The notes beneath the pieces are model-generated. The model made no database searches. It saw only the letters and a program-made list of their open reading frames with translations, and was not told the DNA's origin. Source: Myxococcus dinghuensis (GTDB lineage: Bacteria > Myxococcota > Myxococcia > Myxococcales > Myxococcaceae). From it: a stretch of 64,000 nucleotides of DNA. The position numbers were made by a program, and so were the translations under genes. Of this stretch, positions 1-64,000 are shown piece after piece (position 1 is the stretch's first letter; every line of letters starts with the position of its first letter). The DNA lies in the NCBI RefSeq assembly GCF_024198235.1, contig NZ_JAKCFB010000002.1, positions 434,001 through 498,000 of the forward strand, given 5' to 3'.

Positions 1-1812
1 TACCCCTTCCCCGGCTCCAGCGCGGACCTCCCCGCTGGGACCTATTGGTGGATTGCCAGCGACCACGCTGGCACCCCTCCCCGCGACCTGGAGGCGGTGC
101 GCTTCCATCCCACGGAGAAGCGCTTCACGCGCATCTGGCCGGACTTCGCGGACTACGCCACCGACCCCAAGAACATCGACTGGATTCTCTACGGCGTCCC
201 CGTGCAGGCCATCGCCGATGGCGTCGTCATCAGTTGTTGGCGCAACGCCCCCGAAGGCCTCAAGCCAGACGTCCACGGAGGCGACAGCGTGCCCCATCCC
301 GGGCGCACGTCGAACCCGCTGCGAATCCCCCGCTCCGGCAACCACCTGGTGGTCCGGACCGATGACGGCAAGGACATCCTCTACGCGCACATGCAGCCGG
401 ACTCCGTCCCGACGGAGCTGTGCCCCCACGACGCGCAGTTCGTGAACGACGCCGAGGACCGCATCGGCGACTACCCCCGGGAGACCCTCGTCCCCATCTC
501 CCTCCGGGCCCGCGTGGAGCGGGGGCAGGACATCGGACGCGTGGGGAGCTCCGGCGCGTCGGCCCATCCCCACCTGCACATCCACATCGCGCCCGTCATC
601 GGCACCTACAGCGTCGACTCCGCCATCCCCCTGCCCTACCACGAAGCCTGGCAGAAGCCGGGTTCGGTGAGCCACGACTCCGCGGACGACTTCGTTCCCC
701 TCCAGGACGAGCCGCTCATGCTGTTCCCGGCCGCCATCCACCCCGACCCGCTCCTGCGCCGGGGTGACGTGACGGGCGCCGTCGCCTCGGAGGTGGAGGT
801 GACGGCCTCGAGCGACACGGTGGTGACGGCCACCCGGAACGCCGCGGGCCAGCTCGCGGTGAACACCTGGCGACTGGCCGGGGACGGGACCTTCACCCCC
901 TTGGGTGGAGCGGTCTCCACCGCGGGGACCCAGGTGGCGCTGGCCCGACCGGGCGTGGGGCGGGACGTGGTGACGGGGTTGAGGACCAGCGCGGGCAACC
1001 TCCAGCTCACCGCGTGGCGCGTCGCCACCAATGGCGCGCTCGAGCGCAAGGCCGAGACTGGCGGCGGGGCCGCGAGCGAGGTCGCGCTGGCACCTCTCGG
1101 ATCCACCTTCGGCGTGGTGAGCGCGGTGCGCAACGCCAGCGGGCGCCTGCAGCTCACGACGTGGGACCTGACCACGGACCTGGCGAGCTTCAGCCCCATC
1201 GGCACGGTGTACGGCCCGGAGGGGACCCGCGTCGCCCTCACCTACGTCACCCTGGGACGGGGACAGAACGACACGGGAGGACAGTTCAGCGGGGCCGTCA
1301 CGGCCGTGCGCAACGCCGCGGGCAACCTGGAGCTGACCACGTGGCAGCTCGGCGCGGACCAGAAGCTGGTGCAGAAGGGGAGCTTCGTGGCGGGCACGGT
1401 GTCGGACGTGGCCCTCTCCACCGTGTCCGTCTCCAACTTCCGGGAGCTGGTGGTCGCCTCGGTGAGGACGGGGTCCGGACTGCTGCGCAACATCGCCTTC
1501 GAAATCGACTCGGCCGGACAGCTCACCCGCCGGGAGGACGCCGACGGCGGCCATGTCACGGAGGTCCGCTCCGCGCGTGTCACGGGCAAGCACCTGGTGA
1601 CGTCCGTCCGCGACACGACGGGTCGACTGCGGCTCTACACGTGGGACGTCGACGCGGCGGGGGAGATGCGCCGCACCGGCGAATCGCTGGCGGGGGGAAT
1701 CCTGTCGTCGAGCGTGGCGAGCACCTACGTCGGAGGCCGCTTCGTGGTGTCCGCGGTCCGCCTCACGACAGGCGAGGTACGGCTCATCGCCTGGGATGCC
1801 GCGTTGCAGTAG
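1..1812 (+). CDS. M23-like peptidase domain with seven-repeat propeller (5' truncated)
   Basis: The reading frame is open from base 1, so the true start lies outside the window. The N-terminal part resembles an M23/LytM fold: a strand like GVPVQAIADGVV, then YAHM, then HPHLHIHI, which matches the C-terminal HxH zinc motif. The usual early HxxxD ligand is not obvious (PKNID occupies that place), so activity is uncertain. The C-terminal two thirds holds seven repeats of about 50 residues built around (V/L)V-x-A-x-R-x-x-x-G-x-L-x-L-x-T-W, for example near bases 820, 970, 1115, 1300, 1450, 1590 and 1745. Seven such repeats suggest a seven-bladed beta-propeller. It is probably an exported protein that acts on or binds the cell envelope. 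The peptidase family call is fairly sure; the substrate is unknown. Confidence 0.75.
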   Translation, partial: YPFPGSSADLPAGTYWWIASDHAGTPPRDLEAVRFHPTEKRFTRIWPDFADYATDPKNIDWILYGVPVQAIADGVVISCWRNAPEGLKPDVHGGDSVPHPGRTSNPLRIPRSGNHLVVRTDDGKDILYAHMQPDSVPTELCPHDAQFVNDAEDRIGDYPRETLVPISLRARVERGQDIGRVGSSGASAHPHLHIHIAPVIGTYSVDSAIPLPYHEAWQKPGSVSHDSADDFVPLQDEPLMLFPAAIHPDPLLRRGDVTGAVASEVEVTASSDTVVTATRNAAGQLAVNTWRLAGDGTFTPLGGAVSTAGTQVALARPGVGRDVVTGLRTSAGNLQLTAWRVATNGALERKAETGGGAASEVALAPLGSTFGVVSAVRNASGRLQLTTWDLTTDLASFSPIGTVYGPEGTRVALTYVTLGRGQNDTGGQFSGAVTAVRNAAGNLELTTWQLGADQKLVQKGSFVAGTVSDVALSTVSVSNFRELVVASVRTGSGLLRNIAFEIDSAGQLTRREDADGGHVTEVRSARVTGKHLVTSVRDTTGRLRLYTWDVDAAGEMRRTGESLAGGILSSSVASTYVGGRFVVSAVRLTTGEVRLIAWDAALQ

Positions 1813-1905
1813 CCACCGGGCTCCCACACCGGGAAGCCGTGCCTCCGCACCTTTCCGGTGCCGCTCAACCTCCTGATGCCCCCTTGTCGTGGTGAGGAGC
1901 TTTCG

Positions 1906-2490
1906 ATGACCATCAGCACCTCTCGGAGGTCCGTTCATTTGGAACCGCGGCAGCGGCAGACCCCCGACGCGGGTCCAGCGCTCGATGGCGAGCTCGAATC
2001 ACTCCGGGAGGCGTTGAGCCGCGCCGTGGCTCGGGTGTGCCCGCCCCACCTGGTGGATCGCCGGGACGACCTGGTGCAGACGGCGATGATGCGGCTCATG
2101 GAGCTCCAGCGGCGCGAGCCGGACCGCGAGCGGTGGACGGCCTCCTACCTGTATCGCGTCGCCTATACGGCGCTGGTGGATGAAATCCGGAACGTGGAGC
2201 GGCGCAAGGAAGTGGGGTTGGAGGTGGTGGAGGCGCTGCCCGAGCCACCCGTGGCCATGGGCAACCCGGAGCAGTCCGCGCGGGCCTCCCAGATTGCCCG
2301 GGCGGTGCGGGACTGCCTGCGCAAGCTCGTCGAGGACCGCCGCCTGGCGGTGACGTTGTACCTGCAGGGCCACACCGTCCCGGAGGCCGCGGAGTTGCTG
2401 GGCTGGGACGGCAAGCGCACCGAGAACCTCGTCTATCGCGGGCTGGGCGCGCTGCGCCTGTGCCTCTCGACCAAGGGATTCGAGCCGTGA
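1906..2490 (+). CDS. RNA polymerase sigma-70 family (ECF-like) sigma factor
   Basis: A 194-residue protein with the two-domain ECF layout. Region 2 lies around residues 40-105 (DDLVQTAMMRLMEL, then SYLYRVAYTALVDEIRN). Region 4 lies around residues 135-190, with a helix-turn-helix near TVPEAAELLGWDGKRTENLV. It would direct core RNA polymerase to envelope- or stress-related promoters. An upstream in-frame ATG at 1858 exists, but the ATG at 1906 is preceded by GGTGAGGAG at good spacing and is preferred. The stop codon overlaps the GTG start of the anti-sigma-like gene, indicating translational coupling. Co-transcription with a TPR-CHAT protein suggests that the sigma factor and effector belong to one circuit. 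Confidence 0.85.
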   Translation: MTISTSRRSVHLEPRQRQTPDAGPALDGELESLREALSRAVARVCPPHLVDRRDDLVQTAMMRLMELQRREPDRERWTASYLYRVAYTALVDEIRNVERRKEVGLEVVEALPEPPVAMGNPEQSARASQIARAVRDCLRKLVEDRRLAVTLYLQGHTVPEAAELLGWDGKRTENLVYRGLGALRLCLSTKGFEP

Positions 2491-3215
2491 GCGGACCATC
2501 ACGCGACGACAAGAACCTGCCGGACGACGCCACCGTCGAGCGCCTGCGCGCCGCGGTCCGGGGCGAGGAGCCGCTCGAGGGTGGAGCGCCGGTGGACGCC
2601 GACCTCGTGTGGCGCGCGGTGAGCGGGGAGCTGCCACCGGAGGAGCGGCGCGCGGTGGTGGCCCGCGTGGCGGCGGACCCCGCCTGGGCGACGGCATGGC
2701 GGCTGGCCCACGAGTTGTCGCGAGCCGCGCAGGAGGTCCCCAAGACGGAGACCCCCGCGCCCGGGGCGCGCTCGCGCCGGAGCGAGCGGCCGGCGCGCGA
2801 GGCCCGGCGCTTCCGCTTCGCCTGGAGCCACCCGGCGTGGGGCTCCGTGGCCGTCGCCGCGCTGGTACTCGTCGTCCTGGGAATCACCCTGCGGCCGGAG
2901 GTGGAGCCCCGGCTGCGCGGCATGGATGGCAGGGAGGTCACCTCCCTGCTCCCCGACGACATGGCCCTTCCGCGGGAGGCGTTCATCCTGCGTTGGAGTG
3001 GCGGGCCCGACGGCACCCTCTGGTCGCTCCAGCTTTCCTCGGAGGACCTGGGCGTGACGCACCGGGTGGAGACGCAGCAGCGGGCCGAGTACCAGGTCCC
3101 CGCGTCGGTGCTCGCGCCCTTGCCGGCGGGAGCGAAGGTGTTGTGGCAGGTCGAAGCGAGGTTGCCGGATGGGCGGGTGCGTCGCAGCGCGACGTTCGTC
3201 AACCGGCTGGAGTGA
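2487..3215 (+). CDS. Anti-sigma-factor-like single-pass membrane protein
   Basis: A 242-residue protein starting at a GTG that overlaps the sigma stop codon (GTGA). The N-terminal 100 or so residues are charged and cytoplasmic in character and include an ELPPEERRAVVARVAADP segment typical of anti-sigma tails. One membrane helix follows (SVAVAALVLVVLGITL), then a C-terminal domain of about 90 residues with beta character that ends in ...RVRRSATFVNRLE. No HxxxCxxC zinc motif is present, so it is not a ZAS-type anti-sigma. Position directly behind an ECF-like sigma gene and topology support the role; sequence alone is weak. The outer domain may sense an envelope signal or bind the secreted protein encoded next. 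Confidence 0.65.
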   Translation: MSGPSRDDKNLPDDATVERLRAAVRGEEPLEGGAPVDADLVWRAVSGELPPEERRAVVARVAADPAWATAWRLAHELSRAAQEVPKTETPAPGARSRRSERPAREARRFRFAWSHPAWGSVAVAALVLVVLGITLRPEVEPRLRGMDGREVTSLLPDDMALPREAFILRWSGGPDGTLWSLQLSSEDLGVTHRVETQQRAEYQVPASVLAPLPAGAKVLWQVEARLPDGRVRRSATFVNRLE

Positions 3216-3249
3216 CGTCGATTCCGTGGAAGGTCCAAGGGGGAGTCCG

Positions 3250-3774
3250 ATGCAGACGCGACATGCAGTGTGGTGGTCCTGGGGGAAGATGTTGGGAGGA
3301 GCCCTGGCGCTCCTCGTGGTGGTGGGCGTGGCGCGCGAGGGCGCGCACGCGGCGGCCACGGTTCCACAGATGACGTCGACCACCCCCGCGCTCTCCGGTC
3401 AGGTCGGAGACCAGGTGGTCGCCTCGGTGGTGGAGACGGGCGTGCGCACCGGGGCGAGCGTGATGGTGCTCCTCCAGCTCCGCGACGCCGCGGGCACCGT
3501 GGTGGCCCAGACGTCGGGGCTGGTGAGCGAGGGGGCTCCGTTGCGGGTGTCGTACCAGGCGACGTCCGCGGGTGGCCTGCGCGCGTTCGCCAGCGCGCCC
3601 AAGGACGGCCCGCAGTTCTCCGCGGCGGTGCTGACCATCGAACGTTGGTCCACGTCGCCCACGCCACCGACCCCGCCCCAGCACTGCGTCTATCCGATGC
3701 CCGAGCCGACTCCACGTCCCAACGGGCCGGTGACCGTGGGTTACTGCCTTCCCCCACTGCCCGAGGACGGGTAA
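3250..3774 (+). CDS. Small secreted or envelope protein of the sigma/CHAT operon
   Basis: A 174-residue protein whose N-terminus has a hydrophobic stretch (GGALALLVVVGVA) ending in a likely signal-peptidase site near AHAAA. The mature part is beta-rich and small-residue-rich, with no domain I recognise. It ends in a proline-rich tail with two cysteines (QHCVYP and VGYC) that could form a disulphide. The ATG at 3250 follows AGGTCCAAGGGGG. The gene lies 34 bp after the anti-sigma-like gene and 8 bp before the CHAT gene, so all four are probably co-transcribed. Function is unknown; it may be a ligand or partner of the periplasmic domain encoded upstream. Confidence 0.6.
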   Translation: MQTRHAVWWSWGKMLGGALALLVVVGVAREGAHAAATVPQMTSTTPALSGQVGDQVVASVVETGVRTGASVMVLLQLRDAAGTVVAQTSGLVSEGAPLRVSYQATSAGGLRAFASAPKDGPQFSAAVLTIERWSTSPTPPTPPQHCVYPMPEPTPRPNGPVTVGYCLPPLPEDG

Positions 3775-3782
3775 CGCTCACG

Positions 3783-6665
3783 GTGGGACGGGATGGGTCG
3801 AGACTCCGTCGTTGGCTCGCGCTCGCCGGGTGGGGAGCCGCGTTGCTCGTCGCGTCCGCCCGGGCCGCCGAACCTCCGGCCTCCAACCTGGGCGCGCTGG
3901 AGCAATGTCATCGGCGGTTCCTCGAACACCCGGCGGAGCGCGAAGCCGCCATGTGCTTCTACCGCCACGCGCAGGGGTCCGTGGCGGGCCGCGACGAGGT
4001 CCTGCACAGGCTGGCGACACTGCGGGAACGACACCCGGACCAGCCCTGGCTGACGATGGTCCAGGGGCACGTCGTGCAGCTCTCCGACGCGGAGGCGGCG
4101 GAGGCGCCCTATACGCAGGCGATGGAGTCCTTCCACCGGCTCGGTGACGCCGAGGGTGAGGTGCTGGCGAGCATCAACCTGCGCACGGTCATGCGGAGCC
4201 AGCGGCGCATGGACGAGGCACGCGCCTTGACCCGGCGCGTGGTCCAGGTAGCCCGGAGCTCCGGACGGACGGACCTGCTCGCACGCGCGTTCATCATCGA
4301 GGGGACCGAGCTCTTCGAGACGGAGAAGGACCTGGGCCGCGCGTTCCGGCTCCTCAAGCGAGCGGAGGCCTTGACGTTCCCCTCGGGCAGCGACGGGCAG
4401 AAGAAGCAATGCCTCGCGGCGCTGGCGTGGGCCAGCTCCCGCCTCGGGCGCCTGGAGGACGCGACGGACGCCAACCAGCGACTCGCGGCGCTCGCGCGCG
4501 ACACGGGGGACGTCCACCTGGAAGCGCGCGTCTCCTTCACGATGGCCAACCTCGCGGTGCAACGCATGGGGCGAGGCTCCGCCCCGAACGACCGGGCCCG
4601 CGCGCTCGCGCTCGCCCGTCGCGCCCTGGCCGACGCGGAGCGCACCCGCGACAAGGACCTGGAGACGAAGTCCCTGCGGCTGGTCGTGGACCTGCTGGGA
4701 GACGCCCCGGAGGCGCGCGCCGAGGCCGATGACCTCATGGCCCGATGCATGGCGCTCGCCGAAGCGTTGAACTCCGCCGAGCATCGCATCGCCTGTCTGT
4801 GGACCCGCGCGGAGCGCCGCGCCGCCCTCGACGCGGCGGGGGCCCGCCAGGACTCCGACGCCGCGCTCTGGTTGGCCTACGAGCACGGCGACCCGCTGTA
4901 CCTGGCGCTGGCGCTCCGGGGGCGCGGCACGGTGGCGTACCTGACCGGGCCACGCCAGGAGGCGCTCCACCACGCCACCCGAGCGCTGGACGGCGTGGAG
5001 GCGCTGCGGGGAATGCAGGGCGACGCCGCCACCCAGGCCGAGCTGTTCGCGGACTGGGCCAGCGACTATCACCGTCTGGCGGGATGGACCCTCGAGGCCA
5101 GCGAAACGGGGGGGCCCGACACGCCGCTGCCTGTCCGGGAAGCCGTGGTGCGCGCCTTCGCGGTGAGCGAGCGACTGCGGGCGAGGACGCTGTTCGATGT
5201 CCTCCTCGCCTCGAGCGCCGTCGCGCCAATCCCTCCCGAGCCACCAGGACGGAAGGCCGCCCGAGCGGTCCTCTGGAAGCGACTGGCGGCCGTGCAGCGG
5301 CGCTTGTTGACGGCGTCGCTTCCCCAGGCGGACCGCGAGGCCGCGCTGACGGAGCTCCAGGCGTTGGAGCGCGACGAGAGCGACCTGCGTCCGCCGCCTC
5401 ACCGGGGCCCCGCCGCGTTCGCCTCGCTGGAAGAGGTCGAGCGGGGACTCTCCGAAGACGAGGCGCTGCTGGCCTTCCTCGTGGGCAACGACCACGATGC
5501 CTATGGCACGCCCTCTGGAGGAGCCTGGGTGCTGGCGGTGACTCGCGCCGGGACGCGGGCGTACCGCATCCCCGACCGCGCGCGGCTGACCACCGCCATC
5601 CCCTTGTTCTCCGGGCTCGTGGAGCGGAGGGACGGCTCCGAGGCGGGCACCGCCGCCGCGCTCCATGCCTGGCTTCTGGGCCCCGCGCTGGCCGGGCTGC
5701 CCTCCACGGTGCGCCGGCTGCTGCTGGTGCCCGACGGGCCGCTCCATGACCTGCCCTTCGCCGCCCTGAGGGCCAGCCCCGAGGGCCCGCCCCTCATCGC
5801 CCGCTTCGAGCTGGGGCTCGTGCCGTCCGCCAGCCTCTGGCGGCACTGGCGCGAGGAGCCCGGGCACGAGCCACGCGGCGAGGCCTTCATCCTGGCCGAC
5901 CCCACGCCGCCCCAGCAGGAGAGGTGGGCCATCGCCGCCGAGCGCGCGGGCGTGTTCGACGAAGCGGCCCGACTCGGCGCACTCCCCGAGGCACGACGCG
6001 AAGGACACATCGTCACCCGAAGCCTCGACGACACCCAGGTCACCCCGCGGCTGCTCATGGGCCCCGAGGCCTCCGAACACGCCCTCAAGCGAGCGGACCT
6101 CTCGCGCGTCCGGGTGCTGCATCTGGCGGCCCACGCCGTCGTCGACGAGGAGACACCGGAGCGCTCGGCCCTCGTCCTCGCGCCCGGCGCGGACGACGAG
6201 GACGGCATCCTCCAGCCGCGGGAGATCGCGGCGCTGCGCCTGTCGGGGACGCTCGTCGTGCTGTCGAGCTGCCGCGGCGCCTCCGGCGTCGTGCTCCCGG
6301 GAGAGGGCGTGCTGAGCCTGGCGCGGGCCTTCTTCGAAGCGGGCTCCCACGCGGTGGTGGCGAGTCTGTCGCCCTTGCGCGACGACGAGGCGGCGGAGCT
6401 GGTGGAGCGCTTCTATGCGCACCTCGCCACGGGCCAGGGCGCATCCGCCGCGTTGAGAGCCGCGCAGCTCGCGGCCATCGAAGCGGGACAGCCCACCGCC
6501 GCGTGGTCCGGGCTGGTCGTGCTGGGAGACGGCGCGCTCGTCTCCGTCGCGCCCTCCCCCGCCGCCCCGCCGTCCGGCCCACGCCTGCCGTGGCTCGTCG
6601 TCGCCGTCGTGACGAGCCTCCTCGTCTCCTTCACCGTCCTGGCCCGGCGGCGCTCGCGACGCTGA
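3783..6665 (+). CDS. TPR-repeat CHAT-domain (caspase-like) protein
   Basis: About 960 residues. The N-terminus has a hydrophobic segment (LALAGWGAALLVASARA), probably a signal peptide or anchor. Roughly residues 50-480 are alpha-helical TPR-like repeats. The C-terminal third is a CHAT domain, a caspase/separase-related peptidase fold. The presumed dyad is visible: His784 in HLAAHA and Cys830 in LSSCRG, followed by GEGVLSLARAFFEAG, a hallmark of CHAT. A C-terminal membrane helix (LPWLVVAVVTSLLVSFTVL) and basic tail end the protein. The reading frame is open much further upstream, but that part shadows the preceding gene; the GTG at 3783 is the first sensible start. Linkage to a sigma factor suggests regulated proteolysis in signalling or cell death; the substrate is unknown. 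Confidence 0.85.
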   Translation: MGRDGSRLRRWLALAGWGAALLVASARAAEPPASNLGALEQCHRRFLEHPAEREAAMCFYRHAQGSVAGRDEVLHRLATLRERHPDQPWLTMVQGHVVQLSDAEAAEAPYTQAMESFHRLGDAEGEVLASINLRTVMRSQRRMDEARALTRRVVQVARSSGRTDLLARAFIIEGTELFETEKDLGRAFRLLKRAEALTFPSGSDGQKKQCLAALAWASSRLGRLEDATDANQRLAALARDTGDVHLEARVSFTMANLAVQRMGRGSAPNDRARALALARRALADAERTRDKDLETKSLRLVVDLLGDAPEARAEADDLMARCMALAEALNSAEHRIACLWTRAERRAALDAAGARQDSDAALWLAYEHGDPLYLALALRGRGTVAYLTGPRQEALHHATRALDGVEALRGMQGDAATQAELFADWASDYHRLAGWTLEASETGGPDTPLPVREAVVRAFAVSERLRARTLFDVLLASSAVAPIPPEPPGRKAARAVLWKRLAAVQRRLLTASLPQADREAALTELQALERDESDLRPPPHRGPAAFASLEEVERGLSEDEALLAFLVGNDHDAYGTPSGGAWVLAVTRAGTRAYRIPDRARLTTAIPLFSGLVERRDGSEAGTAAALHAWLLGPALAGLPSTVRRLLLVPDGPLHDLPFAALRASPEGPPLIARFELGLVPSASLWRHWREEPGHEPRGEAFILADPTPPQQERWAIAAERAGVFDEAARLGALPEARREGHIVTRSLDDTQVTPRLLMGPEASEHALKRADLSRVRVLHLAAHAVVDEETPERSALVLAPGADDEDGILQPREIAALRLSGTLVVLSSCRGASGVVLPGEGVLSLARAFFEAGSHAVVASLSPLRDDEAAELVERFYAHLATGQGASAALRAAQLAAIEAGQPTAAWSGLVVLGDGALVSVAPSPAAPPSGPRLPWLVVAVVTSLLVSFTVLARRRSRR

Positions 6666-6694
6666 GGCCCGGGAGTCCGGTGCCCGCCGGGTCT

Positions 6695-7429
<735 letters not shown>

Positions 7430-7437
7430 GTCGACCC

Positions 7438-8910
7438 TCATGCCTGACGGTGGAGGCGCTTCTCCAGCGCCGAGGCCAGCCGCGTCAGCGGCAGCGTGGC
7501 CAACAAGTAGAACAGTGCCACCATGGGCCAGACGGCGAGCGGCGCGGCCAGTTGGCTCGCCAGCTCCTGTCCGGCACGCGTCAGCTCGGCCATGCCAATG
7601 ATGGAAACCAGTGACGAGTCCTTCAGCAGGGCGATGCCCTCGTTCGTCAGGGGCGGCAGCACGTTGCGCACGGCCTGGGGGAGGATGACGTAGCGCAGGG
7701 TCTGCGCGTGGCTCAGCCCCAGCGCCCGCGCCGCCTCCTCCTGCCCCGGGTCCACCGAGCCGATGCCCGCGCGGAAGATCTCCGCCACGTACGCCGCGCT
7801 GTTCAGCGTCAGCGCGAGCACCGCCGCCAGCATGGGCGCCAGGTCCACGCCCAGCAACTGCGGCAGCGCGTAGTAGATGAAGATGATCTGCACCAGCAGC
7901 GGCGTACCGCGCAGGCCCTCCACGTACGCGGCGCACAGCCACGACAGCGGCTTGAAGCGCACCCGCCGCCCCAACGCCACCACCAGCCCCAGCGGCAGCC
8001 CCGCCAGCAGCGCCAGCACGGTGAGCCCGAGCGTCAGCCCCAGCCCCTCCGCCAGCCGCTTCGCCACGCGCGTCCAGGGCACGCCTCGAGCGGCCTCCAC
8101 GGGCGCCTTGCGCGCGGCCTCGCCGAAGTACTTCTCCTCCAGCGCGGCGAACCGGCCGCTGTCGCGCAGGCGCTGGAGGGCGCCATTGACGGCCGCGCGC
8201 AGCTCCACGTCGTCCGGCCGCATGGCGATGCCGTAGTGCTCCTCCGTCAGCAGGTCGCCCACGGCGCGCAGGCCCTGGAAGCCGTGGGCGAGGAAGTAGC
8301 GCAGCGTCGGCCCGTCCCCCACCACGCCGGCCAGGTTGCCGTTGCGCAGGTCCTGGAGCGCCAGGTCGATGCTCGGGTACTGGCGCACCTGGATGTCCGG
8401 GAACTTCTCCAGCACCAGCGTGGCGCTGGTGTTGAGCTGGATGCCCGCGACCTTGCCCCGCAGGCCCTCGATGCCGGTGACGGCGGTCTCGTCCGCGCGC
8501 ACCACCACCAACTGGCCCGCCGTGTAGTACGGGGCGGAGAAGCCCAGGCGCTGCTGCCGCTCGGGCGTCACCGTGACGGCCGACATCACCAGGTCGAACT
8601 TCCCCGCCATCAACGCGGGGAACACGCCGTCGAAGGACGTGTTCGTCCACTCCACCCGCGCGCCCAGCTCCTCGGCGATGAGCCGCCCCAGGTCGACGTC
8701 GAAGCCGACCAGCTCGCCATCCTGCATCGACTCGAAGGGGGGATAGGTGGCGTCCGTGCCGATCCGCAGCGTCCGGCCCTTCCAGTCGCCGCGGGAGGCG
8801 GGGGCCTCGCTCCGGCCACACCCGAGTGACGCCAGGAGCCCCCATGCAAGGACCAACACGGCCAGCCCTGGAATCCGGGCACGGCGACACGAGGAGCGGA
8901 GACGCGGCAT
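7438..8910 (-). CDS. Fused amino-acid-binding protein and ABC permease
   Basis: A 490-residue fusion. Residues 1-30 form an N-terminal membrane segment or signal ([17 protein letters not shown]). Residues of about 45-270 form a periplasmic solute-binding domain of the SBP_bac_3 type ([28 protein letters not shown]). From about 285 onwards is a HisM/GlnP-type permease with several membrane helices and the coupling loop [23 protein letters not shown], followed by [11 protein letters not shown]. Binding protein and channel are therefore tethered in one chain, an arrangement known in GlnPQ-like systems but less common in proteobacteria. The substrate is probably glutamine, glutamate or another polar amino acid; the sequence does not decide which. 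Confidence 0.88.
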
Positions 8911-8999
8911 TGAGCGGCTGTCTCACATGCCCAACATTCCCGGACGCGGCAAGCGATTTGCGCCCACCGCGCCCCGGGAGTCATCCAGTCCCCGTCCGC

Positions 9000-10598
9000 T
9001 CACGCTTCGTCGACGACGAACTGCTCCTGTCGGGCGATGCCCAGCTTCTTCATCCGGCTCTGCAGCGTGGAGGGCTTCAGGCCCAGCAGCGCCGCGGCGC
9101 CGCCCGGCCCGTAGACGCGGCCCCGCGTGAGCGTCAGAACCCGGAGGATGTGCTCGCGCTGCACGGCCGCCAGCGTCAGCACCGCGCCGGGCTTCGACGC
9201 GGCGTCGGCGGGCAGCGCGGGCAGCTCCGTGGCCGCCGTCGCCACCGCCGCGCCCCGCGTCGGCAGGTCGAAGGTGGTGGGGCCCAGCTCCGGTCCCGGG
9301 GTCAGGATGGTGGCGCGCTCCAGGGCGTTGGCCAGTTCGCGCAGGTTGCCGGGCCAGTCATACCCCTCCAGCCTCGCCAACCCTGCGGGCGTCACCCGCA
9401 TGCCGCGACGCCCCGTGCGCTGGGCCTGCTCCGACAGGAGGAAGGCGCACAGCTGCGGCAGGTCCTCGCGCCGCTCGCGCAGGGGCGGCAGCTTCAGCGG
9501 GAAGACGCTGAGCCGGTAGTAGAGGTCCTCGCGGAAGCGCTTCTCCGAGATGGCCTTCTCCAGGTCGACGTGTGTCGCCGCGAGGATGCGCACGTCCGAG
9601 CGCACCGTGCGGTCGCTCCCCACCGGCTCGAAGGCCTTCTCCTGGAGCGCGCGCAGGAGCTTCGCCTGGAGCTCGACGGGCAGCTCGCCCACCTCGTCGA
9701 GCAGCAGCGTGCCCCCGTTGGCCATCTGGAAGCGGCCCGCGCGGTCCTTGGTCGCGCCCGTGAAGGCGCCCTTCACGTGGCCGAACAGCTCGCTCTCCAG
9801 CAGCCCCGCCGGAATCGCCGCGCAGTTGAGCGTGACGAACGGCTGGTCCGCGCGCGCGCTCCAGCGGTGGATGGCGCGCGCCAGCCGCTCCTTGCCCGTG
9901 CCCGTCTCGCCGGTGATGAGCACGGGCGTGTCCGTCTCCGCCACCTGCTTCGCGCGCCGCGCCAGGTCCCGCATCACCGGACTCAGGGACGCCGCGAGCA
10001 CCCCCTCCGAGTCACCGCCCAACTGCGACTCCAGCAGCTTCGCGTGCTCGTGGTCCTGGCGATGCAGCCGCTCGAACGTGGCGCGCTGCTCGGCGGCCTG
10101 GAGCGCCGTGGCCAGCATCTGCCCGTACACCTCCACCAGGTCCACCACCGGCTGCGGATACGTCTCGCACTCCGCGCGGTCCAGCGTCAGCACGCCATAG
10201 CTGCGCTCACCCGCGCACAGCGGCACCACCATGCACGCGTGACCCGGGGGCAGGTCGAGCACGCCGTCGAAGGGGTCTCCATCACCGTGCGAGTGGTCCT
10301 CCTCCGTGAAGGCCCGCGCGCGCCGCGTCTCCAGCGCCTGGCGCAGGGACGGGAACTCCGACAGCGGCAGCGCGTGGTGGCGCACCTTCGCGTTCGCCAA
10401 CGGCCCCCGCGCCGCCACCGACACCAGCTTGCCGTCCCGCAGCAGGAACAACGTCGCCAGGTCGAAGCGCACCACCCGCGTCAACCAGTCGAGCCCCCGC
10501 CGCAGCAGCTCGTCCACGGAGTCTTCCGTGGCGGCCAGCTCGACGAGGTCCCGACCATCCTTCGCCCCCTCGGAAGGGCCTGACAATTCATCCGACAT
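9000..10598 (-). CDS. Sigma-54-dependent activator with NorR-like GAF domain
   Basis: A 532-residue enhancer-binding protein. Residues of about 20-175 form a GAF domain in which every iron ligand known from NO sensor NorR appears conserved: Arg73, Asp108 and Asp111 (GDPFDG), His120 and Cys122 (GHAC) and Asp140 (LTLD). The AAA+ domain follows with Walker A GETGTGKE at 230 and the sigma-54 contact loop GAFTGA at 277. The C-terminal helix-turn-helix (GAAALLGLKPSTLQSRMKKLGI) resembles FhlA rather than NorR. An in-frame GTG at 10622 lies inside a conserved dyad, so the ATG at 10598 is preferred. It probably senses nitric oxide or related stress and activates sigma-54 promoters; the paired dyad upstream of ahpC is its likely target. 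Confidence 0.88.
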   Translation of the reverse strand: MSDELSGPSEGAKDGRDLVELAATEDSVDELLRRGLDWLTRVVRFDLATLFLLRDGKLVSVAARGPLANAKVRHHALPLSEFPSLRQALETRRARAFTEEDHSHGDGDPFDGVLDLPPGHACMVVPLCAGERSYGVLTLDRAECETYPQPVVDLVEVYGQMLATALQAAEQRATFERLHRQDHEHAKLLESQLGGDSEGVLAASLSPVMRDLARRAKQVAETDTPVLITGETGTGKERLARAIHRWSARADQPFVTLNCAAIPAGLLESELFGHVKGAFTGATKDRAGRFQMANGGTLLLDEVGELPVELQAKLLRALQEKAFEPVGSDRTVRSDVRILAATHVDLEKAISEKRFREDLYYRLSVFPLKLPPLRERREDLPQLCAFLLSEQAQRTGRRGMRVTPAGLARLEGYDWPGNLRELANALERATILTPGPELGPTTFDLPTRGAAVATAATELPALPADAASKPGAVLTLAAVQREHILRVLTLTRGRVYGPGGAAALLGLKPSTLQSRMKKLGIARQEQFVVDEA

Positions 10599-10607
10599 GT
10601 CCCACGA

Positions 10608-10613
10608 ATAATA
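10608..10613 (-). promoter_or_regulatory. Possible -10 element of the NorR-like gene
   Basis: On the minus strand TATTAT lies ten bases before the preferred ATG, so the message would be nearly leaderless. The matching -35 region (around 10631-10636) falls inside the first conserved dyad, which would let a bound regulator compete with RNA polymerase. The -35 hexamer itself is poor, so this is tentative. Confidence 0.35.
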
Positions 10614-10617
10614 GCGT

Positions 10618-10656
10618 TCCACCGAAATTGCAGTGGCCTGCCCACCGAGATTTCGT
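10618..10656. promoter_or_regulatory. Paired dyad, copy 1 (predicted activator-binding site)
   Basis: Two imperfect dyads lie with centres about 23 bp apart. The first, within TCCACCGAAATTGCAGTGGC, pairs at 7 of 9 positions (CCAC...GTGG). The second contains CACCGAGATTTCGT. The same 20-base and 14-base strings recur at 27747-27786 upstream of ahpC, with only the 5-6 base spacer differing. The halves CGAAAT and ATTTCG resemble the half-site of the E. coli FhlA target as I recall it, fitting the FhlA-like helix-turn-helix of the adjacent gene. Position next to the start codon suggests autoregulation, possibly negative. Confidence 0.75.
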
Positions 10657-10784
10657 GGTCCCCGGCGAAACGAGCCCCCTGGCCCGCCTCTGGCGTCACA
10701 ACCCCTTGAAATCTCGAGGAAACCCGAGCACCGCCCCGGCAGCGGCCCAGCGCCCGGTGAGCAGGCGGCCGGGCCCCTCCGGTG

Positions 10785-12110
10785 TCACGAGGCCTGCCCC
10801 CCGTCCGTGAGGGGGTCGGCGTCGAGGAGCGGCTTCGGGTCGCCACGAAGCTCCGCGTCGAGCTTGTCGCGGTCCAGTTCGTTCTCCCAGCGGGCGACGA
10901 CGATGCTGGCGACCCCGTTGCCGATGACGTTGGTGATGGCCCGCGCCTCGCTCATGAACCGGTCGATGCCCAGGATCAACGAGAGCCCCGCCACGGGGAC
11001 CGAGGGCACCACCGCGAGCGTGGCCGCGAGGGTGATGAAGCCCGCGCCCGTCACCCCCGAGGCGCCCTTCGACGTGAGCATCGCGACCGCCAGCAGCGTG
11101 AGCTCCTGGGTGGTCGTGAGGTCGATGTCGAGCGCCTGCGCCACGAAGAGGGCCGCCATCGTCAGGTAGATGTTCGTGCCGTCCAGGTTGAACGAGTAGC
11201 CACTGGGCACGACCAGCCCCACCACCGACTTCGAGCAGCCGAGCGCCTCCAGCTTCTGCATCAGCGGGACCAGCGCCGACTCGGACGAGGAGGTCCCCAG
11301 CACGAGGAACAGCTCGGCGCGGATGTAGCGCAGGAATCGCAGGATCGAGAAGCCCGTCAGGCGGGCGACGAGCCCCAGGCCCCCGAGGACGAACATGCCG
11401 CAGGCCAGGTAGAAGCTGCCCATGAGCTTCAACAAGGGGCCCAGGCTGCTCACGCCATAGGCGCCGATGGTGAAGGCCATGGAGGCGCCGGCCCCGATGG
11501 GGGCGAGCTTCATCACGGTGCCGATCATGGAGAAGAACACCTTCGACAGCACGTCGCAGAACTGGACGACGGGCCGGGCGCTCTCCCCCAGCTTCGACAA
11601 CGAGAACCCGAACAACAGCGCGAGCAACAGCACCTGGAGCAGGTCGCCGTTCCCCGTGAAGGCGTCCACGAACGTCTTCGGCACGATGTGCAGGATGAAC
11701 GAGACCGCGGAGGTGTCGTGGGCCTGCTGCGTGTAACGGGCGACGGAGGAGCCGTCGAGCGTGCGGGGGTCCACGTGGAACGCCCCGCCGGGGCGGAGCA
11801 CCTTGACGACGACGAGCCCCACCATCAACGCGAGGGTGGAGATGAGCTCGAAGTACAGCAGGGCCTTGCCGCCCACCCGGCCCACCTTCTTGATGTCGGC
11901 GACGTTGGCGACCCCCAACACCACCGTCAGGAAGATGACCGGGGCGATCAACATCTTGATCAACGCGATGAAGGCCTCGCCCACCGGCTGGAGCTTCACC
12001 GCGAAGCCCGGCGAGAAATGGCCGAGCAGCCCCCCCGCGAAGATGGCGGCCAGGACCCAGAGGTAGAAGCGAGACATCTTTCGGGGTGCTGCTTGTTCGC
12101 TGAAGGGCAT
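10785..12110 (-). CDS. dctA: C4-dicarboxylate:cation symporter, DctA family
   Basis: A 441-residue inner-membrane carrier of the dicarboxylate/amino acid:cation symporter family, with about eight membrane helices. Family signatures are plain: the serine-rich re-entrant loop [13 protein letters not shown] and [12 protein letters not shown], which line the substrate and cation sites. It likely imports succinate, fumarate or malate (glutamate or aspartate carriers share the fold). The start ATG at 12110 is preceded by AAAGGAG about 12 bases upstream; a second ATG at 12077 is possible. It is divergent from a porin gene and near a DctB-like sensor kinase, which supports the dicarboxylate assignment. 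Confidence 0.88.
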
Positions 12111-12284
12111 GCGCGGGCTCTTGCTCCTTTGCGACAGGCTGACAGGCGTTCCGGGGCGCCGCTATAACACCTTCGCATTAGCGTCGACTGACGGCATGGT
12201 GCGTCACACGCGGGCCGCTCGGCACCTCGCCCTAATCCTTTCTGGTTATTCCTGACGCAAGCACGTGCCCCGTAGCGTGACGGG

Positions 12285-13568
12285 ATGTCACCTGCATCGG
12301 TCGTCGTCGGAGGGGCGCGCGGCCTCGCCGTCCTGCTCTGTCTCATGGGAAGCCTGGCCGCCGCCACCGAGGTCTCCACCGAGGGAGGCCTGTCGGTCCG
12401 CTCCGACGACGGGCGCTTCGAGTTCAAGCTGGGGGGACGCATCCACTTCGACCTGGACCTCGTCCACGACGACCCGGAGGCCCCCTTCGGCTCCTCGCTC
12501 ACGCCGGAGAACAGCACCCTGTTGTTCCGGCGCGCCCGGCTCAGCTTCTCGGGCAAGGCCTTCGGCTGGGAGTATCTGTTCGTCCCCGACTTCGCCCAAT
12601 CCTTCTCGGGCAACCTGCGACTCCAGACGTGCACGGAGACCCCATGCACCTTCCCGACCCCGGGCGTCGTCTTCCAGGAGCTCTCCATCTCGCGGTCGCT
12701 GCTGGGGGGCCGGCTCATCCTCGGGCAGTTCACGCCCGCCCGCTCCATCGAGGACCACACGGGCTCCAACGACCTCACGATGATGGAGCGCGCCATCACG
12801 AGCGCGCTCGGGGTGTACCGGGCCGGGGTCCTGCGCCTGTTCGTCATGGGGGGCGGCTACGAGGCGAATCCCACGCCGGAGACGCGGGTCGAGGTCTCCG
12901 TCTTCGGCCTCCGCCGGGACGACTCGCTCGCCAGCGAGGGCTTCGGCGGCGCGGCGCGCGTCACCTGGCGGCCGTTCGTCGCGGAGCGGCGCATCCTGCA
13001 CGTCGGCGCGTCGGTCAGCGCGGAGAACCCGGACGGCCCGGGTCCCACGGGCAACGTCGGAGCCTCCCTCTCCTATGTCGGAATCCGGGGGCCCCAGGCG
13101 AGCATGGGGGGCACCACCGGAGGCCGCTCCGCGCGCCATGCCACGGCGGAGCTCGCGGGCACCTGGGGGGCCTTCTATTTCCAGGGAGAGGGTGTGCTCG
13201 CGTCGTTCGGGCAGGTCGGGCAGCGCGTCGACCGCACGACGACCTGGCTGCACCACGCGACCTGGAGCTGGAACGTGTTCGGCGAATCCAAGCCGTATGA
13301 TTCACGGCGTGGGTCCTTCAAGAACCTCACGCCCCGGCATTCGTTCGGAGCCCTGGAGCTGGCCCTCCGCCATGAGTTCGCGCGGAACCTCACGCCCCTC
13401 TCGCCCGCCTCCGTGGAGAGCGTGCTCATCCAGACCGTGGGCGCCAACTACTACTTCACGCCGAACGTCCGCATGATGGCGAACGTCATCTTCGCGAGGG
13501 CGCGGCGGCTCGACGGGGCGCTCGACCAGCCACGCTCCGCGACGTTCCGCATGCAGATGAGCTGGTAG
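12285..13568 (+). CDS. OprO/OprP-type outer-membrane porin
   Basis: A 427-residue protein with an N-terminal signal peptide (GLAVLLCLMGSLAAATE) and a beta-barrel body typical of the Porin_O_P family. Supporting segments are FEFKLGGRIHFDLDLVHDD near the start, a long run of alternating strands, and a C-terminal strand ending in FRMQMSW. This aromatic end is the usual outer-membrane insertion signal. The family is named for phosphate-selective porins, but members vary in substrate. Here it lies between dctA and a DctB-like kinase, so passage of dicarboxylates through the outer membrane is a reasonable guess. It starts at ATG 12285, and the kinase gene follows after 22 bp. Confidence 0.8.
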   Translation: MSPASVVVGGARGLAVLLCLMGSLAAATEVSTEGGLSVRSDDGRFEFKLGGRIHFDLDLVHDDPEAPFGSSLTPENSTLLFRRARLSFSGKAFGWEYLFVPDFAQSFSGNLRLQTCTETPCTFPTPGVVFQELSISRSLLGGRLILGQFTPARSIEDHTGSNDLTMMERAITSALGVYRAGVLRLFVMGGGYEANPTPETRVEVSVFGLRRDDSLASEGFGGAARVTWRPFVAERRILHVGASVSAENPDGPGPTGNVGASLSYVGIRGPQASMGGTTGGRSARHATAELAGTWGAFYFQGEGVLASFGQVGQRVDRTTTWLHHATWSWNVFGESKPYDSRRGSFKNLTPRHSFGALELALRHEFARNLTPLSPASVESVLIQTVGANYYFTPNVRMMANVIFARARRLDGALDQPRSATFRMQMSW

Positions 13569-13590
13569 GCGGCGAGGAGCGACTCCCCAT

Positions 13591-16308
13591 ATGGTCAGGT
13601 CGTTCTCCCGGATGAGCGCGCGGCGACTCCTGTTCCTCCTCGTCACCCTCGGCGGACTGGCGGCCGTGACGACCGGGGCGGTCCACCTCGGCGCCCGGCG
13701 CGCGCTGCGCCTGGACGCGCGACGAGCCCAGGAGCAGCTCCTGCTCTGCGCGGACGCGCTCCAGGGCGCCATCGACCGCTACCGGATGTTGCCCTCGGTC
13801 CTCGCGCTGGACCCCGCGCTCCGCGCGGCGTTGTCGGGAACGCTCGATGCGCCCCAGCGCGCCCTGCTCAACCAGAAGCTGGAGGAGGTGAACGGGGTGA
13901 CCCACTCCTCCACGCTCACCCTCCTGGACCGGGACGGGGTCGCCGTCGCGGCGAGCAACTGGCGGAGCGCGGGCAGCAACCTCGGGAGGAACTACGCGTT
14001 CCGCCCCTACTTCCGCCAGGCGCTCGACACCGGCGAGGGGCGATTCTACGGCGTGGGTGTCACGACGAGCGAACCCGGCTACTTCCTCTCCCAGGCCGTC
14101 CGCGACGACTCGGGCGTGCTGCTGGGCGTGGTCGTCATCAAGGTGGACCTGAGCCCGCTCGAGCGCGAGTGGTCGCGCAACCGCGACGTCGTCCTGCTGT
14201 CCGACCGCGACGACGTGGTGCTCCTGGCCAGCCATCCGGCATGGCGCTATCGGGCGCTGTCTCCGCTCTCCAGCGCCGCTCGCGCGCGGCTGCGCGAGAG
14301 CCGGAAGTACGCGGGGACCGAGCTGACGCCGCTGCCCTGGCGAGAGGTGGAGGCACTGGGAGGAGACGGAGTGCTCGTCTCCGCGCGGCCGGAGGCCTCC
14401 GCCCCCGCGAGGACGTATCTCTGGCGGTCCATGCCACTGGAGAGCGGGGAATGGACGCTGCATCTGCTCCGGGATGGCGAGCCCGACCCGGTGGCGGCGG
14501 GGCTCGCGGGCCTGGCCGCGGGTGGCGCGTGGGTGGCCACCGTCTTCCTGGCCCTGTTCGTGCGCGGCCAGAGACGGCTCTCCCGGTTGAGAGAGCGCAG
14601 CCGCAGGGAGCTCGAGCAGCTCGTGGAGCAACACGCGCTGGCGCTGCGCACGACCCAGGACGGGCGCTTGCAACTCGCCTGGGAGACCGCGACCGGGCGC
14701 GAGGACAGCCTCGAGCACCTGCCCCAGGGCGTCAGCGTCGTCGACGCGGACCTCCGGCTGGTGGCGTGGAACCGCCGCTACGTGGAGCTGTTCCGCTTCC
14801 CTCCGGAGCTGATGCGGGTGGGGCGGCCCATCGAGGACCTGTTCCGCTACAACGCCCGCCGGGGCTGGCTGGGGCCGGGGGATGCCGAGGAGGCCATCCA
14901 GCGCCGGCTGGACCACCTCCGGGCCGGGACGCCGCACATGCACGAACGGGAAGGGGCGGATGGTCTCGTCCTGGAGATACGCGGCAATCCCCTCCCGAAC
15001 GGTGGGTTCGTCACCAGCTACACCGACATCACGAGCTACCGGAACGCCGCCCGTGAGCTGCGGAGCCTGGCCACCACGCTCGAGCGACGGGTCGAGCAAC
15101 GCACACACGAGCTCCGCGACGCGACCGCCGAGGCCCAGCGTGCCAATCGCGCCAGGAGCCGGTTCGTCGCGGCGGCGGTCCACGACCTGCTCCAACCCCT
15201 CAATGCGGCGCGGATGTTCGCGTCCGCGCTGCGGGAGTCGTTCCGACGCCCGTCGCTCCCCGGAGGACGGCCCCAGGGCGAGCCCGCCCTGCTCGACGAC
15301 ATCGAGGAGGCGCTCACGGCCCAGGACGCGATCCTCAACGGGTTGCTGGACATCTCCCACCTCGAGTCCGGCACGTTCGAGGTGAAACGGCGTGACGTCC
15401 CACTGGGGCCCCTGTTCGAGTCGCTCGCGCGCGAGCTGGGCGTCCTCGCGAAGGCGCGCGGGCTCGAGCTGTGCATGGTTCCGTCGCGGGTGGTCGTGAA
15501 CACCGACGAGCACCTGCTCCGCCGCGTGCTCCGGAACTTCCTGTCGAACGCGCTCCGCTACACCCCCCACGGCCGGGTCCTCCTGTGCTGCCGCCGTGAG
15601 GGCGCCGACGTGCGCCTGGAGGTCCGGGACAGTGGCCCCGGCATCCCCGAAGCGCAGCACGCCGCCATCTTCGAGGAGTTCCGAAGGCTCGAGGGGGCTG
15701 GCGCCCGCGAACGGGGGACGGGGCTCGGCCTCGCAATCGTCGAGCGCATCTCCCGGCTGCTGGGGCATCGGCTCGCGCTCCGCTCCGCGCCCGGGCGAGG
15801 CAGCGTCTTCTCGGTCGTGGTGCCCCGGGGCGACGCATCACGTGTCGCCGCCCCCGAGCCTCCCCCGGACGAAGGACAGGGCTCGCTGCTGCGCGGATGT
15901 CACATCTGGTGTCTCGACGATGACCCCCGCGTGCGCGAGGCCACGCGGACGCTGCTGCAATCCTGGGAGTGCCGGGTCGTCGTGGTGGGCGGCGAGGAGG
16001 AGGCGGCCCGGCTCGCGAGCGCCCTCGACGTCCCGGAGCTCCTGCTGCTCGACTACCAGCTCTCTCCCCGCACCGGCCCCGAGTGCCTCCCGGCGTTGTT
16101 CGAGCGTTGGGGACGCGCGGTGCCCGTCATCGTCGTGTCCGCCGAACGCGACCCGAAGCTGCGTGAGCGCGTCCGAGCCTCGGGCTGGGGTTTCCTGGCG
16201 AAGCCCATCCGCCCCGCGGCGCTGCGAGCGCTCGTCACCCAGGTCATCACTCGGGAGGGACATCCACTCCATCCGGTTCCAGTTGGGAATCGGGTTGGAG
16301 GGACCTGA
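13591..16308 (+). CDS. Hybrid histidine kinase with DctB-like periplasmic sensor
   Basis: 905 residues. Two membrane helices (about 12-30 and 300-325) flank a periplasmic double-PAS sensor that contains GRNYAFRPYFRQAL, close to the signature of DctB dicarboxylate sensors. A cytoplasmic PAS domain (about 373-480) and a coiled coil follow. The kinase core has its phospho-acceptor near residue 531 in VHDLLQPLNAARMF, the form seen in NahK-type kinases. The ATPase domain has NFLSNALRYTP and GTGLGLAIVERI. A C-terminal receiver carries a likely Asp near 820 in LLLLDYQL. The start has GAGGAG upstream. The 3' end overlaps the tail of the convergent LuxR-type regulator gene by 62 bp. It probably senses C4-dicarboxylates and controls dctA and the porin. 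Confidence 0.85.
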   Translation: MVRSFSRMSARRLLFLLVTLGGLAAVTTGAVHLGARRALRLDARRAQEQLLLCADALQGAIDRYRMLPSVLALDPALRAALSGTLDAPQRALLNQKLEEVNGVTHSSTLTLLDRDGVAVAASNWRSAGSNLGRNYAFRPYFRQALDTGEGRFYGVGVTTSEPGYFLSQAVRDDSGVLLGVVVIKVDLSPLEREWSRNRDVVLLSDRDDVVLLASHPAWRYRALSPLSSAARARLRESRKYAGTELTPLPWREVEALGGDGVLVSARPEASAPARTYLWRSMPLESGEWTLHLLRDGEPDPVAAGLAGLAAGGAWVATVFLALFVRGQRRLSRLRERSRRELEQLVEQHALALRTTQDGRLQLAWETATGREDSLEHLPQGVSVVDADLRLVAWNRRYVELFRFPPELMRVGRPIEDLFRYNARRGWLGPGDAEEAIQRRLDHLRAGTPHMHEREGADGLVLEIRGNPLPNGGFVTSYTDITSYRNAARELRSLATTLERRVEQRTHELRDATAEAQRANRARSRFVAAAVHDLLQPLNAARMFASALRESFRRPSLPGGRPQGEPALLDDIEEALTAQDAILNGLLDISHLESGTFEVKRRDVPLGPLFESLARELGVLAKARGLELCMVPSRVVVNTDEHLLRRVLRNFLSNALRYTPHGRVLLCCRREGADVRLEVRDSGPGIPEAQHAAIFEEFRRLEGAGARERGTGLGLAIVERISRLLGHRLALRSAPGRGSVFSVVVPRGDASRVAAPEPPPDEGQGSLLRGCHIWCLDDDPRVREATRTLLQSWECRVVVVGGEEEAARLASALDVPELLLLDYQLSPRTGPECLPALFERWGRAVPVIVVSAERDPKLRERVRASGWGFLAKPIRPAALRALVTQVITREGHPLHPVPVGNRVGGT

Positions 16309-16906
16309 CGATGACGGCCGCCTGGGTGCGGCTGTCGCACTCGAGCTTGCGGAGGATCGCCGTCACGTGGACCTTGACGGTGTTCTCGGCGAGGCCCAGC
16401 TCGGTCGCGATCTGCTTGTTGAGCAGCCCGTCCGCGAGGCACATCAGCACGCGCACCTGTTGCGGCGTCAACTGGGCGAGCTTCGTCGCCAGGCGCGCGT
16501 CCTCCGCGCTCTTCTCCGCCGTCAGGGCTGGGAACCAGGTGCCGCCCGCCAGGACCGCGCGGATGGCCTCCAGCAGTTGCTGCACCGGCGCCGCCTTGGG
16601 GATGAAGCCCGCGGCTCCGAACTGCTGGGCGCGGCGGATCGTCCGCGGATGGTCGTTCGAGGAGATGACGATGACCGGGATGTCGGACCACTCCCCCCGC
16701 AGGGACACCAGGGAGGAGAACCCACGCGCCCCCGGCATGTGCAGGTCCAGGAGGACCAGCTCGATGTCGGCGTGCTGCATGAGCGCCTCCTCCAGCGTGC
16801 GGAAGCTCGACGCCTCGAGCGGCGGGTCGTCTCCGAAAATCTCCCCCAGGGCATGTCGCACGGCGGCACGGAACAGCGGGTGGTCGTCGGCGATCAAGAC
16901 TCTCAT
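16247..16906 (-). CDS. LuxR/NarL-type response regulator
   Basis: A 219-residue regulator. The receiver domain spans about 1-120, with acidic pair DD at 7-8, phospho-acceptor Asp54 (VLLDLHMPG) and the conserved Lys in FIPKAAP. The NarL/FixJ-type helix-turn-helix spans about 150-205 (LTPQQVRVLMCLADGLLNKQIA, recognition helix in ENTVKVHVTAILRKL). The start at ATG 16906 follows GTGGAGGTCCCC and removes a non-conserved extension of the open frame. Convergent overlap with the hybrid kinase gene, and the habit of NahK-type kinases to pair with NarL-type regulators, suggest that the two form a phosphorelay controlling dicarboxylate uptake. Confidence 0.88.
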   Translation of the reverse strand: MRVLIADDHPLFRAAVRHALGEIFGDDPPLEASSFRTLEEALMQHADIELVLLDLHMPGARGFSSLVSLRGEWSDIPVIVISSNDHPRTIRRAQQFGAAGFIPKAAPVQQLLEAIRAVLAGGTWFPALTAEKSAEDARLATKLAQLTPQQVRVLMCLADGLLNKQIATELGLAENTVKVHVTAILRKLECDSRTQAAVIVRSLQPDSQLEPDGVDVPPE

Positions 16907-17085
16907 GGGGACCTCCACGCGACGTTCGGCGGGTACATTCTCTAGCAGACTCGGGCCAGGGGCCGTCGCCCCCGAGGCGCCCTCGAGGAAGCGGCCGAGC
17001 GACGTGAATCCCGGGTAGACTTCGACCTTCGCGCGCAACGGGTGGTTGGCGCATCGGTCGCGACGCCCAGGAGCCCCTCCACGAC

Positions 17086-18846
17086 ATGTCAACGGCACGC
17101 TACTTCGACTGGCCCTGGGGCTCGGTGGAGGTCGACCCTTCGACCCAGGTCCTCGAACTCGAAGTGGCCCAGGAGGAGGCCTTCTACGCCATGGTCGGAA
17201 GGCGTGACCTCGAGAGGGTTCCGGTCAACCCCGCGGACCCCTCCATGGGGGCGGTCTACGCCATCCCCGCGAGCATCGGTCCGCGGCTGTATGCGCGGCT
17301 CTCGGAGGTCTCGAACCACGCCCCCATCATGTGGGCGCCGGCCCAGGCCTTCGCCGTCAAGGCCCGGGCCTTCGATGACGGGCTCCTCGCGACGGTGGCG
17401 AACCTCGTCCAGGGCGGGACGCCCCGCTTGCCGGGGAAGCGCGGGCTCGTCGAGGACCTGTGGCAAGCGCTGAGGGCCCGTTGGCCCCAGGAGTCCTCGA
17501 GCGGACTCCGCGAGACGTTGTCCTTCCTCCAGGCCGCGCTGTCGATGACGGGGCATCACGAGGAGTCGAGCCGCACGCTGAGCCAGCACGCGAAGCGCTG
17601 GCGCCAGGACTTCGAGGCGGACGCCTCCCGGTCGACCCCCACGGGTGTCCATGCCTGGACCGACGCGGCCCGAGCCCTGTTCAAGCAGGACCGCCTCCTC
17701 CAGGAGGAACTCGCCCCGGAGTCCGCGGAGCTGCTCGCGTGGGCGCTGGGGGAGGACCCTTCGAGGCGGGCCCTCTACCAGCGGCACCTCGCGTTCATCG
17801 CGCGGTTGACCAACCCCTCGTCGAAGCCCGCGGTCCACGAGGTGGGCGCGAAGCGCTGCGTCCTGCCGCCCTCGGATTCGCACGCGGGACGGCTCGTGCA
17901 GGCGCTCCTCGGAGAAGTGCCCCCGCCCCTCGAGTCCGAGGTCATCGAGGAGGTCCTCCAGCGGATCCGCGACGGACGGCTCGACACCACCCCCGGGCCT
18001 GACTCCGGGCTGCACGACCACCAGCTCCACACGCTCGCGCCGCTGCTGTTCCCCGAGCGAACGCCCGAGTCCGAGCGGCTGGTCGTCGGCCCGAGGTATC
18101 GCGCAGAACTGGAGGCGCAGTTCCGAGGCTTCCTCGTCCAACCCCGGCAGCCCCAGCTCAAGCCGGTCGAGGTCCCAGCCCACCAGGAGCGGGGGCGGGA
18201 AGCACAGGTCTCCATCACCGTCCCGCCCCGCCTCACCCTCGAGCCGCTCGCGGAGCACTATCGGCGGCGCGCGGACACCTACCGGTTCCTTCGACACATG
18301 CTCGACGAGTTCCTCGGCGCGGACCGCCTGAACCAGGAGCGCCGCACCCTGGTCGAGGGCACCTCGCACGAACCGTTGTTCGACGAGCTGGTCTGGATGG
18401 AGCAGCTCTTCCGCGGGGCGCATGCCATCGTCCGGCGAGAGCTCGGCTGCGCTCCCATTCCCGACGCGGACGTGCCCGCGGCCATGCTCACGCGGAAGTG
18501 GCTGCACGCCTGGCGGGACGACGTGGACCTCGGGACGGATACCCGCCGCGTGGTGCCCCTGGCCTTCGACCAGGCGCGTGAGCGGACCCGGGTGGTGGCG
18601 ATGATGGGGTTCCTCTCCACCAGCGTGGAGGCCCGCTTCCTCCAGCCGCCCCAGGTCCGCGCCTTCTCCGGGAAGGGTCACCCCCGCGCCGCCCCCACGC
18701 CGTCGTACCCCTCCATCAAGTACCAGACCCTCTGTCCCGTCGCGGAGGAGGTCTACGTGCGCCGGGTCCCCGAACCAGACGAGTTCCGCAGGCTCTGCGA
18801 CACGTACGTCTCGCGCGAGGCCATCCTCCGCGCCCTGCAGGAGTGA
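17086..18846 (+). CDS. Unrecognised 586-residue cytoplasmic protein
   Basis: I do not recognise this protein. It starts at ATG 17086, has no signal peptide or membrane helix, and is rich in charged residues and Leu, giving a largely helical impression. Visible landmarks are an N-terminal beta-like region (RYFDWPWGSVEVDPSTQVLE), a central helical part with many Trp, Arg and Glu, and a C-terminal region with LFDELVWMEQLFRGAHAIVRREL. Codon use matches its neighbours. The coding region is long and internally consistent, so it is a real gene. It sits between two regulatory pairs without clear operon membership; a strong inverted repeat follows its stop codon. Confidence 0.75.
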   Translation: MSTARYFDWPWGSVEVDPSTQVLELEVAQEEAFYAMVGRRDLERVPVNPADPSMGAVYAIPASIGPRLYARLSEVSNHAPIMWAPAQAFAVKARAFDDGLLATVANLVQGGTPRLPGKRGLVEDLWQALRARWPQESSSGLRETLSFLQAALSMTGHHEESSRTLSQHAKRWRQDFEADASRSTPTGVHAWTDAARALFKQDRLLQEELAPESAELLAWALGEDPSRRALYQRHLAFIARLTNPSSKPAVHEVGAKRCVLPPSDSHAGRLVQALLGEVPPPLESEVIEEVLQRIRDGRLDTTPGPDSGLHDHQLHTLAPLLFPERTPESERLVVGPRYRAELEAQFRGFLVQPRQPQLKPVEVPAHQERGREAQVSITVPPRLTLEPLAEHYRRRADTYRFLRHMLDEFLGADRLNQERRTLVEGTSHEPLFDELVWMEQLFRGAHAIVRRELGCAPIPDADVPAAMLTRKWLHAWRDDVDLGTDTRRVVPLAFDQARERTRVVAMMGFLSTSVEARFLQPPQVRAFSGKGHPRAAPTPSYPSIKYQTLCPVAEEVYVRRVPEPDEFRRLCDTYVSREAILRALQE

Positions 18847-18850
18847 ACCG

Positions 18851-18900
18851 GAGGAGCCCGTTCGCTGCACCCAGGGCCTGGTTGGCTGCATGGGCTCCTC
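18851..18900 (+). terminator. Hairpin after the 586-residue gene
   Basis: A perfect 9-bp inverted repeat (GAGGAGCCC and GGGCTCCTC) encloses 32 bases that contain a smaller CCAGG/CCTGG stem. It begins five bases after the stop codon and ends shortly before the LytS-like kinase gene. There is no T-run, so it is either a weak terminator or an mRNA structure in the kinase leader. Confidence 0.4.
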
Positions 18901-18933
18901 TCCACGAGGACGCGGGCGTAGACTCCCCGAGCC

Positions 18934-20124
18934 GTGGAATCCACCTCGTCCGCCGCGAGTCCCCTCCCCTCGACTTCCGCCCTGAGGCCACGGGTGGAGG
19001 TCTCCGCGTCGGCCCCGCACACGCTGCTCCGCCGCGCGCGGCAGTTGGGGCTGTTCCTCCTGGCCTACTCCGTCCCCGGCCTGCTCGCCGCCAGCCAGGC
19101 CTACTACTACGCGCAGGCCAAGGACCCCACGTACCCCTTCAGCCGGACGCTGCTGATGAACCTGCCGCCCTGGTGGTACTGGGCGCTGGCCACCCCCGTC
19201 GTCCTCGCGCTCGGTCAGCGGTTCCGCCTGGAGCGCGGGACCGTGCGTCACTCCCTCCGGGTACACGTCCCCGCCGCCATCGGGCTGATGCTCCCCCACC
19301 TCCTCCTGCTGGTGACCGTCAACCGAATCACGGGGGAGAAGTGGTTCGTCGAGAACTCGCTGGGCTTCATGCTGCCCCTGCTGGTGAGCAAGTACGGCAT
19401 CACGGACGTCCTCATCTACGGAGGCATCCTCGCCGTCGGCACGGCCCTGGAGTACCACCGCCGCTATCTCGAGGGGGCGCTGACCCAGTCCCAGCTCGAG
19501 ACGCGCCTGGCCCACGCGCAGCTCGACTCGCTGCGCGCCCAGCTCCATCCGCACTTCCTCTTCAACACGCTCAACGCCATCTCCGTCCTGGTGCGCAAGC
19601 AGGACACCGCCGGCTCCATCCGCATGCTCACCGGCGTCAGCGAGCTGTTGCGCATGGCCCTCCACACCACCAACCGCCAGCAGGTCCCGCTGCACGAGGA
19701 CCTCGACTTCCTGGAGCGCTACCTCGACATCGAGCAGACCCGCTTCCAGGACCGGCTCCAGGTGGTGCGCACCATCGACCCGGCGACGCTCGGCGCGCTC
19801 GTGCCCAGCCTCATCCTCCAGCCGTTGGTGGAGAACGCCATCAAGCACGGCATCGCCACGCGCTCGGGCGCCGGACGCGTGGAGCTGCGCACCTCGCGAG
19901 AGGCCGACCGGCTGGTGCTGGAGGTGCTCGACGACGGCCCCGGGCTCGCGCCCGACTGGGACAGCCGGGGAGACGGCATCGGCGTGGCCAACGTGCGCGC
20001 GCGCCTGCATCAACTCCATGGCTCGCGCCACGTCTTCACCCTGGAGAACCGCGACGGCGGCGGCGTGTGCGCGCGCCTGGAGCTGCCGTTCCAGCTCGCG
20101 ACGTCCGAGGCCCCCGCGCCATGA
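18934..20124 (+). CDS. LytS-type sensor histidine kinase
   Basis: A 396-residue membrane kinase. About five hydrophobic helices occupy residues 30-165 (for example GLFLLAYSVPGLLAAS and IGLMLPHLLLLVTV). The His_kinase domain of the LytS/YehU class follows, with phospho-acceptor near residue 207 in QLHPHFLFNTLNAI. The ATPase domain has LILQPLVENAIKHG and DDGPGLAP. It starts at GTG 18934. Its stop overlaps the start of the LytTR regulator gene (ATGA), so the pair is translationally coupled. Typical targets of such systems are envelope, efflux or autolysis genes; the efflux operon downstream is a candidate, but this is inference. Confidence 0.88.
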   Translation: MESTSSAASPLPSTSALRPRVEVSASAPHTLLRRARQLGLFLLAYSVPGLLAASQAYYYAQAKDPTYPFSRTLLMNLPPWWYWALATPVVLALGQRFRLERGTVRHSLRVHVPAAIGLMLPHLLLLVTVNRITGEKWFVENSLGFMLPLLVSKYGITDVLIYGGILAVGTALEYHRRYLEGALTQSQLETRLAHAQLDSLRAQLHPHFLFNTLNAISVLVRKQDTAGSIRMLTGVSELLRMALHTTNRQQVPLHEDLDFLERYLDIEQTRFQDRLQVVRTIDPATLGALVPSLILQPLVENAIKHGIATRSGAGRVELRTSREADRLVLEVLDDGPGLAPDWDSRGDGIGVANVRARLHQLHGSRHVFTLENRDGGGVCARLELPFQLATSEAPAP

Positions 20125-20927
20125 ACGCGACCGCGAGCATCCGCACCCTCATCGTCGACGACGAGCCCCTGGCTCGCGAGGGGCTGCGCCTCTTGCTCGC
20201 CACGGACCCCGACGTGCGCGTGGTGGGCGAGGCCGGCAATGGCCCCGAGGCCATTCGCCTCATCCGCGAGCAGCGGCCGGACCTGGTCCTGCTCGACGTG
20301 CAGATGCCCGAGTTCAACGGGTTCGAGGTGCTCGCCCGCTTGACCCCCGGCGAGGTCCCCGCGGTCATCTTCGTCACCGCGTACGACAGCTACGCCCTGC
20401 GCGCCTTCGACATCCACGCGCTCGACTACCTGCTCAAGCCCTTCCGCGACGACCGCTTCCAGGACGCCGTGGGCCGCGCCAAGGCGCAGATTCGCATGGC
20501 GCGCATGTCCGACCTCAGTCAGCGGCTGATGTCCGTCATCTCCACCTATGGCGAGCGCGACGTCACGCCCCCTCCCACGCCCGCCGCCGCGTCGCCGGAG
20601 CCCTGGGCGCACCGGCTGGCCATCCGCGACACCGGTCGCGTGGTGTTCCTGGAGGTGGACGAAATCGAATACATCGAGGCCGCCGACTACTACGTGCAGA
20701 TTCACGCGGGCGGTAAGGCCTATCTCCACCGTGAGACGATGCAGCACCTGGAGACGCGGCTGGACCCCGAGCGCTTCATGCGCATCCACCGCTCGGCCAT
20801 CGTCAACGCGCGCCGCATCCGCGAGCTGCGCAGCGAGGGACGCAGGGACCTCATCGTGGTGCTGACCAGTGGCGTCGAGCTGCGCGTGGCGCGCAGCCAC
20901 CGCGAGAAGTTCCAGCACCTGGCCTGA
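20121..20927 (+). CDS. LytTR-family response regulator
   Basis: A 268-residue regulator with an N-terminal receiver (DDE at 13-15, phospho-acceptor Asp59 in VLLDVQMPEFNG, Thr and Lys in FVTAYD and YLLKPF) and a C-terminal LytTR DNA-binding domain (about 160-268, with IEYIEAADYYVQIHAGG and FMRIHRSAIVNARRI). LytTR proteins bind short direct repeats. Start ATG 20121 overlaps the kinase stop. The linker around residues 140-160 is proline/alanine-rich. Confidence 0.9.
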   Translation: MNATASIRTLIVDDEPLAREGLRLLLATDPDVRVVGEAGNGPEAIRLIREQRPDLVLLDVQMPEFNGFEVLARLTPGEVPAVIFVTAYDSYALRAFDIHALDYLLKPFRDDRFQDAVGRAKAQIRMARMSDLSQRLMSVISTYGERDVTPPPTPAAASPEPWAHRLAIRDTGRVVFLEVDEIEYIEAADYYVQIHAGGKAYLHRETMQHLETRLDPERFMRIHRSAIVNARRIRELRSEGRRDLIVVLTSGVELRVARSHREKFQHLA

Positions 20928-21060
20928 CGCCGCGCGCCCGTTCGCCGGCCCACAGGCCCCGTTCGCCGCACGCCGGGCCCCGCCGACAGAAGACTCCGCC
21001 GCCGGAGCACGTGGATGGGCACTGTTCCTCCCGTACCCCGCCCCCCCGGAGGCACCTCCC

Positions 21061-21801
21061 ATGCCGCGAAAGTCCCTCGTCCTGTCGGCCCTGGCCCTCG
21101 GGCTGACGTTCACCCCCACCGTGGCCACGGCGGGTGAAGGCGCCGCTTGCACCCAGGGCCAGCCGACCCTCCAGAACTTGAAGGCCCTGGGCGGCCGGGA
21201 GCGGCTCCAGGCCGCGAAGACCTTCCAGCTCACGGCGGTCCTCCGTGAGGGCGACCAGGTGACGACGATGACCCTCCGCCGCGCGAGGCCCAACCTCCTG
21301 CGCACCGAGACGGACGGCAACGGCACCCACGTCAGCAAGGTGTTCGACGGCCGCCAGGGCTGGCTGGAAGAAGGAGCCGCCGCGCCTCGGCGGCTGGACG
21401 CGGAGACGAACGCCATCGTGGCCGACACCGCCACCTTCGACGATGCCCTGCTGGACCCCAAGGCCCGGGGCGTCACCGTGACGATGGACGGCGTGGAGGC
21501 GGTGGACGGCGCGCCCGCCTTCAAGCGGGTCCTCACGCGGGGCGCCGACACGGAGGTCCGCCTCATCGACCAGAAGACCTTCCTGGAGGTGAGCCGCAGC
21601 TACGCCGGCACCTATCAGGGCAAGGCGTTCCGGAAGACGGTGGCCTTCTTCGACTACCGCCCCGTGGACGGCATCCTGGTGAGCCACCGCGCGCGATACG
21701 CGAGCGACGACGGCGAGCAGGGCGAGAAGACCGTCCAGAGCGCCCGCTACGACGCGCCCATCGACGCGGCCACGTTCAAGCCGACGGCGCCGCGGAGCTG
21801 A
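21061..21801 (+). CDS. LolA/LppX-like periplasmic protein
   Basis: A 246-residue protein with a signal peptide (SLVLSALALGLTFTPTVATA) and a mature domain resembling the outer-membrane lipoprotein-sorting fold (LolA/RseB): it opens with a helix containing LKALGGRERLQAAKTFQL and continues with many antiparallel strands (LLRTETDGNGTHVSKVFDG, GWLEEGA). Such an open barrel usually binds acyl chains or unfolded lipoprotein. It starts at ATG 21061 after GGAGGCACCTCCC. It precedes the efflux operon and may be co-expressed; two hairpins without T-runs lie between them. The call is by fold resemblance, so the exact role is uncertain. Confidence 0.6.
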   Translation: MPRKSLVLSALALGLTFTPTVATAGEGAACTQGQPTLQNLKALGGRERLQAAKTFQLTAVLREGDQVTTMTLRRARPNLLRTETDGNGTHVSKVFDGRQGWLEEGAAAPRRLDAETNAIVADTATFDDALLDPKARGVTVTMDGVEAVDGAPAFKRVLTRGADTEVRLIDQKTFLEVSRSYAGTYQGKAFRKTVAFFDYRPVDGILVSHRARYASDDGEQGEKTVQSARYDAPIDAATFKPTAPRS

Positions 21802-21817
21802 CCTCCTGCCTCACCGC

Positions 21818-21839
21818 GCCCCCTCCTCCACGAGGGGGC
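21818..21839 (+). terminator. Weak hairpin between LolA-like gene and efflux operon
   Basis: A perfect 8-bp stem (GCCCCCTC/GAGGGGGC) with a 6-base loop, followed by a second GGGTCG/CGACCC stem. No T-run is present, so it may attenuate rather than terminate. Confidence 0.35.
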
Positions 21840-21910
21840 TCGAGCACCCGCCCGGGTCGAAGCCCCGACCCGTGGGCGAGGTGCGCCCTTCCTCCCATCA
21901 CGTCCGGCGC

Positions 21911-23284
21911 ATGGCTCCTCCGTCCCTCCTCCTCTTCGCGCTCGCCACCTCCCCGGTCCAGGCCGAGCCGCCCCCCACCGACACGCCCACCGTCACCCTC
22001 CAGCCGCGGGTGGAAGACGCGATGCTCACGCCCGTCCCGCCCGCCGCTCGGAACGTGAAGCAATGGGAGGAGGCCGTCGCGCTGATGCGTGAGCGCTCCA
22101 CGGACCTGCGCGGCGCCGAGGCGGGCGTGGAGCGCGCGACGGGGCGCTGGCGACAGGCACTCGCGGCGCTGCTGCCCACGGCGCGTGTCCGGGCCGGCCT
22201 GGGCCAGGACCTCCTCCATCCCTCGGTCCCCACGGGCGTGCTCGTCGGCGCCGTGGGAGATGGGCGCACCGTCACCACTCCCACGGGCACGCTCACCGCG
22301 ACGCTGACCCAAACCGTGGTGGACCTGGGGGCCTGGAGGGGCGTGGCCTCGGCGCGAGAGGCGGAGACGGGCGCGGTGGCCAGCCTCCAGGACACCCGGC
22401 GTCGCCTCACGCTGGGACTGGCACGCGCGCTGGTCGCCACCGTGGCCTCCGAGCGCGCCGCTGAAATCAACCGCGTGGGGCTGAGGCGCGCGCTGGAGCG
22501 CGCGGCCCTCGCCCGGCGCGCCTTCGAGCTGGGCGCCGGTCACCAACTGGACGTGGTGCGCGTCGAACAGGACGTCGCCGTCGCGCGTGGCATCCTCGTC
22601 GCCGGGGATGAACAACTGCGCCGGACGCGCGAGGCGCTGGGCCTCGCGCTCGGATACGGCGAGCCCTTCGGCGTCACCCCGGCCTTCGACCTGCGCGGCC
22701 TCGTGGAGCGGACGCGCGCGGACTGCGCGCCCCTGGACGATGTCGACGCACGCGCCGACCTGGTCTCCGCGCGCGCCCAGGTGGCGTCCGCGCGCGAGAG
22801 CCGGGACCAGGCCAGCGCGGGCTACCTGCCCACGTTGGGTCTCGACAGCACCCTCTCTGGCCTCACCACGACCCCGGGCTTCGGCAGCTTCTCGACATGG
22901 AGCGTCGCCGCCGTGCTGTCCGTGCCCCTGTGGGAAGGCGGCGGGCGCGGCGGGCTGGTGCGCGAGCGCGCGGGCGTGGAGGCCCAGGCGGAGGCCACGC
23001 TGGAGAGCGCCCGTCGGGACGTCGCGCTGGAGGTGGCGCGAGCGCGTCGAAGCGTCGAGGTCGCGGAGACATTGACGAGGACCTCGGTGGAGTCGCGAGA
23101 CCTCGCCGAGCGCACCGACCGGCTCACCCGCCGCGCCTTCGAGGTGGGCCGTGGCACCAGCCTGGAGCTGGTGCAGAGCGGCGCGGCCCTTCGCCAGGCG
23201 GAGCTGGACCTGGTGCTGCGCGAATTCGAGCTCGTCCAGGCGCGCCTGGATGCCTTCCTCACGCAAGCCCGATGCGACGGGTGA
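21911..23284 (+). CDS. TolC-family outer-membrane efflux protein
   Basis: A 457-residue protein with a signal peptide (PPSLLLFALATSPVQAE) and the two-fold repeated helical-barrel plan of OEP/TolC proteins: long coiled helices rich in Ala, Arg and Glu (AEAGVERATGRWRQALAALLP) separated by strand pairs, and a second half with YLPTLGLDSTL and RRAFEVGRGTSLELVQSGA. It forms the outer-membrane exit duct of the tripartite pump whose other parts follow. Start ATG 21911 is chosen because it opens directly into the signal peptide; the frame is open a little further upstream. It overlaps or abuts the membrane-fusion gene. Confidence 0.88.
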   Translation: MAPPSLLLFALATSPVQAEPPPTDTPTVTLQPRVEDAMLTPVPPAARNVKQWEEAVALMRERSTDLRGAEAGVERATGRWRQALAALLPTARVRAGLGQDLLHPSVPTGVLVGAVGDGRTVTTPTGTLTATLTQTVVDLGAWRGVASAREAETGAVASLQDTRRRLTLGLARALVATVASERAAEINRVGLRRALERAALARRAFELGAGHQLDVVRVEQDVAVARGILVAGDEQLRRTREALGLALGYGEPFGVTPAFDLRGLVERTRADCAPLDDVDARADLVSARAQVASARESRDQASAGYLPTLGLDSTLSGLTTTPGFGSFSTWSVAAVLSVPLWEGGGRGGLVRERAGVEAQAEATLESARRDVALEVARARRSVEVAETLTRTSVESRDLAERTDRLTRRAFEVGRGTSLELVQSGAALRQAELDLVLREFELVQARLDAFLTQARCDG

Positions 23285-23298
23285 AGCGAGTACGCCCC

Positions 23299-24438
23299 AT
23301 GGAGAAGCGGATGAAGCGGTTGTGGAGTCTGGTGATGGTGGCGGCGGTGACCGGCTGCTCGCGGACGGCGACGCCGCCAGCGGCGCCCGAGCCCCGCGAG
23401 GTCGAGGTCGTGTCGTTGGAGCCGCGCGAGGTGCGCGACACGGGCGAGTACCTGGGCAGCCTGCTGTCCCGGCAGAGCGTCACGCTGCTGCCCCAGGTGG
23501 ACGGCTACGTGCGCCGCATCCACGTGCGGCCCGGACAACACGTGGATGCGGGCGCGCCGCTGGTCGAGGTGGACGCGCGCGCGGAGACCGCGGCGCTCGA
23601 CGGCGCCCAGGCGGAGCTGAACACCGCTCGCATCGACCTGGAGCTGGCCCGCCGCACGCTGGCGCGCACCCAGGCACTGCACCAGGAGGGCCTCGCCAGC
23701 GCGCAGGAGCTGGAGAGCGCGCGGGCACGGCAGGAGTCCGCCGAGGCCTCGTCGCGCGCGTCGTCCGCGCAGGTGGCGCAGCGACAGGTGCGGCTCCAGT
23801 TCCACGTCGTGCGCGCGCCCTTCGCGGGCACCGTCGGGGACGTGCTGGTGCGCGTGGGGGACTTCGTCGGCGCATCGACGGTGCTGACCAGCGTGGCCCA
23901 GGCGGAGGTGCTCGAGGTGAGCGTGTCGGTGCCCGCGCATCGCGCGCGCGCCATGAAGCCCGACACGGTGATGGAGGTGCTCGACGCGCGAGGGACGGTG
24001 GTGCTCGCCGCTCACGCCTTCTTCGTCGCGCCCCAGGCCGACCCCCGCACCCAGTTGGTGGAGGTGAAGGCCGCCTTCCGCAACACGCCGGGCCTGCGCC
24101 CCAACGAGATGGTGCGGACCCGCCTCGTCTACGCGGTGCGGGACGCGCTGCAGCTTCCGGCGGTGGCGGTGGTGCGCCAGAACGGCCAGCCCTTCGCCCT
24201 GGTCATCCGCGACAAGGACGGCCAGGCCCAGGTTCAGCGACAGCCCGTCACCCTGGGTGCGCTGGGGGACAGGACCTACGTCGTGGAGCAAGGGCTGTCG
24301 CCAGGAGACAAGGTGGCCGTGTCCTCCCTGCACGCGCTGCGCGACGGCACGCCCGTGAAGGTGAAGGCCGCGCCCTACGCCCAGGTGACGCCCGCCCCGA
24401 CCTCCCTCGTGAACACCCCACTGAAGAACAGCCCCTGA
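23299..24438 (+). CDS. RND efflux periplasmic adaptor (membrane-fusion) lipoprotein
   Basis: A 379-residue AcrA-like adaptor. The N-terminus is a lipoprotein signal with lipobox VTGC. The lipoyl/barrel-sandwich parts are QVDGYVRRIHVRPGQHVDAGAPLVEVD and VVRAPFAGTVGDVLVRVGDFV; between them lies a helical hairpin rich in Ala and Glu (about 85-160). A beta-barrel and membrane-proximal domain complete it. Possible starts are ATG 23272, GTG 23281, ATG 23299 and ATG 23311; the two last sit best against the signal peptide, and the 23299 start is given. It bridges the TolC-like and RND proteins. Confidence 0.88.
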   Translation: MEKRMKRLWSLVMVAAVTGCSRTATPPAAPEPREVEVVSLEPREVRDTGEYLGSLLSRQSVTLLPQVDGYVRRIHVRPGQHVDAGAPLVEVDARAETAALDGAQAELNTARIDLELARRTLARTQALHQEGLASAQELESARARQESAEASSRASSAQVAQRQVRLQFHVVRAPFAGTVGDVLVRVGDFVGASTVLTSVAQAEVLEVSVSVPAHRARAMKPDTVMEVLDARGTVVLAAHAFFVAPQADPRTQLVEVKAAFRNTPGLRPNEMVRTRLVYAVRDALQLPAVAVVRQNGQPFALVIRDKDGQAQVQRQPVTLGALGDRTYVVEQGLSPGDKVAVSSLHALRDGTPVKVKAAPYAQVTPAPTSLVNTPLKNSP

Positions 24439-24458
24439 GCCGAGGCAGCAAGCGCCCC

Positions 24459-27599
<3,141 letters not shown>

Positions 27600-27746
27600 G
27601 CGGGTCCCTCCTCGGAAGCGTTCGCGACCGACCTGTCGGGTCGCCTGCCCGCCCGCCCCGGATGCATCCCCTCGGGCCTTCTCGTATCGTGCGCGCCCGC
27701 TCGTACGAGCAGGGTACGAGCGTCGCATCGCCGTCAATTGGCCGGC
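27600..27746. other. Intergenic region with a palindrome, between the RND and ahpC genes
   Basis: No coding potential is seen. A GCGACC/GGTCGC stem lies shortly after the RND stop and may assist termination, though without a T-run. A perfect 12-bp palindrome, GCTCGTACGAGC, lies at 27699-27710 and is followed by a further TACGAGC at 27715-27721, giving repeated half-sites that could be an operator. The paired dyad and sigma-54 promoter of ahpC follow immediately. Confidence 0.5.
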
Positions 27747-27786
27747 TCCACCGAAATTGCAGTGGCGGTCGGCACCGAGATTTCGT
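27747..27786 (+). promoter_or_regulatory. Paired dyad, copy 2 (predicted enhancer upstream of ahpC)
   Basis: A near copy of 10618-10656: the 20 bases TCCACCGAAATTGCAGTGGC and the 14 bases CACCGAGATTTCGT are identical, with a 6-base instead of 5-base spacer. It ends about 75 bp before the -24 element of the sigma-54 promoter and lies at roughly -100 to -140 relative to the predicted transcription start, the usual place for an enhancer-binding protein. Confidence 0.78.
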
Positions 27787-27860
27787 TATTCACCGTCCCG
27801 GCGGCACCGTCAGGTCGAGGGAACAGCATCAACCCCTCGGAATCACTTCAGTCGAGGTCC

Positions 27861-27876
27861 TGGCACGAGGCCTGCT
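27861..27876 (+). promoter_or_regulatory. Sigma-54 (-24/-12) promoter of ahpC-ahpD
   Basis: TGGCACGAGGCCTGCT matches the consensus TGGCACG-N4-TTGC(A/T) at all but one defined position, and the invariant GG and GC are ten bases apart as required. Transcription should start near 27886, giving a leader of about 65 bases before the ahpC ATG. Confidence 0.8.
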
Positions 27877-27949
27877 CTAGCAACTGGCAGAAGAACTTTC
27901 TCGAGGGACGGCGAGCAGCCATCCCCCCATCCCAAGGAGCTGTAACGAC

Positions 27950-28504
27950 ATGCTGACCGTTGGCGACAAGATCCCGAACTTCAAGGTCAAGGCCACCGTG
28001 AGCCTGGAGAAGGGCAAGGAGTTCCAGGAGATCACGAACGAGACCTTCAAGGGCAAGTGGCTGGTGCTGTTCGCCTGGCCGAAGGACTTCACCTTCATCT
28101 GCCCGACGGAGATCGCGGAGTTCGGCAAGAAGAACAAGGACTTTGCCGACCGTGACGCGCAGGTGCTGGGCCTGTCCACCGACAGCGAGTTCGTGCACCA
28201 CGCGTGGCGCACGCACCACCCGGACCTGAAGAACCTGCCCTTCCCGATGCTGGCGGACCTGAAGCACGAGCTGTGCAACGCGCTGGGCATCCTCCACAAG
28301 GAGGAGGGCGTGGCGCTGCGCGCGACGTTCATCGCGGACCCCGAGGGCATCATCCGCCACGTGACGGTGAACGACCTGTCCGTGGGCCGCAACGTCTCCG
28401 AGACCGTGCGCACCCTGGACGCGCTGCAGACGGACGAGCTGTGCCCCTGCAACTGGAACAAGGGCGAGGAGACCCTCACCCAGAAGCTGGCGAAGGCGGG
28501 GTAA
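27950..28504 (+). CDS. ahpC: Alkyl hydroperoxide reductase / peroxiredoxin AhpC
   Basis: A 184-residue typical 2-Cys peroxiredoxin. The peroxidatic Cys51 lies in FTFICPTE, and two C-terminal cysteines, Cys165 and Cys167 (CPCNW), match the resolving pair of the mycobacterial AhpC type, which is recycled by AhpD rather than AhpF. It reduces hydrogen peroxide, organic peroxides and, in known relatives, peroxynitrite in the cytoplasm. Start ATG 27950 follows AAGGAG at good spacing. It lies 6 bp upstream of ahpD and is driven by a predicted sigma-54 promoter with an upstream enhancer. Confidence 0.93.
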   Translation: MLTVGDKIPNFKVKATVSLEKGKEFQEITNETFKGKWLVLFAWPKDFTFICPTEIAEFGKKNKDFADRDAQVLGLSTDSEFVHHAWRTHHPDLKNLPFPMLADLKHELCNALGILHKEEGVALRATFIADPEGIIRHVTVNDLSVGRNVSETVRTLDALQTDELCPCNWNKGEETLTQKLAKAG

Positions 28505-28510
28505 CGCGTC

Positions 28511-29035
28511 ATGGCTTCGCTCGAAGTCGTCCGCTCGGAGCTGGCGGACGCCCACAAGGACACGCGCCTCAACCTCCAGGCCGTCCTGGAAGGTGGCAGC
28601 CTCACCCCGGAGCAGCGTTGGGGCGTGGCGGTGGCATCGGCCTTCGCCGTTCGTAACGAGCGGCTGAAGGAGGCGATGCTCGAGGAGGCGCGCAAGGCCC
28701 TCGCGAACCCCGAGCCCGTCATCGAGGATGCGCGCGCAGCGGCCTCGCTGATGGCGATGAACAACGTCTACTACCGCTTCCGGCACATGATCGGGAAGGA
28801 GTCCTACTCGACCAAGCGCGCCGGCCTGCGGATGAACAGACTCGCGCAGGTGCTGACCACCAAGGTGGACTTCGAGCTGGTCTGCCTCGCGGTCAGCGCC
28901 ATCAACGGCTGCGAGATGTGCATGCAGTCCCACGAGAAGGTCGTCCTCGACGGCGGCCTGTCGGAGGACCAGGTGCACGACGCGGTCCGTATCGCGGCGG
29001 TCGTCCACGCCGCGGCGGTGGGCCTGGAGTCCTAG
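28511..29035 (+). CDS. ahpD: Alkyl hydroperoxide reductase AhpD
   Basis: A 174-residue AhpD-family protein. The catalytic CxxC is Cys134-Cys137 in NGCEMCMQSHEK, with His141 and upstream Glu122 also conserved in the proton-relay positions known from AhpD. It transfers electrons to the oxidised AhpC in place of AhpF. The gene follows ahpC by six bases, clearly co-transcribed, and is followed by a strong intrinsic terminator. Confidence 0.93.
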   Translation: MASLEVVRSELADAHKDTRLNLQAVLEGGSLTPEQRWGVAVASAFAVRNERLKEAMLEEARKALANPEPVIEDARAAASLMAMNNVYYRFRHMIGKESYSTKRAGLRMNRLAQVLTTKVDFELVCLAVSAINGCEMCMQSHEKVVLDGGLSEDQVHDAVRIAAVVHAAAVGLES

Positions 29036-29071
29036 CGCTCCGGTTCCGCGAGTCACTCGCGAGACGTACCC

Positions 29072-29109
29072 GCGCCCCCTGGTGGAAACGCCAGGGGGCG
29101 CTCCTTTTT
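29072..29109 (+). terminator. Intrinsic terminator after ahpD
   Basis: A perfect 11-bp stem (GCGCCCCCTGG/CCAGGGGGCGC) with an 8-base loop, followed by TCCTTTTT. This ends the ahpCD transcript about 35 bases after the stop codon and separates it from dps. Confidence 0.9.
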
Positions 29110-29163
29110 CCAACGCCGCGCATCTGAAGTGGCGTGAAGAACGAAAGCGAAAGGAAGACCGCC

Positions 29164-29640
29164 ATGTACCGCAGCCCCAGCCCCCTCCCCGAGAAGACCC
29201 GCTCCGCCATCGTCGACTCGCTCAACGCGCGCCTGGCGGATGGCCTGGACCTGCACTCGCAAATCAAGGTGGCCCACTGGAACATCAAGGGCCCGCAGTT
29301 CGCCGCGCTCCACCCGCTGTTCGAGACCTTCGCGGTGAGCCTGGCCAACCACAACGACTCCATCGCCGAGCGCGCGGTGACGCTGGGCGGGAAGGCCTAC
29401 GGCACCAGCCGCCACGTGGGCAAGGCGAGCCGCCTGCCGGAGTACCCCCAGGAGACGACCCGGGACCTGGAGCACGTGAAGCTCCTGGCCGAGCGCATCG
29501 AGGTCTACCTGGAGGGCCTGCGCGACAGCCGCAGGCTGTTCGTCGAGGTGGACGACGCGGACTCCGAGGACCTGGCCACCGGCATCATCGTGGAGTTCGA
29601 GAAGCACGCCTGGTTCCTGCGCGCTTCGCTCGAGGGCTAG
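29164..29640 (+). CDS. dps: Dps/ferritin-like DNA-protection protein
   Basis: A 158-residue Dps-family protein. The ferroxidase region is seen in HSQIKVAHWNIKGPQFAALHPLFE and then AVSLANHNDSIAERAVTLGG, with the helical bundle following. Dps oxidises Fe(II) with peroxide and shields DNA. An in-frame GTG at 29134 would add ten residues, but ATG 29164 is preceded by AAAGGAAG at proper spacing. It is just downstream of ahpCD yet beyond a terminator, so it forms a separate unit in an oxidative-stress neighbourhood. Confidence 0.88.
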   Translation: MYRSPSPLPEKTRSAIVDSLNARLADGLDLHSQIKVAHWNIKGPQFAALHPLFETFAVSLANHNDSIAERAVTLGGKAYGTSRHVGKASRLPEYPQETTRDLEHVKLLAERIEVYLEGLRDSRRLFVEVDDADSEDLATGIIVEFEKHAWFLRASLEG

Positions 29641-29707
29641 GCGGACGCCCCGCTCCCGGCGTCGAGGAGCGCGCGGGGAGCGGCGCTTTCGGCTAGGGTG
29701 CGGCGAC

Positions 29708-30973
29708 GTGAGCGACGACGTCACGATTCCAGCGTTCCGCGCCGTGCCCCGCACGGGCGTCATCTACGTCACCACCGAGGCCACGCGCCGCGGCTACCGT
29801 TCCAGCGACCCGGACTGGTGCAACCTGGGCCAGGGCCAGCCGGAGACGGGGGACCTGCCCGGCGCGCCGCCTCGCCTGAACACCGTCTCCATCGACGTGG
29901 CGGACATGGAGTACGCGCCGGTGGCCGGCCTGTGGGACATCCGCGAGGCCATCGCGGGGCTCTACAACCGGCTCTACCGCCGGGGCATGCCCAGCCAGTA
30001 CAGCGCGGAGAACGTGTGCCTGTCCGGGGGTGGGCGCGCGGCGCTCACCCGCGCGGCGGCGAGCCTGGGTTCGGTGAACCTGGGCCACTTCCTGCCGGAC
30101 TACACCGCGTACGAGGAGCTGCTGGACGTCTTCAAGGCGTTCACGGCCATCCCCATCCTCCTGGAGGGGGAGCGCGGCTACACCTTCACCCACGAGGACC
30201 TGCGGCGCGAGGTGCAGGGCCGCGGCCTGTCCGCCCTGCTCTTCTCCAACCCCTGCAACCCCACCGGCAAGCTGGTGCAGGGCGACGAGCTGGCGCGCTG
30301 GGTGGGCGTGGCCCGCGAGCTGGAGTGCACGCTGCTCATCGACGAGTTCTACTCGCACTACATCTGGACGGGCCGCCCGGGGCACCTGCCGGTGGAGAGC
30401 GCCGCGCGCTACGTGGAGGACGTGAACCGCGACCCCATCGTCCTCTTCGACGGCTTCACCAAGAACTGGCGCTACCCGGGCTGGCGCATGACGTGGACCG
30501 TGGGCCCCCGGCAGGTCATCGACACCGTCGCCAGCGCGGGAAGCTTCCTCGACGGCGGCGGCAGCCGGCCGCTCCAGCGCGCCGCCATCCCCCTGCTCCA
30601 GGAGGACGTGGTGGTGGCGGAGACGCACGCCATCCACACCACCTTCCGCGAGAAGCGCGACCGGTTCCACTCCCGGCTGGAGCGGCTGGGCATCCGCACG
30701 GACCGCGCGCCGGACGGGACGTTCTACGTCTGGGGCAACGTGTCGGGGCTGCCGGCGCCGCTCAACGACGGCATGGGCTTCTTCCGCGCCGCGCTGGAGG
30801 AGAAGATCATCGCCGTGCCCGGCGAGTTCTTCGACGTGAACCCCGGCAAGCGCCGCGCGAGGCCCTCGCGCTTCCGCAACTACGTGCGCCTGTCCTTCGG
30901 TCCGTCGATGGAGGTGCTGGAGAAGGCGCTCGGACGGCTGGAGAACCTCATCCTCCGGCACTCCCGCGGCTGA
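29708..30973 (+). CDS. Class I/II PLP-dependent aminotransferase
   Basis: A 421-residue fold-type I aminotransferase. The cofactor lysine is near residue 252 in FDGFTKNWRYPGWRMTW; SNPCNPTGK (the NPTG motif) and LLIDEFYSHY (Asp pairing with the pyridine nitrogen) are present, and the terminal Arg region is NYVRLSFG. It starts at GTG 29708. It could act on aromatic or branched amino acids; the substrate cannot be read from the sequence. No pathway neighbours are nearby. Confidence 0.85.
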   Translation: MSDDVTIPAFRAVPRTGVIYVTTEATRRGYRSSDPDWCNLGQGQPETGDLPGAPPRLNTVSIDVADMEYAPVAGLWDIREAIAGLYNRLYRRGMPSQYSAENVCLSGGGRAALTRAAASLGSVNLGHFLPDYTAYEELLDVFKAFTAIPILLEGERGYTFTHEDLRREVQGRGLSALLFSNPCNPTGKLVQGDELARWVGVARELECTLLIDEFYSHYIWTGRPGHLPVESAARYVEDVNRDPIVLFDGFTKNWRYPGWRMTWTVGPRQVIDTVASAGSFLDGGGSRPLQRAAIPLLQEDVVVAETHAIHTTFREKRDRFHSRLERLGIRTDRAPDGTFYVWGNVSGLPAPLNDGMGFFRAALEEKIIAVPGEFFDVNPGKRRARPSRFRNYVRLSFGPSMEVLEKALGRLENLILRHSRG

Positions 30974-31052
30974 CGCGAGCGGCCCGGCCCCCATGCCGGC
31001 CCGTCCTCACCGCTCGCGACAAGCCCCGGAGGCGGGGACGACCTGCCTCCGG
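30974..31052. terminator. Two hairpins between convergent genes
   Basis: A 9-bp inverted repeat (CGCGAGCGG at 30974 and CCGCTCGCG ending at 31018) encloses a CCGGC/GCCGG stem. A second perfect 8-bp stem (CCGGAGGC/GCCTCCGG) lies at 31026-31052. They sit between the aminotransferase gene and the convergent 134-residue gene and probably terminate both, although T-runs are missing. Confidence 0.45.
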
Positions 31053-31072
31053 TGGAACCGCTCAACCGCGAC

Positions 31073-31477
31073 TCAGAGATTCTTCTCGAAGAGGTGGACG
31101 ATGCGCTGACGGCGCTCGTTCACGTAGTTCTCGATGTTGCTGAAGTTGTGCCGGTACGACAGCGTCTTGTTCTCGAACCGGTAGAAGATGCGGTCCTCCG
31201 GCTCCTTGCCGCTGAAGAAGAACTTCTTGAAGCCGTCCCGCAGCGCCTGCTTCGCGAAGTCGTCGATGGCGATTTCGCGAATGGCCAGCTCCAGGGGCTC
31301 GAAGTAGATGGCGTTGAGGCCCTTCTCCATGATGTGCGCGCAGTCCTCCGCGCCCAGGGTGTCCCACTCGGCCTCGATCTCCAGCTCGTAGCCCAGCAGC
31401 TCGCTGAGCTTCTTCTGCCAGACCGGAAGCACGTTCTGCCGGTACTGCATGATTGCGCGTCGCTCTGCCAATCCCAT
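31073..31477 (-). CDS. Conserved-looking 134-residue hypothetical protein
   Basis: I do not recognise this family. The protein is charged and soluble, begins MGLAERRAIMQYRQNVLP, and contains KKFFFSGKEPEDRIFYRFENKTL. The start at 31477 has GAGGAC at suitable spacing (CACGAGGACACGCAATG); the frame is open a little further upstream. Codon bias and its well-formed start support a real gene. It is divergent from the MFS gene. Confidence 0.65.
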   Translation of the reverse strand: MGLAERRAIMQYRQNVLPVWQKKLSELLGYELEIEAEWDTLGAEDCAHIMEKGLNAIYFEPLELAIREIAIDDFAKQALRDGFKKFFFSGKEPEDRIFYRFENKTLSYRHNFSNIENYVNERRQRIVHLFEKNL

Positions 31478-31610
31478 TGCGTGTCCTCGTGAACCTCGTT
31501 GACGGGAGAACGTCACGATTCAATGACGCCCAGGAGGGTGTCAACACTCTCCGTATGAGCCACGGAGCGGGCGCCGAGGGGCCCTGGGCACCGGGGGACA
31601 CGGAGGCTCT

Positions 31611-32903
31611 ATGCTGTGGCGCGCCATGAGACTCCCGTCGCTCCGGCTGGTGTTGCTCTGCGTCCTCTACTTCGTGCAGGGGCTGCCCTTCGGCTTCCAG
31701 GCCACGGCGCTGCCCGTCTACCTGCGCGAGCAGGGGACGTCGCTCGCCGCCCTGGGGTTCATCGGGGTGCTGGCCCTGCCGTGGGGGCTCAAGGCGACGT
31801 GGGCCCCGCTGGTGGACCGCTATCACTCCCCGCGTTGGGGGAAGCGCCGCTCGTGGATCCTCCCCATGCAGGCGGGGCTCACCGCGACGTGCGCGGCGGC
31901 GGCGCTCTTCACGTCCCCGGACGCGCTGCCCCTCCTGATGGGGCTCGTGCTGGTGATGAACTTCTTCGCCGCCACGCAGGACATCGCGGTGGACGGCTAC
32001 GCGGTGGACACGCTGCGCCCGAATGAGCTGGGCCTGGGCAACGCCATCCAGGTCGTGGGCTACAAGCTGGGGATGCTCACCGGGGGCGGGCTCCTGGTGT
32101 GGGCCAGCAAGTACATCGGCTGGCCGGGGCTGTTCCTCGCCATGTCCGCGCTGTGCCTGGGCGCCTTCCTCGTGACGCTGGTCGCGCGCACGGAGTCCGC
32201 CCCGCCCCAGCCGACGGCCGCGTCCCCGGAGGCGCCCGCGAGCGAGCCGGCCGTGACGTGGGCGGTGTTCAAGGCGCACCTGTGGACGGTGGTGCGGCGG
32301 CCGGGCACCGGCTGGCTGCTGCTCTTCGTGGGCACGTACAAGTTCGGCGAGACGATGGCGGACGTGCTCTACAAGCCCTTCCTCCTCGATTCGGGCATCC
32401 CCTCCTGGCAGATAGGCCAGTGGGTGGGGACCTGGGGCAACGCGGCCTCCATCCTCGGGTCCGTCACCGGCGGGGTGCTGGCCACGCGCATGCCCGTGCT
32501 CGGGGCGCTGGCGCTCACCGCGTCGCTGCGCGTCTTCCCGCTGGTGGGGCGCTGGTGGCTGGCCACGCACGGGGTTTCGGACGAGGGCGTCATCAGCGTC
32601 ACGCTGTGTGAGGAGTTCGTCGGTGGCGCCCTCACCACGGTGATGTTCGCCTTCATCATGTCGCGGGTGGACTCCACCATCGGCGCGACGCACTACACGC
32701 TGCTGGCCAGCATCGAGGTCTGGGGCAAGGCGCCCGCCGCGCCGCTCGCGGGCTGGCTCGCCGACCCGAAGCACGGACTCGGGCTGGGCTACGCCTTCGT
32801 GTTCCTGCTCGGCGCCGCGCTCTCCGTCGCCTTCCTCGCGCTGCTCGTCCCCATCGCCCGACAACGACAGCCCGCTCCCCCCCACCTCGCCCCCGCGAGC
32901 TGA
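31611..32903 (+). CDS. MFS transporter of the AmpG / acetyl-CoA transporter-like group
   Basis: A 430-residue membrane protein with about 12 hydrophobic helices. AmpG-type signatures are visible: [21 protein letters not shown] at the start and [15 protein letters not shown] in the fourth helix. AmpG carries anhydromuropeptides from the periplasm to the cytosol in cell-wall recycling; a predatory myxobacterium might also use such a carrier to take up prey wall fragments. Start ATG 31611 has GGAGG upstream; an ATG at 31626 is an alternative. No recycling enzymes are adjacent. Confidence 0.78.
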
Positions 32904-32951
32904 CGGGGGGCGCCGCATCGCCCGTGGAGTCCGGGACACGGGCGCCGAGAC

Positions 32952-35678
32952 TCAGCGCCGAGCCCTGAACTCCAACCCGAGCGGCGCGAACGTGCCGCCC
33001 AGGTGCGTCCACTCGACCCGGACCTCGCGCCGGCCCGAAGCGGGGACGTCGAGCACGGCCAGGACCCGCCCCTCTCCGCGCCGGTCGAGCCGGACGTCCA
33101 GCCTCCGCCCCTCCACCCGCATCGCGAGCACCACCACGCCCGACTGCGGGAAGAAGCGCTCCGTGGCATGGGCGCGAGGAGCAGTCATGAGCAGCTCCAC
33201 CTCGAGGGCCTCCGGGGCCGCGTTCTCCAGGACGTAGGTCAGGTCGAACGACGTCCCGCGCGCGCCATCGTTCGTCCGCGCGACCTCCGAGCGCGAGGTC
33301 CGCGAGACAGTGCCCGCATCGTGCCGGGCCTCCGCGTGCCGCGTCGACGTGGACATGACCAGGTCACCGGTGGTCGACCCACGAGACAGTGGGAGCGTCC
33401 GGCCGCCCTGGAAGAGGCTGCCGGCGTCCACCACGCCCTGGAGCGTATCGAAGCCATCACCGCGAAGCGGCGCGGCGTCCGTCCCCGCGCTCGCCAGGGG
33501 ATGCGCGCCTCGCACGAGGGCCGACAGGTCTTCGTCGGTCAACGAGCCGGCGCTCGCCACCGTCGCGAGCCGGAACCGCGCGCCGGCATCCACGCCGCCC
33601 TTGCCGTCCACCGCGGTGAAGTCCACGAGCGCGCAGAGGGTGCCGCCCTTCTCGTGTCGCGCCTCCAGCACCACCACGGTCGCCCCGGGCTTCACCACGA
33701 GCGCGCCCTCGAAATAGCCCCGCGTCCCCAGCCGCGCGGTGTCCAGGTGGGACAGGTCGAGGTCCTCGCGCACGAGCGGCGCGCGCCCGCGCTCCATGTC
33801 GGGACGGTCGTCGGCGAGCGCATCGAGCCAGCCCGCGGACATCACCGCGTGCGGCCCCCGGAAGAACAGTCCACGCGGGTCCGGCGCCTTGCCCTGCCCG
33901 TCTTCCGCGTCCACCAGGCCCGTGAGGTCTTCGTCGAGGGGCTGCTCGCCCCTGGGGTTGAAGGGCGTGGTCCCTTGCGTCGGTCGGGGGAACTGCGGGG
34001 TGAGGTACTTCGAGAACAGACAGCCCTTCACTCGAAGATGGATGGGCCGGCCCGACGTGTTGCGCAGCACCACGGAGAACCGCTGGTCCGCGGAGGGAGG
34101 CGTGGCCGGCTCACGGCGGCCCTCGACGGCGTCCACGAACGCCTCGCCCACGCGGTTGACGACGCGGGTGAACAGGCGCGCCGCGCCCGGAAAGGTCGGG
34201 CCCGCTTCACTCTTGCCCGGCACCGTCTTGCCTATCGTCGAGCCGAGCACCCCGGGCGTCCGGTACACCTCCGGCTCCGCGAGGATGAGCAGCGGCGCGC
34301 CGCGAAAGGTCCCCTCGATGGGGGCCAGCAGGGAGAGGGGCAACACGTCGGCGTCGACGTCCCCCTCGTTCAACGACGGACGGGTGTTGGGGACGACGGC
34401 AGGTCGTCGCGAGCGCAGGTCCTCCGTGGAGTCCGGATGGGGGTCCACGACCGGAGCCCTCACCGCTCGCGACGACTGGCTCCCTGGAGATTGCCGCAAG
34501 GGCAGGAGCGTGCCGAGTCGTTCGGGAGAAAGGCGCGTGGCCGCGTCCGAAGCCTCGAGTGGCCCTCCCGCGAGGGCCTTGCCATTCCGCCCGTTCCCGG
34601 CCCGCTGGGGCGCAGGAGGAGCCTCGACAGAACCTCCGGCCAGCAACGCGTCGAGGTCTTCATCCGTGGGTCGCGCGGACACCTCCGCGGCTTCGCTGGA
34701 CACTCCCGTGAGAAGCACGTCGAGGTCATCGCCCGCGGCATCCTCGGATGCATCCGATGCGTCGCCGAGGGCGTTCGCGACCCGCGCGTCGCGAGCCCTA
34801 CTCGTGGCGGTCTCGTCCCCATCCGAGCCATCCATGCGGGCCCCCGCGACCCGCGCATCGAGAGCCCTACCCGTGGCGGCCTCGTCCCCATCCACGGCAT
34901 CACCGAGGGCTTCCGCGACCAGCGCATCGAGAGCCCCACCCGTGGCGGCCTCGTCCCCATCCACGGCATCGCCAAGGGCTCCCGCGACCCGCGCATCGAG
35001 AGCCCTACCCGTGGCGGCCTCGTCCCCATCCACGGCATCGCCGAGGGCTCCCGTGACCAGCGCATCGAGAGGTCCTCCCGCGGTCGGCTCGCCCCCGTCC
35101 GATGCATCGTCGACGAGGGCATTCGCGACGAGGGCGCCGAGGGCGCCGCCCCCGACATCCACCGAAGCACCCTTGGTGGCCGCTCGACGGCCCCCCGCGG
35201 TGCCTCCGATGGGAACCGCCGGACCTCGGCCCCCCTTGCCGGACACCGCAGTGGAGCCCACGGGCGTCCCCGCGCCGGTCGCGCCGGCGGCCTTCGACGG
35301 AGCACGCTTCGCGGCGGCGGGCGCCTGCTCGACACCGGATGGCTTCGACTGCGAGCCCCGACCGCTCGATGGCGCTCCCGACGGCTTCGCCTTCGCCCCC
35401 TTGGCGGAGGCGCCCACGCCCGCGGACTTCGCCTGCGGAGCCCGCCCCGCCGAAGCGGCCTGCTTCCCCGGAGCCTTGCCCGCGACGGGCGCCGGCGTGG
35501 CCTTCGCCGGCGTGGGAGCCTCCGGCTTCCGCCCGGCCTTGCGGACCTCCGCCTTCTTCCCGGCCTCCGCGCCCTGCTGCGCGGCGGGCTTCTTCGGACC
35601 CGAGGGTTCCGACGGCTTCGGCGCCGGGACGGGGGGTCGAGAGGCCGGACGTTTCGGGGGAGGCTTCGCGGGCGACAT
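32952..35678 (-). CDS. Large repeat-containing protein of unknown function
   Basis: 908 residues. Residues 1-175 are low-complexity Lys/Ala/Pro/Gly. Residues of about 178-345 hold around seven tandem 23-residue repeats of the form D-A-(L/R)-V-x-x-A-L-G-D-A-V-D-G-D-E-A-A-T-G-x-A-L, ending in degenerate copies such as DEDLDALLAGG. The remaining 450 residues look globular and beta-rich, and contain DEDLTGLVD and DEDLSALVRG, echoing the repeat core. There is no signal peptide. The start ATG 35678 follows GTGAGGATCG. I do not recognise the C-terminal domain. It might be a surface, scaffold or polymer-binding protein. Confidence 0.7.
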   Translation of the reverse strand: MSPAKPPPKRPASRPPVPAPKPSEPSGPKKPAAQQGAEAGKKAEVRKAGRKPEAPTPAKATPAPVAGKAPGKQAASAGRAPQAKSAGVGASAKGAKAKPSGAPSSGRGSQSKPSGVEQAPAAAKRAPSKAAGATGAGTPVGSTAVSGKGGRGPAVPIGGTAGGRRAATKGASVDVGGGALGALVANALVDDASDGGEPTAGGPLDALVTGALGDAVDGDEAATGRALDARVAGALGDAVDGDEAATGGALDALVAEALGDAVDGDEAATGRALDARVAGARMDGSDGDETATSRARDARVANALGDASDASEDAAGDDLDVLLTGVSSEAAEVSARPTDEDLDALLAGGSVEAPPAPQRAGNGRNGKALAGGPLEASDAATRLSPERLGTLLPLRQSPGSQSSRAVRAPVVDPHPDSTEDLRSRRPAVVPNTRPSLNEGDVDADVLPLSLLAPIEGTFRGAPLLILAEPEVYRTPGVLGSTIGKTVPGKSEAGPTFPGAARLFTRVVNRVGEAFVDAVEGRREPATPPSADQRFSVVLRNTSGRPIHLRVKGCLFSKYLTPQFPRPTQGTTPFNPRGEQPLDEDLTGLVDAEDGQGKAPDPRGLFFRGPHAVMSAGWLDALADDRPDMERGRAPLVREDLDLSHLDTARLGTRGYFEGALVVKPGATVVVLEARHEKGGTLCALVDFTAVDGKGGVDAGARFRLATVASAGSLTDEDLSALVRGAHPLASAGTDAAPLRGDGFDTLQGVVDAGSLFQGGRTLPLSRGSTTGDLVMSTSTRHAEARHDAGTVSRTSRSEVARTNDGARGTSFDLTYVLENAAPEALEVELLMTAPRAHATERFFPQSGVVVLAMRVEGRRLDVRLDRRGEGRVLAVLDVPASGRREVRVEWTHLGGTFAPLGLEFRARR
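34640..35145 (-). repeat. 69-bp tandem repeats inside the 908-residue gene
   Basis: About seven copies of a 69-bp unit, in frame, with the central three or four nearly identical (the string GCATCGAGAGCC recurs every 69 bp from about 34855 to 34995) and the outer ones diverged. The pattern implies recent unequal exchange in the middle and older copies outside, so copy number may vary between strains. Confidence 0.85.
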
Positions 35679-35761
35679 GGGGCGATCCTCACAGAGAACG
35701 CGTCACAAGTCGCCCCACCTCCGCCCGCACCCCTTCCACCACGGGGTGGGAGTCCGTCGGC

Positions 35762-36154
35762 TCACCGCGTCGTCAGCTTGCGCAAACCCCAGGCCGAGAG
35801 GGACAGGACGCCCAGGACGGGCAGCCCCCATGAGAGCCCTCCGCGCAGGCGGTGCTCCCAGACATCGACCCGGTCCGCGAACATCAGCGTCAGCCAATGT
35901 CGCGCCAGGTGGTCGGGGAACCGGTACGCCTGTTTGCGCAGCAGGCCACTCAACCCGCGAGGCGGCTGCGCGGTGCCGAAGACCGGCGGGAACCGCGCGC
36001 GCCCCACGTGCTTGAACACGAGGACGTCCGAGCGCTGGGGAAGGATGGGGACCCGCGCCCCGGGCAACGGCTGGGGCGAGTGCTCCATGGGAACCCCCGG
36101 GCGGCTGGCGAAGTCCAGGTCCGCGGCGGCGCCAGGAATGGGCGTGTGTTGCAT
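35762..36154 (-). CDS. 130-residue hypothetical protein with C-terminal membrane helix
   Basis: No family recognised. It begins MQHTPIPGAAADLDFASRPG and ends in RGGLSWGLPVLGVLSLSAWGLRKL, a hydrophobic segment plus basic tail that looks like a C-terminal anchor. The start ATG 36154 has AAGGAG seven bases upstream. It lies 31 bp downstream of the zinc alcohol dehydrogenase gene and is probably in its operon, perhaps tethering that activity to a membrane. Confidence 0.6.
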   Translation of the reverse strand: MQHTPIPGAAADLDFASRPGVPMEHSPQPLPGARVPILPQRSDVLVFKHVGRARFPPVFGTAQPPRGLSGLLRKQAYRFPDHLARHWLTLMFADRVDVWEHRLRGGLSWGLPVLGVLSLSAWGLRKLTTR

Positions 36155-36185
36155 GGCTCGACTCCTTGCTGTCTGGGCTCGAAGG

Positions 36186-37328
36186 TCACTGCGGCGTGAG
36201 GACACACTTCACGCAGCCGTCCTGCTTGTTCGCGAACAGGTGGTAGGCCTCGGTCGCCTGCTCCAGGGGGAAGCGGTGGGTGATGATGCCCTTCGTGTCG
36301 ATGAGCCCATCCCGGATGTGCCCCATCAGGTGCGGCATGTACCGGCGCACGTTGCACTGGTTCATCCGCAGCGTGAGCCCCTTGTTCATCGCCGTGCCGA
36401 TGGGCATCAGGTTCCACGGCGGCCCGTACACGCCGACGATGGAGACATTGCCCCCCTTGCGCACCGCCTCGATGCACCAGGTCAGCACCGTGGGGGCGCC
36501 CGCCTGGAGCTTCAACCCCAGCCCGAGCATCCGCTGCGCACGAGAGCCCGACGCCTCCATCCCCACCGCGTCGATACAGACGTCCGGCCCGCGTCCGTCG
36601 AACAAGTCCTTCAGGAAGAGGACCACGTCGTCCACCTCTCGGAAGTCCAGCGTCTCCACCTTCGCGTACCGCTCCGCGAAGTCGAGCCGGTACTTCACGC
36701 AGTCCACCGCCACCACGCGCCGGGCGCCCATCAGCCACGCGGAGCGCATGGCGAACAGGCCCACGGGCCCCGCGCCGAACACGACCACCGACTCGCCGCC
36801 TTTGATCTCCCCCATCTCCGCGCCCATGTAGCCGGTGGGGAGGATGTCGCCGAGGAACAGCGCCTCCTCGTCGTCCATCCCATCCGGAATCTTCATGGGC
36901 CCCACGTCCGCGAAGGGCACGCGCACATACTCCGCCTGCGCGCCGTCATAGCCGCCCGTGGTATGCGAATAGCCATACACACCACACGCGATGTCGCTCT
37001 CGGGGTTGCTGTTCTCGCACAGCGCCGTCAGGCCCCGCTGGCAATAGAAGCAGCCGCCGCAGGAGATGTTGAAGGGCACCACCACCCGGTCGCCCTTGCG
37101 CAACTGCGTCACCTCCGAGCCCAGCTCCACCACCTCGCCGGTGAACTCGTGGCCGAAGGTGTGGCCCACGCGCGTGTCCGGCACCATGCCGTGCAGCAGA
37201 TGGAGGTCCGACCCACAGATGGCCGAGCGAGTGACCCGGAGGATGACGTCCTGCGGATGCTCGATGATGGGGTCCGGCTTGTCCTCGACACGAACCCGGA
37301 AGGGCCCCTGGTAGGTCAGTGCGCGCAT
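36186..37328 (-). CDS. Zinc-dependent alcohol dehydrogenase family protein
   Basis: 380 residues, medium-chain dehydrogenase/reductase. The catalytic zinc site includes CGSDLH and GHEFTGEVVELG; the structural zinc has four cysteines in CGGCFYCQRGLTALC. The NAD site is VVFGAGPVGLFAMR, followed by VVAVDCVKYRLDFAER. Length and the insert at 105-130 resemble glutathione-independent formaldehyde dehydrogenases and related enzymes, so it may oxidise formaldehyde or short alcohols. It starts at ATG 37328 and leads a small operon with the 130-residue gene. Confidence 0.85.
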   Translation of the reverse strand: MRALTYQGPFRVRVEDKPDPIIEHPQDVILRVTRSAICGSDLHLLHGMVPDTRVGHTFGHEFTGEVVELGSEVTQLRKGDRVVVPFNISCGGCFYCQRGLTALCENSNPESDIACGVYGYSHTTGGYDGAQAEYVRVPFADVGPMKIPDGMDDEEALFLGDILPTGYMGAEMGEIKGGESVVVFGAGPVGLFAMRSAWLMGARRVVAVDCVKYRLDFAERYAKVETLDFREVDDVVLFLKDLFDGRGPDVCIDAVGMEASGSRAQRMLGLGLKLQAGAPTVLTWCIEAVRKGGNVSIVGVYGPPWNLMPIGTAMNKGLTLRMNQCNVRRYMPHLMGHIRDGLIDTKGIITHRFPLEQATEAYHLFANKQDGCVKCVLTPQ

Positions 37329-37449
37329 GCGGTCCTCTCTTCCCGTGTTCCTACGGGTGAGGATTCACGCGCGGCGTCGCAAGGCACGCGGCCCTCGGGC
37401 CCCTGCCCGCCCCCTCGCCACCCAGGACGACCCGGGCACGCTCAGCGGG

Positions 37450-38112
37450 CTACGGCTCCCATGACAGCTCCGCCGCGCGCCACAGGTACCAACTGGCCAC
37501 CGTGCGCCAGGGGCGCCAACGCTCACCGTGCTCCAGCAGCGCCTTGGGACGGGGCATCTCCGGCAGGCCGTACGCGAGCATGAAGCCCTTGCGCACGCCG
37601 AAGTCGTCCACGGGCAGCACGTCCGGCCGACCCAGACGGAAGATGAGCAGCATCTCCACCGTCCACTGGCCGATGCCCCGCACCTGGGTGAAGTGCTCGA
37701 TGAGCGCCGCGTCGTCCATGCGCCGCACCTTCGACAGCGGCGGCACCGTTCCCTCCAGCGACTTGCGCGCCAGGTCCTGGACGGCGGCGAGCTTGTTGGC
37801 GGACAGCCCCGCCTCGCGCAGCTCGGCCTCCGAGGTGGAGAGCAGCGCCTGGGGGGTGAAGTTGCGCCCCTTGCCCACGCGCTCGCTCACCCGCTCGAAG
37901 ATGGCGGCGGCGGCGCGACCATGTAGTTGTTGGAACACGATGGAGCGCGCCAGCGCCGCGAAGGGACTCTGCAGGGGCGTGAGCTCGAGGCGGAACGGCC
38001 CCACCCGCTTCATCAGCGCGCCCAGGGTCGGGTCGGCGCGCCCCAAGGCGCGGCGGACGGCGGGAGTGAAGGCATCAGGCAGGCGCGGAGCGGCGGGAGC
38101 GGAACGCGGCAT
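37450..38112 (-). CDS. DNA-3-methyladenine glycosylase, AlkA-type (HhH-GPD)
   Basis: A 220-residue helix-hairpin-helix glycosylase. Landmarks are SIVFQQLHGRAAAAIFERV, the HhH motif VRGIGQWTVEMLLIF and the catalytic Asp in VLPVDDFGVRKG. It excises alkylated bases, starting base-excision repair. There is no iron-sulphur cluster loop, as expected for AlkA rather than Nth. The frame continues upstream to 38250, but the ATG at 38112 fits the family length. It follows the FAD/Rieske gene on the same strand. Confidence 0.85.
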   Translation of the reverse strand: MPRSAPAAPRLPDAFTPAVRRALGRADPTLGALMKRVGPFRLELTPLQSPFAALARSIVFQQLHGRAAAAIFERVSERVGKGRNFTPQALLSTSEAELREAGLSANKLAAVQDLARKSLEGTVPPLSKVRRMDDAALIEHFTQVRGIGQWTVEMLLIFRLGRPDVLPVDDFGVRKGFMLAYGLPEMPRPKALLEHGERWRPWRTVASWYLWRAAELSWEP

Positions 38113-38289
38113 GGAGGGGCTGAATGCTGCCGTTCCCACCGCTCCGCGCAACCCGTTTCTTGCGGGAGCGACACACGGCACGACGTGGTGCGCGTTCCGC
38201 GCCGCGAGCCCCCGCGTCTTCGCGCTGGACCCCGGGTCATCCAGCTCCATCTGGAGCAGGTCCGCGATGCCGCGCTCGGCGGCCAGGCG

Positions 38290-39810
38290 CTACTCCGGGA
38301 GCTTCGGGAGCTGGCGCGACGGGAGGTCCTTCATGGCCGGCCCATTGAGGACCTTGCCCGTGGGGCTGTAGCGCGCCCCATGGCAGGGGCAGTCCCATGA
38401 GCGCTCCGCGCCGTTCCAGTGGACGTGGCAGCCCAGGTGCGTGCACACCGGGGACACCGCGTGCGCCGTGCCGTCGGGTTCACGGTAGACGGCCACCTTC
38501 TGCCCCTCCACCTCCAGCACCTTCGCCTCGCCCGGGGCCACCTCGGACAGGTGCTGGGCCTCCGGGCGCGAAAGCCGGTCCGCCACGAAGCGGAAGGCCA
38601 CGTCCGCGTTCTCCTGGAGGAAGTCCCTCACGCCCGCCAGCGGCTTCTTCCGGGACGGTGAGTACAGCGCGGTGAAGGGGCTCTCGTTGCCGAGGATGAG
38701 GTCGGTGAGGAGCATGCCCGCCAGCGTGCCGAAGGTCATCCCCGTGCCGGAGAAGCCGGTGGCGACGTGGACATGGCGGCTGCCGACGTTGCGCCCGATG
38801 AAGGGGAGCCCGTCCACCGGCTCGATGACCTGTCCCGACCAGCGATGGGTCAGGCTCCGCACCGGGAAGCGCTTCAACGTGTAGTCCTCGAGCGCGGCAT
38901 AGCGCCGGTCCGTGTCCTGCTCCGCGCCCACCTTGTGGTCCTCTCCGCCGACGATGAGATACACGCGCCCGTCCACCCGCTGCGTGCGGAGGTAGTGATA
39001 GGGCTCCTGGGAGTCGTCGTACTGCGCCGCCTCCAGCGGTGACTCCAGCGGGCCGGCCACCGCGTAGGTGCGGTACGGGTACAGCCGGGTCTGGAGGGCC
39101 ACGCGGTTGAGCGGGACGGTGGTGGCCTCCACCACGTCCGTGGCGGTGACGACGCCGTGGTCGGTGACGACGCGGCACGGCGTGCCCTCGTGAATCTCCG
39201 TCACCCGCGTCTGCTCGAGGACGTGGCTGCCATCCCCGGGGATGCGGTCGGCGAGCCCCAGCAGGTACTTGCGCGGATGGACCAGGGCCTGGTCCTCCAC
39301 CCGCATGGCGCCCTTCACGGGGAAGGGCAGCGGCACGCTGCGCACCAGCGACGCGAGCAGACCGGCGTCACGCGCCTCGGTCAGCTCCTGCTCCAGCGCC
39401 TCCAACTCGCGCGTCGTCTCCGCGAAGCGGAAGGCGGGCACCCGCTGGAAGTCGCAGTCGAGCCCGAGTGTCTCGACGAGCGTGGCCACCTGCTCCAGCG
39501 CCACGCGGCTGGACGTCGCCGCCAGCCGCGCGCCCTTCTCGCCGAAGTCCCGGCGCAGCGTGGAATAGGGCGTATCCAACAACTCCGTGAGGTGGGCGGT
39601 GGTCTGCCCCGTCTGTCCCGACAGGACCCGGTGCATCTCCAGCACCGCCACCCGCTTCCCCGCGCGCTTCAACAAGAAGGCCGTCGTCAGCCCCGCGATG
39701 CCTCCGCCGATGACCGCCACGTCGACCGTGAGGTCGCCCCGCGCCACCGGGAAGTCGCGCGGCGGCGCCGTCACCGTCCAGAGGGACCTGTGGTTGCGCG
39801 TGTCATCCAT
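38290..39810 (-). CDS. FAD-dependent oxidoreductase with C-terminal Rieske domain
   Basis: 506 residues. The N-terminal domain (1-400) is a DAO-type flavoprotein with VAVIGGGIAGLTTAFLLKRAG and a closing FAD motif (GFSGTGMTFGTLAG). The C-terminal 95 residues form a Rieske [2Fe-2S] domain with CTHLGCHVHW and CPCHGARY. The combination is known from several bacterial oxidoreductases of unclear substrate, probably amine- or amino-acid-oxidising. It starts at ATG 39810, divergent from the GvpA-like operon. Confidence 0.87.
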   Translation of the reverse strand: MDDTRNHRSLWTVTAPPRDFPVARGDLTVDVAVIGGGIAGLTTAFLLKRAGKRVAVLEMHRVLSGQTGQTTAHLTELLDTPYSTLRRDFGEKGARLAATSSRVALEQVATLVETLGLDCDFQRVPAFRFAETTRELEALEQELTEARDAGLLASLVRSVPLPFPVKGAMRVEDQALVHPRKYLLGLADRIPGDGSHVLEQTRVTEIHEGTPCRVVTDHGVVTATDVVEATTVPLNRVALQTRLYPYRTYAVAGPLESPLEAAQYDDSQEPYHYLRTQRVDGRVYLIVGGEDHKVGAEQDTDRRYAALEDYTLKRFPVRSLTHRWSGQVIEPVDGLPFIGRNVGSRHVHVATGFSGTGMTFGTLAGMLLTDLILGNESPFTALYSPSRKKPLAGVRDFLQENADVAFRFVADRLSRPEAQHLSEVAPGEAKVLEVEGQKVAVYREPDGTAHAVSPVCTHLGCHVHWNGAERSWDCPCHGARYSPTGKVLNGPAMKDLPSRQLPKLPE

Positions 39811-40188
39811 GAACCAAGGCTAGGGACGCGGGCCAGGAGCGATAACCCGACGGATGTCCACGCACGGCCCGCCTGCCTGCCCAGCTTCGAAGCGCTCCAG
39901 GATGTACACGAGCGGACAGAGTCGGGGCCCGGGTGTTGGCAAGTCGCGCGGGGGCGTGAAGCTGCTGTGGGGAGGCCCTGAAGGCCACGCTAGAAGGGGG
40001 TCGGGTCGGCCCTGGGGAGCGATAGCGGATGCCCGTGGATAAACTGGCTGGGAGCGCCAGCCTCGTCGACGTGATGGATCGGATCCTCGACCAGGGGCTT
40101 CGCTGGGACGAAGCCACCGCGAGCACCCTCCGCCACGTCCCCTGGTCTTCCGCGCGCGTCGTGGTGACGTTCGTGGACGTCCGGGCCG

Positions 40189-42350
<2,162 letters not shown>

Positions 42351-42354
<4 letters not shown>

Positions 42355-42761
42355 CGAACTCCTCCCCGACCCTCAAGCCGCTCGTGCTCGTCGTCGACGA
42401 CTACGACGACGCGCGAGAGATGTACGCGGAGTACCTGGAGTTCTCCGGCTTCCGCGTGGCGCAGGCGAGGAACGGCCAGGAGGCCCTGGACCAGGCGTTC
42501 GCGCTGACGCCGGACATCATCCTGATGGACCTGTCGTTGCCCATCATCGACGGCTGGGAGGCGACGCGGCGGTTGAAGAACGACGCGCGCACCCGCGCCA
42601 TCCCCGTCGTCGCCCTCACCGGCCATGCGATGACGGGGCAGTCCGACGAGGCGAAGGGCGCCGGCTGCGACTCGTTCGTCACCAAGCCGTGCCTGCCGGA
42701 CGAACTGGTGGCGGAGGTGCGTCGCATCCTCGCCCTCCAGGGAGGCGCCCAGGCCCGCTAG
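42351..42761 (+). CDS. Single-domain response regulator (CheY-like)
   Basis: A 136-residue stand-alone receiver with acidic pair DD, phospho-acceptor Asp in IILMDLSLPIIDGW, Thr in VALTGHAM and Lys in VTKPCLPDEL. No output domain. ATGA overlap with the kinase gene and a 6-base spacing before the GvpL/F-type gene show a single operon. A receiver without DNA-binding output implies protein-protein control, possibly of the gas-vesicle-like proteins. Confidence 0.9.
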
Positions 42762-42769
42762 GAGCGCGC

Positions 42770-43636
42770 ATGCCCCGGTCCTCCCGTCCCAAGGCGCCCG
42801 CACACAAGTCGGGCAAGAGGAGCGTCGCGACGCGCGCCAGTCCCAAGCGCGCGCCGGAGGCGAAGCCCCGCCCGGCGCCCGAGAGGGCGCGCGCGGAGGC
42901 ACCGGAGGGGCCGCGCTATCTGTACGGCGTGGTGCGCGCGCGGGAGCCGCTGGACTTCGGGAGCATCGGGTTGGGGGTGCCGCCCGCGCAGGTGCGCGCG
43001 GTGACCGAGGGCGACCTGGCGGCGCTGGTCTCCGCGGCGCCGGGGCTGGCGGTGGGGCCGACGCGGGCGAACCTGCTGGCGCACCAGCGGACCACGGAGG
43101 TGGTGTTGCGCGAGCACACGGTGCTGCCGGTGGCGTTCGGCACGGTGCTGCCCTCCGAGGCGCAGGTGCGCGCGCTGCTGCGCTCGGCCCGGGACGTGCT
43201 GGTGGGCGCGCTGACGCGGTTGGAGGGCAAGGTGGAGTTGGGGTTGAAGGTGCTCTACCACCGCGAGCACCTGGCCCGGCGGCTGGAGGGTGAGGACGCC
43301 CGGCTCAAGCGCCACGCGGACGAGTCCGAGTTGGAGCACGAGCGCCGGGTGGGGAGCGCCGTGGAGACGCGGGCCTCGTTGGACATGGCCGCGATGCTGG
43401 AGGGCCTGCGCTCGCTGTCGGTCGCCTCGCGGACGGCGTCTCCCGTGGGCGAGCGGATGCTGCTCAACGCGGCGTTCCTCGTGGTGCGCGAGCACGTGCA
43501 GGACTTCGACGCGAAGGTGCGGATGCTGGCGGCCCGCTCGGACTTCTACGCGTTCCGCTTCACCGGACCGTGGGCGCCGTACAGCTTCGTGGACATCCGG
43601 CTGGGACTGGAGCTGGACTCCGGCGCGGCGGCCTGA
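42770..43636 (+). CDS. GvpL/GvpF-family gas-vesicle protein with basic N-terminal extension
   Basis: 288 residues. The first 45 are Lys/Arg/Pro/Ala-rich and disordered. The rest is a clear GvpL/F protein: RYLYGVVRAREP at the start of the domain, HQRTTEVVLREHTVLPVAFGTVL in the middle and the signature GPWAPYSFVDIRLGL at the end. GvpF and GvpL assist nucleation and growth of gas vesicles and contact GvpA. Start ATG 42770 is preceded by TAGGAG, which overlaps the stop of the receiver gene. No other gvp genes (gvpN, gvpK, gvpC and so on) are seen in the window. Confidence 0.9.
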   Translation: MPRSSRPKAPAHKSGKRSVATRASPKRAPEAKPRPAPERARAEAPEGPRYLYGVVRAREPLDFGSIGLGVPPAQVRAVTEGDLAALVSAAPGLAVGPTRANLLAHQRTTEVVLREHTVLPVAFGTVLPSEAQVRALLRSARDVLVGALTRLEGKVELGLKVLYHREHLARRLEGEDARLKRHADESELEHERRVGSAVETRASLDMAAMLEGLRSLSVASRTASPVGERMLLNAAFLVVREHVQDFDAKVRMLAARSDFYAFRFTGPWAPYSFVDIRLGLELDSGAAA

Positions 43637-43637
43637 G

Positions 43638-43653
43638 GGACGCCGCCGCGTCC
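43638..43653 (+). terminator. Small hairpin between convergent genes
   Basis: A perfect 6-bp stem (GGACGC/GCGTCC) with a 4-base loop lies directly after the GvpL/F stop codon and ahead of the convergent 111-residue gene. It is followed by a pyrimidine stretch (GCCTTCTCCT) but no true T-run. Confidence 0.35.
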
Positions 43654-43669
43654 GCCTTCTCCTGTCCGC

Positions 43670-44005
43670 TCAGCGCAGCCCCGAATCGTGGGCGTCGAGG
43701 TCGTTCTCGGTGACCTTCGTGTCCACGGCGACGACGAGGTAGTGCCGCTCTCCCTGGAGGAAGACGTTCACGTGCCGCGAGTCGACGTCCGGGCGGAAGA
43801 CCGTCTGCAGTCGCGAGAGGTCACTCACGAATGGCGGAACGAGCTGGACCTCGCCGAGCGTCGTCGGCAGCTCGAGGTACTCCACGCCCGAGAAGAGGAT
43901 GTCTACGTTCTTTGGATGCTGCTCGCTCTTCGCGGCACGAACGAGGAGCTGCTTCTGCCTGACGCGGTACTCCAACACCTGGAACGTACGTCCGGGAAAT
44001 CTCAT
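43670..44005 (-). CDS. 111-residue hypothetical protein
   Basis: No family recognised. Soluble and beta-rich in appearance (MRFPGRTFQVLEYRVRQKQL, then VDILFSGVEYLELPTTLGEV and HVNVFLQGERHYLVVAVDTK). It could be a small binding or immunity-like protein, but there is no context to support that. The start is ATG 44005. It is convergent with the GvpL/F gene and is not part of that operon. Confidence 0.6.
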   Translation of the reverse strand: MRFPGRTFQVLEYRVRQKQLLVRAAKSEQHPKNVDILFSGVEYLELPTTLGEVQLVPPFVSDLSRLQTVFRPDVDSRHVNVFLQGERHYLVVAVDTKVTENDLDAHDSGLR

Positions 44006-44287
44006 GGAGCGGTCTCAGCGGTCGAACGGTGTGACGAGGTCCGGGCCTCATTCAACCGCGTCGGAGCGCATCGACGCCAACTCCATCCCTGGGCGCCACC
44101 TCCCGGACGGAATCGATGGCAAAGAGGGCCTGTCGCATCGTGTCAGCGGCAACCACCATCGCCCTCCGAGCGACGGGACATCCTGACGAGGCTCCCCCTG
44201 CCCCCAGAGCCGACTCATCGCTCGGACTGCTGAACCGCGAGGGACACCGCCAGACACGCGCAGCTCGCGCCCGGCGGCACCCGGCGT
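44006..44287. other. Intergenic stretch without recognisable gene
   Basis: Open frames here are short and out of the usual codon bias, and slightly lower in GC than the flanks. I see no tRNA, terminator with T-run or mobile-element end. It may contain the promoter of the 111-residue gene or decayed sequence. Confidence 0.4.
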
Positions 44288-45343
44288 TCACGGCCCCGTC
44301 GCGGAGGACACGGGGCTCGTCACCCGCGCGGCCTCGGTCACCAGCGGGTCCACGCCCGCATGGAGGCGGGCCCAGCCGCTGGTGTGCTCGGTGCGCGCGA
44401 AGAAGCCGTCCTCCGCTCGCGCCACCACCACCTCGCCCACCACCTTGCCCGCGCGGCGGTACTCCACACGGAACGACTCCTTGGGCTGGCCCCCCGCGGG
44501 CAACTCGTCGCGCCCCAGCAGGTCCAACGGAATCAACCGCCACACGCGGTCATGCCAGTTGCGCGCGAACTCGTCCGACTTGTCCGGCGCCTCCTCGGGC
44601 GCGAGCGCCACCGGCCCCGGCGCCTTGCCGGTCGCCACGAACGTGCGCGTCACCCCCGCCGACGAGACCACCACCGAATCGAAGTCCCCCAGGTCGAAGA
44701 CGTGCAGACGCCGGTCGACCAGGCGGGTGTTCGCGTTCTCCAGGTCCGGCAACAACGCCGGCCCGAGCAGGAACACCTGTCCATCCGACTCACGGCGCAG
44801 GTACGGCGTGCCCCAGCTCCCCGTCGTCGAGGCCAGCGAGAAGGCCTCCGGCTTGCCGGCGAGGGTGAGCGTCAGCTTGCGCGGCGTCGAGGCCAGCCCC
44901 ACCTCCTCCAGCTTCTTCGCGTCCAGCACGCCCAGGGCCCGCATCGCGCGCAACGGTCCGAACTTCGGCAGCAGCTTCTCCGCCACCTCGTTCGCGCGCA
45001 GCTCGCGCGGAGGCGGAGGCGGCGTCTGCACGGCGGCAACCGCCGGTGTCCCCGCGTCCCCCACCGGAGGCGTGCCCCCATCCGCGACCGGCTCGCCACC
45101 CACCGGCTTGGATGGCTTGAAGCCCAACCGCACCCAGAGCTTGTCCCGGTCCTTCGCGTCGCGGAACAGCTCCACGTAGCGCGCGTCGTCCTCGTAGCGC
45201 ACGACATCCAGCGCGCGCGAGGGCGCGTCCACCACCGTCACGTCGGTGGGCGCGCCCACCGGCTCCCGCTGCCACACCGCATAGGCGGCCACCAGGGCGA
45301 AGGCCGCGAGGCCCCCCTGGATGGCGAGGTCCCGCACCTTCAT
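44288..45343 (-). CDS. DUF4340-type protein of a Gld-like ABC system
   Basis: 351 residues with an N-terminal membrane helix (LAIQGGLAAFALVAAYAVW), then a periplasmic domain with the features of DUF4340 (LKKLEEVGL..., LTLAGKPEAFSLAST, PYLRRESDGQVFLLG). A Pro/Gly-rich linker follows residue 80. Its start overlaps the stop of the GldG-like gene (ATGA). DUF4340 proteins regularly accompany GldA/F/G-type transporters; the function of the complex is unknown. Confidence 0.8.
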   Translation of the reverse strand: MKVRDLAIQGGLAAFALVAAYAVWQREPVGAPTDVTVVDAPSRALDVVRYEDDARYVELFRDAKDRDKLWVRLGFKPSKPVGGEPVADGGTPPVGDAGTPAVAAVQTPPPPPRELRANEVAEKLLPKFGPLRAMRALGVLDAKKLEEVGLASTPRKLTLTLAGKPEAFSLASTTGSWGTPYLRRESDGQVFLLGPALLPDLENANTRLVDRRLHVFDLGDFDSVVVSSAGVTRTFVATGKAPGPVALAPEEAPDKSDEFARNWHDRVWRLIPLDLLGRDELPAGGQPKESFRVEYRRAGKVVGEVVVARAEDGFFARTEHTSGWARLHAGVDPLVTEAARVTSPVSSATGP

Positions 45344-47208
45344 CGCTCACCTCCCGCCACCGGAGCAGGGCGCGGCGCCCGTCGTCCCCGTCGCCGCGTC
45401 GTCACGAAGCCCACCGCCAGCACCAGCGCGGGCGCCAGGAAGACGGTGACGTAGAACCAGGCCACGTCCTGCTCGCGCGTGTGCTGGATGGGCACGTCCT
45501 CCTCCGACGACACCGTGCCGGAGATGGCCTCCTCGCCGGTGAGCCACCGCAGCGTGTCCGCCGCGAGGTACGCGTTGCCCATGTTGGTCAACACCCCGTC
45601 ACTCACCGCGTCCGCGTCCGCCATCACCACGGCCCGCATCGGCGGTTTGCCAGCGGTCGCCGGCTGCTCCACCGCCACCACCAGCGGCCACGAGCGGCGC
45701 ATCTCGCCCGGGTCCGGCGCGAAGTTGCCATTGGCGTCCGCGAACGTGGCGCCGTGCGCGCGCACGGAGATGTCCTGCATGACGCCGTTGGGCAGCGGTT
45801 GGAGCTGGTCCAACGCCCCGGCCCCCAGGAAGGCCACCGGCGCCTGCCCCGCCATCGCCGACAACGACGTGACGGACGGGTGCGAGCTGTAGCTCGCCGT
45901 GCCCAGGTTGGCCCGGTCACTCAGCTGGCGCGACGTGCGGAAGAAGACCTGGTCGTTCGCCAGCGGCGTCTTCAGGTACTTCAACCCCATGGGCGTCAGG
46001 AGCTGCTGGAAGTCCGGCCCCTCCGGCTCCAGCGCCAGCCACAGGCGCCCTCCCCGTCCCACGTACTCACGCAGGGCGGTCATCTCCTCGGGGAGGAAGT
46101 CCTGCGTGGCCCCCAGCACCACCACCACGGCGGCGTCGGCCGGGACCTCGTGCCCCAGCCCCTCCGCCGCGCCCAGGGGACGCACGTCCACGTTCTGCGC
46201 GCGCAGCATCTCCTTCAACTGCGCGACGGGGGGACGGGGCAGCTCGCCCGGCACCGGCCGCGTCTCCGCGCGCTCGCCGTGGCCCGCAGTGAAGTAGATG
46301 ACGCGCCGGGGCTTCGCCACCGTCAACAGCCGCTTCTGGACCTCCTGGTCCAACCGCTGCAACTGCCCGCGCGCGCGGTCCAGCTCCAGGCCCACCGTGA
46401 AGGGCTCCTTCCGGTCTCCCCGAACCAGGACGATGGTGCCGTTGTTGCTCACGCCCAGCGTCCGCGCCCGCGCGGGCTCCACGGCCTGGTCCATCCGCTC
46501 CACCGTGAGCAGCTGGGGGCTCTCCACGGAGAGGTCGCGGAAGTACTGCCCCACCGCCTCGCCCACCTCGTTCGCCGGGGGGAAGAAGAGCGTCACCGTC
46601 AGCGGCTCGTTCAGGCCCCGCACCACCTTGCGCGTGGAGTCCCCGGGCTTCGCCGTGCGGAAGTACGACAGGTCCCACGTCGTGTTCGCCTGCGTGGCCA
46701 CGAACATGGACGCGAACGCGAACACGAGCACGAAGGCCAGCCCGAGCCCGGAGAACAGCGCGCTCTTCGCGCGCCCCGTCTCCAGCACCGGCGCGCGCTC
46801 CATCGCCGCGCACGCGGCCTCCACCAGCGCGAGCGGCATCAGGCCACACGCCAGCAGCGCGGGGAACAGCGCCGCCAGCACCACCGCCAGCTTCGGTGCC
46901 TTCTGCGCCACGGGGCCGCCCAGGAGGATGGCGCCCACGTCCGCCTGGAGGAAGTAGAGCGCCAGCGCTCCCAGCCCCAGGCCATACAACCCCAACACCC
47001 AGCCATCCACGGTGCGCCGGTCCGCGCTGGCCTTCCGGCGGAGCACGAACCGCCACGCCACCGCGCCCACCGCCACCGCCACGCCCAGGGCGGACAGGAG
47101 CATGCGCCCCGTCCCCACGCCCAGGATGCGCTCCCCGATGAAGACCGCGAGCAGGCCTCCCACGAAGGCCAGCGTCACGGGCAATCCACTCGTCGGACGC
47201 GTGCTCAT
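45340..47208 (-). CDS. GldG-like ABC-system protein
   Basis: 622 residues: several membrane helices in the first 180 residues (for example VTLAFVGGLLAVFIGERIL), a long periplasmic domain with the GldG/IFT52-like features LTVTLFFPPANEVG, RRVIYFTAGHGERAE and LREYVGRGGRLWLALEPEG, and a C-terminal helix (FLAPALVLAVGFV). Start ATG 47208 overlaps the permease stop. Relatives occur in Flavobacteria gliding and in many unrelated bacteria; here the role may be envelope lipid or polysaccharide handling. Confidence 0.82.
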   Translation of the reverse strand: MSTRPTSGLPVTLAFVGGLLAVFIGERILGVGTGRMLLSALGVAVAVGAVAWRFVLRRKASADRRTVDGWVLGLYGLGLGALALYFLQADVGAILLGGPVAQKAPKLAVVLAALFPALLACGLMPLALVEAACAAMERAPVLETGRAKSALFSGLGLAFVLVFAFASMFVATQANTTWDLSYFRTAKPGDSTRKVVRGLNEPLTVTLFFPPANEVGEAVGQYFRDLSVESPQLLTVERMDQAVEPARARTLGVSNNGTIVLVRGDRKEPFTVGLELDRARGQLQRLDQEVQKRLLTVAKPRRVIYFTAGHGERAETRPVPGELPRPPVAQLKEMLRAQNVDVRPLGAAEGLGHEVPADAAVVVVLGATQDFLPEEMTALREYVGRGGRLWLALEPEGPDFQQLLTPMGLKYLKTPLANDQVFFRTSRQLSDRANLGTASYSSHPSVTSLSAMAGQAPVAFLGAGALDQLQPLPNGVMQDISVRAHGATFADANGNFAPDPGEMRRSWPLVVAVEQPATAGKPPMRAVVMADADAVSDGVLTNMGNAYLAADTLRWLTGEEAISGTVSSEEDVPIQHTREQDVAWFYVTVFLAPALVLAVGFVTTRRRGRRAPRPAPVAGGER

Positions 47209-47927
47209 CGCCACCTCCGCGCCTCGAGCACCCGCGTGGCGGCGAACAGCGCCACGTAGGTGACGAGCAGGTAGTAGACGACGTCGCGCACGTGGACCAA
47301 CCCCGACTGGAACGGCGGGAAGTGCTGGTTCCACAGCGACATCGCGCTGAAGACATCCGCCAGCGGCTGCTCGGTGATGCGCGCCAGGAGCCAGCAGAGG
47401 ATGAGCGCCACCAGCATCACCGCGGAGGTGATGGCGGCCAGCAACTGGTTGCGCGCCAGCGCCGAGCCGAACGTGCCCACCGCCAACGACGCGCTGCCCA
47501 GCAGGAGCAGGCCCAGGTATCCGGCCGCGACGTGCCCGAACGACACCTTGCCGTTCACCAGCACCAGCAGGGGCATGTACAGCGTGCACAGCACGTACAG
47601 CGCCAGGAACGCGAACCCCGCCAGGAACTTGCCCAGCACGATGTCCCGGTCCCGCAGCGGTGACGAGTACAGGAGGGGCAGCGTCCCCGTCTGCCGCTCC
47701 TCCGCCAACAACCGCATGGAGATGAACACCGAGGCGACGATGGTGAAGCCGCTCGAGTAATAGAAGAACTGCGACAGCACCTCGGCGGAGCGCTTGCTCG
47801 CGCCGCCCAGGGCGTACGCGTTGAAGAACAGGCCGTTCAACGCGAGGATGACCGCGATGACGACGTAGCCGCTGAGCGTGCGCAGGTAGCCGGACAGCTC
47901 GCGGCGGGCGATGAGCAGCGCCTTCAC
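47205..47927 (-). CDS. ABC-2 type permease (GldF-like)
   Basis: 240 residues with six membrane helices (YVVIAVILALNGLFFNAYAL, FLALYVLCTLYMPLLVLV and others) and the ABC-2 loop RLLAEERQTGTLPLLYSSPL that couples to the ATPase. Start ATG 47927, which overlaps the ATPase stop. It forms the channel of the three-protein system. Confidence 0.87.
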   Translation of the reverse strand: MKALLIARRELSGYLRTLSGYVVIAVILALNGLFFNAYALGGASKRSAEVLSQFFYYSSGFTIVASVFISMRLLAEERQTGTLPLLYSSPLRDRDIVLGKFLAGFAFLALYVLCTLYMPLLVLVNGKVSFGHVAAGYLGLLLLGSASLAVGTFGSALARNQLLAAITSAVMLVALILCWLLARITEQPLADVFSAMSLWNQHFPPFQSGLVHVRDVVYYLLVTYVALFAATRVLEARRWR

Positions 47928-48853
47928 GCTCGCACCTCCTGGCCATGCGTCAGCCGCAGGAAGATGGACTCCAACTGGCCGGCGCCCTGGTCCAGCCGCA
48001 GCAGCTCCAGCCCCGCGCCCACCACGGCCTTCGCCACGCGGGGCCGCTCGTCCGGCGAGGCGCGCAGGGTCAGCGACACCACGTCGTCCACCGCGCGCTC
48101 CACCTCCACCGCGCCGAAGGGCGTGAGCACCTCCACCGCGCGCGCCCGGTCGCCTCGGACCTCGACCTCGATGGAGCCGCCGCCGCCCATCTTCCGCGCC
48201 AGCTCCTCCTCCGTGCCCTGCGCCACCAGCGCCCCCTTGTGGATGATGAGGAGCCGGTCACACGTCTGGGAGATCTCCGGGAGGATGTGGCTGGAGACGA
48301 GCACCGTGTGCGCGCCCTTCAGCCCCCGGATGACGTCGCGCATCTCGACGATCTGCCGGGGGTCCAGGCCGCTCGTCGGCTCGTCGAGGATGAGCAGCGC
48401 CGGCCGGTGCACCAGCGCCTGCGCCACGCCCACGCGCTGGCGATAGCCGTGGCTGAGCGTGGAGATGAGCTCGCCGTCCACCTCGCGCAGGCCCGTCTTC
48501 TCCTCCGCCTCCCCCACCCGCGACGCCGTGTCCCGCGCCGCGACGCCGCGCAACTGCGCGACATAGGCGAGATACTCGCCCACCGTCATCTCGTCGTAGA
48601 GCGGTGGGACGTCGGGGAGGTAGCCGATACGCTGCCGGACCTCGTGGGCATTGCTCACCACGTCATGGCCGTCGATGACGACACGGCCGGCGGTCGGCAG
48701 CAGCACGCACCCCAGGATTTTCAGCGTCGTCGACTTGCCCGCGCCGTTGAGGCCCAGGAAACCGATGACCTCGCCCTGGCCGATGGTGAAGGCCAGTTCC
48801 CGGATCGCCGCGTGCTCACCGTAGTACTTGGTCAGCCCTTCGACCTGGATCAT
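47924..48853 (-). CDS. ABC transporter ATP-binding protein (GldA-like)
   Basis: 309 residues. Walker A GLNGAGKST, signature LSHGYRQRVGVAQAL, Walker B LLILDEPTSGLDP and switch His in VSSHIL. The C-terminal extension is typical of ATPases for ABC-2 exporters. ATG 48853 is preferred; a TTG at 48892 would add 13 residues. It is the first gene of the four-gene operon with GldF-, GldG- and DUF4340-type proteins. Confidence 0.88.
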   Translation of the reverse strand: MIQVEGLTKYYGEHAAIRELAFTIGQGEVIGFLGLNGAGKSTTLKILGCVLLPTAGRVVIDGHDVVSNAHEVRQRIGYLPDVPPLYDEMTVGEYLAYVAQLRGVAARDTASRVGEAEEKTGLREVDGELISTLSHGYRQRVGVAQALVHRPALLILDEPTSGLDPRQIVEMRDVIRGLKGAHTVLVSSHILPEISQTCDRLLIIHKGALVAQGTEEELARKMGGGGSIEVEVRGDRARAVEVLTPFGAVEVERAVDDVVSLTLRASPDERPRVAKAVVGAGLELLRLDQGAGQLESIFLRLTHGQEVRA

Positions 48854-48904
48854 AAGGCGCAATCCATCAATCCCAGCAGGGGGGATTGTCAAGCGCCGAA
48901 CTCC

Positions 48905-50323
48905 TCAGTCGTGCCGGTATTCTGGCCCCGCCGTGGTGCGGCCGAGCGTGAAGCGCAGCGCGTCCTCCAGTTCGGGCAGCAGGAAGGAGTAACCGAGTTG
49001 CTCCGCCGCCTGGGGGAGCACCCGGGCCCCCGCCAGGAGCGCCTCCTGCCCCATCTCCCCGAAGAGGGTCCGGAGGACCACCGCCGGGACGGGCAGGGAG
49101 GCCGGCCGCCGCAGCACCCGGCCGAGCGTCCGGGCGAAGTCCGCCTGCCTCGTCGCCCCCGGCGCCACCGCGTTGAGGGGGCCTCGGGCCGCGTCCTCGA
49201 AGAGGCAGAAGTGGATGAGGCCCACGATGTCCTCCATCCCCACCCAGCTCATCCACTGTCGCCCGGAGCCCAGCGGTCCACCGCCCCCGGCGAGGAACGC
49301 GGGCAGCATCTTCGCCAGCGCGCCCTGTCGCGCGTCGAGCACCGGCCCGATGCGCAGGTGGACCACCCGGATGCCCGCGGCCTCGGCGGGCGCCGCCGCC
49401 GCCTCCCACGCGCGACACACGTCCGCGAGGAAGCCCTCCCCGGGCGCGCTCTGCTCCGTGAGGGGCTCGTCGCCCCGGTCGCCGTAGATGCCCGCGCCCG
49501 CGGCGCACACCAGCACCCGCGGCTTGCGCGCCATCCGCGCCAGCGCCTCGGCCAACGCGCGCGTGCCCTCGGTGCGACTCTTCAGGATGGCGTCCTTGTA
49601 GCCGGCGGACCAGCGCTGCCCCGCGACGTTGACGCCCGCGAGGTGGACCACCGCGTCCACGCCCTCCAGCGCGGCGACATCCACCTCGCCCCGGTCCGGC
49701 GCCCAGGACACCTCCGAACGGGAGGCCTCCGCGCGCCCGCGCACCATCCGCCGCACCGCGTGGCCGCCCGTGGTGAGGAACGGCACCAGCGACGAGCCGA
49801 TGGAACCCGAGGCGCCGGTGACGGCCACCGTGAGCGGCCCGCGCGACGCGTAGGCCGCGTGCCTGCGCAGGTCCTCGCGTGTCACCCGGTGGCGATAGGC
49901 GAACATCCGCTCCAGCGTGCGCCGCGCGTACCCGGCGCCGAGGAGCCGGCCCGGCGGACCGAACGGCAGGACGTACTCGACCTCGTCCTCCAGCACGGAC
50001 GTCCCCTGGGACGGCTCCGGCCACATCCGGTGGGTGTGGACCCAACGGGAGAACGGCCCCGAGCGCTGCACGTCCTGGAACAGGGAGTCCCGCACATAGG
50101 CGGTGTGCTCGGCCACCCAGCGCCGGGGGAAGGGCCCCACGCGCATGCGCATCACCACGCGGGCGCCCGGCTGGATGCCCTCACCGGAGCGCTCCAGCAA
50201 CTCCATGCGCTCCCAGGGGGGCGTCAGCCGGGCGAGCGCCCCTTCCCGGGCATGCCAGCCGAACAGCTCGCTGGCCGACACCGGCATCCGGCTGCGAGCA
50301 TCGAAGACGTGCGACTTGCCCAT
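48905..50323 (-). CDS. TIGR01777-type NAD-dependent epimerase with N-terminal SRPBCC domain
   Basis: 472 residues. Residues 1-165 form a START/SRPBCC-like domain (SRMPVSASELFGWHAREGAL). The remainder is an SDR-type epimerase with TVAVTGASGSIGSSLVPFL, AVVHLAGVNVAGQRWS and a C-terminal region typical of the YfcH/TIGR01777 group. Start ATG 50323 has GGAGGAAG upstream. It is divergent from the Sua5 gene, with only 31 bp between starts, so their promoters overlap. Physiological substrate unknown. Confidence 0.83.
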   Translation of the reverse strand: MGKSHVFDARSRMPVSASELFGWHAREGALARLTPPWERMELLERSGEGIQPGARVVMRMRVGPFPRRWVAEHTAYVRDSLFQDVQRSGPFSRWVHTHRMWPEPSQGTSVLEDEVEYVLPFGPPGRLLGAGYARRTLERMFAYRHRVTREDLRRHAAYASRGPLTVAVTGASGSIGSSLVPFLTTGGHAVRRMVRGRAEASRSEVSWAPDRGEVDVAALEGVDAVVHLAGVNVAGQRWSAGYKDAILKSRTEGTRALAEALARMARKPRVLVCAAGAGIYGDRGDEPLTEQSAPGEGFLADVCRAWEAAAAPAEAAGIRVVHLRIGPVLDARQGALAKMLPAFLAGGGGPLGSGRQWMSWVGMEDIVGLIHFCLFEDAARGPLNAVAPGATRQADFARTLGRVLRRPASLPVPAVVLRTLFGEMGQEALLAGARVLPQAAEQLGYSFLLPELEDALRFTLGRTTAGPEYRHD

Positions 50324-50354
50324 GCCTTCCTCCGGCGCGACAGTGCGGCCGCGC

Positions 50355-51320
50355 ATGCTTAATCCGGAACTCGTCGAGCGCGCAGTGGAAATGCTGCGTC
50401 GCGGCGGCGTCATCGCCCTGCCCACGGAGACCGTCTACGGCCTCGCCGCCAACGCGGAGGACGAGCTGGCCGTGCGCCGCGTCTTCGCCATCAAGGGCCG
50501 CCCCGCCACCCACCCGCTCATCGTCCACATCGCCGGCGTGGAGCACCTGTCCTCCTGGGCCCGGGACGTCCCGGAGGGCGCGCGTCGCCTCGCCGCCGCG
50601 TTCTGGCCCGGGCCGCTCACGCTCGTGCTGCCCCGCACGCCTCGCGCCACCGACGCCGTCACCGGCGGCCAGGACACCGTCGCGCTGCGCGTGCCGGGAC
50701 ATCCGGTCGCGCTCGCGGTGCTCCAGCAACTGGGCGGCGGCGTGGCCGCGCCGAGCGCCAACCGCTTCGGCCGCGTCAGCCCCACCACCGCGGAGCACGT
50801 GCGGCAGGACCTGGGCACGGACGTGGACCTGGTGCTCGACGGCGGGCCCTGCCCCGTGGGCGTGGAGTCGACCATCGTCGACCTGAGCGCGGACGCGCCG
50901 GCCATCCTGCGCCCCGGCGGCCTCGCCACCGAGGACGTGGAGCGCGTGCTCGGACACGCCGTGCCGGTGCGCACCGAGTCCAAGGTCCGCGTCTCCGGCT
51001 CGCTCGCGTCGCACTACGCGCCACGCGCAGGCGTGGTGCTGACCGAACCCCACGAGGCCGCGGCCCGCGTGGCGGCGCTGCGCGGACAGGGCCTGCGCGT
51101 GGGCGTGCTCGGACCGGCGGGCCTCGCGCTGCCCGTCGACGTCCCCCGCTTCGACGTCCCGAGCGACCCCGCGGGCGCGGCCCGCGTGCTCTACACGCGC
51201 CTGCGGGAGGCGGACGCCGAGGGCCACGACGTGCTCGTCGCGTGCCTGCCCGCGGCGAGCGGGCTCGGCCTCGCCGTCAGGGATCGGCTCTCCCGCGCCG
51301 CCGCGCCCCGCGACCGCTGA
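50355..51320 (+). CDS. L-threonylcarbamoyladenylate synthase (Sua5/TsaC)
   Basis: 321 residues. TsaC domain (1-205) with LPTETVYGLAAN, the KGRP loop and PSANRFGRVSPTTAEHV; then a C-terminal Sua5 domain (about 240-320). It makes threonylcarbamoyl-AMP for the t6A modification of tRNA. It starts at ATG 50355. Confidence 0.92.
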   Translation: MLNPELVERAVEMLRRGGVIALPTETVYGLAANAEDELAVRRVFAIKGRPATHPLIVHIAGVEHLSSWARDVPEGARRLAAAFWPGPLTLVLPRTPRATDAVTGGQDTVALRVPGHPVALAVLQQLGGGVAAPSANRFGRVSPTTAEHVRQDLGTDVDLVLDGGPCPVGVESTIVDLSADAPAILRPGGLATEDVERVLGHAVPVRTESKVRVSGSLASHYAPRAGVVLTEPHEAAARVAALRGQGLRVGVLGPAGLALPVDVPRFDVPSDPAGAARVLYTRLREADAEGHDVLVACLPAASGLGLAVRDRLSRAAAPRDR

Positions 51321-51471
51321 CGCCAGGACACGCGCGCGTTCCCCCACCGCCACGCAAGCATCCCCTCACGCGCCGATATGCGCCGGGGGACCTCCCGTTG
51401 ACGCCTCGTGCACCACCGACCCACCACGGGTCCGGGGGAAGCCCCGCTCACGGGGAGACAGGACGAGGACC

Positions 51472-52050
51472 ATGCCGACCCAGCGCTGGCACCGGGTGAT
51501 GTCCGTTTTCGTTGGAGCCCTCACCATGACGGGGTGCGCCACCCCGCAGAAGGGCCTGCTCGAGCGGACCTCGAGCTACGTCCTCTACGACCTGCCGACC
51601 GGGACGGTGATGCAGGCGGCGGCGGAGGTGCTCGGCGAGCGGGGCTACACGCTCCTGCCCAGCACGGATCCGCGCCTCCTGCACACGCCCTGGAAGGTGG
51701 ACGGCAACTTCGACATGGGCTCGCGGTGGTCGCGCCTCTACATCGAGAGCCGCCCCCGGCCCGACGGACGGGTGCGCGTGCGCGCCTACGAGCTGTATGC
51801 CTCCACGTACGGGCGCACCCAGTTGTTGCCCGCCATGCCCGCGGACCAGGCGTACGCGCCGGACGAGCAGTCCCACACCACCCCCACGGTCCTCATCGCC
51901 TCCGAACCCTCGCTCCCCATCCACTCCTCGCGCCCCGTCATGCGGCGGAACCTGGAGCTGGAGTGGGCCATCCTCGAGCGGCTCAACCCCCAGTTCGCCG
52001 GGCGCGTCAAGGAACAGGTGGACCGCTACGTCGCACAAGGTGGCCACTGA
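51472..52050 (+). CDS. Lipoprotein of unknown function (192 residues)
   Basis: The N-terminus is a lipoprotein signal (VFVGALTMTGC; lipobox TMTGC). The mature part has LPTGTVMQAAAEVLGERGYTLL, a helix typical of small outer-membrane assembly or stress lipoproteins, and strands after it. No family named. The start is ATG 51472, after GGACGAGGACC. Confidence 0.75.
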   Translation: MPTQRWHRVMSVFVGALTMTGCATPQKGLLERTSSYVLYDLPTGTVMQAAAEVLGERGYTLLPSTDPRLLHTPWKVDGNFDMGSRWSRLYIESRPRPDGRVRVRAYELYASTYGRTQLLPAMPADQAYAPDEQSHTTPTVLIASEPSLPIHSSRPVMRRNLELEWAILERLNPQFAGRVKEQVDRYVAQGGH

Positions 52051-52127
52051 ACGCGGCAGGGTGACGGACTTGAAAAGCCCTCCTGGGCTTCGATATCCCG
52101 CGTGTACTCCCAGAGGAGCGTCCCCGC

Positions 52128-53124
52128 GTGAAGCGAAGCCTTGTCGGCCTGGTCGTAGCCCTGTCCTTGTCCGCGTGCAGCGAAGAGCCGCGCGGGCAGC
52201 TCGAGCCCATTCCCCGTCCGCCCGGCCTGAAGGAACCTCCGAAGCCCGAGGCCGCCGCGAAGCCGACCGAGCCCCCGGTCGACCCGTCCAAGCTGGCGCT
52301 GCGCTGGAAGGTCGCCGAGGGCGCGCCCATCACCTACCAGCTCACCCTCGAGCTCGGCGGCGCCGCCGCGTCCGACGAGCCGGCGCCGGCCGCCGCCAAG
52401 GACAAGAAGGGCAAGGGCAAGGAGGCACCGAAGGAGAAGCCCGCGGCCACCACCGCGAGCACCGCGCTGCCCGGCGCGTTCACCTTCGTGCTCGAGCAGG
52501 GCAACTCCGGTGACTACAAGCTGCGCGTCATCCCCACGGGCAAGGGCGCCGTCGAGGACCTGGGCACGGTGAGCGAGCGCGGCTTCGTGCTCGACGGCCT
52601 CCAGGGCGTCACGCGCAACCTGGCCACGCTCGTGCTGGAGCTGCCGCACCCCGCGGTGGGCCCCCAGGACACGTGGCAGTTGGGCACGGAGCTGCTGACA
52701 CACGGGGCGCTCGGCCCCCAGTTCGCCATCGTCAAGGAGGGGCGCCGCAACCGCGTGAAGCTCGCGTCGCTGACCCCGGGCGAGGACGGCGAGCAGGTGG
52801 CCCGCGTGGAGTACGACGTCATCGAGCAGCTCCAGGGCAAGTACACGCCGCGCCCCAAGCCCCCCACCGTGCCCGCGCGCGGCGGCGACGAGGAGGAGAG
52901 CGACGGCACGCCGGAGCATTCGCTCGACCCGGTGGACGCGAACGCCGAGGTGAAGATCGTCGGCGTGGGCGAGTTCCTGGTGAAGGCCGGCCGCTGGCGC
53001 ACCTGGGAGGGCAGCATCTCCACGACGACGAAGGGCCCCTTCCCGGTGCCCGCGCTCCAGGTGCCGCCGGGCACGCTCAAGCTGCGGCTCACCGCGCTGG
53101 AGGCCCCGCCACCGCCGGCGACGC

Positions 53125-53147
<23 letters not shown>
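52128..53147 (+). CDS. Lipoprotein of unknown function (339 residues)
   Basis: A lipoprotein signal (LVGLVVALSLSACSEEP) is followed by a Pro/Lys-rich linker with KDKKGKGKEAPKEK and then a beta-rich domain (about 130-330). The start is GTG 52128. Its 3' end overlaps that of the convergent ferrochelatase gene by 23 bp. No family recognised. Confidence 0.75.
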
Positions 53148-54185
<1,038 letters not shown>

Positions 54186-54186
<1 letters not shown>

Positions 54187-54572
54187 CAGTGCAGGGCGTT
54201 GGGAAGGGTGAGCGCGAACTCCGCGATGCGCGCCACGAAGTGGGAGCCGTCCGGCCGCTCCATGTCGTACGTGCCCCGCATGGTGCCGAACGGGGTGCGC
54301 AGCATCGCCCAGCTCGTGTACTCGAAGCGCTCCCCCGGGGCGACCCGAGGCTGGCGGCCCACCACGCCCTCGCCCTTCACCTCCTCCACCTTCCCGCTCG
54401 CGTCGGTGATGACCCAGTGCCGCGCCTTGAGCTGCGCCGGGGCCTCGCCCTCGTTCACGATTTCCACCGTGTACATGAAGGCGTACTGCCCCGACTCGGG
54501 CGAGCTGCGCTCGGGCCAGAAGGCCGGCTTCACGGTGATGCGGATGCCATCGGTGGTGGCGGTGGAGGACAT
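54186..54572 (-). CDS. apaG: ApaG-domain protein
   Basis: 128 residues, single ApaG domain of immunoglobulin-like fold: ITVKPAFWPERS, YAFMYTVEIVNEG, RHWVITDASGKVEEVKGEGVVG and the end motif GTYDMERPDGSHF. Glycine-rich loops fit the family. Function: linked to cobalt/magnesium homeostasis and dinucleotide handling in enterics. Start ATG 54572 is preceded by an AT/GC-mixed region without a clear SD; the next gene hemH overlaps by one base. Confidence 0.9.
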
Positions 54573-54610
54573 GCCTCCACATTTGGCGGCAAGGCCCCCC
54601 GGTTGCAAGG

Positions 54611-54642
54611 AAAACCCCGAGCCTCCCCGCCTGGCGGGGCTC
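54611..54642 (-). terminator. Intrinsic terminator after the TerC-family gene
   Basis: On the minus strand a GC-rich stem (GAGCC-CCGCC / GGCGG-GGCTC type) overlaps the stop codon region and is followed by GGGGTTTT. It separates the TerC-family gene from apaG-hemH. Confidence 0.7.
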
Positions 54643-55591
54643 AGGTCTTGGCGCTCTCGCTGCCCTCCCCGGGCTCGGGCGCCTTGGGCCACACGAGCGA
54701 GGCGAGGATGGCGAGCAGGAGGATGCCGCCAATCACCCCCAGGGAGATGCCGATGGGGACGTGGATGTCGAAGAAGGTGATGAGCATCTTCACGCCCACG
54801 AAGGCGAGGATGGCGCTCAGGCCCAGCTTCAGCAGGTGGAACTTCTCCATGAGGCTGGCCACCACGAAGAACAGCGAGCGCAGGCCCAGGATGGCGCACA
54901 CGTTGGACGTGTAGACGATGAAGGCGTCCTGGCTGATGCCCAGCACCGCGGGGATGGAGTCCAGGGCGAACAGCAGGTCGGTGGCCTCCACCACCAGCAG
55001 GACGATGAACAGCGGCGTCACCTTGAGGCGCCCGTCCTCCCTCAGGAAGAAGCGGCTGCCCTCGCCCTGCCGGGCCACCGGCAGCGCGCGGCGCGCGAAC
55101 TTGACGACGCCCTGCTGCTCCGGGTCGATCTCCTCGTCCTTGGAGAAGAGCATCTTCACCGCGGTGAAGACGAGGAAGGCGCCGAACAGGTAGATGAGCC
55201 AGTGGAAGCGCTGCACCAGCGCCGCGCCCGCGACGATGAGGCTGGCGCGCATGAGGAACGCGCCGAGGATGCCCCAGTACAGCACCCGGTGCTGCAGCTC
55301 CGGCGCCACCCGGAAGTAGCTGAACACCATCAGGAAGACGAAGAGGTTGTCGACGGAGAGCGCGTACTCCACGACGTACGCCGTCACCCACTGGAGCGCG
55401 GGCGTGCGGCCCGCGAAGTACCAGATGCCTCCGCAGAACGTGAGGCTGAGCGAAATCCACACCAGCGTCCAGACGCCCGCCTCCTTGGGCGACACCACAT
55501 GCTCCTTGCGGTGGAACAGCCCCAGGTCCAACGCCAGCATGGCGAGGACGAAGACGTTGAAGCCCACCCAGAGCGCGACTTGCGTATTCAC
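54641..55591 (-). CDS. TerC family integral membrane protein
   Basis: 316 residues with about eight membrane helices. The TerC signatures are VEYALSVDNLFVFLMVFSYF and VVEATDLLFALDSIPAVLGIS, each with Asp residues thought to bind metal ions. Members export manganese or metallate proteins during secretion. It starts at ATG 55591. No tellurite genes are nearby, so metal export is the more likely role. Confidence 0.9.
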   Translation of the reverse strand: MNTQVALWVGFNVFVLAMLALDLGLFHRKEHVVSPKEAGVWTLVWISLSLTFCGGIWYFAGRTPALQWVTAYVVEYALSVDNLFVFLMVFSYFRVAPELQHRVLYWGILGAFLMRASLIVAGAALVQRFHWLIYLFGAFLVFTAVKMLFSKDEEIDPEQQGVVKFARRALPVARQGEGSRFFLREDGRLKVTPLFIVLLVVEATDLLFALDSIPAVLGISQDAFIVYTSNVCAILGLRSLFFVVASLMEKFHLLKLGLSAILAFVGVKMLITFFDIHVPIGISLGVIGGILLLAILASLVWPKAPEPGEGSESAKT

Positions 55592-55693
55592 GTGTGATTC
55601 CTGTTTCAGGGGACGGCCGACGCACCCTACCGGCGGCGCGCCCGGGCGTCGATACTTCCGTGAATCCCTCGGGCCGTCCCCACGCCCCTCCCG

Positions 55694-57828
<2,135 letters not shown>

Positions 57829-57832
<4 letters not shown>

Positions 57833-60800
57833 CCAGTGCTCCTCTCCAGTAGCACCACCGGGAACCCCGCCAGGAGCGGCGCGAGGGGCAGCACCACGCC
57901 GCCCGGCCCACGCTCGGGCCGCACCTGACGCCCGGTGAAGGCATCGCGGAACATCATGCCCGCATATGCCTCCGGAAGGTCGAGGAACGTGCGCTCGTAC
58001 GCCCCGGCGAACCCCTCCGGGGACTCCAGCGCGGACAGCGTGAAGCGCGGGGCGCACGCCACCACCGCCGCGTCCCCCAGCTCCCGGGTGAAGGCCACCG
58101 CCGCCGGGGCCCGGGGGCCGGACAGCTCCAGCGCCCGGTAGCCGCCACCGCGGAACAGCTCCGCGTGGCGCTGGCGCAGCCTCAGGCCGGTGGACAGCAG
58201 GAAGAGCTTCGCCCGGCCGTCGTCCAGGTCCCCGCGGAGCCGGGCGCACAGCCCCTCCCGGTCCTCCTCCGCCTGGGCGTCCAGTTCGTCCAGCAGCCGC
58301 ACGCGCTCGGCGAAGTCCACCGGCCGGCGGTTGTCCGGGTCCACCAGCGACAGGTCCCACAGCTCGCAGCCCTGGTACGTGTCCACCACGCCGGGCGAGG
58401 CGAGCTTGAGCAGGAGCTGCCCCAACGCGTTGTGCTGACCGGCCCGCTCGATGCGGCGCTTGAAGGCGCGCACCTCCTCCAGGAACGCGGCGCCCTTCTC
58501 CGGGTGGAAGCAGGTGTCCACGAAGCGCGCCACCGCGTCGTCGTAGGCCCCGTCCGGGTTGGTCCACGACGTGTGGACCTTCGCCTCCTTGATGGCCTTG
58601 GCCATGTACTCGCGCACCCGGCGGTGGAAGTCCGCCAGGCCCTCCGCGGGCAGCGTGGGGCCCATGGGCCAGGCCCCCACCACCGTCTGGAGGAGGAGGT
58701 ACACGTCGTTGCGGCTGGGCGCCGGACCGGACGGCAGCGGCATCACCCACTTCTCCGTCAGCCGCATCCACCGCCGCGCCGCCTTGCGCCAGTCCTCCGG
58801 TATCTCCGTCAGCACGTTGATGCGGGCGCGCACGTCCTCGCTGCGCTTGGTGTCGTGGGTGCTGGTGGTCAACTGGCTGGCCGGCCAGTGCTCCGCGCGC
58901 TCCTGGTTGCGCAGGTGGAAGGTGTCCGCGCGCACGCCGAAGCGCTCCGGCTCGCCCCCCACCTCGTTGAGGCTGACCAGCCGGTTGTAGATGTAGAAGA
59001 CGGTGTCCTCCAGCCCCTTGGCCATGACCGGCCCCGTCACCTGCTGCAGCTTCATGGCGAAGCGCAGCATGACGGCGCGCTCGCGCTCGTCCGAGTGGGG
59101 CGGGTAGCGCCGCAGGAGGATGTCGCGCAGGAAGTCGAAGATGGAGGCGTTGGTGGTGGCGTTGCGCTCCTTGGCGCGCTGGATGGTCCACTCCACGTAC
59201 TGCACGTCGCGCGCGTCCAGCCCCGGGCGCCAGCCGTCCACGTACGTGCGGTAGACGGGGAACAGCGCGACGAACTCCACCAGCGCGCGCCGCAGCGAGT
59301 TGAGCGTGAAGTCACGCGTGCGCCGGCTCATCTCGGAGATGCGGTTGAGCTCGTGCGCCAGCACGTTGATCTCACTCGACATCGACACGCGCATGATGAG
59401 CAGCTTCTTCTGGTACACCAGCTCCGCGAAGTCCGGGTGCTCACCCGTCAGCCGCTCGTACGTCTCCGTCAGGTGCGCCTCCGCCGCCGGGTGGACGAAC
59501 AGGCCGCTCACCGCGTTGGCGAAGCGGTAGCCGGTCGTCCCGTGCACCACCCACGCCTCCGGGATGCGCTCGCGGCCTCCCTGGATCTTCTCCACCACCA
59601 CGTAGAGCGCCTTGCGCAGCGGGCTCGAGACGTCCTGCATCACCTCCGCCCGCCACCGCTCCCGCAGCGACGCCTCCACGCCGGGCCAGCGCGTGTCGTC
59701 GCCGGCCTGCGCCTGGAGGAACAGCGCGTGCGCGCGCTCCACGAAGTAGCGCTCCTGCAGGTCCAGGAAGTAGGCGGTGGGGTCGAACAGGCCGTCCGGA
59801 TGGTCGATGCGCAGGCCGGTGACACACCCCTCCCGCAGCCAGCGGAAGACGAGCGCGTGCGCCTCCAGGAAGACGTCCGGGTCCTCCACGCGGATGGCGG
59901 CCAGCCCGTTGATGTCGAAGAAGCGCCGGTAGTTGATCTCCTCCCCCGCCACGCGCCAGTGCGCCAGGCGGTAGCTGCACGCGGACAGCACCGCGTCCAG
60001 CAGGTCGAACGAGCGGGGGTTGCCCGGCTCCCCGTTGAAGACCCGCAGGTTCTCGGAGACGTAGGCGGCCAGCGCCTCGCTGGACGTCACCACCGCGGCC
60101 AGCCGCCGCTTGATGACCTCCTTCTCGCGGTGCCGCTCGACGACCCGCGCCTTCTCCACGTCCGTGCGCAGCGGCAGGTGCTCGATGGCGGTGAGGATGG
60201 AGAGCAGCTCCACCATGGGCGGCGCGTCCGTGCCCAGGCGCGCCTCCAGCCGCTCCAGGCCGTGGCGGAGGATGCGGCCGTACTGGCGCGGGGCCACCGG
60301 CAGCAGGTGGTCGTAGTAGTGCAGGAAGAACGCGCCGCCCTGGTACGACAGCCTCAGCTCGCCGCGCTCCAGCACGACGCCGTACTGGTCCCCCAGGATG
60401 GGCAGCAGCACCTTGCCGTGCAGTTCGTCCTTCACCGGCGCCCAGTCGATGTCGAAGTACTTGGCGTAGACGGACGACGGGCCGTTCTCCAGCACGTCGA
60501 ACCAGAGGCGGTTGTCGCGCTCGATGCCCATGTGGTTGGGCACCACGTCCAGGACGTGCCCCATGCCGCGCTCGGCGAGCGCGGCGCACAGGGCGGCGTG
60601 GGACTGGGGCGTGCCCACCTCCGGGTTGAGGTGCTGGTGGTCCACGCAGTCGTAGCCGTGGGTGCTGCCCGGCGTGGCCTTCAAGTAGGGGGATGCGTAC
60701 AGGTCGCTGACGCCCAGCCGCGCCAGGTACGGCACGACGCGGCGCGCGTGGTCGAAGTCGAAGCCCTTGTGCAGTTGCACCCGGTACGTGGACAGCGGCG

Positions 60801-60930
60801 TGCGTGGCCGCGCGCCCAGCTCCCCGCGCACGCGCGCGAACAGCCCCTCCGCGAGGGCCTCCGCGCTCGAAGTGGCCCCCGACGCTCCCGCGGGAGCGCT
60901 CCCCGTTTCTTCCAGCCCGTCGAGCAACAT
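57829..60930 (-). CDS. treY: Maltooligosyl trehalose synthase
   Basis: 1033 residues, GH13 TreY. Landmarks are [38 protein letters not shown] (nucleophile region), [16 protein letters not shown] and [18 protein letters not shown]. It rearranges the reducing end of maltooligosaccharides to trehalose. The preferred start is ATG 60930; a GTG at 61020 adds 30 residues that do not look conserved. TreZ, the next enzyme, is not in the window. Confidence 0.93.
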
Positions 60931-61035
60931 GGGGACCAGAGGTAGGGCGCCAGCGCCCCATCCGCCAGCACGAGGTCGCGCATCCGCCCTCTTTCCAACG
61001 CTCCAGGTGCCCGGAGTCACGAGGGATGCGCCCGG

Positions 61036-61073
61036 AAAAACAAAGGGCCCGCCGGGGAAGTTCCGGCGAGCCC
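61036..61073 (-). terminator. Intrinsic terminator after the SWIB-domain gene
   Basis: On the minus strand, an 11-bp stem with one mismatch (GGGCTCGCCGG/CCGGCGGGCCC) and a 7-base loop is followed by TTTGTTTTT. It lies between the SWIB gene and treY, whose transcript therefore needs its own promoter. Confidence 0.85.
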
Positions 61074-61112
61074 TCGCTGTGTGCCGGCCAGGCGTGCCCG
61101 GCGGCGGACGTC

Positions 61113-61430
61113 TCAGCTCAGCTGCTTGTTCACCAGCGCGGTCATCTCGAACATGGTGACGTTCTTCTTGCCACCGAAGATGGGCTTGAGCTTGTCGTCG
61201 GCGTTGATCTGCCGCTTGTTCTTCGCGTCCTGCAGGCCCTGCTTCTTGATGTAGGCCCAGAGCTTCTTGACCACCTCGGTGCGAGGCAGCGGCTTGGAAC
61301 CGACGATCTCAGCGAGCGCGGCGGAAGGAGTCATCTCCTTCATGAACGACGCGTTCGGCTTGCGCTTCGCGCCAGCAGACGACTTCTTCGCGGCGGGAGC
61401 CTTCTTCGCAGCAGCTTTCTTGGCGGCCAT
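61113..61430 (-). CDS. SWIB/MDM2-domain protein
   Basis: 105 residues. A basic Ala/Lys N-terminus (AAKKAAAKKAPAAKK) resembles histone H1 tails. The SWIB domain follows with LAEIVGSKPLPRTEVVKKLWAYIKKQGL and INADDKLKPIFGGKKNVTMFEMTALV. SWIB proteins in bacteria, notably chlamydiae and myxobacteria, are thought to bind DNA or act in chromatin-like roles. It starts at ATG 61430. It is divergent from the epimerase gene. Confidence 0.9.
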   Translation of the reverse strand: MAAKKAAAKKAPAAKKSSAGAKRKPNASFMKEMTPSAALAEIVGSKPLPRTEVVKKLWAYIKKQGLQDAKNKRQINADDKLKPIFGGKKNVTMFEMTALVNKQLS

Positions 61431-61810
61431 TCGTCTTGAGTCTCCTCCCCTCCGAAGGGGACGTTGTTCGGCCTTGCTTGGATGAGAGCCAGTGCCGGTG
61501 GGGCGTAGGTAGCACGCCCAAGCCCGAAAAACAGCCCTCTCCTGCGATTTTCCCTCGGGAAACGCCCTACGCAACGCGTTTCATGCCCGAAAAACAGCCT
61601 CCGCAGCGCCCGTCCCCTCGGGGAGAAGCCCCGTCGGGACGCCTCCGAGGCCCGGGGTTGCGCCCCGCCGGGGCCATTTCTCCCTCGGAGGACGCCTCGC
61701 GGAGCCTAAATCCGGCCCACCCGCCGGGGAGGCCCGCCCGAACACGTCCTGGCCGGGACCGGGGGATTCCTCTTGCGGACGAGGTGTACTTTTTCGGATG
61801 AAACGCCTTC
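61431..61810. other. Divergent intergenic region with repeats and hairpins
   Basis: 380 bp without a gene. A 15-bp direct repeat GCCCGAAAAACAGCC lies at 61522 and 61585. A GC-rich inverted pair, CCTCCGAGG (near 61640) and CCTCGGAGG (near 61683), encloses a GGGG-TTGCG-CCCC hairpin. It should hold the promoters of the SWIB gene and of the epimerase gene, but no consensus pair is clear. Confidence 0.5.
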
Positions 61811-62791
61811 ATGAGAGCCCTCATCACCGGAGCAGGTGGCTTCCTGGGAATCTGGCTGGCCCGCGCCCTCGCCGCGCGCGGCGACACCGTGACGTGTCTC
61901 CTCCGCCGAGGCTCCGACGCCTCGGGGCTGAAGGACGTCCCCCACGTCCGCGTGGAGGGGGACGTGACGGACGCGGCCTCGCTGGCCCCGGCGGTCGCGG
62001 GCCAGGAGGTCGTCTTCCACCTGGCGGGGGTTCGCCGCGGCGCGACACGGGACGACTTCATGCGCGTCAACGCGGAGGGCACCCGCCTGCTGTGCGACGC
62101 CATGGTGGCCACCGGCCAGCGCCCGCGCCTGGTCCTGGTGGGCTCGCTGGCGGCCATGGGGCCCTCATCCCCCACCCGGCCCCACGTCGAGGAGGACGCC
62201 TTCGCGCCGCACGAGTGGTACGGCGAGAGCAAGGCGGAGGCCGAGCGCATCGCCTTCTCCTACAAGGACCGGCTGCCGGTGACGGTGTCCCGCCCGCCGC
62301 GCATCCTCGGCCCCGGCGACCGGGAGAACCTCACGTTCTTCAAGCTGGTCCAGAAGGGCATCCGGCTGGAGCTGGTGGGTGGCCCCCGGCCGCTCACCAT
62401 GGTGGACGTGGAGGACGTGGTGGACGCGCTCATCCTCCAGGCCGAGCACCCCGCCGCGGTGGGCGAGGCCTTCTTCTGCGCCGGTCCCGGCGGCCCCCTG
62501 TCGCTGGAGGCGGTGCAGGACCTGGGCGCGAAGGCCCTGGGCCTGAAGCCCCGCACGGTGCGCCTGAGCCCCCGGGTGCTCACCGCCCTGGCGTCCGCGG
62601 CGGACGGCGTCTCCCGCGTGACGGGGCGCAAGCTGCCCCTGAACCGGAAGCTGGCGCGGCAGCTGCTCGCCCCGGCCTGGACGTGCTCCAGCGCCAAGGC
62701 CGAGCGGCTGCTCGGGTTTCACCCCCGGAGGGATTTGGAGGACTCCATCCGGCGGAGCGCGGAGTGGTACCGCCAGCAAGGCTGGCTCTAG
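61811..62791 (+). CDS. NAD-dependent epimerase/dehydratase (extended SDR)
   Basis: 326 residues. NAD motif ALITGAGGFLGIWLARAL, catalytic Tyr-Lys in EWYGESKAEAER and Ser in LVGSLAAMG. A C-terminal helical part completes it. The likely substrate is a sugar nucleotide or a sterol-like or hydroxyketone compound; not decided. It starts at ATG 61811. A HAD phosphatase gene follows, 87 bp downstream. Confidence 0.85.
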   Translation: MRALITGAGGFLGIWLARALAARGDTVTCLLRRGSDASGLKDVPHVRVEGDVTDAASLAPAVAGQEVVFHLAGVRRGATRDDFMRVNAEGTRLLCDAMVATGQRPRLVLVGSLAAMGPSSPTRPHVEEDAFAPHEWYGESKAEAERIAFSYKDRLPVTVSRPPRILGPGDRENLTFFKLVQKGIRLELVGGPRPLTMVDVEDVVDALILQAEHPAAVGEAFFCAGPGGPLSLEAVQDLGAKALGLKPRTVRLSPRVLTALASAADGVSRVTGRKLPLNRKLARQLLAPAWTCSSAKAERLLGFHPRRDLEDSIRRSAEWYRQQGWL

Positions 62792-62878
62792 CCGTGCTAG
62801 CAGGGGTGGGGGAGGTGCTCCCCCGTCCCAGTGTCGTTGACCTCACCCCCCCTGGAGTGTCAGGAAGCCCGCTGCCAC

Positions 62879-63544
62879 ATGCCCTCGAAAGCCGCCTTTT
62901 TCGATGTCGACGGGACGCTCGTGAAGACGAACGTCGTCCACGTCTACGCGTACTACGCGATGAACCGCGGCTCCGTGCTGGGCATCGCGGGGCGCACCCT
63001 CAGCACCGCCTTGAGCGTGCCGCTCTTCGGCGCCATGGACACGTTGGACCGCAAGACCTTCAACGAGTTCTTCTACCGGTATTACGCGGGGTTGAGCGAG
63101 GACCGCCTCGTCACCATCGCGGAGGACATGTTCGAGGACGTGCTGAAGCCGGCGCTCTTCGAGCAGTCCCAGGACCTCATCGACCAGGCGCGCCGCAGCG
63201 GTTGCAAGGTGGTGCTCGTCACCGGAGCGCTGGACTTCACCATGCGCCCGCTGGCCCGCCACCTGGGCTGTGACGACCTGATCGCCAACAAGATGCAGTT
63301 CGTGGGGGGCAAGGCCACCGGCAAGGTGATTCCGCCCATCATCGAGGGCGCGAACAAGGCCAACGCCATCCGCGCCTACTGCACCAAGGAGGGGCTGACC
63401 CTGGACAAGTGCCACGGGTACTCCGACAGCGCCTCCGACTACGCCATGCTCGCGGTGGTCGGCCGACCCACCGCGGTGAACCCGGACCTGCGGCTGCGCT
63501 CCATCGCGCGCGCCTACAACTGGCCCATCCTCGACCTCAAGTAA
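62879..63544 (+). CDS. HAD-IB family phosphatase
   Basis: 221 residues. Motif I is FFDVDGTLVKTN (nucleophile and acid Asp), motif II is VVLVTGAL, and motif IV lies in HGYSDSASDYAML. The helical cap between residues 25 and 100 is that of subfamily IB, which includes SerB and lipid phosphatases. ATG 62879 is preferred; a GTG at 62831 is open. It may dephosphorylate a phospholipid or metabolite; context gives no clear clue. The next gene follows after 17 bp. Confidence 0.85.
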   Translation: MPSKAAFFDVDGTLVKTNVVHVYAYYAMNRGSVLGIAGRTLSTALSVPLFGAMDTLDRKTFNEFFYRYYAGLSEDRLVTIAEDMFEDVLKPALFEQSQDLIDQARRSGCKVVLVTGALDFTMRPLARHLGCDDLIANKMQFVGGKATGKVIPPIIEGANKANAIRAYCTKEGLTLDKCHGYSDSASDYAMLAVVGRPTAVNPDLRLRSIARAYNWPILDLK

Positions 63545-63561
63545 GGCAGCACCGCTCCCCC

Positions 63562-64000
63562 ATGCGCCCGTTCAAGACGCTCCAGAAGCTGTACGACGAG
63601 GAAAGCCAGGTCGTCATCACCGAGAAGGGCAGCCCGCCGCGCGCGCTGTTCTACGGTGAGGGCTTCCTGCAGGAAGACCTGCCCGTGGGTACCCGGGTCA
63701 TCTTCCCCCGCCCGCCCCTGGCGGGCGTGCCCAACGTCAAGGCCGCCATCCGCTGGGCCATCAACCACCCGGAGGGCATGGACCCGCTGCACGCGCTGCT
63801 CAAGCCGGGCATGCGCCTGACATGCGTCATCGACGACATCAGCGTGCCGCTGCCGCCCATGGTGACGCCGGACGTGCGCCAGTCCATCCTGGAGGTGGTG
63901 CTGGAGCTGGCCGCCGACAGCGGCGTGGACGACGTCCACCTGGTCATCGCCAACGCCCTGCACCGCCGCATGACGGAAGCGGAGATGCGGCGGATGGTGG
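63562..64000 (+). CDS. LarA-like (DUF2088) protein, 3' truncated by the window
   Basis: The first 146 residues are seen. They begin MRPFKTLQKLYDEESQVV and contain CVIDDISVPLPPM and VVLELAADSGVDDVHLVIANALHRRM, which match the N-terminal domain of nickel-pincer lactate racemase LarA and its relatives. The reading frame stays open to the window edge. In LarA the next regions bind the cofactor, so the function cannot be settled from this part. Confidence 0.78.
   Translation, partial: MRPFKTLQKLYDEESQVVITEKGSPPRALFYGEGFLQEDLPVGTRVIFPRPPLAGVPNVKAAIRWAINHPEGMDPLHALLKPGMRLTCVIDDISVPLPPMVTPDVRQSILEVVLELAADSGVDDVHLVIANALHRRMTEAEMRRMV

Follow-up and report, generated by a model that had tools for sequence, protein, structure and literature searches.

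The window analysed here is a 64,000 nt stretch of a host genome of 10.4 Mb, and it carries two loci that share a pair of short dyads (Table 1). The first of these is the gene for a NorR-like sigma-54 activator, an enhancer-binding protein (bEBP), where Pfam recognises a GAF domain (GAF_3, 45 bits), a central AAA+ domain (Sigma54_activat, 239 bits) and a Fis-type HTH, the last with an HTH_8 score of 21.2 bits that is slightly below the cut-off of 22. The best NCBIfam match of the protein is the NorR model PRK05022, at 399.8 bits against a cut-off of 476. The second locus comprises ahpC and ahpD, whose products score 159 bits with TIGR03137 (cut-off 272) and 167.9 bits with TIGR00777 (cut-off 191.95), respectively, both below the cut-off. 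The hallmarks of a bEBP system are found by sequence match as well as by position, with a sigma-54 activation domain that includes the GAFTGA loop in the window protein, a -24/-12 element ahead of ahpC, an enhancer some 80-150 bp upstream of it and RpoN, for which there is one gene in the host genome. A consensus scan for a sigma-70 promoter of ahpC returns none in 27600-29200, and no LysR- or Fur-type regulator near ahpC is matched by tblastn in the 64 kb window (E <= 1e-5, with one LysR and one Fur control protein). The predicted terminator of ahpCD is one of three such sites in the stretch, against 1.1 expected. Downstream of it lies a Dps gene (29134-29640), and no dyad is seen ahead of that gene.

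Table 1. Location of the genes and predicted regulatory features; positions are those of the window except in the last row
Feature	Position	Strand	Basis or remark
NorR-like sigma-54 activator (bEBP), 532 aa: GAF, AAA+ with GAFTGA, Fis-type HTH	9000..10598	-	Pfam
Candidate -10 box TATTAT of the activator gene	10608..10613	-	ends 9 nt before the ATG at 10598
Dyad 1 of the activator's own promoter, core CACCGAAATTGCAGTG	10618..10637, core 10620-10635	+	conserved in genus
Dyad 2 of the activator's own promoter, CACCGAGATTTCGTGG	10643..10658	+	23 bp centre-to-centre from dyad 1
Predicted enhancer dyad 1 of ahpCD	27747..27766, core 27749-27764	+	centre ~117 bp upstream of the -12 GC
Predicted enhancer dyad 2 of ahpCD, CACCGAGATTTCGTTA	27773..27788	+	centre 24 bp from dyad 1
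Conserved block between enhancer and promoter, CAACCCCTCGGAATCA	27830..27845	+	by eye
Predicted sigma-54 (-24/-12) promoter of ahpCD, TGGCACGAGGCCTGCT	27861..27876	+	9/10 fixed positions in 54/57 activator genomes
ahpC, peroxiredoxin, 184 aa (M. xanthus MXAN_1564 type)	27950..28504	+	Pfam AhpC-TSA, 132 bits
ahpD, alkylhydroperoxidase, 174 aa	28511..29035	+	Pfam CMD
Predicted intrinsic terminator closing ahpCD, ahead of the Dps gene	29072..29101	+	13-pair stem and T run
Catalase gene and upstream tandem palindrome array, common to the divergent lysine 5,6-aminomutase gene	L207 2131-3831 (own genome C52)		

A preliminary description of this DNA had claimed that a paired dyad recurs at the two loci and that a -24/-12 element lies downstream of the second copy. 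Both claims are borne out. By direct string check the 20-mer TCCACCGAAATTGCAGTGGC occupies 10618-10637 and 27747-27766 on the + strand, and CACCGAGATTTCGT occupies 10643-10656 and 27773-27786 on the same strand, such that the pairs extend over 10618-10656 and 27747-27786 with spacers of 5 bases in the activator copy and 6 in the ahpC copy. Each of the two shared strings is a near-palindrome, and the element TGGCACGAGGCCTGCT follows the ahpC copy. When 81 bases around the first copy are used as query, the whole genome yields no match beyond the query itself and the copy at ahpC, the latter with an E of 4.9e-6. In the genome-wide motif search suggested in the preliminary description, CACCGARATTKC has four genomic occurrences at zero mismatch, all of them in the dyad places of the activator gene and ahpC; at one mismatch there are 57 more, making 61 in total against 24 for the reversed-pattern control. 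A scan of the host genome for single dyads returns 95 matches against 94 for its control, without overall excess, and thus only clustering is informative. The promoter element is likewise not rare alone, as TGGCACNNNNNTTGC with up to two mismatches has 51 matches in the window where 64 are expected, and the ahpC promoter is therefore convincing through its conserved position across species rather than through sequence alone. A near repeat of the promoter, TGTCACGAGGCCTGC at 10783, was considered as a second sigma-54 promoter and rejected, for it is the 3' end of a dctA-like gene and two-mismatch matches are at chance level in the window.

How the two loci relate to one another is apparent from the gene order in relatives. 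Activator orthologs, defined by E <= 1e-120, are present in 55 of the 117 genomes of the order set, all within the window's own family; two further genomes, found only by a separate search of the genus, bring the activator genomes to 57, of which 27 belong to the window's GTDB genus (which includes Pyxidicoccus) and 30 lie outside it. These genomes are related and the counts are not independent. At the E-value limits used, each of the 27 genus genomes has one ortholog of the activator and one of ahpC. Fourteen of them have the two genes divergent and 214-223 bp apart, with a single shared dyad pair, and in the other 13 they are separated by 440 bp to 104 kb (17,351 bp in the window genome). 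Of these separated cases 12 have a pair at each gene, the thirteenth (G021) having a degenerate pair on the ahpC side. Outside the genus, in the stretches fetched, ahpC is divergent from and adjacent to the activator gene in 29 of 30 genomes, and the one exception (G067) retains dyads and promoter at its distant ahpC. The same arrangement is found in 25 of 26 named loci, largely from the genomes of the 30-genome list and assigned to Myxococcus, Pyxidicoccus, Corallococcus, Citreicoccus, Archangium, Hyalangium, MAGs and one record labelled Comamonas; all 25 divergent loci have the dyads and a TGGCACG...TGCT element 82-89 bp ahead of ahpC. With its activator/ahpC locus of Myxococcus type, the record titled Comamonas sp. 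KCTC 72670 (L159) has probably been mislabelled. In the window the interval 10600-27750 is filled by about 17 kb of other genes, and with gaps of such varied length in 13 of the 27 genus genomes the interval looks tolerant of insertion once the enhancer has been duplicated.

What purpose might be served by the copy that remains at the activator gene? In 26 of the 27 genus genomes (G004 was not parsed) a TATTAT lies 9 or 10 nt before the activator ATG and at a fixed distance from dyad 1. Tyrosine in the activator genes is encoded by TAC 149 times and by TAT 26 times, a preference that makes it unlikely that TATTAT owes its conservation to a longer protein in which it would be coding. Were it the -10 box, dyad 1 would lie over the spacer and the -35 region, and repression would be expected. 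The suggestion of self-regulation is modified accordingly, in that the outcome is probably repression at a different, sigma-70-like promoter, not sigma-54 activation. An alternative is that the shared strings are a leftover of duplication from the time of gene separation and that one of the two copies has no function, for which the relaxed spacing of the activator-side pair (22-24 bp among the separated genomes) and the lack of a -24/-12 element beside it here may be cited; given that both pairs are retained in the separated genus genomes (strictly in 12 of 13) although their flanks have diverged, this is quite unlikely.

The arrangement ahead of ahpC is tightly constrained. The dyad pair is found in 56 of the 57 activator genomes, with G118 below the pair threshold, and the dyad centres lie 24 bp apart in 55 of these and 23 bp apart in G100, where the second dyad is weak. 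From dyad 1 to the -12 box the distance is 115-118 bp in 41 genomes and 126-127 bp in 14, the latter class being all 14 Corallococcus genomes of the set. The two classes differ by about one turn of the helix and nothing lies between them, as predicted for a looping enhancer that is held to one face of the DNA. The -24/-12 element scores 9 of 10 in 54 of the 57 activator genomes (G067 scored apart) and falls below this in G057 (8), G100 (6) and G118 (5), the G057 promoter being also atypical in position, at 162 bp before the ATG. In shuffled sequence a score of 9 is reached in 8 of 1120 cases and a score of at least 7 in 229 of 1120.

The contrast is with ahpC genes that have no such activator. 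As controls serve all 18 genomes of the order in which ahpC is present (E <= 1e-50) and an activator ortholog is absent, and the dyad pair is present in none of them, with one single weak half-motif match (G060); a strict -24/-12 element (score of at least 9) is also absent from all 18, one of them scoring 8 (G046). In its place other regulators are encountered. An OxyR-like LysR gene stands divergently beside ahpC in 7 of 9 controls from other families, and a Fur/PerR-like gene lies directly upstream of ahpC in 6 of 9 controls from the same family, such that one or the other adjoins ahpC in 13 of the 18 and neither does in 5; both are worded as "like" because their model scores are below the curated cut-offs. 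A Dps gene is found beside the Fur/PerR-like gene and ahpC in 5 of the 9 activator-less genomes of the same family.

A further connection between activator and promoter is provided by their joint loss. On the basis of one sequence per genome (n=57) and seven further named loci, the sigma-54 loop, as GAFTGA, GSFTGA (in G004 and G005) or GAYTGA, is kept in 55 of the 57 orthologs and in all seven further loci. It is lost in G118, which has GAFAGA, and in G100, where it is deleted, and these are exactly the two genomes without the -24/-12 element at ahpC, RpoN still being present in both. To the eye, dyad-like palindromes persist in the two genomes, which suggests a regulator that still binds and no longer addresses sigma-54; in these distant relatives a sigma-54 activator has perhaps turned into an ordinary regulator. 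Of all orthologs examined, theirs have also diverged the furthest (65 and 63% identity), and with such divergence the loss of the promoter element might be general decay; equally, the two co-losses may be a single event. In both relatives (L121 and L122 with L177 and L178) the activator gene still adjoins ahpC. Taken with the synteny, the footprinting, the spacing and the controls, the co-loss of GAFTGA and -24/-12 gives strong support to the earlier proposal that the activator drives ahpC-ahpD through sigma-54.

It may be asked whether the dyads are instead bound by another regulator, with the activator gene merely one of its targets, since dyads alone do not identify the binding protein and a Fis-type HTH is not readable into a site. 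Such an arrangement is very improbable. Strict tandem dyads are nearly confined to activator genomes, occurring in 34 of 55 of these against 2 of 62 activator-less ones (Fisher 8.8e-13, ignoring relatedness), the gene next to the dyads of ahpC is that of the activator in 43 of 57 genomes (14/27 in the genus and 29/30 outside), and the co-loss ties the activator protein itself to the ahpC promoter.

The search for further targets of the activator leads to catalase. Elsewhere in the host genome one cluster of related dyads is found, with a catalase gene (PF00199) on one side and a divergent gene for lysine 5,6-aminomutase on the other, and the dyad nearest the latter, CACCGCATTATCGGTT, is nearly invariant in the genus. 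The catalase is present in 27/27 genus genomes at E <= 1e-200, and in all 27 it is preceded by three to five palindromes of the form CACCG-N6-CGGTG (at least 9 of 10 arm positions). Relative to the -12 GC these lie near 93 and 73 bp in every genome, near 145 bp in 25 and near 117 bp in 25, G004 and G005 being below threshold at the last place, so that the 117/93 bp geometry is that of ahpC in 25 of 27. A [CT]GGCA[CT]...TGCT element then follows the dyads in every genus genome, with a -12 half that is usually GTGCT or CTGCT, deviating from TTGCT, and a score of 7-8 out of 10, a level to which shuffled sequence also rises. As the -24/-12 element of catalase is weak when taken alone, it is on the dyads and their geometry that the link is built. 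The block at 27830-27845 (CAACCCCT-GGAATCA) resembles one ahead of catalase (L207 3729-3750, minus strand, TCAACCCCTTGAATTCATTGAG), and this block, common to ahpC and catalase and placed between enhancer and promoter, is possibly the site of a bending protein.

Strict tandem dyads match 36 of the 117 genomes and leave 21 of the 55 activator genomes without a match, the window genome among them because each of its dyads carries a mismatch. Of the 30 strict tandem loci kept, 25 are at catalase, including all nine Corallococcus loci matched (of 14 Corallococcus genomes), and one (L248) is at activator/ahpC. L247 has strict tandem dyads without a clear target, and L235 and L236, from activator-less genomes, are probably chance matches; there is one further strict match in G026 (C2:997384). 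At L237 1501-1540, in G057, tandem dyads are followed by TGGCACGCGGCTCGC beside a ferrochelatase-like ORF, without a clear target, and the locus is a possible further one. Of 50 matches of the pair pattern in the 27 genus genomes, 39 belong to the activator/ahpC locus; the other 11 are scattered and differ in composition, and by their look we take them to be coding sequence. The best reading of these sites is a predicted sigma-54 peroxide regulon of ahpCD and catalase. Alternatively, ahpCD could be the only target, with catalase belonging to a paralogous bEBP that has a similar site. Paralogs do abound (92-137 candidate stretches of activator-type protein per genome in a loose first search), and the catalase dyads are more symmetric and more numerous than the ahpC pair. 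Against this, the two promoters have the 24 bp spacing in common together with the 117/93 bp geometry, and no bEBP is evident by eye among ORFs of at least 200 aa around catalase (L207 1800-6500), where the divergent neighbour is the lysine 5,6-aminomutase gene; a separate regulator for catalase is consequently unlikely.

What signal would such an activator perceive? The question turns on the GAF domain and its likeness to that of NorR. The NorR positions H111, C113, D96 and D131 are kept in 57/57 orthologs and D99 in 56/57, all five being non-haem iron positions of NorR. At the position of NorR R75 the orthologs have S (50), Q (4), T (2) or M (1), at that of R81 they have E in 56 and Q in one, and at that of Y98 all 57 have F. 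The GAF domain has additional conserved residues, H75, H102 and C144 in 57/57 and C128 in 55/57, which could serve metal or thiol chemistry. Local alignments agree with a predicted helix at 83-94 that holds S84 and E90; the predicted structure is of moderate quality (mean pLDDT 66.9), with residues 94-120 (D108, D111 and H120 among them) below 50, and nearly all of the best 50 Foldseek matches listed are bacteriophytochromes and other GAF-containing proteins. For E. coli NorR, PMC2941729 names D99, H111 and C113 in the iron site with R75 and Y98, and describes R75 as the iron ligand postulated to be displaced by NO. According to the same source R81 is needed to keep NorR off, through interdomain repression, and the R81E protein is more active than one that lacks the GAF domain.

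The loss of R75 and R81 makes NO sensing doubtful and peroxide sensing plausible, and with ahpCD and catalase as predicted targets a peroxide signal would be the simplest reading. The description of the protein as an NO-type sensor thus stands as regards the five NorR iron positions, and fails as regards R75 and R81, which are replaced, and the score below the NorR cut-off. AhpCD reduces peroxynitrite, and a true NO sensor like NorR, with AhpCD and catalase answering nitrosative stress, would account for NorR as the best NCBIfam match, for the five conserved positions and for a divergent gene layout that is the same as that of norR-norVW. The residue postulated to be displaced by NO (PMC2941729) is however S, Q, T or M here, 56 of 57 orthologs have E in place of R81, the score is below the cut-off, and the targets seen are peroxide enzymes without an NO reductase among them, which leaves this explanation somewhat doubtful. 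A tentative proposal, to which we give a little less than even weight, is that an iron GAF of the NorR type has been rebuilt as a peroxide sensor, with loss of R75 and R81 and gain of His and Cys residues, and has taken over ahpCD and catalase from OxyR/PerR in Myxococcaceae. If true, there would be a third kind of sensor for hydrogen peroxide, and the response to peroxide would here depend on sigma-54.

Very probably, to judge from the sequences, the activator is the dedicated enhancer-binding protein of peroxide defence in Myxococcaceae, with ahpCD under its control through sigma-54, catalase as a related target and a divergent pair as the ancestral state. From the sites, promoter, synteny, spacing and co-loss read in the sequence we infer binding, activation, autorepression, iron and signal as follows. 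A mononuclear iron centre like that of NorR is probably present in the GAF domain and would be hit by a reactive oxygen or nitrogen species, the first guess being peroxide and the second NO, whereupon the AAA+ domain would be released. The activator would bind two tandem palindromes of 16 bp (CACCGA-N4-TCGGTG), which lie about 93 and 117 bp ahead of the -12 box, and from there open the sigma-54 promoter at 27861, with ahpC-ahpD transcribed to the terminator at 29072. Related sites of the same geometry before catalase, elsewhere in the genome, would make of this a small regulon for peroxide defence under sigma-54. Binding to the pair at the activator gene, which would cover spacer and -35 upstream of TATTAT, probably represses synthesis of the activator. 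The ancestral state was probably that of divergent neighbours with one shared dyad pair, from which the window genome would differ by the roughly 17 kb between activator and ahpCD and by a separate pair at each gene.

Among known systems the closest is NorR/norVW of E. coli, where a GAF-AAA+-HTH activator is likewise divergent from its sigma-54 target genes, with several enhancer sites between them. The differences are in the inferred targets, ahpCD and catalase rather than norVW, in the site CACCGA-N4-TCGGTG and in the features of the GAF domain and model score given above. Hydrogen peroxide is sensed via OxyR or PerR in most bacteria, according to PMC8115020, and with such control the present system has in common one dedicated regulator adjoining ahpC and a catalase in the same regulon (as in the PerR regulon of that source). 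It is unlike it in having a sigma-54 activator with predicted enhancer sites and not a LysR activator or a Fur-type repressor. In Myxococcus and its close relatives the main peroxide-destroying genes appear to be under a sigma-54, NO-sensor-like activator instead of OxyR/PerR. Sigma-54 promoters are silent until their activator spends ATP, and with such a switch these predatory soil bacteria would keep their response to peroxide under tight control. The natural series of OxyR-like, Fur/PerR-like and sigma-54 regulators offers a means to study regulator replacement at one conserved gene.

None of the open-literature matches listed reports that ahpC is controlled through sigma-54 by an activator of this kind, and none links MXAN_1565 with MXAN_1564 or either of them with sigma-54 peroxide control; the MXAN locus tags have no match in PMC9765219. 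In PMC8570273, PMC7643160 and PMC4158809, MXAN_1565 is an NtrC-like activator and MXAN_1564 is AhpC of Myxococcus xanthus. The order of the genes in strain AM003 of that species (L157, with a gap of 487 bp) makes these two the probable orthologs of the activator and ahpC described here. MXAN_1565 would in this way gain a candidate function, target genes, a binding site and a testable signal, and a well-studied model bacterium would gain a different and easily tested type of oxidative-stress control.
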